Part shown: piece after piece, positions 1 through 48,401 of the stretch
Numbering within the stretch: the stretch's first letter is position 1
Layout of the letters: every line of letters starts with the position of its first letter
Origin: Microcaldota archaeon
Lineage (GTDB): Archaea; Micrarchaeota; Micrarchaeia; Anstonellales; Bilamarchaeaceae
NCBI GenBank assembly: GCA_018812625.1
Contig: JAHJDH010000019.1
Coordinates: forward strand, 1-48,401
Reading direction: 5' to 3'
DNA: 48,401 nucleotides
The notes under the pieces: generated by a model
Database searches by the model: none
Seen by the model: the letters and a program-made list of their open reading frames with translations, nothing else
What the model was told of the DNA's origin: nothing
Position numbers and translations under genes: made by a program

Positions 1-44
1 CGCTCAGCACGAGAACCTTTGACATATGTGCGCATGAACTTCAT
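1..44 (-). CDS. N-terminal fragment of a CDS running off the left edge; possibly archaeal Holliday junction resolvase (Hjc-like)
   Basis: Reverse-strand reading from CAT at 42-44 gives MKFMRTYVKGSRAE...; the G-S-R-A-E start resembles Hjc N-termini (RGxxAERE). Only 14 residues are visible. Confidence 0.3.
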   Translation of the reverse strand, partial: MKFMRTYVKGSRAE

Positions 45-93
45 TTACTTTTATTCTTTATAAGCTTGCCTAAGTTAAAATCAGATATCCAAT

Positions 94-537
94 TCAATTT
101 CTGCTAACTTCATTGATTGCAATGTGAATCTCTTCTAGATCATATGGTTTTGCCATGACTCTTTTGGCTCCTGCACCCATCAACATACTGTGATTATCGT
201 TTGTTATAAGACTACTTACAACAATCACCCTGGTTTTTGGATCAAAATCCAGCAATTCCATGAGCAATGTAAATCCATCCATAACCGGCATTCTAATATC
301 TGTGATTACAATGTCTATTCCGCCTTTTTTATACCTTTCAAGTCCTTCCTGTCCATTTCTTGCACTTTCAACTTCAAAGTTGTCCTTTCCAAGTGTTCTG
401 GCAAGTGATCTTCTACAATTATCATCGTCTTCAACAATCAATATTCTGAGGGGTTTCTGAATCCCTTCACTTTTTGGAGCTCCCTGGATTTTACCATTGT
501 TGCCATGTTCTTTTGGGCGTTTTTTATTAATCTGCAT
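94..537 (-). CDS. Stand-alone response-regulator receiver domain protein
   Basis: LRILIVEDDDNCRRSLARTL...DIVITDIRMPVMDGFTLL...VIVVSSL...AKRVMAKPYDLEEI: acidic pair, phosphoacceptor Asp, Thr/Ser and Lys of the receiver fold. Confidence 0.93.
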   Translation of the reverse strand: MQINKKRPKEHGNNGKIQGAPKSEGIQKPLRILIVEDDDNCRRSLARTLGKDNFEVESARNGQEGLERYKKGGIDIVITDIRMPVMDGFTLLMELLDFDPKTRVIVVSSLITNDNHSMLMGAGAKRVMAKPYDLEEIHIAINEVSRN

Positions 538-980
538 TAAATATTCCTCTCAATTACTTCTTTGATATCTTCAAATGAAAAAGGTTTTTTGATTACTGTG
601 CATGCTCCGATACTTAATAATCTGGGTATAACATCTCTATCTTCAGTAGCAGTTACAACTGCGATCGGAATTGACGGATCCATTTTTTTAATACGAATAA
701 TCAATTCCTCCCCATCCATTAATGGCATATTAAAATCAGTTATTATCATATCTACTTTTTCCTTTTCAAGTACTTTTATTGCATCAAGGCCATTTCTTGC
801 CTCAATTGGAGTGTGCCCGGATGTCTTTACCAGCAGTGCAGTTGTTCTTCGTAGTGTGTCTTCATCATCAACAACTAGAACCCTTATCCTTTTTCTCATT
901 GGACCTTCATTCATTGGTTTTTTTGTTCCAGACCCTCTTTTTTCTATGAGCTGGGCTGTCCTTTCAATAACTTGCTGCAT
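537..980 (-). CDS. Stand-alone response-regulator receiver domain protein (tandem with the previous gene)
   Basis: IRVLVVDDEDTLRRTTALL...DMIITDFNMPLMDGEELI...IAVVTATEDRD...CTVIKKPFSFEDI; TAATG stop/start overlap with the downstream receiver gene. Confidence 0.93.
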   Translation of the reverse strand: MQQVIERTAQLIEKRGSGTKKPMNEGPMRKRIRVLVVDDEDTLRRTTALLVKTSGHTPIEARNGLDAIKVLEKEKVDMIITDFNMPLMDGEELIIRIKKMDPSIPIAVVTATEDRDVIPRLLSIGACTVIKKPFSFEDIKEVIERNI

Positions 981-1019
981 GATATAATAATTATATCCTG
1001 GTCTTTATAAACCTACCAC

Positions 1020-1901
1020 TCATTTCCTTATATTCTGACATAATTTTAGGAAATAATGGGCTGCACTAAGGAAATTATTGTATGCAATATACGGCGGAGC
1101 CTGAACGCAAAAAGAGAACTTATCAATAAAGCCCCACTCCTTTGTGACTTTTTCAAAGTTTTTTTTCACATAAAGCGCTTCTTTTGCCAGTCTTATGCTG
1201 TAATATCCCCCAAGTTCTGTTTTTAGTATCCTTAAATTTAGTGATGCTGTTTTTGCTGTTCGCTCTTCCATAACTGCCAGCTGGTCATCTATGGCATACA
1301 ATACTGCCTTAATAGCATATTTCAGTCCTTTTTCTGGTGAAACAATTGAAACTAATATTGAAAAACTCGAGAGAACATAAGGCAGGATCATGGCTTTGAC
1401 TTTATCTGAAAGAGTTTCCTTGATCTTTATCTCTTCAAGAACATTTCGACCAACGAGCACCTTTCCTTCTGCCTTTACCTTTTTTGCAAATTGATTTACT
1501 GGAGCAAGAGTTGCAAAAACTCCGAGTGCCGAACTATCTATTTTGCCTTGTTTCCATAGAATATCTTTCGGTCCAATTACTTCAAATGGCTTATACAATT
1601 TCACCTGTTTTTCAAAAATACTGAATATGTCGCTTCGTCCGGTTGAACAGACGTCTCTCAGTCCAGTTTTGTATTTTTTGTCAAGTCTCCAAAATATCTC
1701 TTCAGCATTTTTCTCAATCCTTTTGATGTCTCTTTTGTTTTTTACCTGAATAATGAGATCAATATCACTAATGCCTATTTGAAATTCTCCTCTGGCAGCA
1801 CTTCCAAATAAAAGAACGAAATCTATTTGTTTTTCAGTTTTAAGCTCTTTAGCAAAATCGAAAAGGAACTTGTTTATGATTTCATTATCTTTTCGTGACA
1901 T
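1020..1901 (-). CDS. Nucleotidyltransferase-fold protein with C-terminal helical region
   Basis: DFVLLFGSAARGEFQIGISDIDLIIQV (GS...DxD motif). Full-length paralogue of the protein at 46264-47058. Confidence 0.75.
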   Translation of the reverse strand: MSRKDNEIINKFLFDFAKELKTEKQIDFVLLFGSAARGEFQIGISDIDLIIQVKNKRDIKRIEKNAEEIFWRLDKKYKTGLRDVCSTGRSDIFSIFEKQVKLYKPFEVIGPKDILWKQGKIDSSALGVFATLAPVNQFAKKVKAEGKVLVGRNVLEEIKIKETLSDKVKAMILPYVLSSFSILVSIVSPEKGLKYAIKAVLYAIDDQLAVMEERTAKTASLNLRILKTELGGYYSIRLAKEALYVKKNFEKVTKEWGFIDKFSFCVQAPPYIAYNNFLSAAHYFLKLCQNIRK

Positions 1902-1910
1902 TCTCTCTAC

Positions 1911-2639
1911 CTAAATTTCTGGAGCTTCTTTCATTGCCCGAGTAAGTATTCTTGCTGTTTCTTCCAGGTTTAATCCACCGCCTTTAATATATAGATTCCT
2001 TCTCTTTGCAATCAATGAAAGCACCTCTTCTGCCCTTTCATCTCCTTTAATTTTAATATCAAATTCCTTCTCAGCCCAAGCCTGGAGTTTTTTGCTTTTC
2101 ATAATTCTTTCTGCAAATTGCTGCGCGTAGACTATTGCATCTTTTTGAAGTTCTATTGCGCCTTTTCGTGCAAGGTCTTCTTTCTTTTCAGCCTGTGGCC
2201 AGATTCCTCTGTAATCAGTTACTTTAAGCTCTTCACTGATATTTATCCATTGGACGTTTTTGGTTGTTCCAGCTACTGGAGCAACTCTCGCTGCTTTTTT
2301 TCTTGCAAGAAGATTGATGATTGAACTTTTTCCTACATTTGGATATCCAACAAACAATGCTCTTGCCGGTCTTTTATCTGTACGTTCCAGAAGTTTTCCA
2401 ATCAATGTCCTTCTTTCCTTTTCTGATGCAAATTTTGCACTCAACATCATTCCATTTTTCAGAATGGTTTTCTTATTTGTCAAGTCGCTTTTATTGACAA
2501 TAATAAAAAGGCGTTTAGAGCCTGACATCCTCTCTGCAACTGGCAATCTAGTATTAGTAACATCCCTGGCATCAACCACTTCGGCAATAATATCCGCCTT
2601 GTGGATAAGTACCTTCAAATCTTTCCAGTCTTTTTTCAT
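1911..2639 (-). CDS. Circularly permuted GTPase, YlqF/MTG1-like
   Basis: Order NKSD (G4) before GYPNVGKSS (G1) and GTTKNVQW: circularly permuted GTPase arrangement; N-term HKADIIAEVVDARD. Confidence 0.88.
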   Translation of the reverse strand: MKKDWKDLKVLIHKADIIAEVVDARDVTNTRLPVAERMSGSKRLFIIVNKSDLTNKKTILKNGMMLSAKFASEKERRTLIGKLLERTDKRPARALFVGYPNVGKSSIINLLARKKAARVAPVAGTTKNVQWINISEELKVTDYRGIWPQAEKKEDLARKGAIELQKDAIVYAQQFAERIMKSKKLQAWAEKEFDIKIKGDERAEEVLSLIAKRRNLYIKGGGLNLEETARILTRAMKEAPEI

Positions 2640-2648
2640 TTTCTTCTC

Positions 2649-3677
2649 CTACAGAGACGTTATTACTTTTTTAAGTAATTTTATATCTAGCTCTACATCT
2701 TCAGAAGATGCAACTCCAACTGTTGAATGAATATATCTGGTTGGTATGCATATTCCGATACAAGGAATTCCTCCTTTCATATTATGAACTGATGCTGCGT
2801 CTGTTGCACCGCCATCAATCACTTCCAGCTGCACAGGAACTTTTGTTTTTTTTGCAATATCAAGTATCTTTTTTACTAATTTTTTCTCAGCAACATTGCC
2901 TCGTGCTCCTGCTTCAACTAGTACAATGCAAGGTCCCTTGCCAAGATAAACTGGAGCATCGTGAGGTTTTAACTCTGGATGGTCTCCTGCAACTGCAGTA
3001 TCAACTGCAATAAATGTTCTTGGGTCCAGCTTGTAGCTTGCAATCTTTGCTCCTTTTCCAAAAGTGGATACCTCCTCTTGAGATGTTCCTATAAGTATCA
3101 CATTTTTTGGAAGTTCCTTTGCAAGCTGAAGAAGTACATAGCACCCAAGACGATTGTCAAGGGCCTTTCCTGTCATCATTTTTTTGCCAAGTTCTTTGAA
3201 TTCTGTAGAAAATGTTACTGTGTCCCCAACCTCAATCCCCATTTTTAGCGCTTCTTTTTCATTGCTTGCTCCAACATCAATAAACAAGCTCTGGTAATCA
3301 ATTGTTGTTTTGCGCTCTTCTGGTTTCATGATGTGTGGTGGTCTGCTTCCAATAACTCCGGTAATCAAGCCCTTTTTTGTCCTTATGAGAACCTGTTGGT
3401 TGACTAATGTTCTATCATCAATTCCGCCAATTTTCATAAATCTGACAAATCCTTTGGAATCAATGTGCTTGACCATTAGTCCTATTTCATCCATGTGAGC
3501 TCCAAGTACAAGCGGATTTTTAGAAATTGATTTGTATGCAATTACGTTTCCAAAGTTATCTACTTCTATTTTCAATCCTCTTTTCTTGAATTCTTCTACC
3601 ATAATTTTAGCAATTCCATCTTCCTGAGAGCTTACTCCATCAGCTTCTGAGAGCCTTTTCATTAATTTAATGTCCAT
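2649..3677 (-). CDS. M42 family metallopeptidase (TET/glutamyl aminopeptidase-like)
   Basis: GAHMDEIGLMV, ALDNRLGCY, GTSQEEV, VDTAVAGDHPE, GGATDAASVH, STVGVASSEDVE: M42 motifs in order. Confidence 0.92.
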   Translation of the reverse strand: MDIKLMKRLSEADGVSSQEDGIAKIMVEEFKKRGLKIEVDNFGNVIAYKSISKNPLVLGAHMDEIGLMVKHIDSKGFVRFMKIGGIDDRTLVNQQVLIRTKKGLITGVIGSRPPHIMKPEERKTTIDYQSLFIDVGASNEKEALKMGIEVGDTVTFSTEFKELGKKMMTGKALDNRLGCYVLLQLAKELPKNVILIGTSQEEVSTFGKGAKIASYKLDPRTFIAVDTAVAGDHPELKPHDAPVYLGKGPCIVLVEAGARGNVAEKKLVKKILDIAKKTKVPVQLEVIDGGATDAASVHNMKGGIPCIGICIPTRYIHSTVGVASSEDVELDIKLLKKVITSL

Positions 3678-3737
3678 AATGATCCCTGCACTGATTTTGT
3701 GGATTAATTTAATAAGTATTCTTGAGAATTTACTAAT

Positions 3738-4499
3738 ATGCTTGAAAATTCATTTATTTTTCTTCCGAGCTTCGGCCCTACCCGTGAAAAAAAGCTCTGG
3801 AAAAGTGGGATTACCACTTGGGACGATTTTCTCTCTCGATTTGGTTCTTCTCCATTTCATAAAGATTCCTGTTCAATTGTTGCAAGATCAAAAGTAGCAC
3901 TGGAAAACCTTGATAGCCAGCATTTTGGAAATATCCTTCCAAGCAGTGAAACCTGGAGGTGTTTTCCACATTACAAGAAAGTAGCATATCTTGATATCGA
4001 GACAACTGGTTGTTGTGCAAGAGACTACATAACAGTGATTGGTATCTACGATGGATCAAAGACAAAAAGTTATGTGAAGGGCCAGAACCTCAGCGAATTC
4101 AAAGAGGATATCAAAAAGTTTGATGCAGTTGCAACTTTTAACGGTGCATTATTCGATCTTCCATTTATCAGAAGGGAAATGTCTATTTCTCTTCCTCCAA
4201 TTCACATTGATTTGCGATTTTTGCTTCAGTCTCTGGATATTCGAGGAGGACTAAAGAAAATTGAAGAAAAATTTGGCATGGAACGTCAGGATGATCTCAA
4301 AGGATTAACTGGCTATGATGCAGTAAAAATGTGGCGTGAATACAAAAAGAAAGGTTCAGAAGAAGCTTTGGATCGCCTAGTTAGGTATAATGCTGCTGAT
4401 GTTTGTAATCTGGAAGTACTTCTAAAGTGGGGATATAAAGAGAAAAGAAAAAGAATTGGTTTTGATGAAATAAATCACTGTTCTTCTTCAGGCACATAA
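3738..4499 (+). CDS. RNase H-fold exonuclease-like protein (RNase_H_2/YprB-like)
   Basis: VAYLDIETTGCCARDYITVIGIYDG...FNGALFDLPFIRREM...HIDLRFLL...LTGYDAVKMWREY...YNAADVCNLEVL: DEDD-type motifs. Confidence 0.82.
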   Translation: MLENSFIFLPSFGPTREKKLWKSGITTWDDFLSRFGSSPFHKDSCSIVARSKVALENLDSQHFGNILPSSETWRCFPHYKKVAYLDIETTGCCARDYITVIGIYDGSKTKSYVKGQNLSEFKEDIKKFDAVATFNGALFDLPFIRREMSISLPPIHIDLRFLLQSLDIRGGLKKIEEKFGMERQDDLKGLTGYDAVKMWREYKKKGSEEALDRLVRYNAADVCNLEVLLKWGYKEKRKRIGFDEINHCSSSGT

Positions 4500-5017
4500 C
4501 AGTCTGGAGTTACAGTTACTGCTAATTTTGCACCAACACTGTCATATTCCAAATTTGCGACCTCGACCTGGTGCTCTACACCATCAACTGTGAGTATTCT
4601 TGTTTCGCCTGGAAGAATGTCCTGTGTGTCTTCTACTACGCAACCTTCATTTCCATTGAGTCCGTTTACTCGAAGGCCCTTTGTAGTGCCTACATCTACG
4701 ACCATACTTGCTTCAATTCCTGCAGTTCCAATAACTAATATGTCTCCTTCTCTAACTGAAGGTTCGCTTACCATGTTGCATGCTTCGACTTCTACGATTA
4801 CTGCCTCGTTATTAGGCAAACAGTTGTCTGGGTTTGTTCCGCTATCCTCTGCATACGGAATCAAGTTAACTGTATATTCCGGATTGCATGCGGCAACTGC
4901 AGTGGATCCGAGCATAATTCCTGTAGCAAGAACTGCTGCTTTTGTAAATGCTTTTTTAACTAGGCCTTTTTTGTCATTTCCTTTCTTGTCTTTTCTTATA
5001 TTTTTCAAATATCCCAC
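4475..5017 (-). CDS. Secreted protein with N-terminal signal sequence, function unknown
   Basis: Likely GTG start at 5017 (VGYLKNIRKDKKGNDKKGLVKKAFTKAAVLATGIMLGSTAVAACNPEY...): basic N-terminus, hydrophobic segment and AVA-AC cleavage-like site. Confidence 0.6.
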   Translation of the reverse strand: MGYLKNIRKDKKGNDKKGLVKKAFTKAAVLATGIMLGSTAVAACNPEYTVNLIPYAEDSGTNPDNCLPNNEAVIVEVEACNMVSEPSVREGDILVIGTAGIEASMVVDVGTTKGLRVNGLNGNEGCVVEDTQDILPGETRILTVDGVEHQVEVANLEYDSVGAKLAVTVTPDCYVPEEEQ

Positions 5018-5132
5018 CCTGTTATGTGTTTTCAATAATATATATTTGTGAGGAACCTTTAAAATGGCTTTTGTTGGCTTAAAGTGTAATTGTAGACAAA
5101 CTTTTAAGAAATTTATCGTAAAGATACACATC

Positions 5133-6194
5133 ATGAGAGGCATTATTCTATTGTTACTAGCGCTTTTAGTTTTTGGTTGTACTCAACCAGATTCTCAATT
5201 AAATGAGACTAATCTCACAAATGTTTCAAATCAAACCGAAGTGAACCAAACCAATGTAACTGATTGCACTGGTCCGGTTTGCGGTTCTGATGGCAACACC
5301 TACGAGACTGATTGTGATGCAGAAATGCTAAATCTGACTTTTGTTGGTGGTGAATGTCCTTTACCTGACTGCATTGAGTCTGATGATGGGATAGAATCTA
5401 AAGTTCAAGGCAATGTGCTCTTTGGTAGAGATTCTTTTGATGATTACTGTCTCAATTCAACCTATCTTCTCGAATATGCGTGTATTGATAATGAACCAGA
5501 AAACGCTACAATCCTTTGTGATGATGGTTGCGAAGATGGCAAATGTATTGAGCCTGAAGCAGAAAAGCCAGATTACAATTGTTATGGTCCTATTGAGGCA
5601 GATCTGTTTTCTGTTGATGAGACTACAGTAAACGGAACAACTTACAAAGATTATTGCATTGATTTTACTACTGTAAAAGATTATTATTGCAAAGAGAATG
5701 CTGTGCGCTCTGCAAACAATCAGTGTCCCTCTGGATATAGGTGCAATGCTGGTGCATGTGAAATATTAGTCGATGTTTGTACTGAGACTGATATTGGCGC
5801 AGATATCTTTGTTCGAGGAAGAACTATAGTAGCTCATGGTCTTGCTACTCCATTTGACAAATGGGATGAATGTGAAGATGATGGCCTTCTAATTGAGCAT
5901 TCTTGTGTTCTTGATGGTGGTGCGATTACTGAAGAGCTCGAATGCGGAAGCGGATACCAATGCGTTGGTGGAAAATGCATTGGGAGCAGTTGCAGTGATT
6001 CAGACGATGGATATGATATCTATCACGATGGCTCTACTACATTGTATGATAGGGAAGAGTATGATGATTGTCTGGGCGATTACAAACTAAGAGAATATTA
6101 CTGTTATGGAAATGCTATTGAACATAAAGATATACAATGTCCAGAAGATCACATTTGCAAGGGAGATCGCTGTATGGAAGGTTCAATTAGTTAG
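5133..6194 (+). CDS. Putative lipoprotein with a Kazal-like domain and four Cys-rich repeats
   Basis: MRGIILLLLALLVFGCTQP lipobox; DCTGPVCGSDGNTYETDCDAEMLNLTFVGGECP (5262-5360) matches the Kazal pattern; followed by four ~60-aa six-Cys repeats. Confidence 0.75.
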   Translation: MRGIILLLLALLVFGCTQPDSQLNETNLTNVSNQTEVNQTNVTDCTGPVCGSDGNTYETDCDAEMLNLTFVGGECPLPDCIESDDGIESKVQGNVLFGRDSFDDYCLNSTYLLEYACIDNEPENATILCDDGCEDGKCIEPEAEKPDYNCYGPIEADLFSVDETTVNGTTYKDYCIDFTTVKDYYCKENAVRSANNQCPSGYRCNAGACEILVDVCTETDIGADIFVRGRTIVAHGLATPFDKWDECEDDGLLIEHSCVLDGGAITEELECGSGYQCVGGKCIGSSCSDSDDGYDIYHDGSTTLYDREEYDDCLGDYKLREYYCYGNAIEHKDIQCPEDHICKGDRCMEGSIS

Positions 6195-6290
6195 TTCTAA
6201 GGAGAGGCCTCACCAAACCTTTATCTCCCACGTTTTTCTATTTTTATACACATTTATAAATCTTTGCTGGCATAATATCTTTTGATTCCC

Positions 6291-6722
6291 ATGACTAGAA
6301 GAATTCAAAGATCCCAATCAACAGTAACTATCAGGAATATGCCGAGCTATGCTCCTATAATAGAGACTCTAAACAAATTACCGCATGCTCAAAATCATGT
6401 TAGTGATGTTCCAACTTTAGTTAAAATGCTTAAATCTAGCGATTTTTCCTCAAGATCAAAAGCATGCGTTGATATTACTGAACTTTCCAAAAGAGAACCA
6501 GAAAAAGCAAGAGAAACTTTTCCAGCACTTATAGAGGCTTTTGAAAAATGGGGTGGTCTTACCAAATGCATTGTTTCCGAAGCTTTGGTTGCTTTAGGCG
6601 ATGCAAGGGCATTTCCAACTCTTATTCGAGCAGCGAATAATCCCCACCCGGAAACACGGGATCGAATCAGGCTAGCTATAAGTCGAATCCCCGCACTAGA
6701 GCTTAGGGTTATTGAAAGCTGA
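6291..6722 (+). CDS. HEAT-repeat-like protein
   Basis: VPTLVKMLKSSDFSSRSKACVDITELS...TFPALIEAFEKWG...AFPTLIRAANNPHPETRDRIRLAISRI helical repeats; ATG at 6291 follows a TATA-like CATTTATAAATC at 6251-6262. Confidence 0.65.
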   Translation: MTRRIQRSQSTVTIRNMPSYAPIIETLNKLPHAQNHVSDVPTLVKMLKSSDFSSRSKACVDITELSKREPEKARETFPALIEAFEKWGGLTKCIVSEALVALGDARAFPTLIRAANNPHPETRDRIRLAISRIPALELRVIES

Positions 6723-7107
6723 TAATCCCCTTTTCTCCGTCTACTTCTACTATCTGTCCATTTTTTAGAACTGAAAATATGTCCTGATTAGGCTCATCCA
6801 CCATTGGGATTCCAGAAATTATGGCTCCTGTTATGATTATGGGCTCTGCAGCAACATTGATAATCGCAACTGGGGCTTTGCCATTTTTTGCCAATTGCAG
6901 CATAATATATGAACCAACGGTAGATCCTTTGCCATTTGGAAAAACAAGTATCTTGCCAGAAATATTTTGTCCTTCGAGTACATGTCCTTTTTCGATTACA
7001 TTTCCTGTTTCTGGATCAACTCCCCCAAGAAATCCAATTGGTTCTGTGCTAAGAAGTACCTCTCCGCAAGCCTTTCCCTTGGATATACTTCGTGCTTTGA
7101 TTTCCAT
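6709..7107 (-). CDS. Phosphomevalonate dehydratase small subunit (aconitase X swivel domain)
   Basis: MEIKARSISKGKACGEVLLSTEPIGFLGGVDPETGNVIEKGHVLEGQNISGKILVFPNGKGSTVGSYIMLQL: AcnX swivel domain motifs; adjacent to the large subunit. Confidence 0.85.
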   Translation of the reverse strand: MEIKARSISKGKACGEVLLSTEPIGFLGGVDPETGNVIEKGHVLEGQNISGKILVFPNGKGSTVGSYIMLQLAKNGKAPVAIINVAAEPIIITGAIISGIPMVDEPNQDIFSVLKNGQIVEVDGEKGIISFQ

Positions 7108-7111
7108 TTGC

Positions 7112-8287
7112 TCACCTATATAAAATATCCTCAAGATCTCCAAATGCAACTTTCTGCTTACATAGGTTCGGCAGGTATTTTGCTGCCTTTCCAGAATTTG
7201 TTCCGGTTATGCTAAACCCCATTGATTCGAGCGGACAAACTACCATACATGTATCTGCAACGATTTTTCCTCCAGCTGCTTCAATTGGTTTGTTATATCC
7301 CCTTTCTATTGCCAGCTCCTTGATTTTTCTGGAAGTACAAATCCAAAAATCACAAGTTGGTCTTTTAGCACTGACCATCTGTGCAATGTCTTCGATCTCC
7401 TTTATTGATGCATGTGGACAGCCAATTGTAACGAGCTGTGGCTTTTCTTTGCTATCAAGCTGATCTTTGCTTTCTTCGAGTTCTTTTTCTCCAAACACTA
7501 TCTCATCTACGTTTTCCTCTACATTGTATTCCGGAGTGATGTTCTTAATGAAATAAATTGGAACTGATCCTGTTGCAGCCATTGAAGCTCCAAGAACTTT
7601 CAATTGTTCTTCACTTGCAGTTTTAATGCCAGTAAATGCCGGGTTTTTTCTCTTTACTAATTTTCCAACTGCAGAGCCAAGGGCACCAAAATCAGCAGTT
7701 GTCTTCAATTCACATTCAATTTTAACTGCTATTTTTGCAATCCTGTTTTCATCAAGGTGCAATCCATATTCTGGGGTTACTCCGCAAATGGCAGCAGCAA
7801 GGGCAGATGGCCCTCCCTCGCGGTTCGTTCTAGCTCCAAGAACAGAATTTGCAAATGAGACTGCACTTGATTCTGCCCAGGCAATATGTTCTCCTAGTTT
7901 AGGCCGGATTCCAATGAAATATGGAGCACATGTGCATGTTTTCATTATTCCCATTTTGGCATATGCATCAAGAATTTTGATTTGTTTTTTTGCAAAATCT
8001 TCCGGAATTTTCATCTCTCTCCATTGTTCACTGTCCATTCCGGCAGGGTTCAAGAATGTTGGAACAATGGTTTTTGCTCCTTTTTCTACTAAATCCTGCA
8101 AGTACTCTAGCCCTGCCTGACCAATTGTTTTATACGACACTCCGGAAACCTGAGCACTTGTAATTGGGATCATTCTCTTAGCGCCATATATCCTTCCAAG
8201 CGCAACAAGAATTTCCATGGATTGTGAAGCTGCTTTGCTTATTTCACCATCCAACATTTTTTGCTCTTCTTGTGATAGTTCAATCAT
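7112..8287 (-). CDS. Phosphomevalonate dehydratase large subunit (aconitase X catalytic)
   Basis: MIPITSAQVSGVSYKTIGQAGLEYL...VPTFLNPAGMD...CTCAPYF...AESSAVSFANSVLGARTNREGGPSALAAAICG...GCPHAS: AcnX catalytic signatures. Confidence 0.88.
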   Translation of the reverse strand: MIELSQEEQKMLDGEISKAASQSMEILVALGRIYGAKRMIPITSAQVSGVSYKTIGQAGLEYLQDLVEKGAKTIVPTFLNPAGMDSEQWREMKIPEDFAKKQIKILDAYAKMGIMKTCTCAPYFIGIRPKLGEHIAWAESSAVSFANSVLGARTNREGGPSALAAAICGVTPEYGLHLDENRIAKIAVKIECELKTTADFGALGSAVGKLVKRKNPAFTGIKTASEEQLKVLGASMAATGSVPIYFIKNITPEYNVEENVDEIVFGEKELEESKDQLDSKEKPQLVTIGCPHASIKEIEDIAQMVSAKRPTCDFWICTSRKIKELAIERGYNKPIEAAGGKIVADTCMVVCPLESMGFSITGTNSGKAAKYLPNLCKQKVAFGDLEDILYR

Positions 8288-8337
8288 TATTATCGATTGA
8301 TAGTCTCATCCAATCTTTTTATATATAACACAATCTT

Positions 8338-9891
8338 TTACATGTCATTATCCCGTTTCTTCCTATGATATGTTATTGCAAATCTATGAGCCTCATCGCG
8401 GCATTTTTGGAGCAATTTTAATGCAGGGGATTTTCTATCCATCTTCAATGGCTCCATTTTATTTGGGAGATATACTTCCTCTTCTCTTTTTGCAAGTGAA
8501 ACTATTGTTTTATTTATTCCAAGCTCCTCAAGAGCTTCAATTGCAAAATGCAATTGGCCAGGCCCTCCATCAATAAGAATCAAATCTGGGAGCTGCCCTC
8601 CTTCTGATAAAATTCTAGAATAACGTCTACTGACAACTTCCTGCATCATAGCAAAATCATCCTGCCCTTCAACGGTTTTTATCTTGAATCTTCTATATCC
8701 TGATTTGTCTGGTTTGCCATTGACAAATCTTACCATTGAACCAACCGAATTTGTTCCAAAAAGAGTCGAAATATCAAATGTTTCGATAATTACTGGATTA
8801 TCCTTCATCTCAAGCTCATCTCTCAGTTCTAACACTGAAAAATCTATCTTATTGTGCATAATTGAATTTGCTGCAATCTCAAGTACCTTCATCTTTGCCT
8901 TTGATGGTTTTTTGAATTCCTGATTTAGTGTGCGGTTTAGGAGTTCTATCTGTTTTTCATTTAGATTGCTATAAACAATCTCATCTGTGCCAAGCTCTCC
9001 ATAATACTGCATACAAAATGCAACTTCTGGCTCTTCCTCATGCTTTATTTGAATTTTTTGATTTTCGCTTCTACAAATAACTCCATTTTGACTCTTTAAA
9101 ATATGTACATGAAGATCCTCTCCTATCTTTTGGAACCAAGCAAAATCTTCATCTTTTCTTTTTATCTGCTCAACATTTGATCTTCCAAAGAATATTTCCA
9201 GCGAACTGATTTGGTCTCTAAGTGATGCTGCAAGTTCGTAGTCAAGATTATCCGATGCCTTTTTCATCTGAGATTTCAAATCACTGATGATTTTTTTTGC
9301 ATTCTTTTTACCGCCTAGGACCATCTCAAGTGAATTGATGTTTTTTTGATAATCTTCACTGTTTATTTTTCCAATGCATGGAGCGCTACAGTTACCTAAA
9401 TGATATTGCAAACATTCTTTTTTTGGCATTTTGTTGCATATACGAACCCTAAACAGTTTCCTAAGATATCTTGCTGAAATTGTACGCTTTGCACTATCTG
9501 TAAAAGGCCCAAAAAACTTTGCAGTTTTTATTTTGAATTTTCCCTTAGAATTTTTTCTTGCAACGAGCAGTCGTGGAAATTTTTCTTTTGTTAGGGCAAG
9601 ATATGAAAAATGCTTTGAATCTTTTAGCAGCATATTGTACTTTGGTTGATAATTTTTGACCATATTTGATTCTAGAATAAGTGCTTCCGTTTCGTTTTTT
9701 GTTAGTATGAATTCAATTTCTGTAATTTGATTGACTAATATGCTTGTTTTGATGTCATGTGCTCCAGTAAAATATTGAGAAAGCCTTTTTCGAATATCTC
9801 TTGCCTTTCCGATATAAATGACATCTCCATCAATGTCCTTCATCAGGTATATTCCGGCTTTTTCTGGATACTTTGAGTGGGTAAATTCCAT
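8338..9891 (-). CDS. uvrC: Excinuclease ABC subunit C, C-terminally short
   Basis: GIY-YIG domain (AGIYLMKDIDGDVIYIGKARDIRKRLSQYF), UVR motif, UvrC endonuclease domain (LPDLILIDGGPGQL...RDEAHRFAITYHRKKR), stop immediately after. Confidence 0.95.
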   Translation of the reverse strand: MEFTHSKYPEKAGIYLMKDIDGDVIYIGKARDIRKRLSQYFTGAHDIKTSILVNQITEIEFILTKNETEALILESNMVKNYQPKYNMLLKDSKHFSYLALTKEKFPRLLVARKNSKGKFKIKTAKFFGPFTDSAKRTISARYLRKLFRVRICNKMPKKECLQYHLGNCSAPCIGKINSEDYQKNINSLEMVLGGKKNAKKIISDLKSQMKKASDNLDYELAASLRDQISSLEIFFGRSNVEQIKRKDEDFAWFQKIGEDLHVHILKSQNGVICRSENQKIQIKHEEEPEVAFCMQYYGELGTDEIVYSNLNEKQIELLNRTLNQEFKKPSKAKMKVLEIAANSIMHNKIDFSVLELRDELEMKDNPVIIETFDISTLFGTNSVGSMVRFVNGKPDKSGYRRFKIKTVEGQDDFAMMQEVVSRRYSRILSEGGQLPDLILIDGGPGQLHFAIEALEELGINKTIVSLAKREEEVYLPNKMEPLKMDRKSPALKLLQKCRDEAHRFAITYHRKKRDNDM

Positions 9892-9897
9892 ATTGCA

Positions 9898-12714
9898 TCA
9901 TCTTAGTACTTCCTGAAGATATTTGGCCGTATGTGTATTTGTTTTTGCAACCTCCTCAGGAGTTCCCTTAGCAACTACCAGTCCTCCGGCATCGCCTCCG
10001 TCAGGTCCCAGATCAATAACCCAATCTGCACTTTTTATGACATCTAAGTTGTGCTCTATTACAATCATGCTGTTTCCCTTATCAACCAGCCTCATAAGAA
10101 CTTCAAGAAGTTTATGCACATCATCAAAGTGGAGGCCTGTTGTAGGCTCATCCAGAACATACATTGTTTTTCCTGTTGATCTCTTAGATAGTTCTGTTGC
10201 AAGCTTAACTCTCTGGGCTTCTCCTCCAGATAATGTTGTTGCGGGCTGACCAAGTTTGATATACCCAAGTCCAACATCCTGCACCGTCTGAAGTTTATTC
10301 TTTATTGTTGGGATGTTTTTGAAGAATTCTAGAGCTTCATTAACACTCATATCAAGAATCTCGGAAATATTTTTTCCTTTGTACGATATCTCAAGAGTTT
10401 GGGAGTGGTATCGTTTACCTTTGCATACTTCGCATGGTACATAAACATCACTGAGAAAGTGCATTTCTATTTTTATTAGCCCATCTCCCTCACAATTACT
10501 GCATCTTCCATCTGCAACATTGAATGAAAATCTCCCGGCTTTGTATCCACGTGCTTTTGCTTCCGGAGTTTTTGCAAATAATTCTCTAATTGGGGTAAAT
10601 GCTCCAACATATGTTGCTGGATTGGACCTGGGGGTCCTTCCAATTGGTGATTGGTCGACCTCGATAATTTTATCAAGCATCTCAGCATTTCTTATTGTTT
10701 CGAATTTTCCGACCGTTAGCCTTGATCTGTTTAGTGCATTGGATAGTGCTGGAAACAATGTCTTTGAAATAAGGGATGATTTTCCAGATCCAGATACTCC
10801 TGTAATGCACGTTAAAGTTCCAATTGGAACCTCAACATCTATCTTTTTTAGGTTGTTTTCTTTTGCTCCAACAAGTGTTAACATTTTATCTGCTTTTCTT
10901 CGTTTTTTTGGAACATCTATCTTCTTTTTACCAGATAAATACAATCCAGTTATTGAATCCTTATTCTCTATAATGTCATTATGATCTCCAGTTGCAATGA
11001 TTCTGCCGCCATGCGCTCCAGCGCCTGGACCAATATCAATAATATGATCTGCTTCTCTTATTGTCTCCTCATCATGCTCAACAATAACAAGTGTATTCCC
11101 AATATCCCTAAGTCTTTTGAGTGTTGCAATTAATTTGCCATTATCCCGTTGGTGCAGTCCGATTGATGGCTCATCTAAAACATATATTATTCCTGTTAGG
11201 TTTGTGCCTATTTGTGTTGCCAGACGAATCCTTTGAGATTCTCCTCCAGAAAGCGTTGAACTTTCTCTTGATAATGTGAGATATTCAAGCCCAACATTTT
11301 CAAGGAATTCGAGTCTGGAATTAATCTCTTTAAGGATCGGAATAGCAATCTGTTTCTCACTGCTATCGAAATTTATATGAGCAAGATGCTTTTTTGTTTT
11401 TGAAATGGAAACATTGCAAATATCAGATATGTTCCACTGTCCAACCAGAACGCTTAGCATTTCTTTCTTAAGACGTTTTCCCCTGCAATCCGGGCATGTT
11501 TTCTCTCTCATGAATTTTCCGATTTCATTTTTTCTCCTGTCAGATTTAGTTTGGTGAAACAATCTTTCAAGCTGTGGGATTACTCCTTCAAAATCAGCTT
11601 CGTATTCATATACTGCACTGCTGCTTTTGCTTTCATATTTGAACTTCATTCTGTCTTTTGTTCCATGCAAAATAACATCCAATTTCTCCTTGCTTATATC
11701 AGAAATTGGCGCTCTAATATCAATTCCGAATTTTTTTGCAACCACCTGAATCTGATGGATTCTCCAGCCTCCTTCCATAAGTCCTTTGTAGCATGTGATA
11801 GCACCTCCAATTATTGAGAGTTTTTTATCTGGAATTATGAGGTCTGCATCAAATTCCATCTTAAAACCAAGGCCATGGCACTGTTCACATGCTCCAAAAG
11901 GAGAATTAAACGAAAAGTCTCTTGGCTGCAATTCACCTAGTGAAATGCCATGTTCTGGGCAGGCATTTTTCTTTGAGTATGTTACTCTATCCTCTTTATT
12001 TTTTGCAATTAGAATTCCATTCCCCTGATCAAGTGCTGATTCTATTGCTTCATGAAGCCGTTCTTCATCACTTGTATTAAGCCTATCAATACGAATTGAT
12101 ATGTTGTGCTTGATATTTTTATCTAATTTTGGAACCTCCTCTTCTAAATTTACTAATTTTGAATCAACATAAACAAAGTAGAATCCAGAATCTTTCATTT
12201 TTTTGAATTCTTTTTCATACCTTCCTTTTTCTCCCCGCGCTATTGGTGCTAGGATTTCAATCTTTTGATCTTTCCACGCTGCTTTAATTCCTGATGCAAT
12301 TTCATCTGGCCCTTGCTTAGAAATTGGTTTTTTACAAATTGGGCAGTGTGGATGACCAACTCTGGCAAATAAAAGTCTTAGATAATCATAAATCTCAGTT
12401 ACAGTACCTACTGTTGATCTTGGATTTCTTGATGTTGTTTTCTGGTCAATTGAAATTGCTGGTGAGAGGCCTTCTATTGAATCAACGTCCGGTTTATTCA
12501 TTATCCCAAGAAACTGCCTTGCATATGCTGAAAGAGATTCTACATACCTTCTTTGACCTTCTGCATATAATGTATCAAAGGCAAGTGTTGATTTTCCTGA
12601 TCCTGAGAGTCCAGTAATCACTGTAATCTTTTCGCGCGGAATCTCAACATCCACATTTTTGAGATTATGCTCTCTAGCGCCTTTGATTATGATTTTATCT
12701 CTTATTTTTCCCAC
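9898..12714 (-). CDS. uvrA: Excinuclease ABC subunit A
   Basis: Two ABC ATPase modules: [45 protein letters not shown]; Zn motifs CPICKKPI and CSNCEGDG. Confidence 0.98.
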
Positions 12715-12728
12715 CTTTTTTCTTTTAA

Positions 12729-14654
12729 TTATTTATTGTTTTGAAGTTCCCTTATTTTATCTCTTAGGTTTATTGCTCTCTCAAATTCTAAACGTTCTGC
12801 TGCAACTTTCATCTCCTCTTCTAGTTGTGCAATAATCTCTTCCTTTTGAGTTTCGTTCATTGTTTTTGGGATAGCTACTGGAAGAGTTCCATCATCGTCA
12901 TCCAGAATCGGTTTTTTGATTGATTTTGGTACAATCTTATTTTTTTCATTGAATTCTATTTGTTTATTCCGACGTCTTTCTGTTTCTTCAATTGCCAATT
13001 CCATTGCTCTGGATTTTTCATCTGCATACATAATCACATTACTATTGACATTTCTGGCAGCTCTTCCTATTGTTTGGATTAATGAGGTTTCAGATCTTAA
13101 AAACCCTGTTTTATCTGCATCAAGGATTGCAACTAAGGAAACTTCTGGGATATCTAGTCCCTCTCTAAGAAGATTAATGCCAACAAGACAGTCAAACTTT
13201 CCTTGTCTGAGGGATTTTATTAGTTTGGTCCTATCAAGCGTTTCAATTTCGGAGTGCAAATATCGAACGCGCGCTCCATTGTTATGAAGATAATCAGTTA
13301 GATCCTCTGCCATTCTTTTTGTGAGTGTTGTAACAAGAACACGTTCATTTTTCTTTGCTCTATTTTTGATTTCTACTAAAAGATTTTCAAGTTGTCCATC
13401 AGTTTTTCTAATCTCAACATTTGGGTCAACAAGACCAGTCGGGCGGACAATCTGCTCTACAATCTTTTTTGACTTCTTTAACTCATATTCTGACGGTGTT
13501 GCTGAAACAAAAATCACATTGTTCATATACTCTACAAATTCCTCAAATTTCAATGGGCGGTTATCATATGCGCAAGGCAATCTAAATCCATTCTCAACAA
13601 GGGATTTTTTCCTTGCATAGTCGCCATTGTACATTGCCTTAACCTGCGGTATTGTTACGTGTGATTCATCAATAAACATAATGAAGTCTTTTGGAAAATA
13701 ATCAAGAAGGCAAAATGGCCTTGTTCCTGGGGCTCTTCCATCAAAATGTCTTGAATAGTTTTCAATTCCACTACAATATCCTATTTCCCGAAGCATTTCA
13801 AGATCATAATTTGTTCTTTGTTCAATCCGTTGCCTTTCGAGTGGCTTTAATGTTGGTGCATACTCCTCAAGTTCTGTCTGTATTGCAGCTATTGCATTAT
13901 CGCGAAGCTCATCTGCAACGACAAAATGTTTTGCTGGCAGAATCAAGTAACTATTTACTGGAGTTTTCTTTTGCTGCAGCGTATCAAAAAATACTATCTC
14001 CTGAATTTTTTCATCTTCAAAGTTTATCCGAACTGCTTTATCTGCAAATGGAGGGAAGACCTCTAATATGTCCCCGCGAAGTCTGAATTTTCCCTTCTCA
14101 AGTACAGTATCATTTCTCTCATACTGCATCGAGACAAGAGATTTTACTATTTCTTTTCTTGTAATTCCTTCTCCAACTTTCAAGTCAAGTCCGAGTTCTT
14201 TGTAAGTTCCAGGGTTTCCAAGGCCATATATGCAAGAGACTGATGCGATAATTATTGTTGGCCTTCCAGAGAGGAGATATGATGTTGCCTGAAGTCTGAA
14301 TTCTTCAATTTTTTCATTTATGTCTGCTGATTTTTCAATATATGTATCTGATGTGGCAATGTAGCTCTCAGGTTGATAATAATCATAATACGAGATAAAG
14401 TATCCAATATCATTTTTTGGGAAGAACTGCTGAAATTCTGCATAAAGCTGGGCTGCCAAAGTTTTGTTGTGGCATAGAATAAGCGCTGATTTTCCAGTTC
14501 TTGCAATCACATTTGCCATTGTGAATGTTTTTCCTGATCCAGTTACTCCAAGAAGAGTTTGGGCTCCTCCTATGTTTGCAATTGGCATTAACTCTTCAAT
14601 TGCAGAAGGCTGATCTCCAGCCGGTTTATATCTAGATTCAAGAGTAAATCTCAT
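12729..14654 (-). CDS. uvrB: Excinuclease ABC subunit B
   Basis: [31 protein letters not shown] beta-hairpin, [37 protein letters not shown]-terminal UVR motif. Confidence 0.98.
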
Positions 14655-14696
14655 AATATCCTTGTAAGAATTAGGGAAAGAAGTAAATAAAAAATC

Positions 14697-14933
14697 CTAT
14701 TCGGATTGCGTATGCATGAAAAAGCCCATTGCAAGTACAATAAGACCAACGAAGAGTAGGATCCAGGAAGCATCTCCTATGGTAATTATTGATTCCTGAA
14801 GCAATTCGTTTGCTGATTTGTAGCCTGCACCAAGTACTCTATCTGCAACAATCATGGTTCCTGCCATTACTATAAGTCCAAATACTGAGACCAGAATCCC
14901 AGTACAAACGACTTTTCCAGCGTGTTTTTTCAT
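14697..14933 (-). CDS. Small membrane protein with two predicted TM segments
   Basis: MKKHAGKVVCTGILVSVFGLIVMAGTMIV...WILLFVGLIVLAMGFFMHTQSE; start overlaps the stop of the upstream HEAT gene (TAATG). Confidence 0.6.
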   Translation of the reverse strand: MKKHAGKVVCTGILVSVFGLIVMAGTMIVADRVLGAGYKSANELLQESIITIGDASWILLFVGLIVLAMGFFMHTQSE

Positions 14934-15766
14934 TAATTTCCCTCGCTCTGAATCTTTTTTATCCACGGACCTAATATCTTTCTAGCAGCTTCTGCAACCA
15001 GAGGGTCATCTGATTGAGTTAGGCCAATCACCATCCTGAATGCTTTGCCAGGCCCGTTCTTATTTTGTTCTTGGTCGATAGCACATGAAAAAAATTCAAT
15101 TGCTAGTACTCTTTGACGATCATTGTTTCCGCATAAAAATCTTCGCATCATTGGCAAAGATTCATTATCAATTTCCTGATGTAATGAAGCTGCTTTAGTC
15201 AAAGTCTTCATGGCAGCTGATCTGACATCTTGATGATCATCATTAAGCAGTTTAACAATTGCCTTAACTGTATCTCCCATCACAACCTCATTTTTTATCA
15301 TGTCACTAAACATTTCAAGAGCAGTTATTTTTGTTTCATGACACTCACTATTAAGAGCTTCTTCAAGGTCTCCATATGCTGATGATACGTCTGCACCATC
15401 CATATATGCCATGTGCATGGTATTTATCAAAGTAAGTCTCTCTTCAGGAAATTTTCTAAATGCTTCAATTAAATATGGTATTGCTTCACTTATGTCTAGT
15501 CCAAGACCAAGAAGTGATGAGGAATCTATCAGAGTATATGCCGCGGCCTTTCTTATGTTTGGATCTTCATCATTAAGGAATTCGGCAATTAGTGGCACAT
15601 CCTCCTTGGAAGGATTGATTTTTTCAGCAGTATCCTCTGGATCCACAGTTTTCAATATCCTGGCTATGAGTTCTCTTTTATCTCCTGTCAATAGCTCTGC
15701 GACCCTGGCGAAAGGTCTTTTTTTCCCTGTTTTTCCTTTGTCTTCACTGCGTTTTTTCCAATTCAT
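14933..15766 (-). CDS. HEAT-repeat protein
   Basis: Start chosen at MNWKKRSEDKGKTGKK; repeats such as VPLIAEFLNDEDPNIRKAAAYTLID and VKAIVKLLNDDHQDVRSAAMKTLTKA. Confidence 0.75.
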   Translation of the reverse strand: MNWKKRSEDKGKTGKKRPFARVAELLTGDKRELIARILKTVDPEDTAEKINPSKEDVPLIAEFLNDEDPNIRKAAAYTLIDSSSLLGLGLDISEAIPYLIEAFRKFPEERLTLINTMHMAYMDGADVSSAYGDLEEALNSECHETKITALEMFSDMIKNEVVMGDTVKAIVKLLNDDHQDVRSAAMKTLTKAASLHQEIDNESLPMMRRFLCGNNDRQRVLAIEFFSCAIDQEQNKNGPGKAFRMVIGLTQSDDPLVAEAARKILGPWIKKIQSEGN

Positions 15767-15815
15767 GTTTAACGCCTTTATGAATTGTGATAAAAACAGT
15801 TTATAAATGGGTATA

Positions 15816-17108
15816 TTATAAATAATCTGACGGATCAATTTTCTTCCATCTTGCTTTTTCAAATGCCTTGGCATCGTCAAGCGGTTTTGTTGCATCGAGG
15901 CCCATTTTAGTAGTTTCATACGTGTGTGGATCTGCGCTTGGATCTAATGAAGAGCCTTTTTGCTTTTCTTTGACAACGAGGTCTTTATCTGCCTGGAATC
16001 TTGTTGCAACTGCCCATTCAACTTCCAAAGGCTTATCAACATCAATGTCTTCATCTACAATAACAACATGCTTGAGTGATTTGTGTCCTGCAAATGCAGC
16101 TTCTATTGTGGCCTTTCCATCAGATTCTGCTTTCTTTTTTATTGAAACTACTGCATGAAGCCAGCAACATCCTCCTGGAGAGATATTAACACTTTTACAT
16201 TCGCAAACTTTGCTTACCTCTGTGAAAATTGTTGGTTCTCGTGGCATTCCCATTAATACCTTATGCTCAAGTCCCCCTGGAAGAAGCACATGCCACATTG
16301 CATCATTCCTATGGTACATTTTAGTGAATTTCATTACCTGCTGTTTTCGAACAACATCATATGTCTCTGTCAAATCAATGAATGGCCCTTCATCTGCCAT
16401 CTCCTTTGTGATTCTTCCCTCAAAGGCAAATTCACAATCTGATGGAATCTCAATTCCATTGCTTAGTTTCACTGTTTTTACTTCTGCAAGTCTGTTTGCA
16501 TATTCCAGTTCATCCTGGCCTATCCTAGAAGAAATTGCTGCTGATAATAGCACATTAATAGGAGCGCCGACTATTACTGCAACATCCAGCTCTCCTCCTG
16601 CTCTTTTGATAAATTCCTCCAGATTTCTATGGAGTATTCTCATTACTACCCTATCCTTTTCAATAACCATCATTCTGTGAAATGATAAGTTTCGTCCATA
16701 TTCCTTGTCTTTTGCAATTACTATTGCAGATGCGAGGTATGGCCCACCATCTTTTTCAGCATGAATTGGAATCGGAAGCTTTGAAAGATCAATTTCGCTT
16801 GTGCTATTTTCGAGGATAGGTCCGTTTTCAATAAGCTCTGGTTTTGTTGGATTGTTTATAGCATCAATAAGCTTTGGAATCAGTTCATCCTTTTCAATTC
16901 CAAAATATTCACAAATAAGTTTTCTTGTTGAAAACACATTTCCAACAGCTGGAAAATCTGATTCTTCTACCTCTGGAGCATAAACTGGCTTTCCATCAAG
17001 AACATGCATAAGCCCGGCAAGATCAAGATTTTTTGAAATCTTCTTGTTAACAATTGCCATTCTATTTTCATTTCTTATTTTTTCAATAAATTCTCTGAAT
17101 GTTTTCAT
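15816..17108 (-). CDS. UbiD-family decarboxylase; candidate anhydromevalonate phosphate decarboxylase
   Basis: MKTFREFIEKIRNENRMAIV...KDGGPYLASAIVIAKD...GRNLSFHRMMVI...EGRITKEMADEGPFIDLTETYD; ATGA overlap with UbiX and AcnX subunits nearby. Confidence 0.85.
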   Translation of the reverse strand: MKTFREFIEKIRNENRMAIVNKKISKNLDLAGLMHVLDGKPVYAPEVEESDFPAVGNVFSTRKLICEYFGIEKDELIPKLIDAINNPTKPELIENGPILENSTSEIDLSKLPIPIHAEKDGGPYLASAIVIAKDKEYGRNLSFHRMMVIEKDRVVMRILHRNLEEFIKRAGGELDVAVIVGAPINVLLSAAISSRIGQDELEYANRLAEVKTVKLSNGIEIPSDCEFAFEGRITKEMADEGPFIDLTETYDVVRKQQVMKFTKMYHRNDAMWHVLLPGGLEHKVLMGMPREPTIFTEVSKVCECKSVNISPGGCCWLHAVVSIKKKAESDGKATIEAAFAGHKSLKHVVIVDEDIDVDKPLEVEWAVATRFQADKDLVVKEKQKGSSLDPSADPHTYETTKMGLDATKPLDDAKAFEKARWKKIDPSDYL

Positions 17109-17641
17109 TTTGATCCCCATCTTTTAGATATTTGATGCTTTAGCCCCATCTGGTCAAGCACTCTTGCAATAATAAAATCAATCAGATCATCAACTTTTTT
17201 TGGCTTGCCATAAAAACCAGGAGTAGCTGGCAAAATAATCCCACCTGCCAATGTTACCTTCTCCATATTTTTTATTGTAATTAATGAGTATGGTGTATCT
17301 CGAACAACTAATATGAGTTTTGACCTTTCCTTGAGTGCAACCTCTGCTGCCCTGTTGATAAGATTATTCCCAACCCCATTTGCAATTTCTCCAAGGCTTT
17401 TGAGTGAACATGGTATGAGCACAACCGCATCTGGTGGGTTTGATCCTGATGCATATGGACATGAGAAATCGTTTTCGTGATAATCTGCTTTTGGCAATTT
17501 TGTTCCTTCTGCTTTAGCAACTTCAACAGCACCACTACTCACAACAACTGAAACTTCATTATCTGTCTGTTTTAGTATCTCGACAAGCCGTCTTCCATAC
17601 TCTAGACCAGAAGCTCCAGTAATAGCTACCAAAATACGCAT
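17105..17641 (-). CDS. ubiX: UbiX-family flavin prenyltransferase
   Basis: MRILVAITGASGLEYGRRLVEIL...SGSNPPDAVVLIPCSLKSLGEIANGVGNNLINRAAEVALKERSKLILVVRDTPYSLI. Confidence 0.93.
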   Translation of the reverse strand: MRILVAITGASGLEYGRRLVEILKQTDNEVSVVVSSGAVEVAKAEGTKLPKADYHENDFSCPYASGSNPPDAVVLIPCSLKSLGEIANGVGNNLINRAAEVALKERSKLILVVRDTPYSLITIKNMEKVTLAGGIILPATPGFYGKPKKVDDLIDFIIARVLDQMGLKHQISKRWGSK

Positions 17642-17691
17642 ATATTGTCGTTGTTATTTTCTCTTTAAAATGTAATGCATTTGAATAAAAA

Positions 17692-18771
17692 TTAGGGTTT
17701 TTCGAATATCATTCCAACCAAATTGTGTTTTTCATCTATTGGAACATCTACATGGCCAATTTGGTTAAATCTTGCTCTAATCCGATTGGCAATTACATCA
17801 ACACTTTTGCGTCTTGCCATACTTTCAATTGCACCTCTCATGGAACTGTCCTTTCCCATAGCAGAAAATACAAATGGATCTTCATCAGCAACGATTAATT
17901 TCGCTCCAGTTTCCATAATTGCTGGAAGCTGCCTCATTACACTATCCAAATCAACATAAGCAGTTGCATTGAAGAGTAAAACTGTTTTGAATTTCCTAAG
18001 TGGCATTCTATCGCCTATACTTTCAGCAACTCCACATAGAAATCTTTTTCCAGTGCCGTTCATGTTCTCAAGAGGATCAATAACCGTTGCCATTTGCCTG
18101 GCCAATCGTATCATATTTGCTGATTCGTCAATACCAACATAATCTGTCATTCCATTCCGATACATCCAATGCAAGCTTCTACCAGTCCCGCAACAAATAT
18201 CAAGCACAGGGGCTCTGATGTATTCTCTTGATGCTCCGAGAACTCTGGACTGCGCCCTATAATGGCCAGTCTTGAGCATATATGAATCAAACTCGCCTGC
18301 TATTTCGTCCCATGATTTCTTTGGAGTGAAAATTAATCCGGTCATATTGTACTGATGAGCTGGAACATCAATTGTCAGTGTTTTGTCCCAGCCAAATGGG
18401 GGTTGCTGCACTATATTATCTACCATAAGTAGCTCACTGAGGTTTCTCAGTATTCTTCTTGCAACTTCTGGCTCTTCTGGAATATCACTTAGGTGTCCAA
18501 AGGCACATACGATGATTTCACTTGCGCCAACCCGTTTCTTTGTTCTTGCAATTTCATCTCGAATTTCTCTAAGATCAAGTACCTCATCTCCTCTCTCTAC
18601 ACAGACAAGAGCAAGAAGCCCATTATCTGATCTGGTATCCGGATTTTCTATCTTAGGTAAATGGGCTAGTTTTGCCACTAACCTTCTTACCTCGGCACTT
18701 CTCTTATTTGGAGGTTGATCCTGTCGTACCTGGATCTGGAGTTTTTTTGCATGGCTACAAAGAATCCTCAA
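17692..18771 (-). CDS. Fusion protein: N-terminal archaeal ThrRS editing-like (DTD-fold) domain plus C-terminal SAM-dependent methyltransferase
   Basis: N-term RILCSHAKKLQIQV...GLLALVCVERGDE...SEIIVCAFGHLSDIPEEPEVARRILRNL...PPFGWDKTLTIDVPAHQ resembles the archaeal ThrRS editing domain; C-term PVLDICCGTGRSLHWMYRNGMTDYVGIDESANMIRLAR is a methyltransferase motif I/II. Apparent TTG start. Confidence 0.72.
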   Translation of the reverse strand: MRILCSHAKKLQIQVRQDQPPNKRSAEVRRLVAKLAHLPKIENPDTRSDNGLLALVCVERGDEVLDLREIRDEIARTKKRVGASEIIVCAFGHLSDIPEEPEVARRILRNLSELLMVDNIVQQPPFGWDKTLTIDVPAHQYNMTGLIFTPKKSWDEIAGEFDSYMLKTGHYRAQSRVLGASREYIRAPVLDICCGTGRSLHWMYRNGMTDYVGIDESANMIRLARQMATVIDPLENMNGTGKRFLCGVAESIGDRMPLRKFKTVLLFNATAYVDLDSVMRQLPAIMETGAKLIVADEDPFVFSAMGKDSSMRGAIESMARRKSVDVIANRIRARFNQIGHVDVPIDEKHNLVGMIFEKP

Positions 18772-18777
18772 TAAATC

Positions 18778-18802
18778 ACATCTATAATGGTTCTATAGAT
18801 GT
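18778..18802. promoter_or_regulatory. Perfect 9-bp inverted repeat immediately upstream of the 17692-18771 gene; candidate operator or hairpin
   Basis: ACATCTATA (18778-18786) - ATGGTTC - TATAGATGT (18794-18802). Confidence 0.45.
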
Positions 18803-18837
18803 AAAATTATGTTAAGTACTGAATAAAAATCTATTCA

Positions 18838-19599
18838 TCAGCTTCTCAAGACCCTTTCCTTGTCAATTAGCTCCCTCACAACGTCTTTGTGGATGTATCT
18901 TTTGCCACCTACTTTCTCATGTGGGATTCTGCCGCGGTCAAGTCTCCTCTCAAGAGCATTTCTACGAAGTCCGATTCCACTCTTATAAATCTCATCAATC
19001 GTCTGATTGACTGAAAGGTAGTTTCTGTCTATATGAGTGAGTGATTCAACCACTTCTACAGGAATAAGCCGTCTAGTTCCAAATTTAACTGACGGAATTG
19101 TCCCCTTTTCTATTCTTCCTGCAAATGACCTGAAACTGACGTTTCTGTTTTGCTTGGAATATGTTTGAAATGCATCTCTAATACTGTAATATCTGCTTTT
19201 AGTTGCAAGCATGTCTTCGAGGACTTTTTTTGGTATATATCTCTTTCTTCCGACTTTGATAAATGGTATCGATCCCCTCTCTATTCTTCCGCATAATGTA
19301 CGAAGTGATATCCCTATGTCATTTTCGTTCAGGTATCTATGAGTTTCCTTTACACTGAATAATTTATGCTCATCTCCAATGATTTCTCCTGGCCTTTGAA
19401 TTTCACTGTTTTTTGCATCCCGCACAATTCTTCTCATAGTCATTTCAAAATCATCTTCGACAATTTTGCGTTTTTTGTGCATCTGCTCAACATCCATAGT
19501 TGTTAATTGATCAACAGTCTGGCTATCAACTTCAGTTTCAATCATAATACTTTTTCTTCTTACCATATCTTTCCACTCTCTTATTGTTAATTTGTGCAA
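18838..19599 (-). CDS. Putative DNA-binding protein with three tandem excisionase/MerR-like HTH repeats
   Basis: Three repeats (18838-19368): ...ISLRTLCGRIERGSIPFIKVGRKRYIPKKVLEDML / ...VSFRSFAGRIEKGTIPSVKFGTRRLIPVEVVESL / ...LRRNALERRLDRGRIPHEKVGGKRYIHKDVVREL. Confidence 0.7.
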   Translation of the reverse strand: MHKLTIREWKDMVRRKSIMIETEVDSQTVDQLTTMDVEQMHKKRKIVEDDFEMTMRRIVRDAKNSEIQRPGEIIGDEHKLFSVKETHRYLNENDIGISLRTLCGRIERGSIPFIKVGRKRYIPKKVLEDMLATKSRYYSIRDAFQTYSKQNRNVSFRSFAGRIEKGTIPSVKFGTRRLIPVEVVESLTHIDRNYLSVNQTIDEIYKSGIGLRRNALERRLDRGRIPHEKVGGKRYIHKDVVRELIDKERVLRS

Positions 19600-19671
19600 A
19601 TCTGTGTATTTATTACCACTTTAATTGTTTATTAATATTTTTAGTAAAATCTTACGAAAACAGAAAGATTC

Positions 19672-19679
19672 TTATATAT
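19672..19679 (+). promoter_or_regulatory. TATA-box-like element for the Lrp-like gene
   Basis: TTATATAT about 20-28 nt upstream of the ATG at 19700, consistent with a leaderless or near-leaderless archaeal transcript. Confidence 0.45.
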
Positions 19680-19699
19680 TTTTATTAAAAATAGCATAT

Positions 19700-20671
19700 A
19701 TGGCATTAGAAGATCTTGATTTGACAGACCGTAAAATCCTTTCAGAACTCGATAAAAATGCCAGAATCAGTTATAGTGACCTTGGAAAAAAAATTCGGGT
19801 TGCCAAGGAGACTGTCAAATACAGAATCAAGAATCTTGAGGATAGGGATATCATCTCGGGCTACCATACTGTGGTGAATCTCTCAAAAGCAGGTTACACG
19901 GTCTACCGTCTTTATTTGCGTCTGCAAAGCACTTCGCCACAAATAGAAAAACAACTTGCAAATTACCTTATAAAATCAAGAAATGTCGTTGTTTTCTATC
20001 GTATTAATGGGCCTTTCAATATAGTGCTTGGAATTCTTGCTCGCAATAACTGGGAATTTGAGCGTTTTTGGAACGATCTCAAAAAGCACTATGGACGTTA
20101 TTTCTCAAAATATCATTTTTCCATGATGACTGAATATTTTGAGTTTTCAAGGCCATATCTCCTAATTTCTAAAGATTCTGAGAAACTTTCTTTTCCAACT
20201 ATGAAACAATCAGAGCCCGAAAATCTTGATGAACTTGATTTCAAACTCCTATATTATCTTTCTGATAATGCGCGTGCATCTCTTGTATCAATTGCAAAAT
20301 ATCTCAATGTCAGTGTTGTCACAGCCAGATATCGCCTAAAAAATCTGATCAGCAAGAAGGTAATTGTTGGCTTTAGGCCAATTTTTAATCTACATGCGCT
20401 TGGTAGGGAATATTTCAAAGTTGATATCTGGTTTAGCAAGTTTGATCGCGCCCAGGAGATAATCCAAACAATCATATCCCACCCGGAAGTAGCATATACT
20501 GAAAGGAGTATCATTTTGAGTGACCTTGAGGTCGATATAGAGACTAAAAACTTCGAAAGCTTCATTGCAATTATGGATTTTTTCCAAGAAAAATTTCCAG
20601 AAGACATCCGAGATTATTCCTATTATTCGCTTGTAAAAAACTACAAGATGAAATATGCGCTTGGTTTCTAG
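19700..20671 (+). CDS. Lrp/AsnC-like transcription regulator with two HTH modules
   Basis: LDLTDRKILSELDKNARISYSDLGKKIRVAKETVKYRIKNLEDRDIISGYHTVVN and LDELDFKLLYYLSDNARASLVSIAKYLNVSVVTARYRLKNLISKKVIVGFRPIFN. Confidence 0.85.
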   Translation: MALEDLDLTDRKILSELDKNARISYSDLGKKIRVAKETVKYRIKNLEDRDIISGYHTVVNLSKAGYTVYRLYLRLQSTSPQIEKQLANYLIKSRNVVVFYRINGPFNIVLGILARNNWEFERFWNDLKKHYGRYFSKYHFSMMTEYFEFSRPYLLISKDSEKLSFPTMKQSEPENLDELDFKLLYYLSDNARASLVSIAKYLNVSVVTARYRLKNLISKKVIVGFRPIFNLHALGREYFKVDIWFSKFDRAQEIIQTIISHPEVAYTERSIILSDLEVDIETKNFESFIAIMDFFQEKFPEDIRDYSYYSLVKNYKMKYALGF

Positions 20672-20713
20672 CACTTCTCAATGTTTTTAAGTGCTTTTAC
20701 TCCATTTCATCTT

Positions 20714-21481
20714 ATGAAGGTAATCAAATTCGGCGGCAGTGCAATAACTGACAAATCTGAATTCAAATGCGCCAATCTCAGCCAAATCAAGAAACTTGCT
20801 CAGGCAATTTCAACTGTTTGGAGGGAAGGAATGCGGGATTTGGTTATTGTTCATGGAGCAGGTTCATTTGGCCATGCACTGGTTCTAAAGCATGGAATAA
20901 ATGATGGAATTACTAATGATTCCCAGCGTCTTGGATTTGCTGATACTCATCAAGCGTGCTCTAGCCTTTCTTCGATTGTAGTTTCTGCCTTAATCGAACA
21001 AAATGTTCCTGCAGTGTCCATTTCCCCAAATTCAATAATAACCCAAAAAAATAAGAGAATCGTGGGTTTTGATACCCGTATCATAAATGAGTATCTGTCC
21101 AAGGGTTATCTTCCTGTTCTCTATGGTGACATGGTTCCTGACCTTGAGCTTGAGGGTTCTGTTTGCTCTGGAGATCAAATAATGTCATACCTTGGAAAAG
21201 ATGCAGACTATCTCATATTCACAACTAATGTTGATGGAGTTCTTGATGGTGAGGGAAACGTTATTGCTGAAATTACTGCTGAGAATTTTTCTCAAATCTC
21301 TGCTCATTTAAAAGAAACAAAAAATGATGTTACTGGTGCCATGAAGGGAAAAATCAACGAGCTTCTGAAAGGGGGCGTTACTTCCTACATCATAAATGCA
21401 GGAAGCCCAGAGCGACTTGTTGATCTTCTCCATGGCAAAGAGGCTATTGGAACTATGGTGAGGGGGAAATCTCACTCATAA
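20714..21481 (+). CDS. Isopentenyl phosphate kinase
   Basis: MKVIKFGGSAITDKSEF...LVIVHGAGSFGHALVLKHGINDG...PVLYGDMVPD...SGDQIMSYLGKDADYLIFTTNVDGVLD...DVTGAMKGKI: IPK-type amino acid kinase family. Confidence 0.92.
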   Translation: MKVIKFGGSAITDKSEFKCANLSQIKKLAQAISTVWREGMRDLVIVHGAGSFGHALVLKHGINDGITNDSQRLGFADTHQACSSLSSIVVSALIEQNVPAVSISPNSIITQKNKRIVGFDTRIINEYLSKGYLPVLYGDMVPDLELEGSVCSGDQIMSYLGKDADYLIFTTNVDGVLDGEGNVIAEITAENFSQISAHLKETKNDVTGAMKGKINELLKGGVTSYIINAGSPERLVDLLHGKEAIGTMVRGKSHS

Positions 21482-23418
21482 TATCCATAGTAATTCTCTT
21501 GTTCATATGGCAGATCTACTTCATTTACCTGCTCAAGTGTATTGAGTTCATTCATCACGACCTTACTACCTGATATTGTGTATAGAACATCCTCAATGAA
21601 CAATGACCTCTTCACATCATACTGAGAGTAGAAATAATATCCACTCTTTGTATATTCATCATCATCCTCAACATGGCTGACAGTGCCTTTTAGTTTGAAT
21701 CCATCCTCTGTATCCACATTGAAAACATATGCTCCCTGGAATGTATAATCCCCATATTGCCAAGGCTCGATACCAGTTGGATATTGGTCTGGATCAATTT
21801 CAGCAAGCAATATCGGAATTACCAAAAGGTTCTTCTTTTTGCTGAACAAAAATGCCTTGTGGTCATGCAGAGCATATGATTCAGTTCCCCGATCTCCAAT
21901 TTCAAACTTGGATATTTCTTTTGGCTTTTCAACATCAGTAATATCAAAGAGCGAAAGTTTTACTCCCTGATACCAGGAGAAATCCCCATCATCAGCAGGA
22001 ATTGCTTCTTTCCCAAGTCCAATCACGTGGTTCTCATCGTATGGATGTAGGTAGTCTGAATATCCTGGGATTTTGAGCTTTCCAAGAACTTCTGGTTCTG
22101 TTGGATCATTTAAGTCTATTACAAACAAAGGATCGACTTTTCTGAAAGTAACAATGTACCCTCTGCCGCCCATGAATCTTGCCGAATATATTTTTTCCCC
22201 TGGGGCAAGGTCTTCAAGTTTTCCAACAATCTTTAGATCATTGTCAAGGACATAAACATTGTTTTTCGAAGTTGTTTGGCCTTCGAATCTTGCAACATGT
22301 CCTACTGTTGTAGCAATTCTGAAATGGTCTTCGTGTTCATCCATAGAAAATTGATTGAGTATGTGGCCCGGAACACTACCGCTTGCTTCGTAAGCTATTT
22401 TTCCGTCTTCTATTGCGATTCTATGAATTGCTGTTTCTTCATTATATTCCCATTCTGGAGGCATCATTATTTTTGCAGCCACTTCTTCAACAAGTGGAAC
22501 TGGGCCTGGTACATCTGGGAACTTGTCATGGACTAAATATATATTATTCGAAGATACATACATTTCTGTTGCATCTCCAACAAGGAACAACTTCTTCTGC
22601 TGCTCGTCATTGTCAAGATCTACTGAAAGAACTGTTGAATAAGTGTATGAGTATGCAGGAAGGTTTGGATAATATATTTCTGGGAACACTCCAGAATCAT
22701 TCTCTCCGTCTCTGTAAACTACTGGAGGTGCGATCTGATCTTCATTATCTCCATAATACCAGACATTCTTGTTCACAATCACATAAACATCTCTTCCAAT
22801 CATTCTTGAATCAAAATAATTTCCTTCTACATATGTCTCTTCTTTTATCTCTGGATTTGTCCTATCTGAAATATCATAATGAATTATTCCCGTATAGCCA
22901 TATCCATATCCGTCTTTTTGATATGCCAACTCAGGGTACCCATATACAAAGACAACCAGGTCATCTCCATTGATGAAAAATTCATTCGCACTTCCATCTA
23001 TTTCTGTTTCAGAAAGGATTTCTGCATCAATAGCTGGGTATGCATCTAATATTACCAGTTTGTTTCCTGAGAGTACATAGATGTAATTTCCATCTGTTTT
23101 TACAAAATCTGCTTCATCCACGCCTTCCACTTGGACATTGGTAGTGGAATAGTCGCTACTTCCGCCATCATCAGATGCTTCCTGAGCGCCTTTAGCAGTC
23201 TCAGCAGCCATCATTGGCATCGCAATATTGTCAAAGTATCTCTCACGTTCTCTCATGTTATTTTTTAGAAATGATTTGAGCTCATCCATTGAAGTGAATT
23301 TCTTGAGTTCAGTTGGTTCTGTAATGTTTGTTTCATTATTTGGATCAACTGGAGGCTCAATGCATCCAAATAGCATCGAGAAAACCATAATTCCGAGTAC
23401 AAATATTTTGAAGTTCAT
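21472..23418 (-). CDS. Secreted/lipoprotein with C-terminal beta-propeller domain (Beta_propel family)
   Basis: Lipobox MVFSMLFGCIEPP; signature STTNVQVEGVDEADFVKTDGNYIYVLSGNKLVILDAYP and propeller-type repeats. Confidence 0.88.
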   Translation of the reverse strand: MNFKIFVLGIMVFSMLFGCIEPPVDPNNETNITEPTELKKFTSMDELKSFLKNNMRERERYFDNIAMPMMAAETAKGAQEASDDGGSSDYSTTNVQVEGVDEADFVKTDGNYIYVLSGNKLVILDAYPAIDAEILSETEIDGSANEFFINGDDLVVFVYGYPELAYQKDGYGYGYTGIIHYDISDRTNPEIKEETYVEGNYFDSRMIGRDVYVIVNKNVWYYGDNEDQIAPPVVYRDGENDSGVFPEIYYPNLPAYSYTYSTVLSVDLDNDEQQKKLFLVGDATEMYVSSNNIYLVHDKFPDVPGPVPLVEEVAAKIMMPPEWEYNEETAIHRIAIEDGKIAYEASGSVPGHILNQFSMDEHEDHFRIATTVGHVARFEGQTTSKNNVYVLDNDLKIVGKLEDLAPGEKIYSARFMGGRGYIVTFRKVDPLFVIDLNDPTEPEVLGKLKIPGYSDYLHPYDENHVIGLGKEAIPADDGDFSWYQGVKLSLFDITDVEKPKEISKFEIGDRGTESYALHDHKAFLFSKKKNLLVIPILLAEIDPDQYPTGIEPWQYGDYTFQGAYVFNVDTEDGFKLKGTVSHVEDDDEYTKSGYYFYSQYDVKRSLFIEDVLYTISGSKVVMNELNTLEQVNEVDLPYEQENYYGYYE

Positions 23419-23521
23419 GCACCTACTACACAGTACTTTTTTATATCCTTCTTGTCTTTGTTCGGTCTTAACCGAAAATCAAATGGGAATGATTATATTC
23501 TGCTTTTTTGATAACTAATCC

Positions 23522-24169
23522 ATGAATGAGAAGAGAATTGCAACAATCCTCAAGCTAATGCATTGCGAGGCAATGAAATACAATCCTCCTATTTTCAGAG
23601 TTGAAAATAAGATCAAAGGAGATCCCTTCAAAATACTAGTGTTTACAATGCTCTCAGCCAGAACTCGTGATGAAGTAACTCTTGATATTGTTGAAAAACT
23701 ATTTGGAATTGCCAAAAGTCCCAGAGAAATCCACAAACTTGGGAAAAGCAAACTTGAAAAGATAATTTTTGGAATTGGTTTTTACAGAAACAAAACAAAA
23801 AACCTGATTGAACTGTCGAAATCAATTGAGAAAAGAGGCAGCGTTCCAGATACTTTAGAAGAACTTCTTTTGCTTCCAGGAGTCGGTCGCAAGACTGCAA
23901 ATATTGTTCTTGCAAAAGCATTTGGAAAAAATACTCTTGGAGTTGATATTCACGTTCACAGGATAAGCAATCGCCTTGGTTTAGTTAAAACAACCAAACC
24001 AGTTGATACTGAAGATGCGCTTGTTAAAATAATCCCAAAAAAATACATCCGTTCTATCAACAGTAATTTTGTTGCATTTGGACAATCCGTCTGCCATCCA
24101 AGAAATCCTTCCTGCCATAAATGCCCTCTGAATAAAATTTGTCCTTCTTCAACTATTCAAAAGCATTAA
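23522..24169 (+). CDS. nth: Endonuclease III (HhH-GPD, 4Fe-4S)
   Basis: FTMLSARTRDEVT, LLLPGVGRKTANIVLAKAFGKNTLGVDIHVHRISNRLGLV, C-x6-C-x2-C-x5-C cluster (CHPRNPSCHKCPLNKIC). Confidence 0.95.
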   Translation: MNEKRIATILKLMHCEAMKYNPPIFRVENKIKGDPFKILVFTMLSARTRDEVTLDIVEKLFGIAKSPREIHKLGKSKLEKIIFGIGFYRNKTKNLIELSKSIEKRGSVPDTLEELLLLPGVGRKTANIVLAKAFGKNTLGVDIHVHRISNRLGLVKTTKPVDTEDALVKIIPKKYIRSINSNFVAFGQSVCHPRNPSCHKCPLNKICPSSTIQKH

Positions 24170-24186
24170 ATATTTCTCAGGTTCAA

Positions 24187-24972
24187 ATGAGTCCCATGGA
24201 TCCAGAAGTATTAGTGTGTTTGTTTCCTGCCGGATTTATTGGGTTGCTTTTTTTGCTCAGTTCCGTCAAGATAATTATGGAGTATGAACGTGCAGTTCTC
24301 TTTACTTTGGGTAAATACAGCAGAGTACTTAATCCTGGCTTGAATATAATATTCCCAATTATCCAGGGAGTTAGGAAAGTTGATATCAGAATTAAGACAG
24401 TTGATATTCCAAAGCAGGAAGTAATGACTAGCGATAACGTTCCAGTAAGTGTCAATGCTGTTGTCTATATGAGGGTTGAAAATCCTCAAAAAGCAGTTCT
24501 AAAAATCCAGGATTATGTCTATGCAGTAGCGCAATATGGCCAAACTGCTCTTCGAGATGTTATTGGTAACAAAGAACTTGATTTTGTCCTCACACAAAGA
24601 GAGGCCATTGCAAATGAAATCAAGGAGCTTGTTGACCGCGAGACTGAAGACTGGGGTATCGACATTACTGCAATAAAAATCCAGGATATTTCACTTCCAA
24701 TTGACATGAAGAGAATTATGGCAAGGCAAGCTGAGGCAGAGCGTGAAAAGAGGGCCAATATCATCAAAGCAGAAGGTGAAGTTATTTCTTCTGTAAATCT
24801 TAGAAAAGCAGCAGATACTCTTTCACAGTCTCCAGGAGCTATGCATTTGAGAACTTTACAAACAATAGTAGACATTTCATCAGATCCAAGCAATAAAATC
24901 ATCCTTGCAGTTCCGATGGAAGTTCTCAGGGCATTTGAAGGTCTTTCAAAAGTTCCTAAAAAGAAGGCTTAG
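24187..24972 (+). CDS. SPFH/stomatin-like (slipin) membrane protein
   Basis: N-term TM; IIMEYERAVLFTLGKYSRVLNPGLNIIFPIIQGVRKVDIRIKTVDIPKQEVMTSDNVPVSVNAVVYMRV...EAEREKRANIIKAEGE. Confidence 0.93.
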   Translation: MSPMDPEVLVCLFPAGFIGLLFLLSSVKIIMEYERAVLFTLGKYSRVLNPGLNIIFPIIQGVRKVDIRIKTVDIPKQEVMTSDNVPVSVNAVVYMRVENPQKAVLKIQDYVYAVAQYGQTALRDVIGNKELDFVLTQREAIANEIKELVDRETEDWGIDITAIKIQDISLPIDMKRIMARQAEAEREKRANIIKAEGEVISSVNLRKAADTLSQSPGAMHLRTLQTIVDISSDPSNKIILAVPMEVLRAFEGLSKVPKKKA

Positions 24973-25880
24973 TTTGAAACTTTTGTTGCAAAGGAGTCAA
25001 ACCCTTTTTCTTTTATTTTTTCTTCTATTTTTTTAGCATGATTTTCATCTTTTGCAAGTGCAATACAGCAGCCTCCGCCGCCTCCACCTGTTAGCTTGGC
25101 GCCAAGAGCTCCATTTGCAAGTGCAATCTCATTAATTTTGTCATTTCCTTCATCAGAAAGTCCAAGCTCACTAACCAAACTCTGATTTGCATTCATAAGA
25201 TTTCCAATAACATCAATCTGGCCTTTTTCAAGAGCAGTCCGTCCTTTGGAAACAATATCAGTATATTCGTCAACCAGCTGAGCAAATTCTTCTTCATCCT
25301 GGCTCTTAAACTCTTTTACTCTCTCAACCATTTTTGCTGTTTGGCTGTATTTTCCGCTAAATGAAATTACAATATCAAGAGGCTTGTAAAGCTCAAGAAA
25401 ATCAAATTGGTTTTCTTCCGGAGTTTTTCCGCGCCTAAATTCAACAACTCCTCCATGAGTTGCTATAGTGTTATCAATTCCGCTTGGGTTTCCATGAAAT
25501 GCGCCTTCTCCTGCGTATGCGTATTTGTTTATCTCTGCTTTAGTAAGATGAATGTCCTTTTCCTTTGCAAGTGCTTTGACAAGAGCCACGCAAAACGCTG
25601 CCGAAGAACCTAGTCCGCCATATGTTCGAAGGTCTCCAGTTAAATGAACATCATATCTCTCATGAATTCCCATAACTGCAAGAACTCTTTCGATTCCATC
25701 CAAGCTTAGTTTCTCAATAACTTTGTGCTTTGTAATTATCCTGTTTTGGTCTGATTCTTTTAACTCCACAACAACCCCGCTTGAAATCCCACAAGCAATT
25801 GCAGGAGCTCCGTGAACAACAAAATGTTCTCCAAAAAGAATTACCTTTCCCTTCGCTTCTCCCTTATTCATACATGTCAC
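24969..25880 (-). CDS. Mevalonate kinase (GHMP family)
   Basis: KGKVILFGEHFVVHGAPAIACGI, LRTYGGLGSSAAFCVALVKAL, HGNPSGIDNTIATHGG, GALGAKLTGGGGGGCCIAL. Confidence 0.93.
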   Translation of the reverse strand: MTCMNKGEAKGKVILFGEHFVVHGAPAIACGISSGVVVELKESDQNRIITKHKVIEKLSLDGIERVLAVMGIHERYDVHLTGDLRTYGGLGSSAAFCVALVKALAKEKDIHLTKAEINKYAYAGEGAFHGNPSGIDNTIATHGGVVEFRRGKTPEENQFDFLELYKPLDIVISFSGKYSQTAKMVERVKEFKSQDEEEFAQLVDEYTDIVSKGRTALEKGQIDVIGNLMNANQSLVSELGLSDEGNDKINEIALANGALGAKLTGGGGGGCCIALAKDENHAKKIEEKIKEKGFDSFATKVSN

Positions 25881-25881
25881 C

Positions 25882-26646
25882 TTATTTCTTTGGTTTTCGT
25901 CCTTTTACTTTTGGCGGTTTAATATCCGGATATGCTTCTGTTAGCATAAATGGGCTAGCATATGGCCTAAATCCAATACCTTCAAGCACCTTACAAATAG
26001 TATAATGGTCTGCCGATCCAAGTTCTCTCAAGCAAAGAGCAGCATTTCCATATGACTTTCTCTTTCCTTTAGTTATTTCTTGAACTTTTGCATCATCCAT
26101 ATCAGAGCCGTCAAACTCAAATGATTTATTGACAACTGAGTGGTTGATTCCAGAAAGGATTCCTGATACTTCATAATCTTTTACATTGTCCATCCCAAGT
26201 TTCTTTATGGAAATCCATGTTTTGTATTTTCCAACAAAAGCAATAACATCGCCGATTTCTTCTTTATCTGGCTTGGTTTTTGCATTTCCATCAACTTTGA
26301 ATTTGATTCCTGCTTCGCTGAGCAATTTATTGAACAAGTATGAATCTGCAGCATGAATTAATTTTGGGTTTGGTAGTACTTCTTTTGCCCATTTTTTCCA
26401 GGCACTTCCATTTTTCTGGATATATTCTGCAACTGCTTCTACATCCTTTCCATCAAACTCAACAAATTTGTCAATTGCTTTAGTGTCAATTCCTGAAAAT
26501 TCAAATGCCAATGGCTCTACCGTCGAGCTTACATCGCTCAGGATTCTTGATACTTCTTTCTCATCAGTATCGCTCAAATCATAATGCAATCCTGCCTTGA
26601 ATTTCTTATGTTCTCCACAAAGGATTATTTCGTCTCCACCGTACAT
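25882..26646 (-). CDS. Uncharacterised protein with two internal repeats (possibly DUF2666-like)
   Basis: Repeat 1 FKAGLHYDLSDTDEKEVSRILSDVSSTVEPLAFEFSG vs repeat 2 YKTWISIKKLGMDNVKDYEVSGILSGINHSVVNKSFEFDG. Confidence 0.55.
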   Translation of the reverse strand: MYGGDEIILCGEHKKFKAGLHYDLSDTDEKEVSRILSDVSSTVEPLAFEFSGIDTKAIDKFVEFDGKDVEAVAEYIQKNGSAWKKWAKEVLPNPKLIHAADSYLFNKLLSEAGIKFKVDGNAKTKPDKEEIGDVIAFVGKYKTWISIKKLGMDNVKDYEVSGILSGINHSVVNKSFEFDGSDMDDAKVQEITKGKRKSYGNAALCLRELGSADHYTICKVLEGIGFRPYASPFMLTEAYPDIKPPKVKGRKPKK

Positions 26647-26736
26647 TTTTTTTACCTCTTAAAAGCTATCAGGTTTATGAATATAAATGTTATTCTATTA
26701 GCGCACATTAAAAACATTAGAGGTAAATGATTTCAT

Positions 26737-27954
26737 ATGGGTTCTCGAGGTACTCAACATAAAAAACAGGTCTACAAGACAGTACACAAGCCTCAAATCA
26801 ATAAACCTGCACCAGTAAAGAAAAAAATTGCAGTAGTTGTTGGAAAAGCCTACAGTATCGACGAAATTCAAACTCTTCTTGCAGATCTATCCGGTGAAAA
26901 CATTGATAGGGAAATTGCAGCCGTGGCACAATTTGCTGAAAATCAGGGGGCAATATCAGAGGTAGCTGCGTCTGCGCCAGAAGTTTCAGGAACCGAGATT
27001 ATGGAACTTGTAATTGCCGCTGTCTTAAAGAACGAGTCTGCTCTTTTAACAAAATTCGAATCACAAAGAAAAGTCAATGCACTGAGTTTTATTGCGAAGT
27101 CTACAGTTATTCCTCCTGCAACTGCGAAAAAAGCCGAAGCCGCACTTGTTAGAATCAATCCAACTAAAACAGAATTAAAAGAAACAAAAAAGCAGGAACC
27201 AACTCTTGTGAAAACTCCATACACCCCAATGCAGGTCACTGTTCTAATTCAAAATCTCGAGAGCAAATTAAAAGAAGTAAAGATTCCAGCTGCAATCCAA
27301 TTCATAGTAGATTACCCAAAGATAGCTCCAACTGTTGCTCAGATTCCCCTACTTACTGTGACGCATGTGACAAATAAGGCAGTTGAGATAATAAAGGAGA
27401 ATACTGATGCTGTAATATCTGATATGGTTGCAAAGAAAATGCGCCCTGCCTTGATTTTCTTGTCATCTCTTTCACAAGTGCCTCTTGCCATACAAAAGAA
27501 AGCACATGATGCGGCAGAAAAACTTAGGATTTCGCTTCCATCTCCAGAACAAACAACTATAGTCAAACCTCTTGCTAGAGGACCTGGAGGGGATGTCGAA
27601 TCCCTCAGGTCAAAAGATTATTCTCCATTTGAACTGCGTGCTCTTTGCGATGGGCTTGGAAGCACTGAGCGGGTCCGGGTTGTTGCATCTGCAATTGAGT
27701 TTCTGAAAAATTATGATATTATTGCAAAAGCAATCTCACAATCTCCTGCATACACAATAACTGATGTTTCAAAACTAGCAGTAAAGGCTATTGATGATAA
27801 CCTGGATACTATCTTAAAAGAACTCTACAAAAAGCGGGAAATCAATGCAGTCCGCTTTCTTGCAGAATCAAGCAAATTTTCTTCGAATACACAAAAGACT
27901 GCAACAAAATTCCTGAAGCTTATGTCTAATCCCTTTGCCGATAGGAAGAAGTAA
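26737..27954 (+). CDS. Uncharacterised helical-repeat protein with three ~100-aa repeats
   Basis: Repeats begin YSIDEIQTLLADLSG / YTPMQVTVLIQNLES / YSPFELRALCDGLGS and end ...RKVNALSFIAKSTVIPPATAKKAEAAL / ...MRPALIFLSSLSQVPLAIQKKAHDAA / ...REINAVRFLAESSKFSSNTQKTATKFL. Confidence 0.65.
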   Translation: MGSRGTQHKKQVYKTVHKPQINKPAPVKKKIAVVVGKAYSIDEIQTLLADLSGENIDREIAAVAQFAENQGAISEVAASAPEVSGTEIMELVIAAVLKNESALLTKFESQRKVNALSFIAKSTVIPPATAKKAEAALVRINPTKTELKETKKQEPTLVKTPYTPMQVTVLIQNLESKLKEVKIPAAIQFIVDYPKIAPTVAQIPLLTVTHVTNKAVEIIKENTDAVISDMVAKKMRPALIFLSSLSQVPLAIQKKAHDAAEKLRISLPSPEQTTIVKPLARGPGGDVESLRSKDYSPFELRALCDGLGSTERVRVVASAIEFLKNYDIIAKAISQSPAYTITDVSKLAVKAIDDNLDTILKELYKKREINAVRFLAESSKFSSNTQKTATKFLKLMSNPFADRKK

Positions 27955-27992
27955 TACTAATAAAAATGTATTCGTATATTAGTTGTGCTAAT

Positions 27993-28136
27993 GCCCCTGT
28001 GGCACAGTATTCTAAACATCTTAGTTTAGAATGTGCATCGGTAGCGCGCGTCCTTGGTAGAACCTTTTTGGGAAAAAGCTTCACCAAAAACTATCTGAAG
28101 AGGACGAGGTCGCGAGTTCAATTCTCGTCGGGGGCT
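27993..28136 (+). tRNA. tRNA-Thr(GGT) with two putative introns (28009-28037 in the D-loop; 28060-28100 at 37/38)
   Basis: Acceptor GCCCCTG/CGGGGGC, anticodon stem CGTCC/GGACG, T-arm GCGAG-TTCAATT-CTCGT, discriminator T; removing both introns leaves a 74-nt cloverleaf GCCCCTGTGGCACAGTTCGGTAGCGCGCGTCCTTGGTAAGGACGAGGTCGCGAGTTCAATTCTCGTCGGGGGCT. Confidence 0.83.
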
Positions 28137-28229
28137 TTTTTCTTCTTATCTATTGTGACTTTTGTCTGGTTCTAGCTTTGAACATCCTTTGATAAGTCTT
28201 TTAAAATATCTCAAGGTAAATGAAAAAAC

Positions 28230-29048
28230 ATGAGATTTATTTTCGCATTATCTATAGTTTTTATCCTTCTTTTTGGATGTACTCAGACTCCAGAATCCAG
28301 TGAAGTGGATGACAAACTGGAAGAACTTGAGCAAAAACTTGAATCAATAGAAGATAATATTGAAGAGCTTGAAGATAAAGTTGAAGTGCTTGAGGAAGTG
28401 GTCGAAGAAATACAAACTACTGAGCCTGTTGCAGAAGTTCAGGAAGAATCTGAAGAAGTTTCAGATGATGTGGTGCAATTCAAAGTAACTATTCAAAATG
28501 TTCATTCATCATATACTCTTTCTCCTGGAGTTTTTGTTGCTCACAAGCCTCCTGCAAGTATTAATTATGTGGGAAAAGTAATCCCATCTGAACTTGAATC
28601 CCTTGTAGAATATGGAAACAATACTGAATTCTATAAATATGTCTCAGAACTTGATGGTGTTGTTGCTGCATACTCAATAGATGAGCCAATTGGCCCTGGA
28701 GAAAGCTTTTCATTCAAAATAGCAGTTCCAAAGGACAAGCCAAGAGAGACTTATTTTTCGGGATTGCAGATGATCGTTGAAACAAATGATGGGTTTGCAC
28801 TTGTAAATAACATAGCATTATTCACTTCTGGCAATGGCGCTAAGAATTCAACTACTAGCGCGCAGAACTATGATGCTGGAACAGAGGAAAACAGTCTTGT
28901 TGGTAGTGGATTTGAAGGAGGACAGCCTGACTCTTCAAAAGGATCAGAAAACATTGACAATGGAACTCCAACTAGTCCATATAGGCCTGTTAGTCCGCAT
29001 CCTCAAATACCAAAAACAGTGATGAAAGTAATTGTTACTCCAGTATAA
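28230..29048 (+). CDS. Lipoprotein with coiled-coil linker and spondin-like domain
   Basis: Lipobox FILLFGCTQ; coiled coil KLEELEQKLESIEDNIEELEDKVEVLEEVVEE; FKVTIQNVHSSYTLSPGVFVAHK...IGPGESFSFKI...LQMIVETNDGFALV...NYDAGTEENS resembles Spondin_N. Confidence 0.7.
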   Translation: MRFIFALSIVFILLFGCTQTPESSEVDDKLEELEQKLESIEDNIEELEDKVEVLEEVVEEIQTTEPVAEVQEESEEVSDDVVQFKVTIQNVHSSYTLSPGVFVAHKPPASINYVGKVIPSELESLVEYGNNTEFYKYVSELDGVVAAYSIDEPIGPGESFSFKIAVPKDKPRETYFSGLQMIVETNDGFALVNNIALFTSGNGAKNSTTSAQNYDAGTEENSLVGSGFEGGQPDSSKGSENIDNGTPTSPYRPVSPHPQIPKTVMKVIVTPV

Positions 29049-30431
29049 TTATATCTCAAAAACAATGCCATGGGCTGCAGACTCTGTCATTTTCCTCAAC
29101 GAACTTCTTATCACAAACATCATTTTGAAATGATTTCTTCTCAGGTCTTCCAAATCCCATACCTCTGTTTTTTCTCCAGAAACTTGCGCGTATGCAATTC
29201 CAATGTTTCGAAGAGCATTTTCATCTATCGCTATCTCATCCCTTGCACTTAGCTCAAGAGTTTCTCTAAGTACCAGCTTTCCCTCATCTGAAATTTCTCC
29301 ATCTGGTCCAATATAATGTGGGTGGAGAATCTGCACTAATCTGTGTGCAGGGTGATCAAGCTCAGAAAATGCATCTTGGAATTCCCTTACTTTTTCAGAT
29401 TTTATCGGAGATACTGATAATGCATTTATGAACGACTGTTCCTCCCGAAGCCTAAGTACTGCTGCTTTGTACTCTGTTGGAATCAAAGAGGGATCTATTT
29501 CGCATCTTGCCAAATGATCTAGTACATTTGCAATGCTGTCAAGCTCTCCACCTGTCCTTAAAATTGTTGGATTTTCCAATGCCTGAGCTTCAAGAACTTC
29601 CGGTTCAAAAGGTTTCTTGTAATCAATATGCATTCTAATTATCTTATTGTCAATATGCCGAACCAGTTCTTCCCCAACAAGACCTTTTGGTGCTGCAAAT
29701 GTATTTCCTATTGGAGTATATGTGAACATTGTAGTGCCATTATGATTAAATCCATCAAACGATATCAAACGCTTCTTTAATCTCTGAGCGCAAATTTCTA
29801 TTTTATCTGGGGATATGCGTCCTTCAATATGCATAACATATCCGCTTTCAATGACGCTTGTTATTTTTAAAATCGCTATGATTTGGTCGTATATTCCTTC
29901 TTTTTCCATGGTACTATCTGGAACAAAGACATTATGCGTGGTAGTCCTATTCTCTCTTTTGACAGTAACTGTAAATAGAGTTGCAGTTTTGGTTTCTTTT
30001 TCTAAAATGACATCTGCATCAATACCTCTTGTCCGCAGTACTGCCTCTAGTGCTTCTTTCTTTGTTCTTGGAATCACCAAAGAAGTTGGATCAACTGTTA
30101 TCTTTGTTCTGTCTTTGTTTTTCAGTTCTCTAGCATCTTTGATCTCCTGAGCAAGCTTTAGCAGGGTTTGTCTGTATCTTTCCATGGTTTGGACTGTGGA
30201 AAATACTCGGTTTACTGTACGTAATATGATTCTGCTTGATGCGATCTGATCAGTATTTGGCAGCAAAATCCCAGAAATAAGCGGCGCTCTGCCTACAAAC
30301 GCCTCTTTTTTTCTCTCGGTATCAGGCCTAATGCCGGTTGCTACTGATCGTCTGGTCATCTGAACACTTTGGGGGGATATATTTTTTCTAGCTAATTTGT
30401 GGTGTTTGTGATATTTAAATGTTTTGGTCAT
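29049..30431 (-). CDS. Uncharacterised protein, 460 aa
   Basis: Long ORF; ATGA overlap with the upstream microprotein at 30428-30565; no family recognised. Confidence 0.7.
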   Translation of the reverse strand: MTKTFKYHKHHKLARKNISPQSVQMTRRSVATGIRPDTERKKEAFVGRAPLISGILLPNTDQIASSRIILRTVNRVFSTVQTMERYRQTLLKLAQEIKDARELKNKDRTKITVDPTSLVIPRTKKEALEAVLRTRGIDADVILEKETKTATLFTVTVKRENRTTTHNVFVPDSTMEKEGIYDQIIAILKITSVIESGYVMHIEGRISPDKIEICAQRLKKRLISFDGFNHNGTTMFTYTPIGNTFAAPKGLVGEELVRHIDNKIIRMHIDYKKPFEPEVLEAQALENPTILRTGGELDSIANVLDHLARCEIDPSLIPTEYKAAVLRLREEQSFINALSVSPIKSEKVREFQDAFSELDHPAHRLVQILHPHYIGPDGEISDEGKLVLRETLELSARDEIAIDENALRNIGIAYAQVSGEKTEVWDLEDLRRNHFKMMFVIRSSLRKMTESAAHGIVFEI

Positions 30432-30565
30432 TTGCTATGGAAATTGCCATCTTTATCTCTTGTGTACTTGTGCGTACCATCAACACTACAAATATATGTA
30501 CCATCCTTTTCTTTTAGTGGGGACCATAGTCCCTTGAATATGTGACAGTTTGGGCATGCGGGCAT
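30428..30565 (-). CDS. Zinc-ribbon-like microprotein (45 aa), absent from the supplied ORF track
   Basis: Translation MPACPNCHIFKGLWSPLKEKDGTYICSVDGTHKYTRDKDGNFHSK*; similar to the protein at 31479-31631 with CPxC...C...HKY conserved. Confidence 0.72.
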   Translation of the reverse strand: MPACPNCHIFKGLWSPLKEKDGTYICSVDGTHKYTRDKDGNFHSK

Positions 30566-30628
30566 ATTTTTTTCACCTGGTCAAAGAATCTATTATGTTT
30601 AGACTTTTAAATATCTTGCGGCCCAATA

Positions 30629-31405
30629 ATGGTCATGAAACTTTTATTTGCGATAATTTTCGGATTTATATTATTGTTTGGTTGTACTACAACTAAAGTC
30701 CCGGATGAGCCTACTACTCCTGTAGTAGAGCCTCCTGAAGAACCTGTTGTACCTACCGAACCTGTGGAAGAACCTACAGAATCAACAACCTGCGAGGAGT
30801 ATTGTCTAGAGCAGCCTCACATAGAATGTGTTGGAGCTTGGAATATCTCGGGAGAATATCCTGATTGCAATTGCAGTTATGTGTGCGATGTTGTTGAGCC
30901 TGAAGATGATGATCTTGATGTTGATGATCTTGTTCAGCCTTCAGATAAAACAGTTGGTGAAATGCTAAACGACGGGCTTGACAAAGTACGTCTTGATTTC
31001 TATCGGGAAAATGACGGATCTTTTGAAGAAACCAGGTATACCTGGAAGAGGGGCGCATCTGTAGATCATATGCCTGGTGAAATTGGTTTTGATTTGGCTC
31101 CGCTTACTGATGTTAAATTCGATGGCAAAACAATTACTGATTTGCAAGGAGTTGGATTTGCAGTTTTCAATGGAACTTCCAAAAACACAAAAGCACTTGG
31201 AGTAATTGTTGTTCTTGACAAGATGTCAATACTTGACGATTATACTGGTTCAGATGCATTTGATGTAGAATACTTCCCATCAGTAGATCACCGCAACTTC
31301 AAGGACTGCTGGGTTTACTCAAAGGATTTCAGCAAGAATATGGAATCTGAGTGGGTAAGTACCTATTTTGTCCAATGCGAAGCTGTGTTTTCATTGGAAG
31401 ATTAG
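30629..31405 (+). CDS. Putative lipoprotein with Pro/Glu-rich linker, function unknown
   Basis: MKLLFAIIFGFILLFGCTTTK lipobox; linker PDEPTTPVVEPPEEPVVPTEPVEEPTES; Cys-containing segment. Confidence 0.65.
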   Translation: MVMKLLFAIIFGFILLFGCTTTKVPDEPTTPVVEPPEEPVVPTEPVEEPTESTTCEEYCLEQPHIECVGAWNISGEYPDCNCSYVCDVVEPEDDDLDVDDLVQPSDKTVGEMLNDGLDKVRLDFYRENDGSFEETRYTWKRGASVDHMPGEIGFDLAPLTDVKFDGKTITDLQGVGFAVFNGTSKNTKALGVIVVLDKMSILDDYTGSDAFDVEYFPSVDHRNFKDCWVYSKDFSKNMESEWVSTYFVQCEAVFSLED

Positions 31406-31478
31406 GCATTGGTTTATAAATTTCATCTTCGATGGGAAGTACGACCAGAAAAAAACCGCGAAAGCGGAGTTGTTGCCC

Positions 31479-31631
31479 ATGGAAAATGAATATATAATGG
31501 GCTGCCCTGAGTGTTCCATGTTCAGTTGCGTAAATTCCGCACTTATCAAGGATGGGGAACATTTCAAATGCAGTTCCAACCCAATGCACAAGTATATGCT
31601 AGGAGAAGACGGATTCTTAAAATCCGTTTAA
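31479..31631 (+). CDS. Zinc-ribbon-like microprotein (50 aa)
   Basis: MENEYIMGCPECSMFSCVNSALIKDGEHFKCSSNPMHKYMLGEDGFLKSV; similar to the 30428-30565 protein. Confidence 0.65.
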   Translation: MENEYIMGCPECSMFSCVNSALIKDGEHFKCSSNPMHKYMLGEDGFLKSV

Positions 31632-31736
31632 ATGCTGCAATATTGTAGTATGTCTTCTCATACTTAGATTTTTTGCTTTATTTTTATTTCTTCAAATGTC
31701 CGTCTTCTTTAAAAAGTTTGTTTTCTTAGCACTTTT

Positions 31737-34700
31737 ATGAACAAAATTGTTATTGTATTTGCATTGATGGTCTTGGCGAGTTTTTCTTTTGCTGCTAATG
31801 TCAGCACCTGCCAGGTGATTACCAGTCCTGATACCTATGATCAGACTGTTGATTTGACAGGAGCTCCGAATAACGCTGCTCCAATTGTCGGAACAACATG
31901 TATCCTCATCAATTCTTCTGATGTTATATATGACTGTCACAATTATGACATTACGAATAATGGTACTGTAGGAACAACCCACGGAATTGTATCAAACGGA
32001 CCACTTACTAATGTTACTATAAGAAACTGCGATGGCATCTCTCAATTCACTCGAGGTATATATGTACGCAGGACAAATAACAGCTATGTTCATGATAATG
32101 TTCTCTTCGACAGCAGCGCTCACCACGGATTGATCGTGGATGAGAGTTTCTATGGAAGGTTTGAAGACAACACAGCATATGACAATGCACTATACGGTAT
32201 CTACTCAACCAATTCAGATTACAATAACTTTACTCGTAACAATGCTTCCTTAAATGGGGGTCGTGGATTTTACATTCAGAATTCAGAAAATAATCGTTTT
32301 ATTGACAATATTGCCGACAACAATGTTGTTGATGGTTACCGTGTAACTACAAGTCTTAACAACGTTTTTATCAACAGCAATGCATCAGGACCAAACCAGG
32401 ACTTTGGTTATCATCTTGATGGCGGATCAGGACACAGTATTACTGGCTCTACTGCTCTACTGAATGACATCGGATTCTATGCTGATAATTCCGATTATAA
32501 CGATTTCATTAATGTTAATGGTTCACTTGGAGATGATGGTATTAGGTTTGAGTCATCAATTTGGAATGTTGCTGACCTATCCTACTTCTGCGACAACAAT
32601 GCAAACGGCGTTTATCTTCTGGATTCCCACGCAAGTACTGTTAGTGACACTACATCATGCCGCAATGGAAGAAATGGTTTCAACCTTGAGGATTCCAACA
32701 ACAATGATTTCATTAATGTAAACGGATCAGGAAATAGCATCAATGGTATTAACGCAGTTGACTCGAGTGGAAACGAAATAGATCCATCATATTTCTGTGA
32801 TAATGGCGAGAATGGTATTTATTTCAATAATTCAGACAACACTCTGATTCAGGATTCGTTTGTGTGCAATAATACTGAGGATGGAATGCACATATCCTAC
32901 TCCGATACTGTGACAATAACAAACAACACTGCCTATGATAATGGCGAGGCTGGAATAGAAACCGAAGAGATTCCTTCTGGCCTGAGCGTTACTGACAACA
33001 CTGCTTATGGGAATGTCGACAATGGAATTCATCTATTCAATTTCTTCTATAACACTGCTCCTGCTACGATTACAGGAAACACGGTTTATGGAAATTCATT
33101 CAATGGATTTGAATTTTCTGTTTTGAGAGACAGTATAATATCTGACAATCTTGCTTATGCCAACAGGTATAATGGTTTCAGATGGGCCATAACTCATAAT
33201 AATACTTGGAGCAACAACACTGCACACAGCAGCAACGAGTCATCTGGATTCTTTGGTTCCAATGCAGATGGCAATAACTTTACTGGCCTGACTGCCTATG
33301 GAAATTATGAGCATGGATTCAGGTTTGTAGCTGGTGCTGACAGCAATAATCTTCTTGACAGTGTGTTCTACGACAATACTGAGGCAGGTGTTTACGTGCT
33401 TGACTCAACTCTCAATACTATAACCAATGTGCAGCTCTATGGCAATACTCCTGATCTTTGGATTAGAGGAACTGGAATCGATGTAACTCTATCAAATGTT
33501 ATCTTTGACCTTGATGGCACATTTACCAATTATACAAATCTATCTCTAACTGATAATGTTGCATCTGCATATACAATCGATCATACGACTGAAGCCGTAT
33601 CAGGACCTCCACCTCCGGTTTCCAGATCCTTTGCAGGCAAATTTATCAACATAACAGAAACAGAACCAACAGTATCTATTGATTCTCTTGTGTTCCACTG
33701 GACTGAGGCAGAACTTGCTCCAGATTATCTTGAAGACGGTTTCCGCCTTATGAGATATAACGGAAGCTGGATTATTGTAAACAATACTGCTGATGCAACT
33801 GCAAATGAATTTTCACTAGCATCTGTTGATCTATTCGGAATATTTGCAATAATAGAATATCCTCCTGAGGATGGAGGAAATAATGGAGGATCTGGAGGGG
33901 ATTCAATGTCTGTATCCTTCAGTACATCATGTGAAGAAAATATAGTAAAAGTATCTTCAGGTGGCGCTTTAGCAGGTGCTGAAGTTAAGGTATTTGATAA
34001 GAATACTCTCAGTGATGTCGCTTCTGGATCGACAAACAGCAGCGGCGAATTTGGCTTTATGGGATGCGGCACTGATGTTAAAATAATTGTAACCAAGAGT
34101 GGCTATTCTACAGAGACAGTATACAAATCCCTTGTTGCATGCAGTGGATGCGCACTTGAATGCCTTGTGGATGAGGATTGTGCTGCAAATGAAAAATGCC
34201 ACACCAACATGTGCATTAGCATTGACTGTTCATGCGGAACAATTGTAGATCACTCATGCAATGCATATTCATGCTGTCAGGATTCTCACTGTGAGGCAAA
34301 CCAGGCATGTGTCAACAATGAATGTGTGGATCAGTATGAATGCACTTCTGATGAAGACTGCGAATCCACAGAATCATGCGAGATCGAAGAAGGTACAGAA
34401 GGCGGTTCATGCGAAGAAATCACCGGTGAATGCGGTGAGGCAAAAGATCACGCATGGGTTTCCTATGAATGTGGCAGCGAAGAAAATTGTCCAGACTGTT
34501 CATCTGGCTATTACTGTGATGTTCATGTCTGCAAATCTGACAGGAACCTGAATGGTCCTGATTCCGGATATGTTGGAGAGAATGTTTCCATTACTGCAAC
34601 TGAAGCAGGAGGAGCTTGCATTGACTGCGAAGTCCAGATAAAGTTCCCTGATGGAAAAACAATAACCGGAAGAACTGATAGTAAAGGTAATATGCAATTG

Positions 34701-34916
34701 CCTCTATCCATCGAAGGTCCACACGAAGTTACTCTGCTTAAGGATGGGAACGCTCTTGTGACAATCAAGATTGATGCTCTCACAAGATCAATTGAGCCAG
34801 TTGAAGAACCGGAAACGTCTGTTCTTGATGATGTTGGAGCATTGTTCTTCTGGATGGTCATACTTGCAGTCATTGTCTTTGCATTTGTTATCTACAGGCG
34901 CGGCAAGACCAAATAA
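31737..34916 (+). CDS. Surface protein: right-handed beta-helix, carboxypeptidase-regulatory-like and Cys-rich regions, C-terminal TM anchor
   Basis: Signal peptide MNKIVIVFALMVLASFSFA; many NNTAYDN-type beta-helix repeats; EVKVFDKNTLSDVASGSTNSSGEFGF; Cys-rich region; C-term LFFWMVILAVIVFAFVIYRRGKTK. Confidence 0.87.
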   Translation: MNKIVIVFALMVLASFSFAANVSTCQVITSPDTYDQTVDLTGAPNNAAPIVGTTCILINSSDVIYDCHNYDITNNGTVGTTHGIVSNGPLTNVTIRNCDGISQFTRGIYVRRTNNSYVHDNVLFDSSAHHGLIVDESFYGRFEDNTAYDNALYGIYSTNSDYNNFTRNNASLNGGRGFYIQNSENNRFIDNIADNNVVDGYRVTTSLNNVFINSNASGPNQDFGYHLDGGSGHSITGSTALLNDIGFYADNSDYNDFINVNGSLGDDGIRFESSIWNVADLSYFCDNNANGVYLLDSHASTVSDTTSCRNGRNGFNLEDSNNNDFINVNGSGNSINGINAVDSSGNEIDPSYFCDNGENGIYFNNSDNTLIQDSFVCNNTEDGMHISYSDTVTITNNTAYDNGEAGIETEEIPSGLSVTDNTAYGNVDNGIHLFNFFYNTAPATITGNTVYGNSFNGFEFSVLRDSIISDNLAYANRYNGFRWAITHNNTWSNNTAHSSNESSGFFGSNADGNNFTGLTAYGNYEHGFRFVAGADSNNLLDSVFYDNTEAGVYVLDSTLNTITNVQLYGNTPDLWIRGTGIDVTLSNVIFDLDGTFTNYTNLSLTDNVASAYTIDHTTEAVSGPPPPVSRSFAGKFINITETEPTVSIDSLVFHWTEAELAPDYLEDGFRLMRYNGSWIIVNNTADATANEFSLASVDLFGIFAIIEYPPEDGGNNGGSGGDSMSVSFSTSCEENIVKVSSGGALAGAEVKVFDKNTLSDVASGSTNSSGEFGFMGCGTDVKIIVTKSGYSTETVYKSLVACSGCALECLVDEDCAANEKCHTNMCISIDCSCGTIVDHSCNAYSCCQDSHCEANQACVNNECVDQYECTSDEDCESTESCEIEEGTEGGSCEEITGECGEAKDHAWVSYECGSEENCPDCSSGYYCDVHVCKSDRNLNGPDSGYVGENVSITATEAGGACIDCEVQIKFPDGKTITGRTDSKGNMQLPLSIEGPHEVTLLKDGNALVTIKIDALTRSIEPVEEPETSVLDDVGALFFWMVILAVIVFAFVIYRRGKTK

Positions 34917-34935
34917 TCTTTTTTTCTTTTTCTCT
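34917..34935 (+). terminator. Oligo-T/pyrimidine-rich archaeal-type terminator candidate
   Basis: TCTTTTTTTCTTTTTCTCTCC directly after the TAA at 34914-34916. Confidence 0.4.
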
Positions 34936-34978
34936 CCTCTTCTGAATCTTTATAAACCTTCCCTGTCATTTCTGGCCT

Positions 34979-37900
34979 ATGAGACCTATCTTTGTTTTAG
35001 CAGTATTATTGGCACTTGTTTCAATATCCTTTTCTATCGATGTTTCAAGCTGTCAGGTAATTAATAGTCCTGGAACTTATGATCTGATTAATAGTTTCGG
35101 TGGCAGCACTACTAACTATTGGTATGCTACATACACTACCTGCATTCTGGTTAACAATACTCAGAATGTAATTATTGACTGTCATGGATATTCAGTTAAT
35201 GAAACTGCCGGAACATCTGGTGCACCAATTGCTGTTCGAAACTCATCGAATGTTGTAATCCAGAACTGTAACTTGAATGGGGCAAGAGGTGTAGCATTCA
35301 ATAATGTAAATTATACTAATGTTACTAACAACAATATTTCTGCCAATTGGGCTGTTGTTTCTGCAGGTGGGGGTTATGATTATTATAATCTCTTTGAATA
35401 CAATGACATTGCAGCTGGCACATATGGTTTCTTTTATCCTGTTGCTAATTCGACTATAAGGTACAACAACGTAACTGCTCCGGGCTCTGGAGCATATCTC
35501 TTTAGCGGCAACAATCTCATTACTGACAATTATGCTTACAATTCTCCAAGATGCTATGGCGTAAGTGGGGATGAGCTGAGGCGAAATATTGCTTATAACT
35601 GTAGTGACTCATGCTACTCAATACCATATACAAGCGGCGGGGCCGAATTCATCAACAATACTGCTGATACTTGCGGTGATGGTTTCTCTACTGCCGGGGG
35701 CGAAGGAGCTCTCTTCCAGGACAACATAATAAGAAATTCAAACAATGGTGTTTATCTTGAGACAAGATTCAGCGAGGGTATTGATTATGCGAGATATAAT
35801 GTAATAGATGGAAACCAGATAACAAACTGTGGAGTTGGTATGACTGGTTATTTTGATATACTAAACAACTTCACAGATAATGTGATCACTGGAAGTACGC
35901 TATACGGAATCCAGATGAACAGCTCGAATAATGATTATTTCAGTGGAAATATTGTTACGGGAAGTACGGGTGATGGTGTTGTACTGAACTGGGTAACAAA
36001 CACTGACTTTATTGATGAAACTTCATCAAGCAATGGTGGAGATGGCCTTCATCTTGAGAGCTCAACGAACAATCTTGTTGATCCATCATACTTCTGCAAC
36101 AACACAGGACACGGTATTGCACTCAACTCATCAAGTTCAAATAACATAAACGATTCAGTTGCATGCAACAACACTGGCAGTGGTATGTATCTTGATAACT
36201 CTACACTCAATAACATCACAAACAATACTGTCTACAATAACACCGGTTCTGGAATTTATCTTACTGATTCCAGCAATAACACAATGACACTCAATGACGT
36301 ATATGATAATGCTCAAGTTGGTGTTGGCTTTACTGGTGCTCCAGGGGGTGGAAGCAAATTCAACGACTTGTTTTCCAACAATATATATGGAAATAGGGGT
36401 GGTGTTTCAATTATTTCCTATTTCGCAACTGTCTTTGCTCCATATGTAAGCAACAATAATGTTCTATCAAATAATGAGATTTACGATAACACAGAACATG
36501 GTGTCTACAGCAGGAACAGTGTCTTCCAGATGTCCTTTGATCATCTATATAATAATGGACTTGACATGAACCTGTCTGCACCAAGCGATCCAACAGCATT
36601 TGGCTTTGGATTTATCATGGCGAATGCTATTATCGACAATCCTACAGGAACATACCAGAACTTTACCAACCTGACTATTGGGGATTATGTTGAGGTCGGA
36701 ACTGCGTATACTATTAACTGGAGCAATACTCCAGCAGCTCTTCCTCCAGCATTTGATCAGTTCAAAGGCTTTATTGAAATTACAAATGCTACTCCTGGCG
36801 TAATTATCGATGGCATCCAATGGAAATGGCACGATGGAGAGCTAGCTGGCTTTGATGAAAATAACTTTGAATTATGGGAACATGATGGATCTTGGAGCGA
36901 AGTTGCAAACGCAACTCTCACTACTGGTTCCAACAACATAATAGTAACAAATCTCAGCAGTTTCAGTAGCTTTGGTATATTGCAAAACAATAACTGTCCA
37001 ATAATCTCTGCTCCTGGTTCATATACTCAGGGCGTAGATTACGTTGGTGCTCCAAACTCCGTCTCAATTATTGGCTATCCAACCATAACCAACACATGTA
37101 TCTACATCAATTCATCTGACGTTATCTTTGATTGTGATGGATACACAGTAACTCATGATTCTACTCCGCTCGGAGATGTTGGTATTACTTTCTATCCAGG
37201 TTATGACAACATAACTCTTCTCAATTGCGAAGCATCGCTTTATGAGATTGGTTTATTTGGAATCGGTGTCAATGGCACAACGGTCCAAAACAACACATTC
37301 CATAGTAATTATAACGGTGTTATTCTGCGAGATTCTTATTCGAACATACTGCAAGGCAATGTAGCATACAACAACTCAAATACTGGATTTTTGCACTTTG
37401 ACTTCTATTCAAGCAATTTAGTGGGCAATACAGCGTACAACAATACTGATGGTATTGCAATTAGTACTGCCTCAGGAATCAATGCATCTTTCAATACACT
37501 ACACAGCAATTTGCTAGACGGATTCCTTCTTTCTAATGCAAGCTTCAACAGACTTTCAGACAACGTTGCATACAACAATTCTGATGATGGTTTTGATTTA
37601 GTGTCCTACAATAGTACCTTCGAAGATAATCTTGCATATGACAACAGCAACCACGGATTTCATATCCAGTCTGGTATGGCTCGGTCTATTCCATATTACT
37701 CAGATAACAGTACTGTTATGAACAATACTGCGTATGGGAATACTGGCAACGGTTTCCATTTAACTGGTGATGAAACTAATGCTTTACTTGAAGTTCTTGT
37801 AGTTGATAATGTTGCATATGGTAATGAGAATGGATTTTACCTAAATGAATCTGATTACATCACAATATACAATAATACTGCGCATGATCATTCAGGCGAA

Positions 37901-40900
37901 ATCGGATTCTGGATTCTTCATTCAGAATACAATAACTTCACTGACAATACTGCATATGAAAATGGCGATGGTTTCTCAGTTTATGATGAAGTTAATTATA
38001 CAAATCTCACTGAAAATACTGCGTATAACAATACTCAGGGTATTAGGATTTCTGACAATTCAACTTACATAACTTTAACCAACAATGAAGTCTTTGACAA
38101 TGGTGCTGGAATCGGAATTTTGGATTCTAATATGACCTCAGTTAATGGAGACCATTTATTTGGCAATGCTGTGGATATGTATGTGGCCAATGCTATTGGC
38201 TCTACTCTACAGTTCCAGGTAGATGCAACAAACGTTATCTTTGACAATCCTCTTGGAAACTACACGAACTTTACAAACCTTTCATTTAGCAATGTTCATG
38301 AATCTGATACTGCATATGCTATAACCTGGGATCAGGAACCTGTATCTAATCCGCTTTCTGGAGAAGTTGAATCCTTTGAAAACAAATTTGTTAATATTAG
38401 CAAACGAGCTCCAAGTGAAGCTGTTTCACTTGATAGTGTTATTTGGCATTGGACTGATACTGAATCAGCAGCTTACAATGAAGATTTACTTGAACTTAGA
38501 AAACACAATGCTACTGATGGTTGGGTTGTACTAAACAACACTCCAGATACTGGAGCAAATACTCTAAGTTTAACTGATCTTGATGAATTCAGTACATTTG
38601 CACTTGTTCAGAACAATGGATGTCCGGCTCCAATTACTGCGCCTGGTACATACCAACTCATGGGCCATACTTATGGAGCTTCAAATGATGTTTCTGAAAT
38701 TCCAGAAGGAGATCTTGATCTTGCATGTATCAAGATTGCATCAAATGATGTTGTCTTTGATTGTAATGGATTTAATATTACAAACAATGGAACCAGCAAT
38801 TCAACAGCATTTGCAATCAATGGTTCACTTTCAGTTGACTACACAAACGTAACAATCCAGAACTGTCCGAGCATCACCAATTATTCATTTGGTGCTTATC
38901 TGTATGCATCCACTGAAGATGTTATCGACAATGTTACCATATATGATACGGTACTTGATTCAATTTACTTCCTGAACATGACATACTCCAATGTTACTTC
39001 AAGCACACTCTATAATTCTGCAGAAGGAGACGGTGTCTCTGTAGATCAGGGAAGCAACAATGTTTTCAGAGAAAATATTGCTTATAACAATTATGAGAAC
39101 GGAATTTATCTGGAGGATTCTCCAGACAACCAGGTTCTAAACAACACGGTTTACTTCAACAATGATGTTGGTGTTCTATCAAATGAACCTGGATCTCTAA
39201 GAAATTTGGTTGCAGACAACATTGGTTATGAGAATGGTATTGCATCATTTGCTGCTACTTATGGTGCAAATGACAATGTGTTTACCAGAAACTGGGCTTA
39301 CAATGATACTGGGTTTGCATTCTACGATGTAAATAGGCCGAACGTAACATTCAACAGAGCAGAAAACGGTTCCGGTATGGGAATGTTATTCCTGGCACCT
39401 GATTCGGATGATGTCGGTTATGTATTTGTAAGCGTAGATGACCTGTACGTTGCAAGTAATTATGCATTCAACTACATGCCAAGAAACGAATCTGATGGTT
39501 ATTACTTCTACAATTGTATCGGCGGTACTTTGATAAACAATACACTTATCAGGTCCAACGACCAAGGATTTGATTTCGATAATGTGTACTTCTTCAATGT
39601 TACAAATAACACGGCACAGGATGTCAATGAAGAAGGAGGATTTTCGTTTGATAACTCTACATATAACTTCATTTCAGACAATATTGCCCGTGGAAATGGA
39701 ATTGGATTTATTTTGAATCAGGGAAGTACAATTAATGCTGTCATTGAGAATCAAGCATTGTTCAATAATATGGGTATTCTGCTTGACGGCAATGCATCTG
39801 GAAATTATGTGCTGAACAACACTGCAACAAGCAACCTTGCTGTCGGCTATGTTGCTGCACTATTCTCAGACAACAATCAGTTTATTGGAAATACTGCAAA
39901 CAATGGAACCGGATTCGCATTCTATCTTGTAGATGGTAATATAGTTGAATCAAATACAGTATCCGGTGGATCCGGAGCAGGCATATCATTACTTCTGCCA
40001 GTTCCTATTAACGATACTGGATTTGTTTTCCTAGGAACCAATAATTCCAGAGTATTCAACAACACTGCATATGATTATTCTGGCGGAGTAAATCACGGAT
40101 TCTTTGCTGATGCAAGCAGCGGAAACAACTTCACAATGAATACTGTATATGATGTTGATTCCTCTGGTTTCTGGATGCAACTTTCCGATTCAAACAACTT
40201 TACCAGAAACATTGTGTATAATTCAACTGATACTGGTATGTACGTTGATTCTTCAGAAAACAACCAATTTGTTGAGAATGAAGTATACAATAATGCATTT
40301 GGATTTGGCCTTGCTGCAGGATCTCAATTCAACTACTATATGAACAATACAGCTCATGACAATGATGCTGGTTTCAGGGTAGATAATTCAAACAGCAACA
40401 CATTTACCATAAACCAAGTGTTTGACAACAACCTTGATGGAATATATGTATTCCCGGCATCAAGCAACAATAACTTTACTGAAAACGAAGTGTTCAACAA
40501 TACTCTAAATGGATTCTTCATAGGCTCTTCAGATGGAAATGCACTCGAGATCAACGAGATACACGATAATCTTGGTGCGGGTGTCAACATTTCCGATTCA
40601 AACCTAACTACATTGATGGGAGATCACATCTATAATAACAACCCGGACTTTGTGGTTGATGGAACTGGAATCGATGTTGCATTAGTTGAAGTAGTATTCG
40701 ATAATCCAGTTGGAAACCTGACTAACTTCACAAACCTTTCAGTAACTGACAATGTGAACTCGGCATACTCGATTAACTGGGCAGCTCAACCAAGTGTTGG
40801 TCTTCCGGGTACATCTCCAGGTGCAAGATCCTTCCTTGGTAAATTTGTAAACATAACAAACCTCACCAGCGGAGTTGTAATTGACAATTTGGTCTGGCAT

Positions 40901-42106
40901 TGGACTGACGCAGAGACTGTTGGATATACTGAGGGCAGATTTGAAGTTCGAAGATTCGTTACTGGTATCTGGGCAACTACTCCAGACGTACTAGATACTG
41001 GTGCAAACACTCTGACACTTTCAAATGCAAGTAACTTCAGCACATTTGCAATTCTGGAAGCTCCGGAAGATGATGATAATGATGATGGCGGAAAGTCAAG
41101 TGTGGATGTATCATTCTCATCAACATGCGATGGCAATGTTGTTCGGGTAATCGGCACAACTCCAAAAGACGGATTTACTGTGCTTGTTGATCATGCAGTT
41201 TCGCTTAGTGAAATTGCATCTGGAACAACTAATGAAGATGGTGAATTTGAATTCCCAGGATGTGGAATTGGAGTCAAGATAACCGTCAAAAAATCGACAT
41301 ACTTTACAGAGACCCTATATGAAGATCTAATAGCATGTCCATTATGTGATCTTGAATGCGGTGATGATCTAGACTGTGAGGATAATGAACACTGTGTTGA
41401 CAACATGTGCGAACTTGTTGATTGTGACTGTGGTGAGATAGAAAATCACCAATGCAATGAATATCAATGCTGTTCTGATGCAGACTGTCCGGAGGGTCTT
41501 GTTTGCCAGGATAATTCATGTACAAATGAATGTACTTCTGATGCAGACTGTGAATCCACAGAATTCTGTAACATTGAAGAAGGTGCAGAAGGCGGATCCT
41601 GCGAAGAGCTCACTGGCCAATGCGGTTATGCTGATAACCATGTTTGGAATGTATATGAATGTGGTGAAGAAGGCTGCCCAGAATGTCCTGAGCAATATGT
41701 TTGCGAAGAACACATTTGCGAGCCAATTCCTGAACTTGATGGTCCTGAAACAGCATTCGTTGGAGAGTCTGGAATAATAAACGCAACAGAGGGACGTGAT
41801 CCATGTATCGATTGTGATATCGTGATCAGACTTCCTGATGGAAGCAGTATCCATGGCAAAACTGACTCTGGCGGACAAATCAAAGTGCCATTGAACATGG
41901 AGGGAAAATACACCTTTAGTCTTGTTCAGGATGGAGAAACAGTAGATTCACTTACTGTTGATGCGCTAGTAAAGCCTCAAGTTACTCCTGAGAAACCACC
42001 AACCAGTATTTTGGATGATCTTGGTGCATGGTTGCTTTGGCTGCTACTGCTTCTTGTATTGGTGTTTGCCTTTGTGATCTACAGAAGAAGACAGCACCAA
42101 AAATAA
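34979..42106 (+). CDS. Giant (2375 aa) surface protein with three beta-helix modules, Cys-rich C-terminal region and TM anchor
   Basis: Signal peptide MRPIFVLAVLLALVSISFS; three modules starting CQVINSPGTYDL / NCPIISAPGSYTQG / GCPAPITAPGTYQLMG; C-term WLLWLLLLLVLVFAFVIYRRRQHQK. Confidence 0.88.
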   Translation: MRPIFVLAVLLALVSISFSIDVSSCQVINSPGTYDLINSFGGSTTNYWYATYTTCILVNNTQNVIIDCHGYSVNETAGTSGAPIAVRNSSNVVIQNCNLNGARGVAFNNVNYTNVTNNNISANWAVVSAGGGYDYYNLFEYNDIAAGTYGFFYPVANSTIRYNNVTAPGSGAYLFSGNNLITDNYAYNSPRCYGVSGDELRRNIAYNCSDSCYSIPYTSGGAEFINNTADTCGDGFSTAGGEGALFQDNIIRNSNNGVYLETRFSEGIDYARYNVIDGNQITNCGVGMTGYFDILNNFTDNVITGSTLYGIQMNSSNNDYFSGNIVTGSTGDGVVLNWVTNTDFIDETSSSNGGDGLHLESSTNNLVDPSYFCNNTGHGIALNSSSSNNINDSVACNNTGSGMYLDNSTLNNITNNTVYNNTGSGIYLTDSSNNTMTLNDVYDNAQVGVGFTGAPGGGSKFNDLFSNNIYGNRGGVSIISYFATVFAPYVSNNNVLSNNEIYDNTEHGVYSRNSVFQMSFDHLYNNGLDMNLSAPSDPTAFGFGFIMANAIIDNPTGTYQNFTNLTIGDYVEVGTAYTINWSNTPAALPPAFDQFKGFIEITNATPGVIIDGIQWKWHDGELAGFDENNFELWEHDGSWSEVANATLTTGSNNIIVTNLSSFSSFGILQNNNCPIISAPGSYTQGVDYVGAPNSVSIIGYPTITNTCIYINSSDVIFDCDGYTVTHDSTPLGDVGITFYPGYDNITLLNCEASLYEIGLFGIGVNGTTVQNNTFHSNYNGVILRDSYSNILQGNVAYNNSNTGFLHFDFYSSNLVGNTAYNNTDGIAISTASGINASFNTLHSNLLDGFLLSNASFNRLSDNVAYNNSDDGFDLVSYNSTFEDNLAYDNSNHGFHIQSGMARSIPYYSDNSTVMNNTAYGNTGNGFHLTGDETNALLEVLVVDNVAYGNENGFYLNESDYITIYNNTAHDHSGEIGFWILHSEYNNFTDNTAYENGDGFSVYDEVNYTNLTENTAYNNTQGIRISDNSTYITLTNNEVFDNGAGIGILDSNMTSVNGDHLFGNAVDMYVANAIGSTLQFQVDATNVIFDNPLGNYTNFTNLSFSNVHESDTAYAITWDQEPVSNPLSGEVESFENKFVNISKRAPSEAVSLDSVIWHWTDTESAAYNEDLLELRKHNATDGWVVLNNTPDTGANTLSLTDLDEFSTFALVQNNGCPAPITAPGTYQLMGHTYGASNDVSEIPEGDLDLACIKIASNDVVFDCNGFNITNNGTSNSTAFAINGSLSVDYTNVTIQNCPSITNYSFGAYLYASTEDVIDNVTIYDTVLDSIYFLNMTYSNVTSSTLYNSAEGDGVSVDQGSNNVFRENIAYNNYENGIYLEDSPDNQVLNNTVYFNNDVGVLSNEPGSLRNLVADNIGYENGIASFAATYGANDNVFTRNWAYNDTGFAFYDVNRPNVTFNRAENGSGMGMLFLAPDSDDVGYVFVSVDDLYVASNYAFNYMPRNESDGYYFYNCIGGTLINNTLIRSNDQGFDFDNVYFFNVTNNTAQDVNEEGGFSFDNSTYNFISDNIARGNGIGFILNQGSTINAVIENQALFNNMGILLDGNASGNYVLNNTATSNLAVGYVAALFSDNNQFIGNTANNGTGFAFYLVDGNIVESNTVSGGSGAGISLLLPVPINDTGFVFLGTNNSRVFNNTAYDYSGGVNHGFFADASSGNNFTMNTVYDVDSSGFWMQLSDSNNFTRNIVYNSTDTGMYVDSSENNQFVENEVYNNAFGFGLAAGSQFNYYMNNTAHDNDAGFRVDNSNSNTFTINQVFDNNLDGIYVFPASSNNNFTENEVFNNTLNGFFIGSSDGNALEINEIHDNLGAGVNISDSNLTTLMGDHIYNNNPDFVVDGTGIDVALVEVVFDNPVGNLTNFTNLSVTDNVNSAYSINWAAQPSVGLPGTSPGARSFLGKFVNITNLTSGVVIDNLVWHWTDAETVGYTEGRFEVRRFVTGIWATTPDVLDTGANTLTLSNASNFSTFAILEAPEDDDNDDGGKSSVDVSFSSTCDGNVVRVIGTTPKDGFTVLVDHAVSLSEIASGTTNEDGEFEFPGCGIGVKITVKKSTYFTETLYEDLIACPLCDLECGDDLDCEDNEHCVDNMCELVDCDCGEIENHQCNEYQCCSDADCPEGLVCQDNSCTNECTSDADCESTEFCNIEEGAEGGSCEELTGQCGYADNHVWNVYECGEEGCPECPEQYVCEEHICEPIPELDGPETAFVGESGIINATEGRDPCIDCDIVIRLPDGSSIHGKTDSGGQIKVPLNMEGKYTFSLVQDGETVDSLTVDALVKPQVTPEKPPTSILDDLGAWLLWLLLLLVLVFAFVIYRRRQHQK
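35045..41060 (+). repeat. Three in-frame coding modules of the giant protein (approx. 35045-36985, 36988-38610, 38617-41055)
   Basis: Each module ends with a similar block: NFTNL(T/S)...Y.I.W...F.G/NK(F)..IT..VIDG/SLVWHWTD.E...L..N..D.GANTL.L..L..FSTFAI/LVQN. Confidence 0.7.
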
Positions 42107-42120
42107 CTTTTTTCTTTTTT
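42107..42120 (+). terminator. Oligo-T terminator candidate
   Basis: CTTTTTTCTTTTTT directly after the TAA of the giant gene. Confidence 0.4.
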
Positions 42121-42186
42121 CCAGTTTTTCCCACCTAATAACAGTTCTTTTAAACGTTACTAAATATATTAATTCGTGGGGTATTC

Positions 42187-43089
42187 ATGAAATTAAACAG
42201 AAGGCGATTTTTAGGACGGGCTGGCGCAGCTGCTGCTTTGCTATTTGTAAGCGGATGCGGTCCGCATTTAGAAAACATAAGAGATTCTTCTCAAGATTCA
42301 AAAGCAACTTCGAAAGTTCTTTCTATTCTCAGATCTACTATTAATAAATCCGGTCCACTTGATGCAGAGAGTACTGCTCTTGTTCAAATGGGCGATTCGG
42401 CTATTCCTGGCATGCTAAGTGCTTTACGTGATGAAGATCAGGAACTTCGAGCTAGTGCTGTTTGGGGACTTGGCGAGATGGTTGAACAAAATGAAAGTAA
42501 TGTTCAAATGCTAACTACTGTGCCTCCTTTAATCGAAGCATTGTCTGATCCATACTGGAAAGTTCGACAGGGAGCTGCATGGGTTCTTGGTGGACTTGGA
42601 AGAATTTATCCAAGTGATAAGCAAATGAAGGGAGCAACTCCAGTTCTAACAACAAAGCTTCAAGATTCAAAAGTTGAGGTTAGGCAAGCTGCTGCTATGG
42701 CACTTAGGACTCTTGGAAATGCCTCTTCTATTCCCCCACTTATGGAATCTCTATCTGATTCTGAAATGACTGATTATGCTCAAGAAGCATTAGTCGCATT
42801 GGGAGATCCAGTGCCATTAATTGCCGCTTTGTCTACGACCGATGAAGCATCAAGAAGGCTCATTATCCGTGTTCTTGGTGAAATGGGAGCTGTTGCTACT
42901 TCGCAGTTAATAGAAGGCCTTGCGAATTCTGATGCAAATATAAGATTAGGTTGTGCAAATGCTCTCACTCGCATTGGAACTGCAACAACTGCAGTACCAG
43001 CATTAGAGCGTGTTCTTGAAAACGATCCTGATCAAAGAGTTCGTGATGCAGCACAAATTGCAATTGATGCAACTTATGTTAGCAATTAA
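42187..43089 (+). CDS. HEAT-repeat lipoprotein with twin-arginine-type signal
   Basis: MKLNRRRFLGRAGAAAALLFVSGCGPH: RRRFLG Tat-like motif plus SGC lipobox; repeats such as VPPLIEALSDPYWKVRQGAAWVLGGLG. Confidence 0.75.
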   Translation: MKLNRRRFLGRAGAAAALLFVSGCGPHLENIRDSSQDSKATSKVLSILRSTINKSGPLDAESTALVQMGDSAIPGMLSALRDEDQELRASAVWGLGEMVEQNESNVQMLTTVPPLIEALSDPYWKVRQGAAWVLGGLGRIYPSDKQMKGATPVLTTKLQDSKVEVRQAAAMALRTLGNASSIPPLMESLSDSEMTDYAQEALVALGDPVPLIAALSTTDEASRRLIIRVLGEMGAVATSQLIEGLANSDANIRLGCANALTRIGTATTAVPALERVLENDPDQRVRDAAQIAIDATYVSN

Positions 43090-44339
43090 TTCTTTATTTT
43101 AACTTTTGAAATTACTCTTCTTTGTTTTGTTCCTATTTTTTGAATTTTATCAACTATCTCTATTTCAATGGTGACATTCTCGTTCAAACATGCTTCCTTT
43201 ATCCTATCTATCATCTCTTTCTCATGTTTGAATCCATCTTTGGTTGGGATCACTTTTACAACAAACAAATCTGGTCTTTCCTGAATTATCTGATATTCAG
43301 ATATCCCTTTGTATATATCTCCTCTATATTCTACCAGAATTTTCATCGGAGTTATCTTTCTTCCGCTGGGCAGTGTTATCATGTCATCGCACCTTCCTTC
43401 AATTGATTTCAAAACAGGAAGGCTTCTTCCACAGGAACATTCTTTTCCCCAGCTGGCAAGGTCTCCTATCTTATATCTTATCAGAGGCATCGTTGTGTTT
43501 CGAAGAGATGTTAGAACTACCTCTCCAAGCCCGCTATTTTTTGCATTTCCTTTTGAATCAACAATTTCCAGAATCACGGAATTCGTGTTAATGTGCAAAC
43601 TGTGTTCTTCCGGACATTCCCAGCCAAGCGGACCAAATTCCCAGCATCCATACATGTTGAATACAGGACAGGAAAATGATTCTTCTATGGTTTTTCTATA
43701 ATCTTTTGTAAGCATTTCAGCTCCGCAAATAGCTGATTTGAGTTTAATCGGATTTTCCATATTGGCTTTTGCTATCAGATATATCATACTGGGATATCCG
43801 CCAAGTCCGTCTACTTTCTTTTTTCTCATAATGGAAAGAATGTTTCCTATATCCTCATTTACATGGAAAAAAATATTCCTGAATAATCCGAATTTTGAAT
43901 CGAATCTTGGTTTTTGGTAGTAGCCTCTAGCTTCAATTCTAGCTATCACATCCAAAGGAGAACGTCCTTTTTCAAGAGCCGAAGCATCGTCTAAGCATTT
44001 ACGAAAAAGTGAAGATTCCATGTCTGAGTAAATCTTCATTGGCTTTCCACTTGAACCTGAGGTTCTGAGAACTTTCAAATCTTGTTTATTTATCCCATTT
44101 CTGATAAAAGAATCAGGATTATCGCGAACTTTATTTTTTTCAGTAATTGGAAAATCAGACAATGAATCTACTGGAGATTCAAAGAGATGTTTATAATATT
44201 CGGTCTCTGATGCAGCTTGAAACATTTTTTCTAATTGTTCCTCCTGAACTTTTTTTAGGAGGTTAGTGTCTCTCCATTGCCTCTTGATTTCTAGAATGGT
44301 TCTCAATTCTTTAAGATTCACAATATCTATGTTGAACAA
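43086..44339 (-). CDS. Adenylate-forming enzyme, phenylacetate-CoA ligase/CapK-like
   Basis: FPITEKNKVRDNPDSFI, VLRTSGSSGKPMKIYSD, MYGCWEFGPLGWECPEEHSLHIN, LIRYKIGDLASWGKECSCGRSLPVLKSIEGRCDDMI. Confidence 0.85.
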   Translation of the reverse strand: MFNIDIVNLKELRTILEIKRQWRDTNLLKKVQEEQLEKMFQAASETEYYKHLFESPVDSLSDFPITEKNKVRDNPDSFIRNGINKQDLKVLRTSGSSGKPMKIYSDMESSLFRKCLDDASALEKGRSPLDVIARIEARGYYQKPRFDSKFGLFRNIFFHVNEDIGNILSIMRKKKVDGLGGYPSMIYLIAKANMENPIKLKSAICGAEMLTKDYRKTIEESFSCPVFNMYGCWEFGPLGWECPEEHSLHINTNSVILEIVDSKGNAKNSGLGEVVLTSLRNTTMPLIRYKIGDLASWGKECSCGRSLPVLKSIEGRCDDMITLPSGRKITPMKILVEYRGDIYKGISEYQIIQERPDLFVVKVIPTKDGFKHEKEMIDRIKEACLNENVTIEIEIVDKIQKIGTKQRRVISKVKIKN

Positions 44340-44380
44340 TGCATTTTAATTCATGAATATTTCGTCAAATCTTCAATTTT

Positions 44381-44998
44381 CTATGATTGAGTATCCGGAG
44401 TTATCTCATATAGCAATACTCTTGCTTGTTTTTTTACCATGATGTCAAAACATGTATAGTTCCATTCATTTTCAATTCCATACCCATGTTTCTTAATGGA
44501 ATTATGGAATCGTTCATAATTCTTCGGATATGCATCAGAATACTGGATCCAGATTCTGCCATTTTTTGTTAGGTATCCTTTAGCTTCCTTGAAGAATCTG
44601 CCAACAACTCCATCTTCATAAACTGCATGGGCAGATGAAGCTTTTGCAGATCCTTCAGACCATGGAGCAGCAAAAATTATCGTATCAAATTTTCCGTTTA
44701 CTTCGGTAAAAAGATCGCTTTGCAAAACAGTGGCATTTGGAACATGTTTTTTTGTTGCCTTAACAGCAGCAGGATTTATGTCTGCTGCAACAACCTCTTT
44801 TGCTCCTTTTTCAAATGCCATCCTGGAAATGACTCCAGAGCCCGGACCTATCTCAAGAACTCTTGTCCCAACATTCATATTATCTTCATATTGTTTTATT
44901 CTTCTTGGAGATGGAGTTAGATATCCTTTTTTGTTAATATAGTCCCAACCTAAAATCTTTGATAATGTAATTCTAAGAAAAGTTCTCATGATTAGCAC
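44381..44998 (-). CDS. SAM-dependent methyltransferase (HemK/PrmC-like small methyltransferase fold)
   Basis: RVLEIGPGSGVISRMAFEKGAKEVVAADINPAAVKATKKHV...FDTIIFAAPWSEG. Confidence 0.75.
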   Translation of the reverse strand: MLIMRTFLRITLSKILGWDYINKKGYLTPSPRRIKQYEDNMNVGTRVLEIGPGSGVISRMAFEKGAKEVVAADINPAAVKATKKHVPNATVLQSDLFTEVNGKFDTIIFAAPWSEGSAKASSAHAVYEDGVVGRFFKEAKGYLTKNGRIWIQYSDAYPKNYERFHNSIKKHGYGIENEWNYTCFDIMVKKQARVLLYEITPDTQS

Positions 44999-45048
44999 CA
45001 GTATTATGTTCGTCCGGCTATTTTTTTATTCTATGTCTACTCGCTCTG

Positions 45049-46158
45049 CTATTCTGGGCACTGGAACATTCCAAGCTCTCTCGTTATTTTCATCTCATCT
45101 AGCATCGTGTTTCTAAAACCAACAACTCCACCACTAATTCTGCTTGCAATGATGCCAATGGTCTCTGGGCTAAGTTCAACATCAAATATAGTACAATCAA
45201 CAAAATGGACTCTTGCAACATGTTCTGAAAAAACATCTGCTATGATCAACCTATTTTTTTCTGCCTGCTCAAAAAAATCAGAAGCATATTCAAGATGTTT
45301 ATCTATTGCACGGTCATCTCTAAATAATTCTTCATCAAGACCGAGCTGTCTAAGATAAATTCTTTGGTTGAACATGTTTCTGCCTTGAGCTGGAATCGGA
45401 TAATAAGAAAATAAGTATTCGTGGTCTACAGCAGTTACTGGAGTATTTTTCCCAAAAACAATCCCTCCTTCATTTCTATCGAGCATCCCAAAAACATAAT
45501 CAAAAGCAGTTATTGCTATTATTCTTTTGAATATCTCAGTATATTCCTGCTTAGTATCAGGAGTATCACTTAATGGCAAAACGAAATGATCAAAAACACC
45601 TCTTCCAGGAGCTCCTGCAATAACTATCCAATCATCAATACACTCACTTCTACAAGATGGCAGTCCAGATATTTCTAGTAATTTGTATCCTGTTTCTTCT
45701 TGCCTGGCATTTCTTGATTTGCAAAATGCTTTTTTTCCATCGCTAAAATCTATTCTCAGTAATTGTCCTGGGCGTGCGTACAATTGGCCCCTTGCAGTTA
45801 GTGGTGTTGTAGATAAAAGTGATATCAGCTCTACTTCTGATTCTGTGCAGCAGAGTTTCTTTGCACTTTCTACTAATATGTCAAGGCTACTTCTATCAAC
45901 CGAATCAATATCTGGTGCGTGTCTAAGTGCAAATTCCCGCTGCCCAAGCTCAAGAGCAACAACACATACTGCGCTTGCTATTTCTGCTCTTCTTTCTTTT
46001 GGAGCTTTCATTAAGTTTGATTCAAGTATCTCTCCAAAAAATCGATTAATGCTGCCATCCTGGATGGCTTGTGCTGCCATCAGCTTGATCTGATTGTCAA
46101 GCCTGAGTTTTTGCAAGTCAATTCCAATACCATTAACATTAATTATGCGAGGAGCCAT
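45049..46158 (-). CDS. Uncharacterised protein with possible atypical (PI3/4-kinase-like) kinase domain
   Basis: KKAFCKSRNARQEETGYKLLEISGLP ... AFDYVFGMLDRNEGGIVFGKNTPVTAVDHEYLF; start chosen at MAPRIINV. Confidence 0.45.
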   Translation of the reverse strand: MAPRIINVNGIGIDLQKLRLDNQIKLMAAQAIQDGSINRFFGEILESNLMKAPKERRAEIASAVCVVALELGQREFALRHAPDIDSVDRSSLDILVESAKKLCCTESEVELISLLSTTPLTARGQLYARPGQLLRIDFSDGKKAFCKSRNARQEETGYKLLEISGLPSCRSECIDDWIVIAGAPGRGVFDHFVLPLSDTPDTKQEYTEIFKRIIAITAFDYVFGMLDRNEGGIVFGKNTPVTAVDHEYLFSYYPIPAQGRNMFNQRIYLRQLGLDEELFRDDRAIDKHLEYASDFFEQAEKNRLIIADVFSEHVARVHFVDCTIFDVELSPETIGIIASRISGGVVGFRNTMLDEMKITRELGMFQCPE

Positions 46159-46263
46159 TTTAACACAAAAATAGATTGTGAATAACATTTTATAAAAGTT
46201 ATCAAAAATGAGAGAATATGATATTAATCAATCTCATGTCATGGGTGCCACTATTTTTTTAAC

Positions 46264-47058
46264 CTATTTAGAAAATGTATTTTTGTAATTGTGAAAAAAT
46301 ATGTGGTATGGTGCCATGATACAAAACACAATTTTATCCAGATATGGCCATTCTTTTTTTACTTTGTCAAATTTCATCCTTAAGTTGAATGTTTTCATCG
46401 CAACTGGATGGTATTCATTTGCAATAATCACATCCTCAAATGCCATTATGATGCATCTGAACGCTCTTTTCAATGCTCTATCTGGAGAAACGAAAACCAA
46501 AAAAGAAGTTATGATGGAAATAAAAAAATCATATGTGAAAAGTTTTCGAAATGGATGCAATTTTGATCTATATCTTATCAAATCTGGTATTATGTATCTG
46601 CCATAAACTATTTTTCCTGAAATGCTGGCATGTCTTATGCGGGATATCTCATACCCAACCAAATGATCCAAAAAACTGAAAATTCTTTGGAAAATCGAAG
46701 TAGGTTTTAATTTTGTTGGTCCTCTTATGGCAATATATTCGTTCTTTTGATTTTTGTGAAAAATAGAAAATAGTCTGTGCTTCTTTGCCTTTTCATCTGC
46801 TTCAACAAACCTGGTCTTGTATCTTTTATCAAGTTTCAAAAATATCCTTTGAGCATTTTCTTTTATCTTAGCAACATCTTCATCTTTTTTCATTATTATA
46901 CTCAGATCAAAATCTCCTTCTCCCAATACAAAATCTCCCCTACTTATGCTGCCTGTAAGTATGATGAATTCTATTTCTTTGGGATGGGCATGAATGATCT
47001 CATCAACAAATTCAGAAATAACTCTGTTAGCTAATTCAAGATCGTTTTTAGAGTTCAT
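46264..47058 (-). CDS. Nucleotidyltransferase-fold protein, paralogue of 1020-1901
   Basis: EFIILTGSISRGDFVLGEGDFDLSIIMK; C-terminal region also aligns with the other copy (VSPDRALKRAFRCIIMAFEDVI vs VSPEKGLKYAIKAVLYAIDDQL). Confidence 0.72.
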   Translation of the reverse strand: MNSKNDLELANRVISEFVDEIIHAHPKEIEFIILTGSISRGDFVLGEGDFDLSIIMKKDEDVAKIKENAQRIFLKLDKRYKTRFVEADEKAKKHRLFSIFHKNQKNEYIAIRGPTKLKPTSIFQRIFSFLDHLVGYEISRIRHASISGKIVYGRYIIPDLIRYRSKLHPFRKLFTYDFFISIITSFLVFVSPDRALKRAFRCIIMAFEDVIIANEYHPVAMKTFNLRMKFDKVKKEWPYLDKIVFCIMAPYHIFFHNYKNTFSK

Positions 47059-47232
47059 ATTTTTTCAACAATTTTATGCTAATTATCCTTTATAAGTCCC
47101 AACCCCAAGATCGAAGTGTTGTGACTGTATTTTTATTAACATTTCAACAAATAAAAAATTATTAAGCCTGGAAATTCGAGTAAAAACGCCCCAACGGGGA
47201 GCCTATGATCAGATTCGACGCCTACACTAACT

Positions 47233-47268
47233 ATGCAACATCCAGCATAATTGTACAATATATTGCAT
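47233..47268. repeat. Nested inverted repeat: ATGCAA...TTGCAT flanking the palindrome ATTGTACAAT
   Basis: ATGCAA at 47233-47238, ATTGTACAAT at 47250-47259, TTGCAT at 47263-47268. Confidence 0.45.
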
Positions 47269-47281
47269 GTAGAATTTATAT

Positions 47282-47941
47282 TCATTTTGGAGACTTTTGT
47301 TGAATGTTGGTTTGAGATCTTGTTTCTTCCGTCATTCTTTTAACAGAATCCATGTATTTCATGTGGAGATCCCCGTTAACTTTCTTAACCACTTCAAATA
47401 ACTCCAATCCAAGATCAAAATCCTTTTTCAACTTGGATTTAGTTGGTATTTTTTTGAAGAGATTGTGGGCCGAATCATTTCTTGCTTTATTAAACCTCAT
47501 CAATTTTTTGTAAGTTTCAATATCAATCAAACCCAGATCACACAAAATTTCTGCTACAGTTTTGTATTTGTATTCACTGAAAAAATACAAGTTTTTTTTA
47601 CCTTTCTTTTTTGACATTAGAGTGAAGGATGCCATTGGATTTATCAATCGACAGGCCATGTCATATGAACTGTTCATGTTTATCCCAATAAGATAATGCA
47701 ATAATATGATGGGTTCAACATAATGTCCTTCATCAAATGATTTTTTCAACCATTCTACATCTATTTTAATAGATCGATTAAATTTTCCATCTTCTGTTAA
47801 TTCCACCATGAAATAGCCTCCTGGATCAATATAGCTTTGCTCGAAGTATGTAAAAATAGCTGCATAATACCAAAGAAAAGGAGATTTGACAGCGTGGGGT
47901 ATTTCGTTGTTCCCCACGCCGAAATAATATGACCGTAACAC
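47282..47941 (-). CDS. Uncharacterised protein with HEPN-like Rx4H motif
   Basis: LGLIDIETYKKLMRFNKARNDSAHNLF: R-NDSA-H in a helical context. Confidence 0.5.
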   Translation of the reverse strand: MLRSYYFGVGNNEIPHAVKSPFLWYYAAIFTYFEQSYIDPGGYFMVELTEDGKFNRSIKIDVEWLKKSFDEGHYVEPIILLHYLIGINMNSSYDMACRLINPMASFTLMSKKKGKKNLYFFSEYKYKTVAEILCDLGLIDIETYKKLMRFNKARNDSAHNLFKKIPTKSKLKKDFDLGLELFEVVKKVNGDLHMKYMDSVKRMTEETRSQTNIQQKSPK

Positions 47942-47977
47942 CGAAACAGCCTCTTTTATATGTGAAGTTATTGTTGA

Positions 47978-48397
47978 TTAACCAAGGAATGTAAGTGCAT
48001 TCTTGCCATCTTTAGTTATTTTCACCTTGGCCCTTTTTCCAGTTCCGACTATTTCGATGAACTTCCATTCTAATAAAGGTTTGATGAATCCGCGATTAAG
48101 AGCAGCATACTTTGCAGATGCCTTATTTTTTGTCTCTTCATCATTTTGCACTTGAATCATGTCTGCTTTTTCAAGTTCATGGATTAGATCATTTTTCTTT
48201 ATTGTCCCACCCTTCTCCTCAATTAGCTTTAAAGCTATAATATGAGCATCTGGAGGTTTGGTCATTTGATATCGTGGAAGATAATGAATATCCTTGCAAC
48301 CGATACTCATTTGCTGCCCTTTTTCAGGAGTCACCTCATAATCCTCAGGTTCGACATAATATGGTATCAAAGTGGCATTGATTTCTTTGAATATCAT
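47978..48397 (-). CDS. Putative winged-helix protein; may extend past the right edge
   Basis: AHIIALKLIEEKGGTIKKNDLIHELEKADMIQV...GFIKPLLEWKFIEIVGTGKRAKVKITKDGKNALTFLG resembles a wHTH; ATG at 48395-48397 is near the window end. Confidence 0.5.
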   Translation of the reverse strand: MIFKEINATLIPYYVEPEDYEVTPEKGQQMSIGCKDIHYLPRYQMTKPPDAHIIALKLIEEKGGTIKKNDLIHELEKADMIQVQNDEETKNKASAKYAALNRGFIKPLLEWKFIEIVGTGKRAKVKITKDGKNALTFLG

Positions 48398-48401
48398 GCA
48401 G

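Follow-up and report, generated by a model that had tools for sequence, protein, structure and literature searches.

A paralog of the archaeal threonyl-tRNA synthetase editing domain, joined to a methyltransferase and found beside an Lrp/AsnC-type regulator in one family of Micrarchaeota

We identified a gene in a Microcaldota archaeon of the family Bilamarchaeaceae in which a paralog of the archaeal threonyl-tRNA synthetase (ThrRS) editing domain (ED) and a class I SAM methyltransferase form a single polypeptide. The gene lies in a window of 48,401 nucleotides, which is the whole stretch of contig JAHJDH010000019.1 that was analysed; the window's own genome is G000 in our comparative set. Both folds are known, while the editing-domain subfamily, which we label ED-D after its PFGWDK motif, and the fusion architecture are new and so far confined to one family. 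The original prediction knew of no described fusion of this kind, and we likewise found no description of one in the open-access literature. We hypothesize, with a probability of about 0.45, that ED-D is an accessory, amino-acid-controlled aminoacyl-tRNA deacylase of shifted specificity to which a methyltransferase has been added in some species. The gene and its parts are as follows.

17692-18771, minus strand: ED-methyltransferase fusion gene, 359 aa, with a TTG start at 18769-18771, a stop codon at 17692-17694 and full-length homologs in genomes G010 and G020.
18322-18771, minus strand: ThrRS editing-domain-like (DTD fold) half, residues 1-150 (Pfam PF08915, structure model, Foldseek).
18487-18504, minus strand: AFGHLS, residues 90-95; His93 corresponds to PabNTD His83 in a column invariant across a 28-sequence alignment (role from PMC4491819).
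18382-18399, minus strand: PFGWDK, residues 125-130; in alignments Lys130 corresponds to PabNTD Lys121 (kept) and Asp129 to Tyr120 (changed).
17695-18312, minus strand: class I SAM methyltransferase half, residues 154-359 (Pfam Methyltransf_25, Methyltransf_31 and Methyltransf_11; tree placement given below).
18181-18207, minus strand: methyltransferase motif I VLDICCGTG, residues 189-197, the Rossmann glycine-rich motif.

The original prediction gave the coordinates of the open reading frame exactly and left its strand unstated. The plus strand of 17692-18771 is full of stops and the minus strand is a single open frame of 359 aa, in which all the editing-domain and methyltransferase motifs it had quoted were located (AFGHLS, PFGWDK, VLDICCGTG and, at residues 212-217, VGIDES). 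The TTG start is sound because homologs open with an M-[KR]-x-L first strand at the same aligned position. An assembly or frameshift artefact is excluded by the presence of the fusion in three genomes, and since G010 and G020 carry it too, it is not an assembly joint. The protein lacks a synthetase core, as had been predicted, and the same architecture is found in both homologs.

Pfam tRNA-Thr_ED (PF08915) matches residues 40-139 at E = 2.8e-15, its 57 bits clearing the cut-off of 30.2, and reaches 76 and 38.7 bits in the G010 and G020 fusions; Methyltransf_25 matches residues 189-281 above its curated cut-off (E = 2.4e-9). The top two NCBIfam models, ThrRS and 'Ser-tRNA(Thr) hydrolase', both score far below their cut-offs, the latter (NF011500) at 46.4 versus 362. 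A phmmer search of the PDB matched the ThrRS editing domain 4rrf at 1.1e-5. AlphaFold2 modelled the full fusion from 11 sequences at pLDDT 79 and pTM 0.71, and with this model Foldseek matched class I methyltransferases as well as ThrRS editing domains. Modelled alone with 28 sequences, the ED half reached pLDDT 90.6; its 23 top PDB matches were all archaeal ThrRS editing domains (TMt 0.77–0.87), followed by DTD structures (about 0.55–0.69). Because of this model and these matches the fold originally called for the N-terminus was right, and the half has a genuine ThrRS-ED/DTD-type fold. The Rossmann methyltransferase proposed for the C-terminal half is likewise borne out by Pfam, motif I and Foldseek.

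With the N-terminal editing domain of archaeal ThrRS (PF08915; PabNTD, ApNTD, MjNTD), ED-D has in common the fold (TMt up to 0.87), the starting methionine strand, the HLS and FGW-K motifs, and the invariant His and Lys. Unlike that domain, ED-D is unattached to a synthetase, forms a separate clade, has Asp for Tyr120 and no Glu134, and bears an extra basic segment of roughly 20–30 residues near its N-terminus. DTD has the same overall fold as ED-D, but a family-level sequence match is absent.

A survey of 59 relatives for fused and standalone ED-D showed that the fusion recurs in G010, of the same genus, as a 365-aa protein that is 43% identical over its entire length and has an ATG at the corresponding position, and in diverged form in G020, of another genus (327 aa, 28% identity). 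Standalone ED-D proteins of 139–178 aa (139 where sequence is missing) are encoded in G029, G009, G014, G004, and G019. Carriers thus amount to 8 of the 43 genomes of the window's family, three with fusions and five with standalone forms. Nothing comparable was detected in ~350 other genomes searched outside the family, and a search of 395 relatives yielded no further ED-D proteins. An ED-D profile run against 301 phylum genomes scored seven ED-D proteins at 195–261 bits and ThrRS editing domains at no more than 79 bits, and found no ED-D beyond the window's family. In a phylogenetic tree, seven ED-D proteins form a single clade (100/94); the split of all eight from the whole set of ThrRS editing domains is weakly supported (45/81) owing to the long branch of G020. 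The N-terminal half belongs to a paralogous subfamily of archaeal ThrRS editing domains that is specific to this lineage. The three methyltransferase halves also cluster together (91/89), their nearest relative by path being an unfused 224-aa methyltransferase from G017, and a single fusion event followed by methyltransferase loss or spread is possible.

Several other candidates were rejected. A search of IMG/VR with conserved peptide patterns detected no ED-D relative and plasmids gave weak methyltransferase matches only, so we discarded a viral or plasmid origin. A defence system was set aside as PADLOC returned generic methyltransferase and HTH matches only. The sole contig-database relative, from a Bacilli MAG and matching residues 153-227 only, is an ordinary methyltransferase, and a G017 protein beside an Lrp ortholog, considered as a diverged ED-D, gave no match.

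Functional work on the Pyrococcus abyssi domain provides the frame for comparing active sites. Ahmad et al. (PMC4491819) found that the catalytic group is the tRNA 2'-OH and that Lys121 is needed to position the catalytic water; H83A is inactive in P. abyssi, with moderate activity remaining in A. pernix. In the same study the Y120A and E134A mutants retained both editing and Ser/Thr discrimination, both residues being dispensable, and the authors asked why this Tyr and Glu stay conserved. We aligned 28 editing domains from ED-D and ThrRS proteins. Pocket columns common to both groups are His93 (PabNTD His83), Phe-Gly-Trp 126-128, Lys130 (Lys121), and also His139. The His83 and Lys121 equivalents are kept in all eight ED-D proteins and the adenosine-binding FGW in seven of the eight. 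At the Tyr120 position seven have Asp and G020 has Pro, and Glu134 is lost in all eight, though the aligned ThrRS of the phylum all retain it. The most diverged fusion, that of G020, has FGIPK in place of FGWDK, with Trp and Asp gone, and has also lost the His of GHP.

By these residues ED-D retains the requirements for editing and is altered where the amino acid is touched. Asp129 may take over the amino-group contact made across the dimer by Glu134. A natural clade that has retained precisely the pair of residues that activity requires and dropped precisely the dispensable pair, with the housekeeping copy still present, makes the question of why Tyr and Glu are conserved directly testable with natural proteins. 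Many ThrRS of the wider phylum have Asn or Thr at the Tyr120 position (FGWNK, FGWTK) and always keep Glu134, so conservation of Tyr120 among archaea is not strict.

The original prediction proposed checking whether the genome's ThrRS lacks its own editing domain. It does not: the G000 ThrRS, on another contig, carries one (142 bits), and so does the ThrRS of each of the other seven carriers. ED-D is therefore an addition rather than a replacement, and compensation for a non-editing ThrRS is excluded. Substitution for a missing D-aminoacyl-tRNA deacylase is excluded as well, because G000 and 38 of the 43 family genomes encode DTD2; DTD (PF02580) had no match in any of the 43, G000 included. The trans-editing factor originally proposed stays plausible given the retained His83 and Lys121 equivalents and the position of the G009 gene, 104 bp upstream of the ThrRS gene on the same strand, but not as a stand-in for a missing ThrRS editing domain. 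The ThrRS of G009 is itself unusual (locus L036 3842-6076, G009:C9). Its 745 aa comprise an N-terminal archaeal ED, ~300 residues that match no Pfam family, and a class II core, and it is possibly a chimera in which an archaeal ED precedes a bacterial-type ThrRS whose own, second editing domain has decayed. ThrRS lengths of 740–810 aa are found in several relatives.

The following features surround the fusion gene in the window.

19700-20671, plus strand: two-HTH Lrp/AsnC-type regulator, a conserved neighbour divergent from the fusion, with ATG at 19700 (Pfam, orthologs, tree).
18838-19599, minus strand: gene for a 253-aa protein containing two or more HTH_17/excisionase-like repeats, which separates the fusion from the Lrp gene (Pfam, PHROGs).
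18778-18802, no strand: perfect inverted repeat of 25 bp (9-bp arms, 7-bp loop), 7–31 bases upstream of the start codon, a candidate operator.
17105-17641, minus strand: co-oriented UbiX-type flavoprotein gene, 50 bp downstream of the fusion (Pfam; identical order in G010).
15816-17120, minus strand: UbiD-type decarboxylase, downstream on the same strand (Pfam; identical order in G010).

At all six loci with intact context (G000, G010, G029, G009, G019, G020), ED-D lies within one gene of an oppositely transcribed two-HTH Lrp/AsnC-type regulator. The family encodes many such regulators, and these six fall in one 11-member clade (100/98), which also occurs away from ED-D in G017 and as a second copy in G019. 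Two carriers have no visible adjacent Lrp owing to contig edges or rearrangement, G014 being cut by a contig edge and G004 having none on the contig side present. This linkage, which the original prediction did not see, is the strongest of the genomic signals; it is an association rather than a demonstration of control, and it points to a regulated or accessory function. The 253-aa HTH_17 protein intervenes in G000 only, being absent from that position in G010, and is possibly derived from a mobile element. For the inverted repeat, arms of at least 9 bp arose in 26 of 2000 mononucleotide shuffles, and palindromes of different sequence, also candidate operators, occur where the genes of G029 and G020 start.

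The usual place of this extra ED copy beside an amino-acid-type regulator suggests an enzyme for proofreading or detoxification that can be switched on and off, as opposed to routine housekeeping editing. More broadly, it suggests that small-genome archaea can turn paralogs of editing domains into regulated accessory factors. By analogy, CtdA offers a precedent for an induced standalone protein resembling an editing domain: this canavanyl-tRNA deacylase is upregulated by a toxic amino-acid analogue and protects against it (PMC10018355). The comparison concerns only how the two might work, since CtdA is bacterial, has a B3/4 fold and a substrate that are unrelated, and carries no methyltransferase.

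We hypothesize that ED-D is probably still a working aminoacyl-tRNA deacylase in which Lys130 would place the water and the A76 2'-OH would be the catalyst, with altered handling of the amino acid following from the change of Tyr120 to Asp and the loss of Glu134. It would act in trans as an accessory factor under the neighbouring amino-acid-type Lrp regulator and clear a particular mischarged or non-standard aminoacyl-tRNA. In the window species and two others, a methyltransferase of an Lrp/AsnC-linked family would have been joined to ED-D, and it probably modifies the bound tRNA or the amino acid after its release. Against a deacylase, the loss of Tyr120 and Glu134 could reflect a new ligand rather than editing.

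One alternative, which we consider unlikely, is that the ED half docks the acceptor end of a tRNA, perhaps tRNA-Thr, and hands it to the methyltransferase for modification with no deacylation. In Trm11, a THUMP domain plays a comparable part in tRNA delivery. An N-terminal RNA-handling domain followed by a C-terminal class I methyltransferase is the known layout of Trm11/TrmN-type tRNA-modification enzymes, the retained FGW segment would suit such a role, and archaeal Trm11 (5e71) ranked first when the full model was searched with Foldseek, with CmoM and METTL6 also present. However, the Trm11 match reflects the general methyltransferase fold (TMq 0.35), the N-terminal fold of Trm11/TrmN-type enzymes is THUMP, and the methyltransferase here matches the generic Methyltransf_25 and Methyltransf_11. 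No tRNA-methyltransferase family or THUMP domain scored above cut-off in the fusion with Pfam or NCBIfam, a weak 24-bit PHROG match being the only hit. Furthermore, five genomes have ED-D and no attached methyltransferase, so ED-D has a role independent of methylation, and members of the methyltransferase family mostly have other N-termini or none.

That variability may instead indicate a repurposed sensor, in which the ED half binds a small ligand (an amino acid, an aminoacyl-adenosine, or SAM/SAH through its adenosine moiety) and gates a methyltransferase linked to an Lrp that senses the same metabolite. Within the methyltransferase family the N-terminal region ranges from ED to a weak, sub-cut-off receiver-like match in G008 to none in G017; a receiver-domain N-terminus as such was dropped because the match stayed below cut-off. 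The methyltransferase family has an independent link to such regulators: an Lrp/AsnC gene lies within 1 kb of 23 of its 38 members (deduplicated by genome), against about 3.4% expected by chance from the 12 such genes in G000 (nominal binomial P 1.5e-24, a value that ignores relatedness). Transcription of the nearest unfused methyltransferase gene (G017:C40) and of a two-HTH Lrp gene runs in divergent directions, the two genes being 96 bp apart. Nonetheless, conservation of the editing His and Lys in every ED-D goes beyond what a ligand pocket would need, and in the standalone forms there is no methyltransferase for the ED to gate, leaving this reading as doubtful as docking.

Freestanding crenarchaeal ThrRS editing domains complement a non-editing ThrRS. 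Korencic 2004 is cited for them in PMC2943090, and NF011500 models them. ED-D resembles them in being a separate polypeptide with an editing domain and no aminoacylation core, and it might provide plain backup Ser-tRNA(Thr) editing with a methyltransferase attached by accident. The shared ThrRS-ED fold, the activity and Ser/Thr discrimination of Y120A and E134A, and the G009 gene beside ThrRS are all compatible with such a role. It is nevertheless improbable: every carrier's ThrRS already has an editing domain, in contrast to the crenarchaeal case, and the methyltransferase half is preserved in three genomes. The clearing of Ser-tRNA(Thr) that the original prediction attached to this fold is also not the natural default here, because the serine-contacting Tyr120 and Glu134, the latter present in every aligned ThrRS of the phylum, are gone across the clade.

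It is more improbable again that the fusion methylates the aminoacyl group of a charged tRNA, or the amino acid on its release, under Lrp control. The editing pocket would hold the aminoacyl-tRNA 3' end and the methyltransferase would act there, which if true would represent a novel way of modifying or detoxifying aminoacyl-tRNA. Under the deacylase reading that we prefer, the fusion still adds an editing-domain/methyltransferase architecture.

Elsewhere in the window (6709-8287, 15816-17641, 20681-21481, 24969-25880), Pfam identifies large and small subunits of aconitase X, the UbiD and UbiX types, an isopentenyl phosphate kinase-like protein of the amino-acid-kinase family, and a mevalonate kinase-like GHMP kinase. 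We take these genes to be most of the archaeal modified mevalonate pathway, and the UbiX-type gene is possibly in an operon with the fusion. Together with the archaeal-type ThrRS and the small genomes, the aconitase X, UbiD/UbiX and isopentenyl phosphate kinase-like genes point to an archaeal (DPANN-like) origin. We give almost no credence to a role for the fusion in that pathway as a possible operon partner of UbiX and UbiD amid these genes: although the orders ED-methyltransferase, UbiX, UbiD and Lrp, kinase are conserved in G000 and G010, these are the closest fusion pair, so the order may be inherited, and the ED-D genes of G009, G029, G019, and G020 are located elsewhere, yet Lrp stays with them.

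Class I methyltransferases and small AsnC/Lrp genes also occur together at loci distributed across the lineage. At L041, L042, L043, L136, L137, and L139 (in G008, G011, G000:C31, G015, G010, and G009), one or two methyltransferases of 290–570 aa with variable N-termini alternate with AsnC/Lrp genes. These loci lie near agmatinase-like or agmatine deiminase-like and N-carbamoylputrescine amidase-like genes and an HPr-kinase-like gene, which suggests that Lrp-linked methyltransferases are tied to polyamine metabolism.

Two large surface-type proteins of 1059 and 2375 aa are encoded in the window at 31737-34916 and 34979-42106. Both have repeats in the style of N-T-A-Y-x-N, like those of a right-handed beta-helix, with cysteine-rich tails and a C-terminal membrane anchor; they are probably repeat surface proteins.
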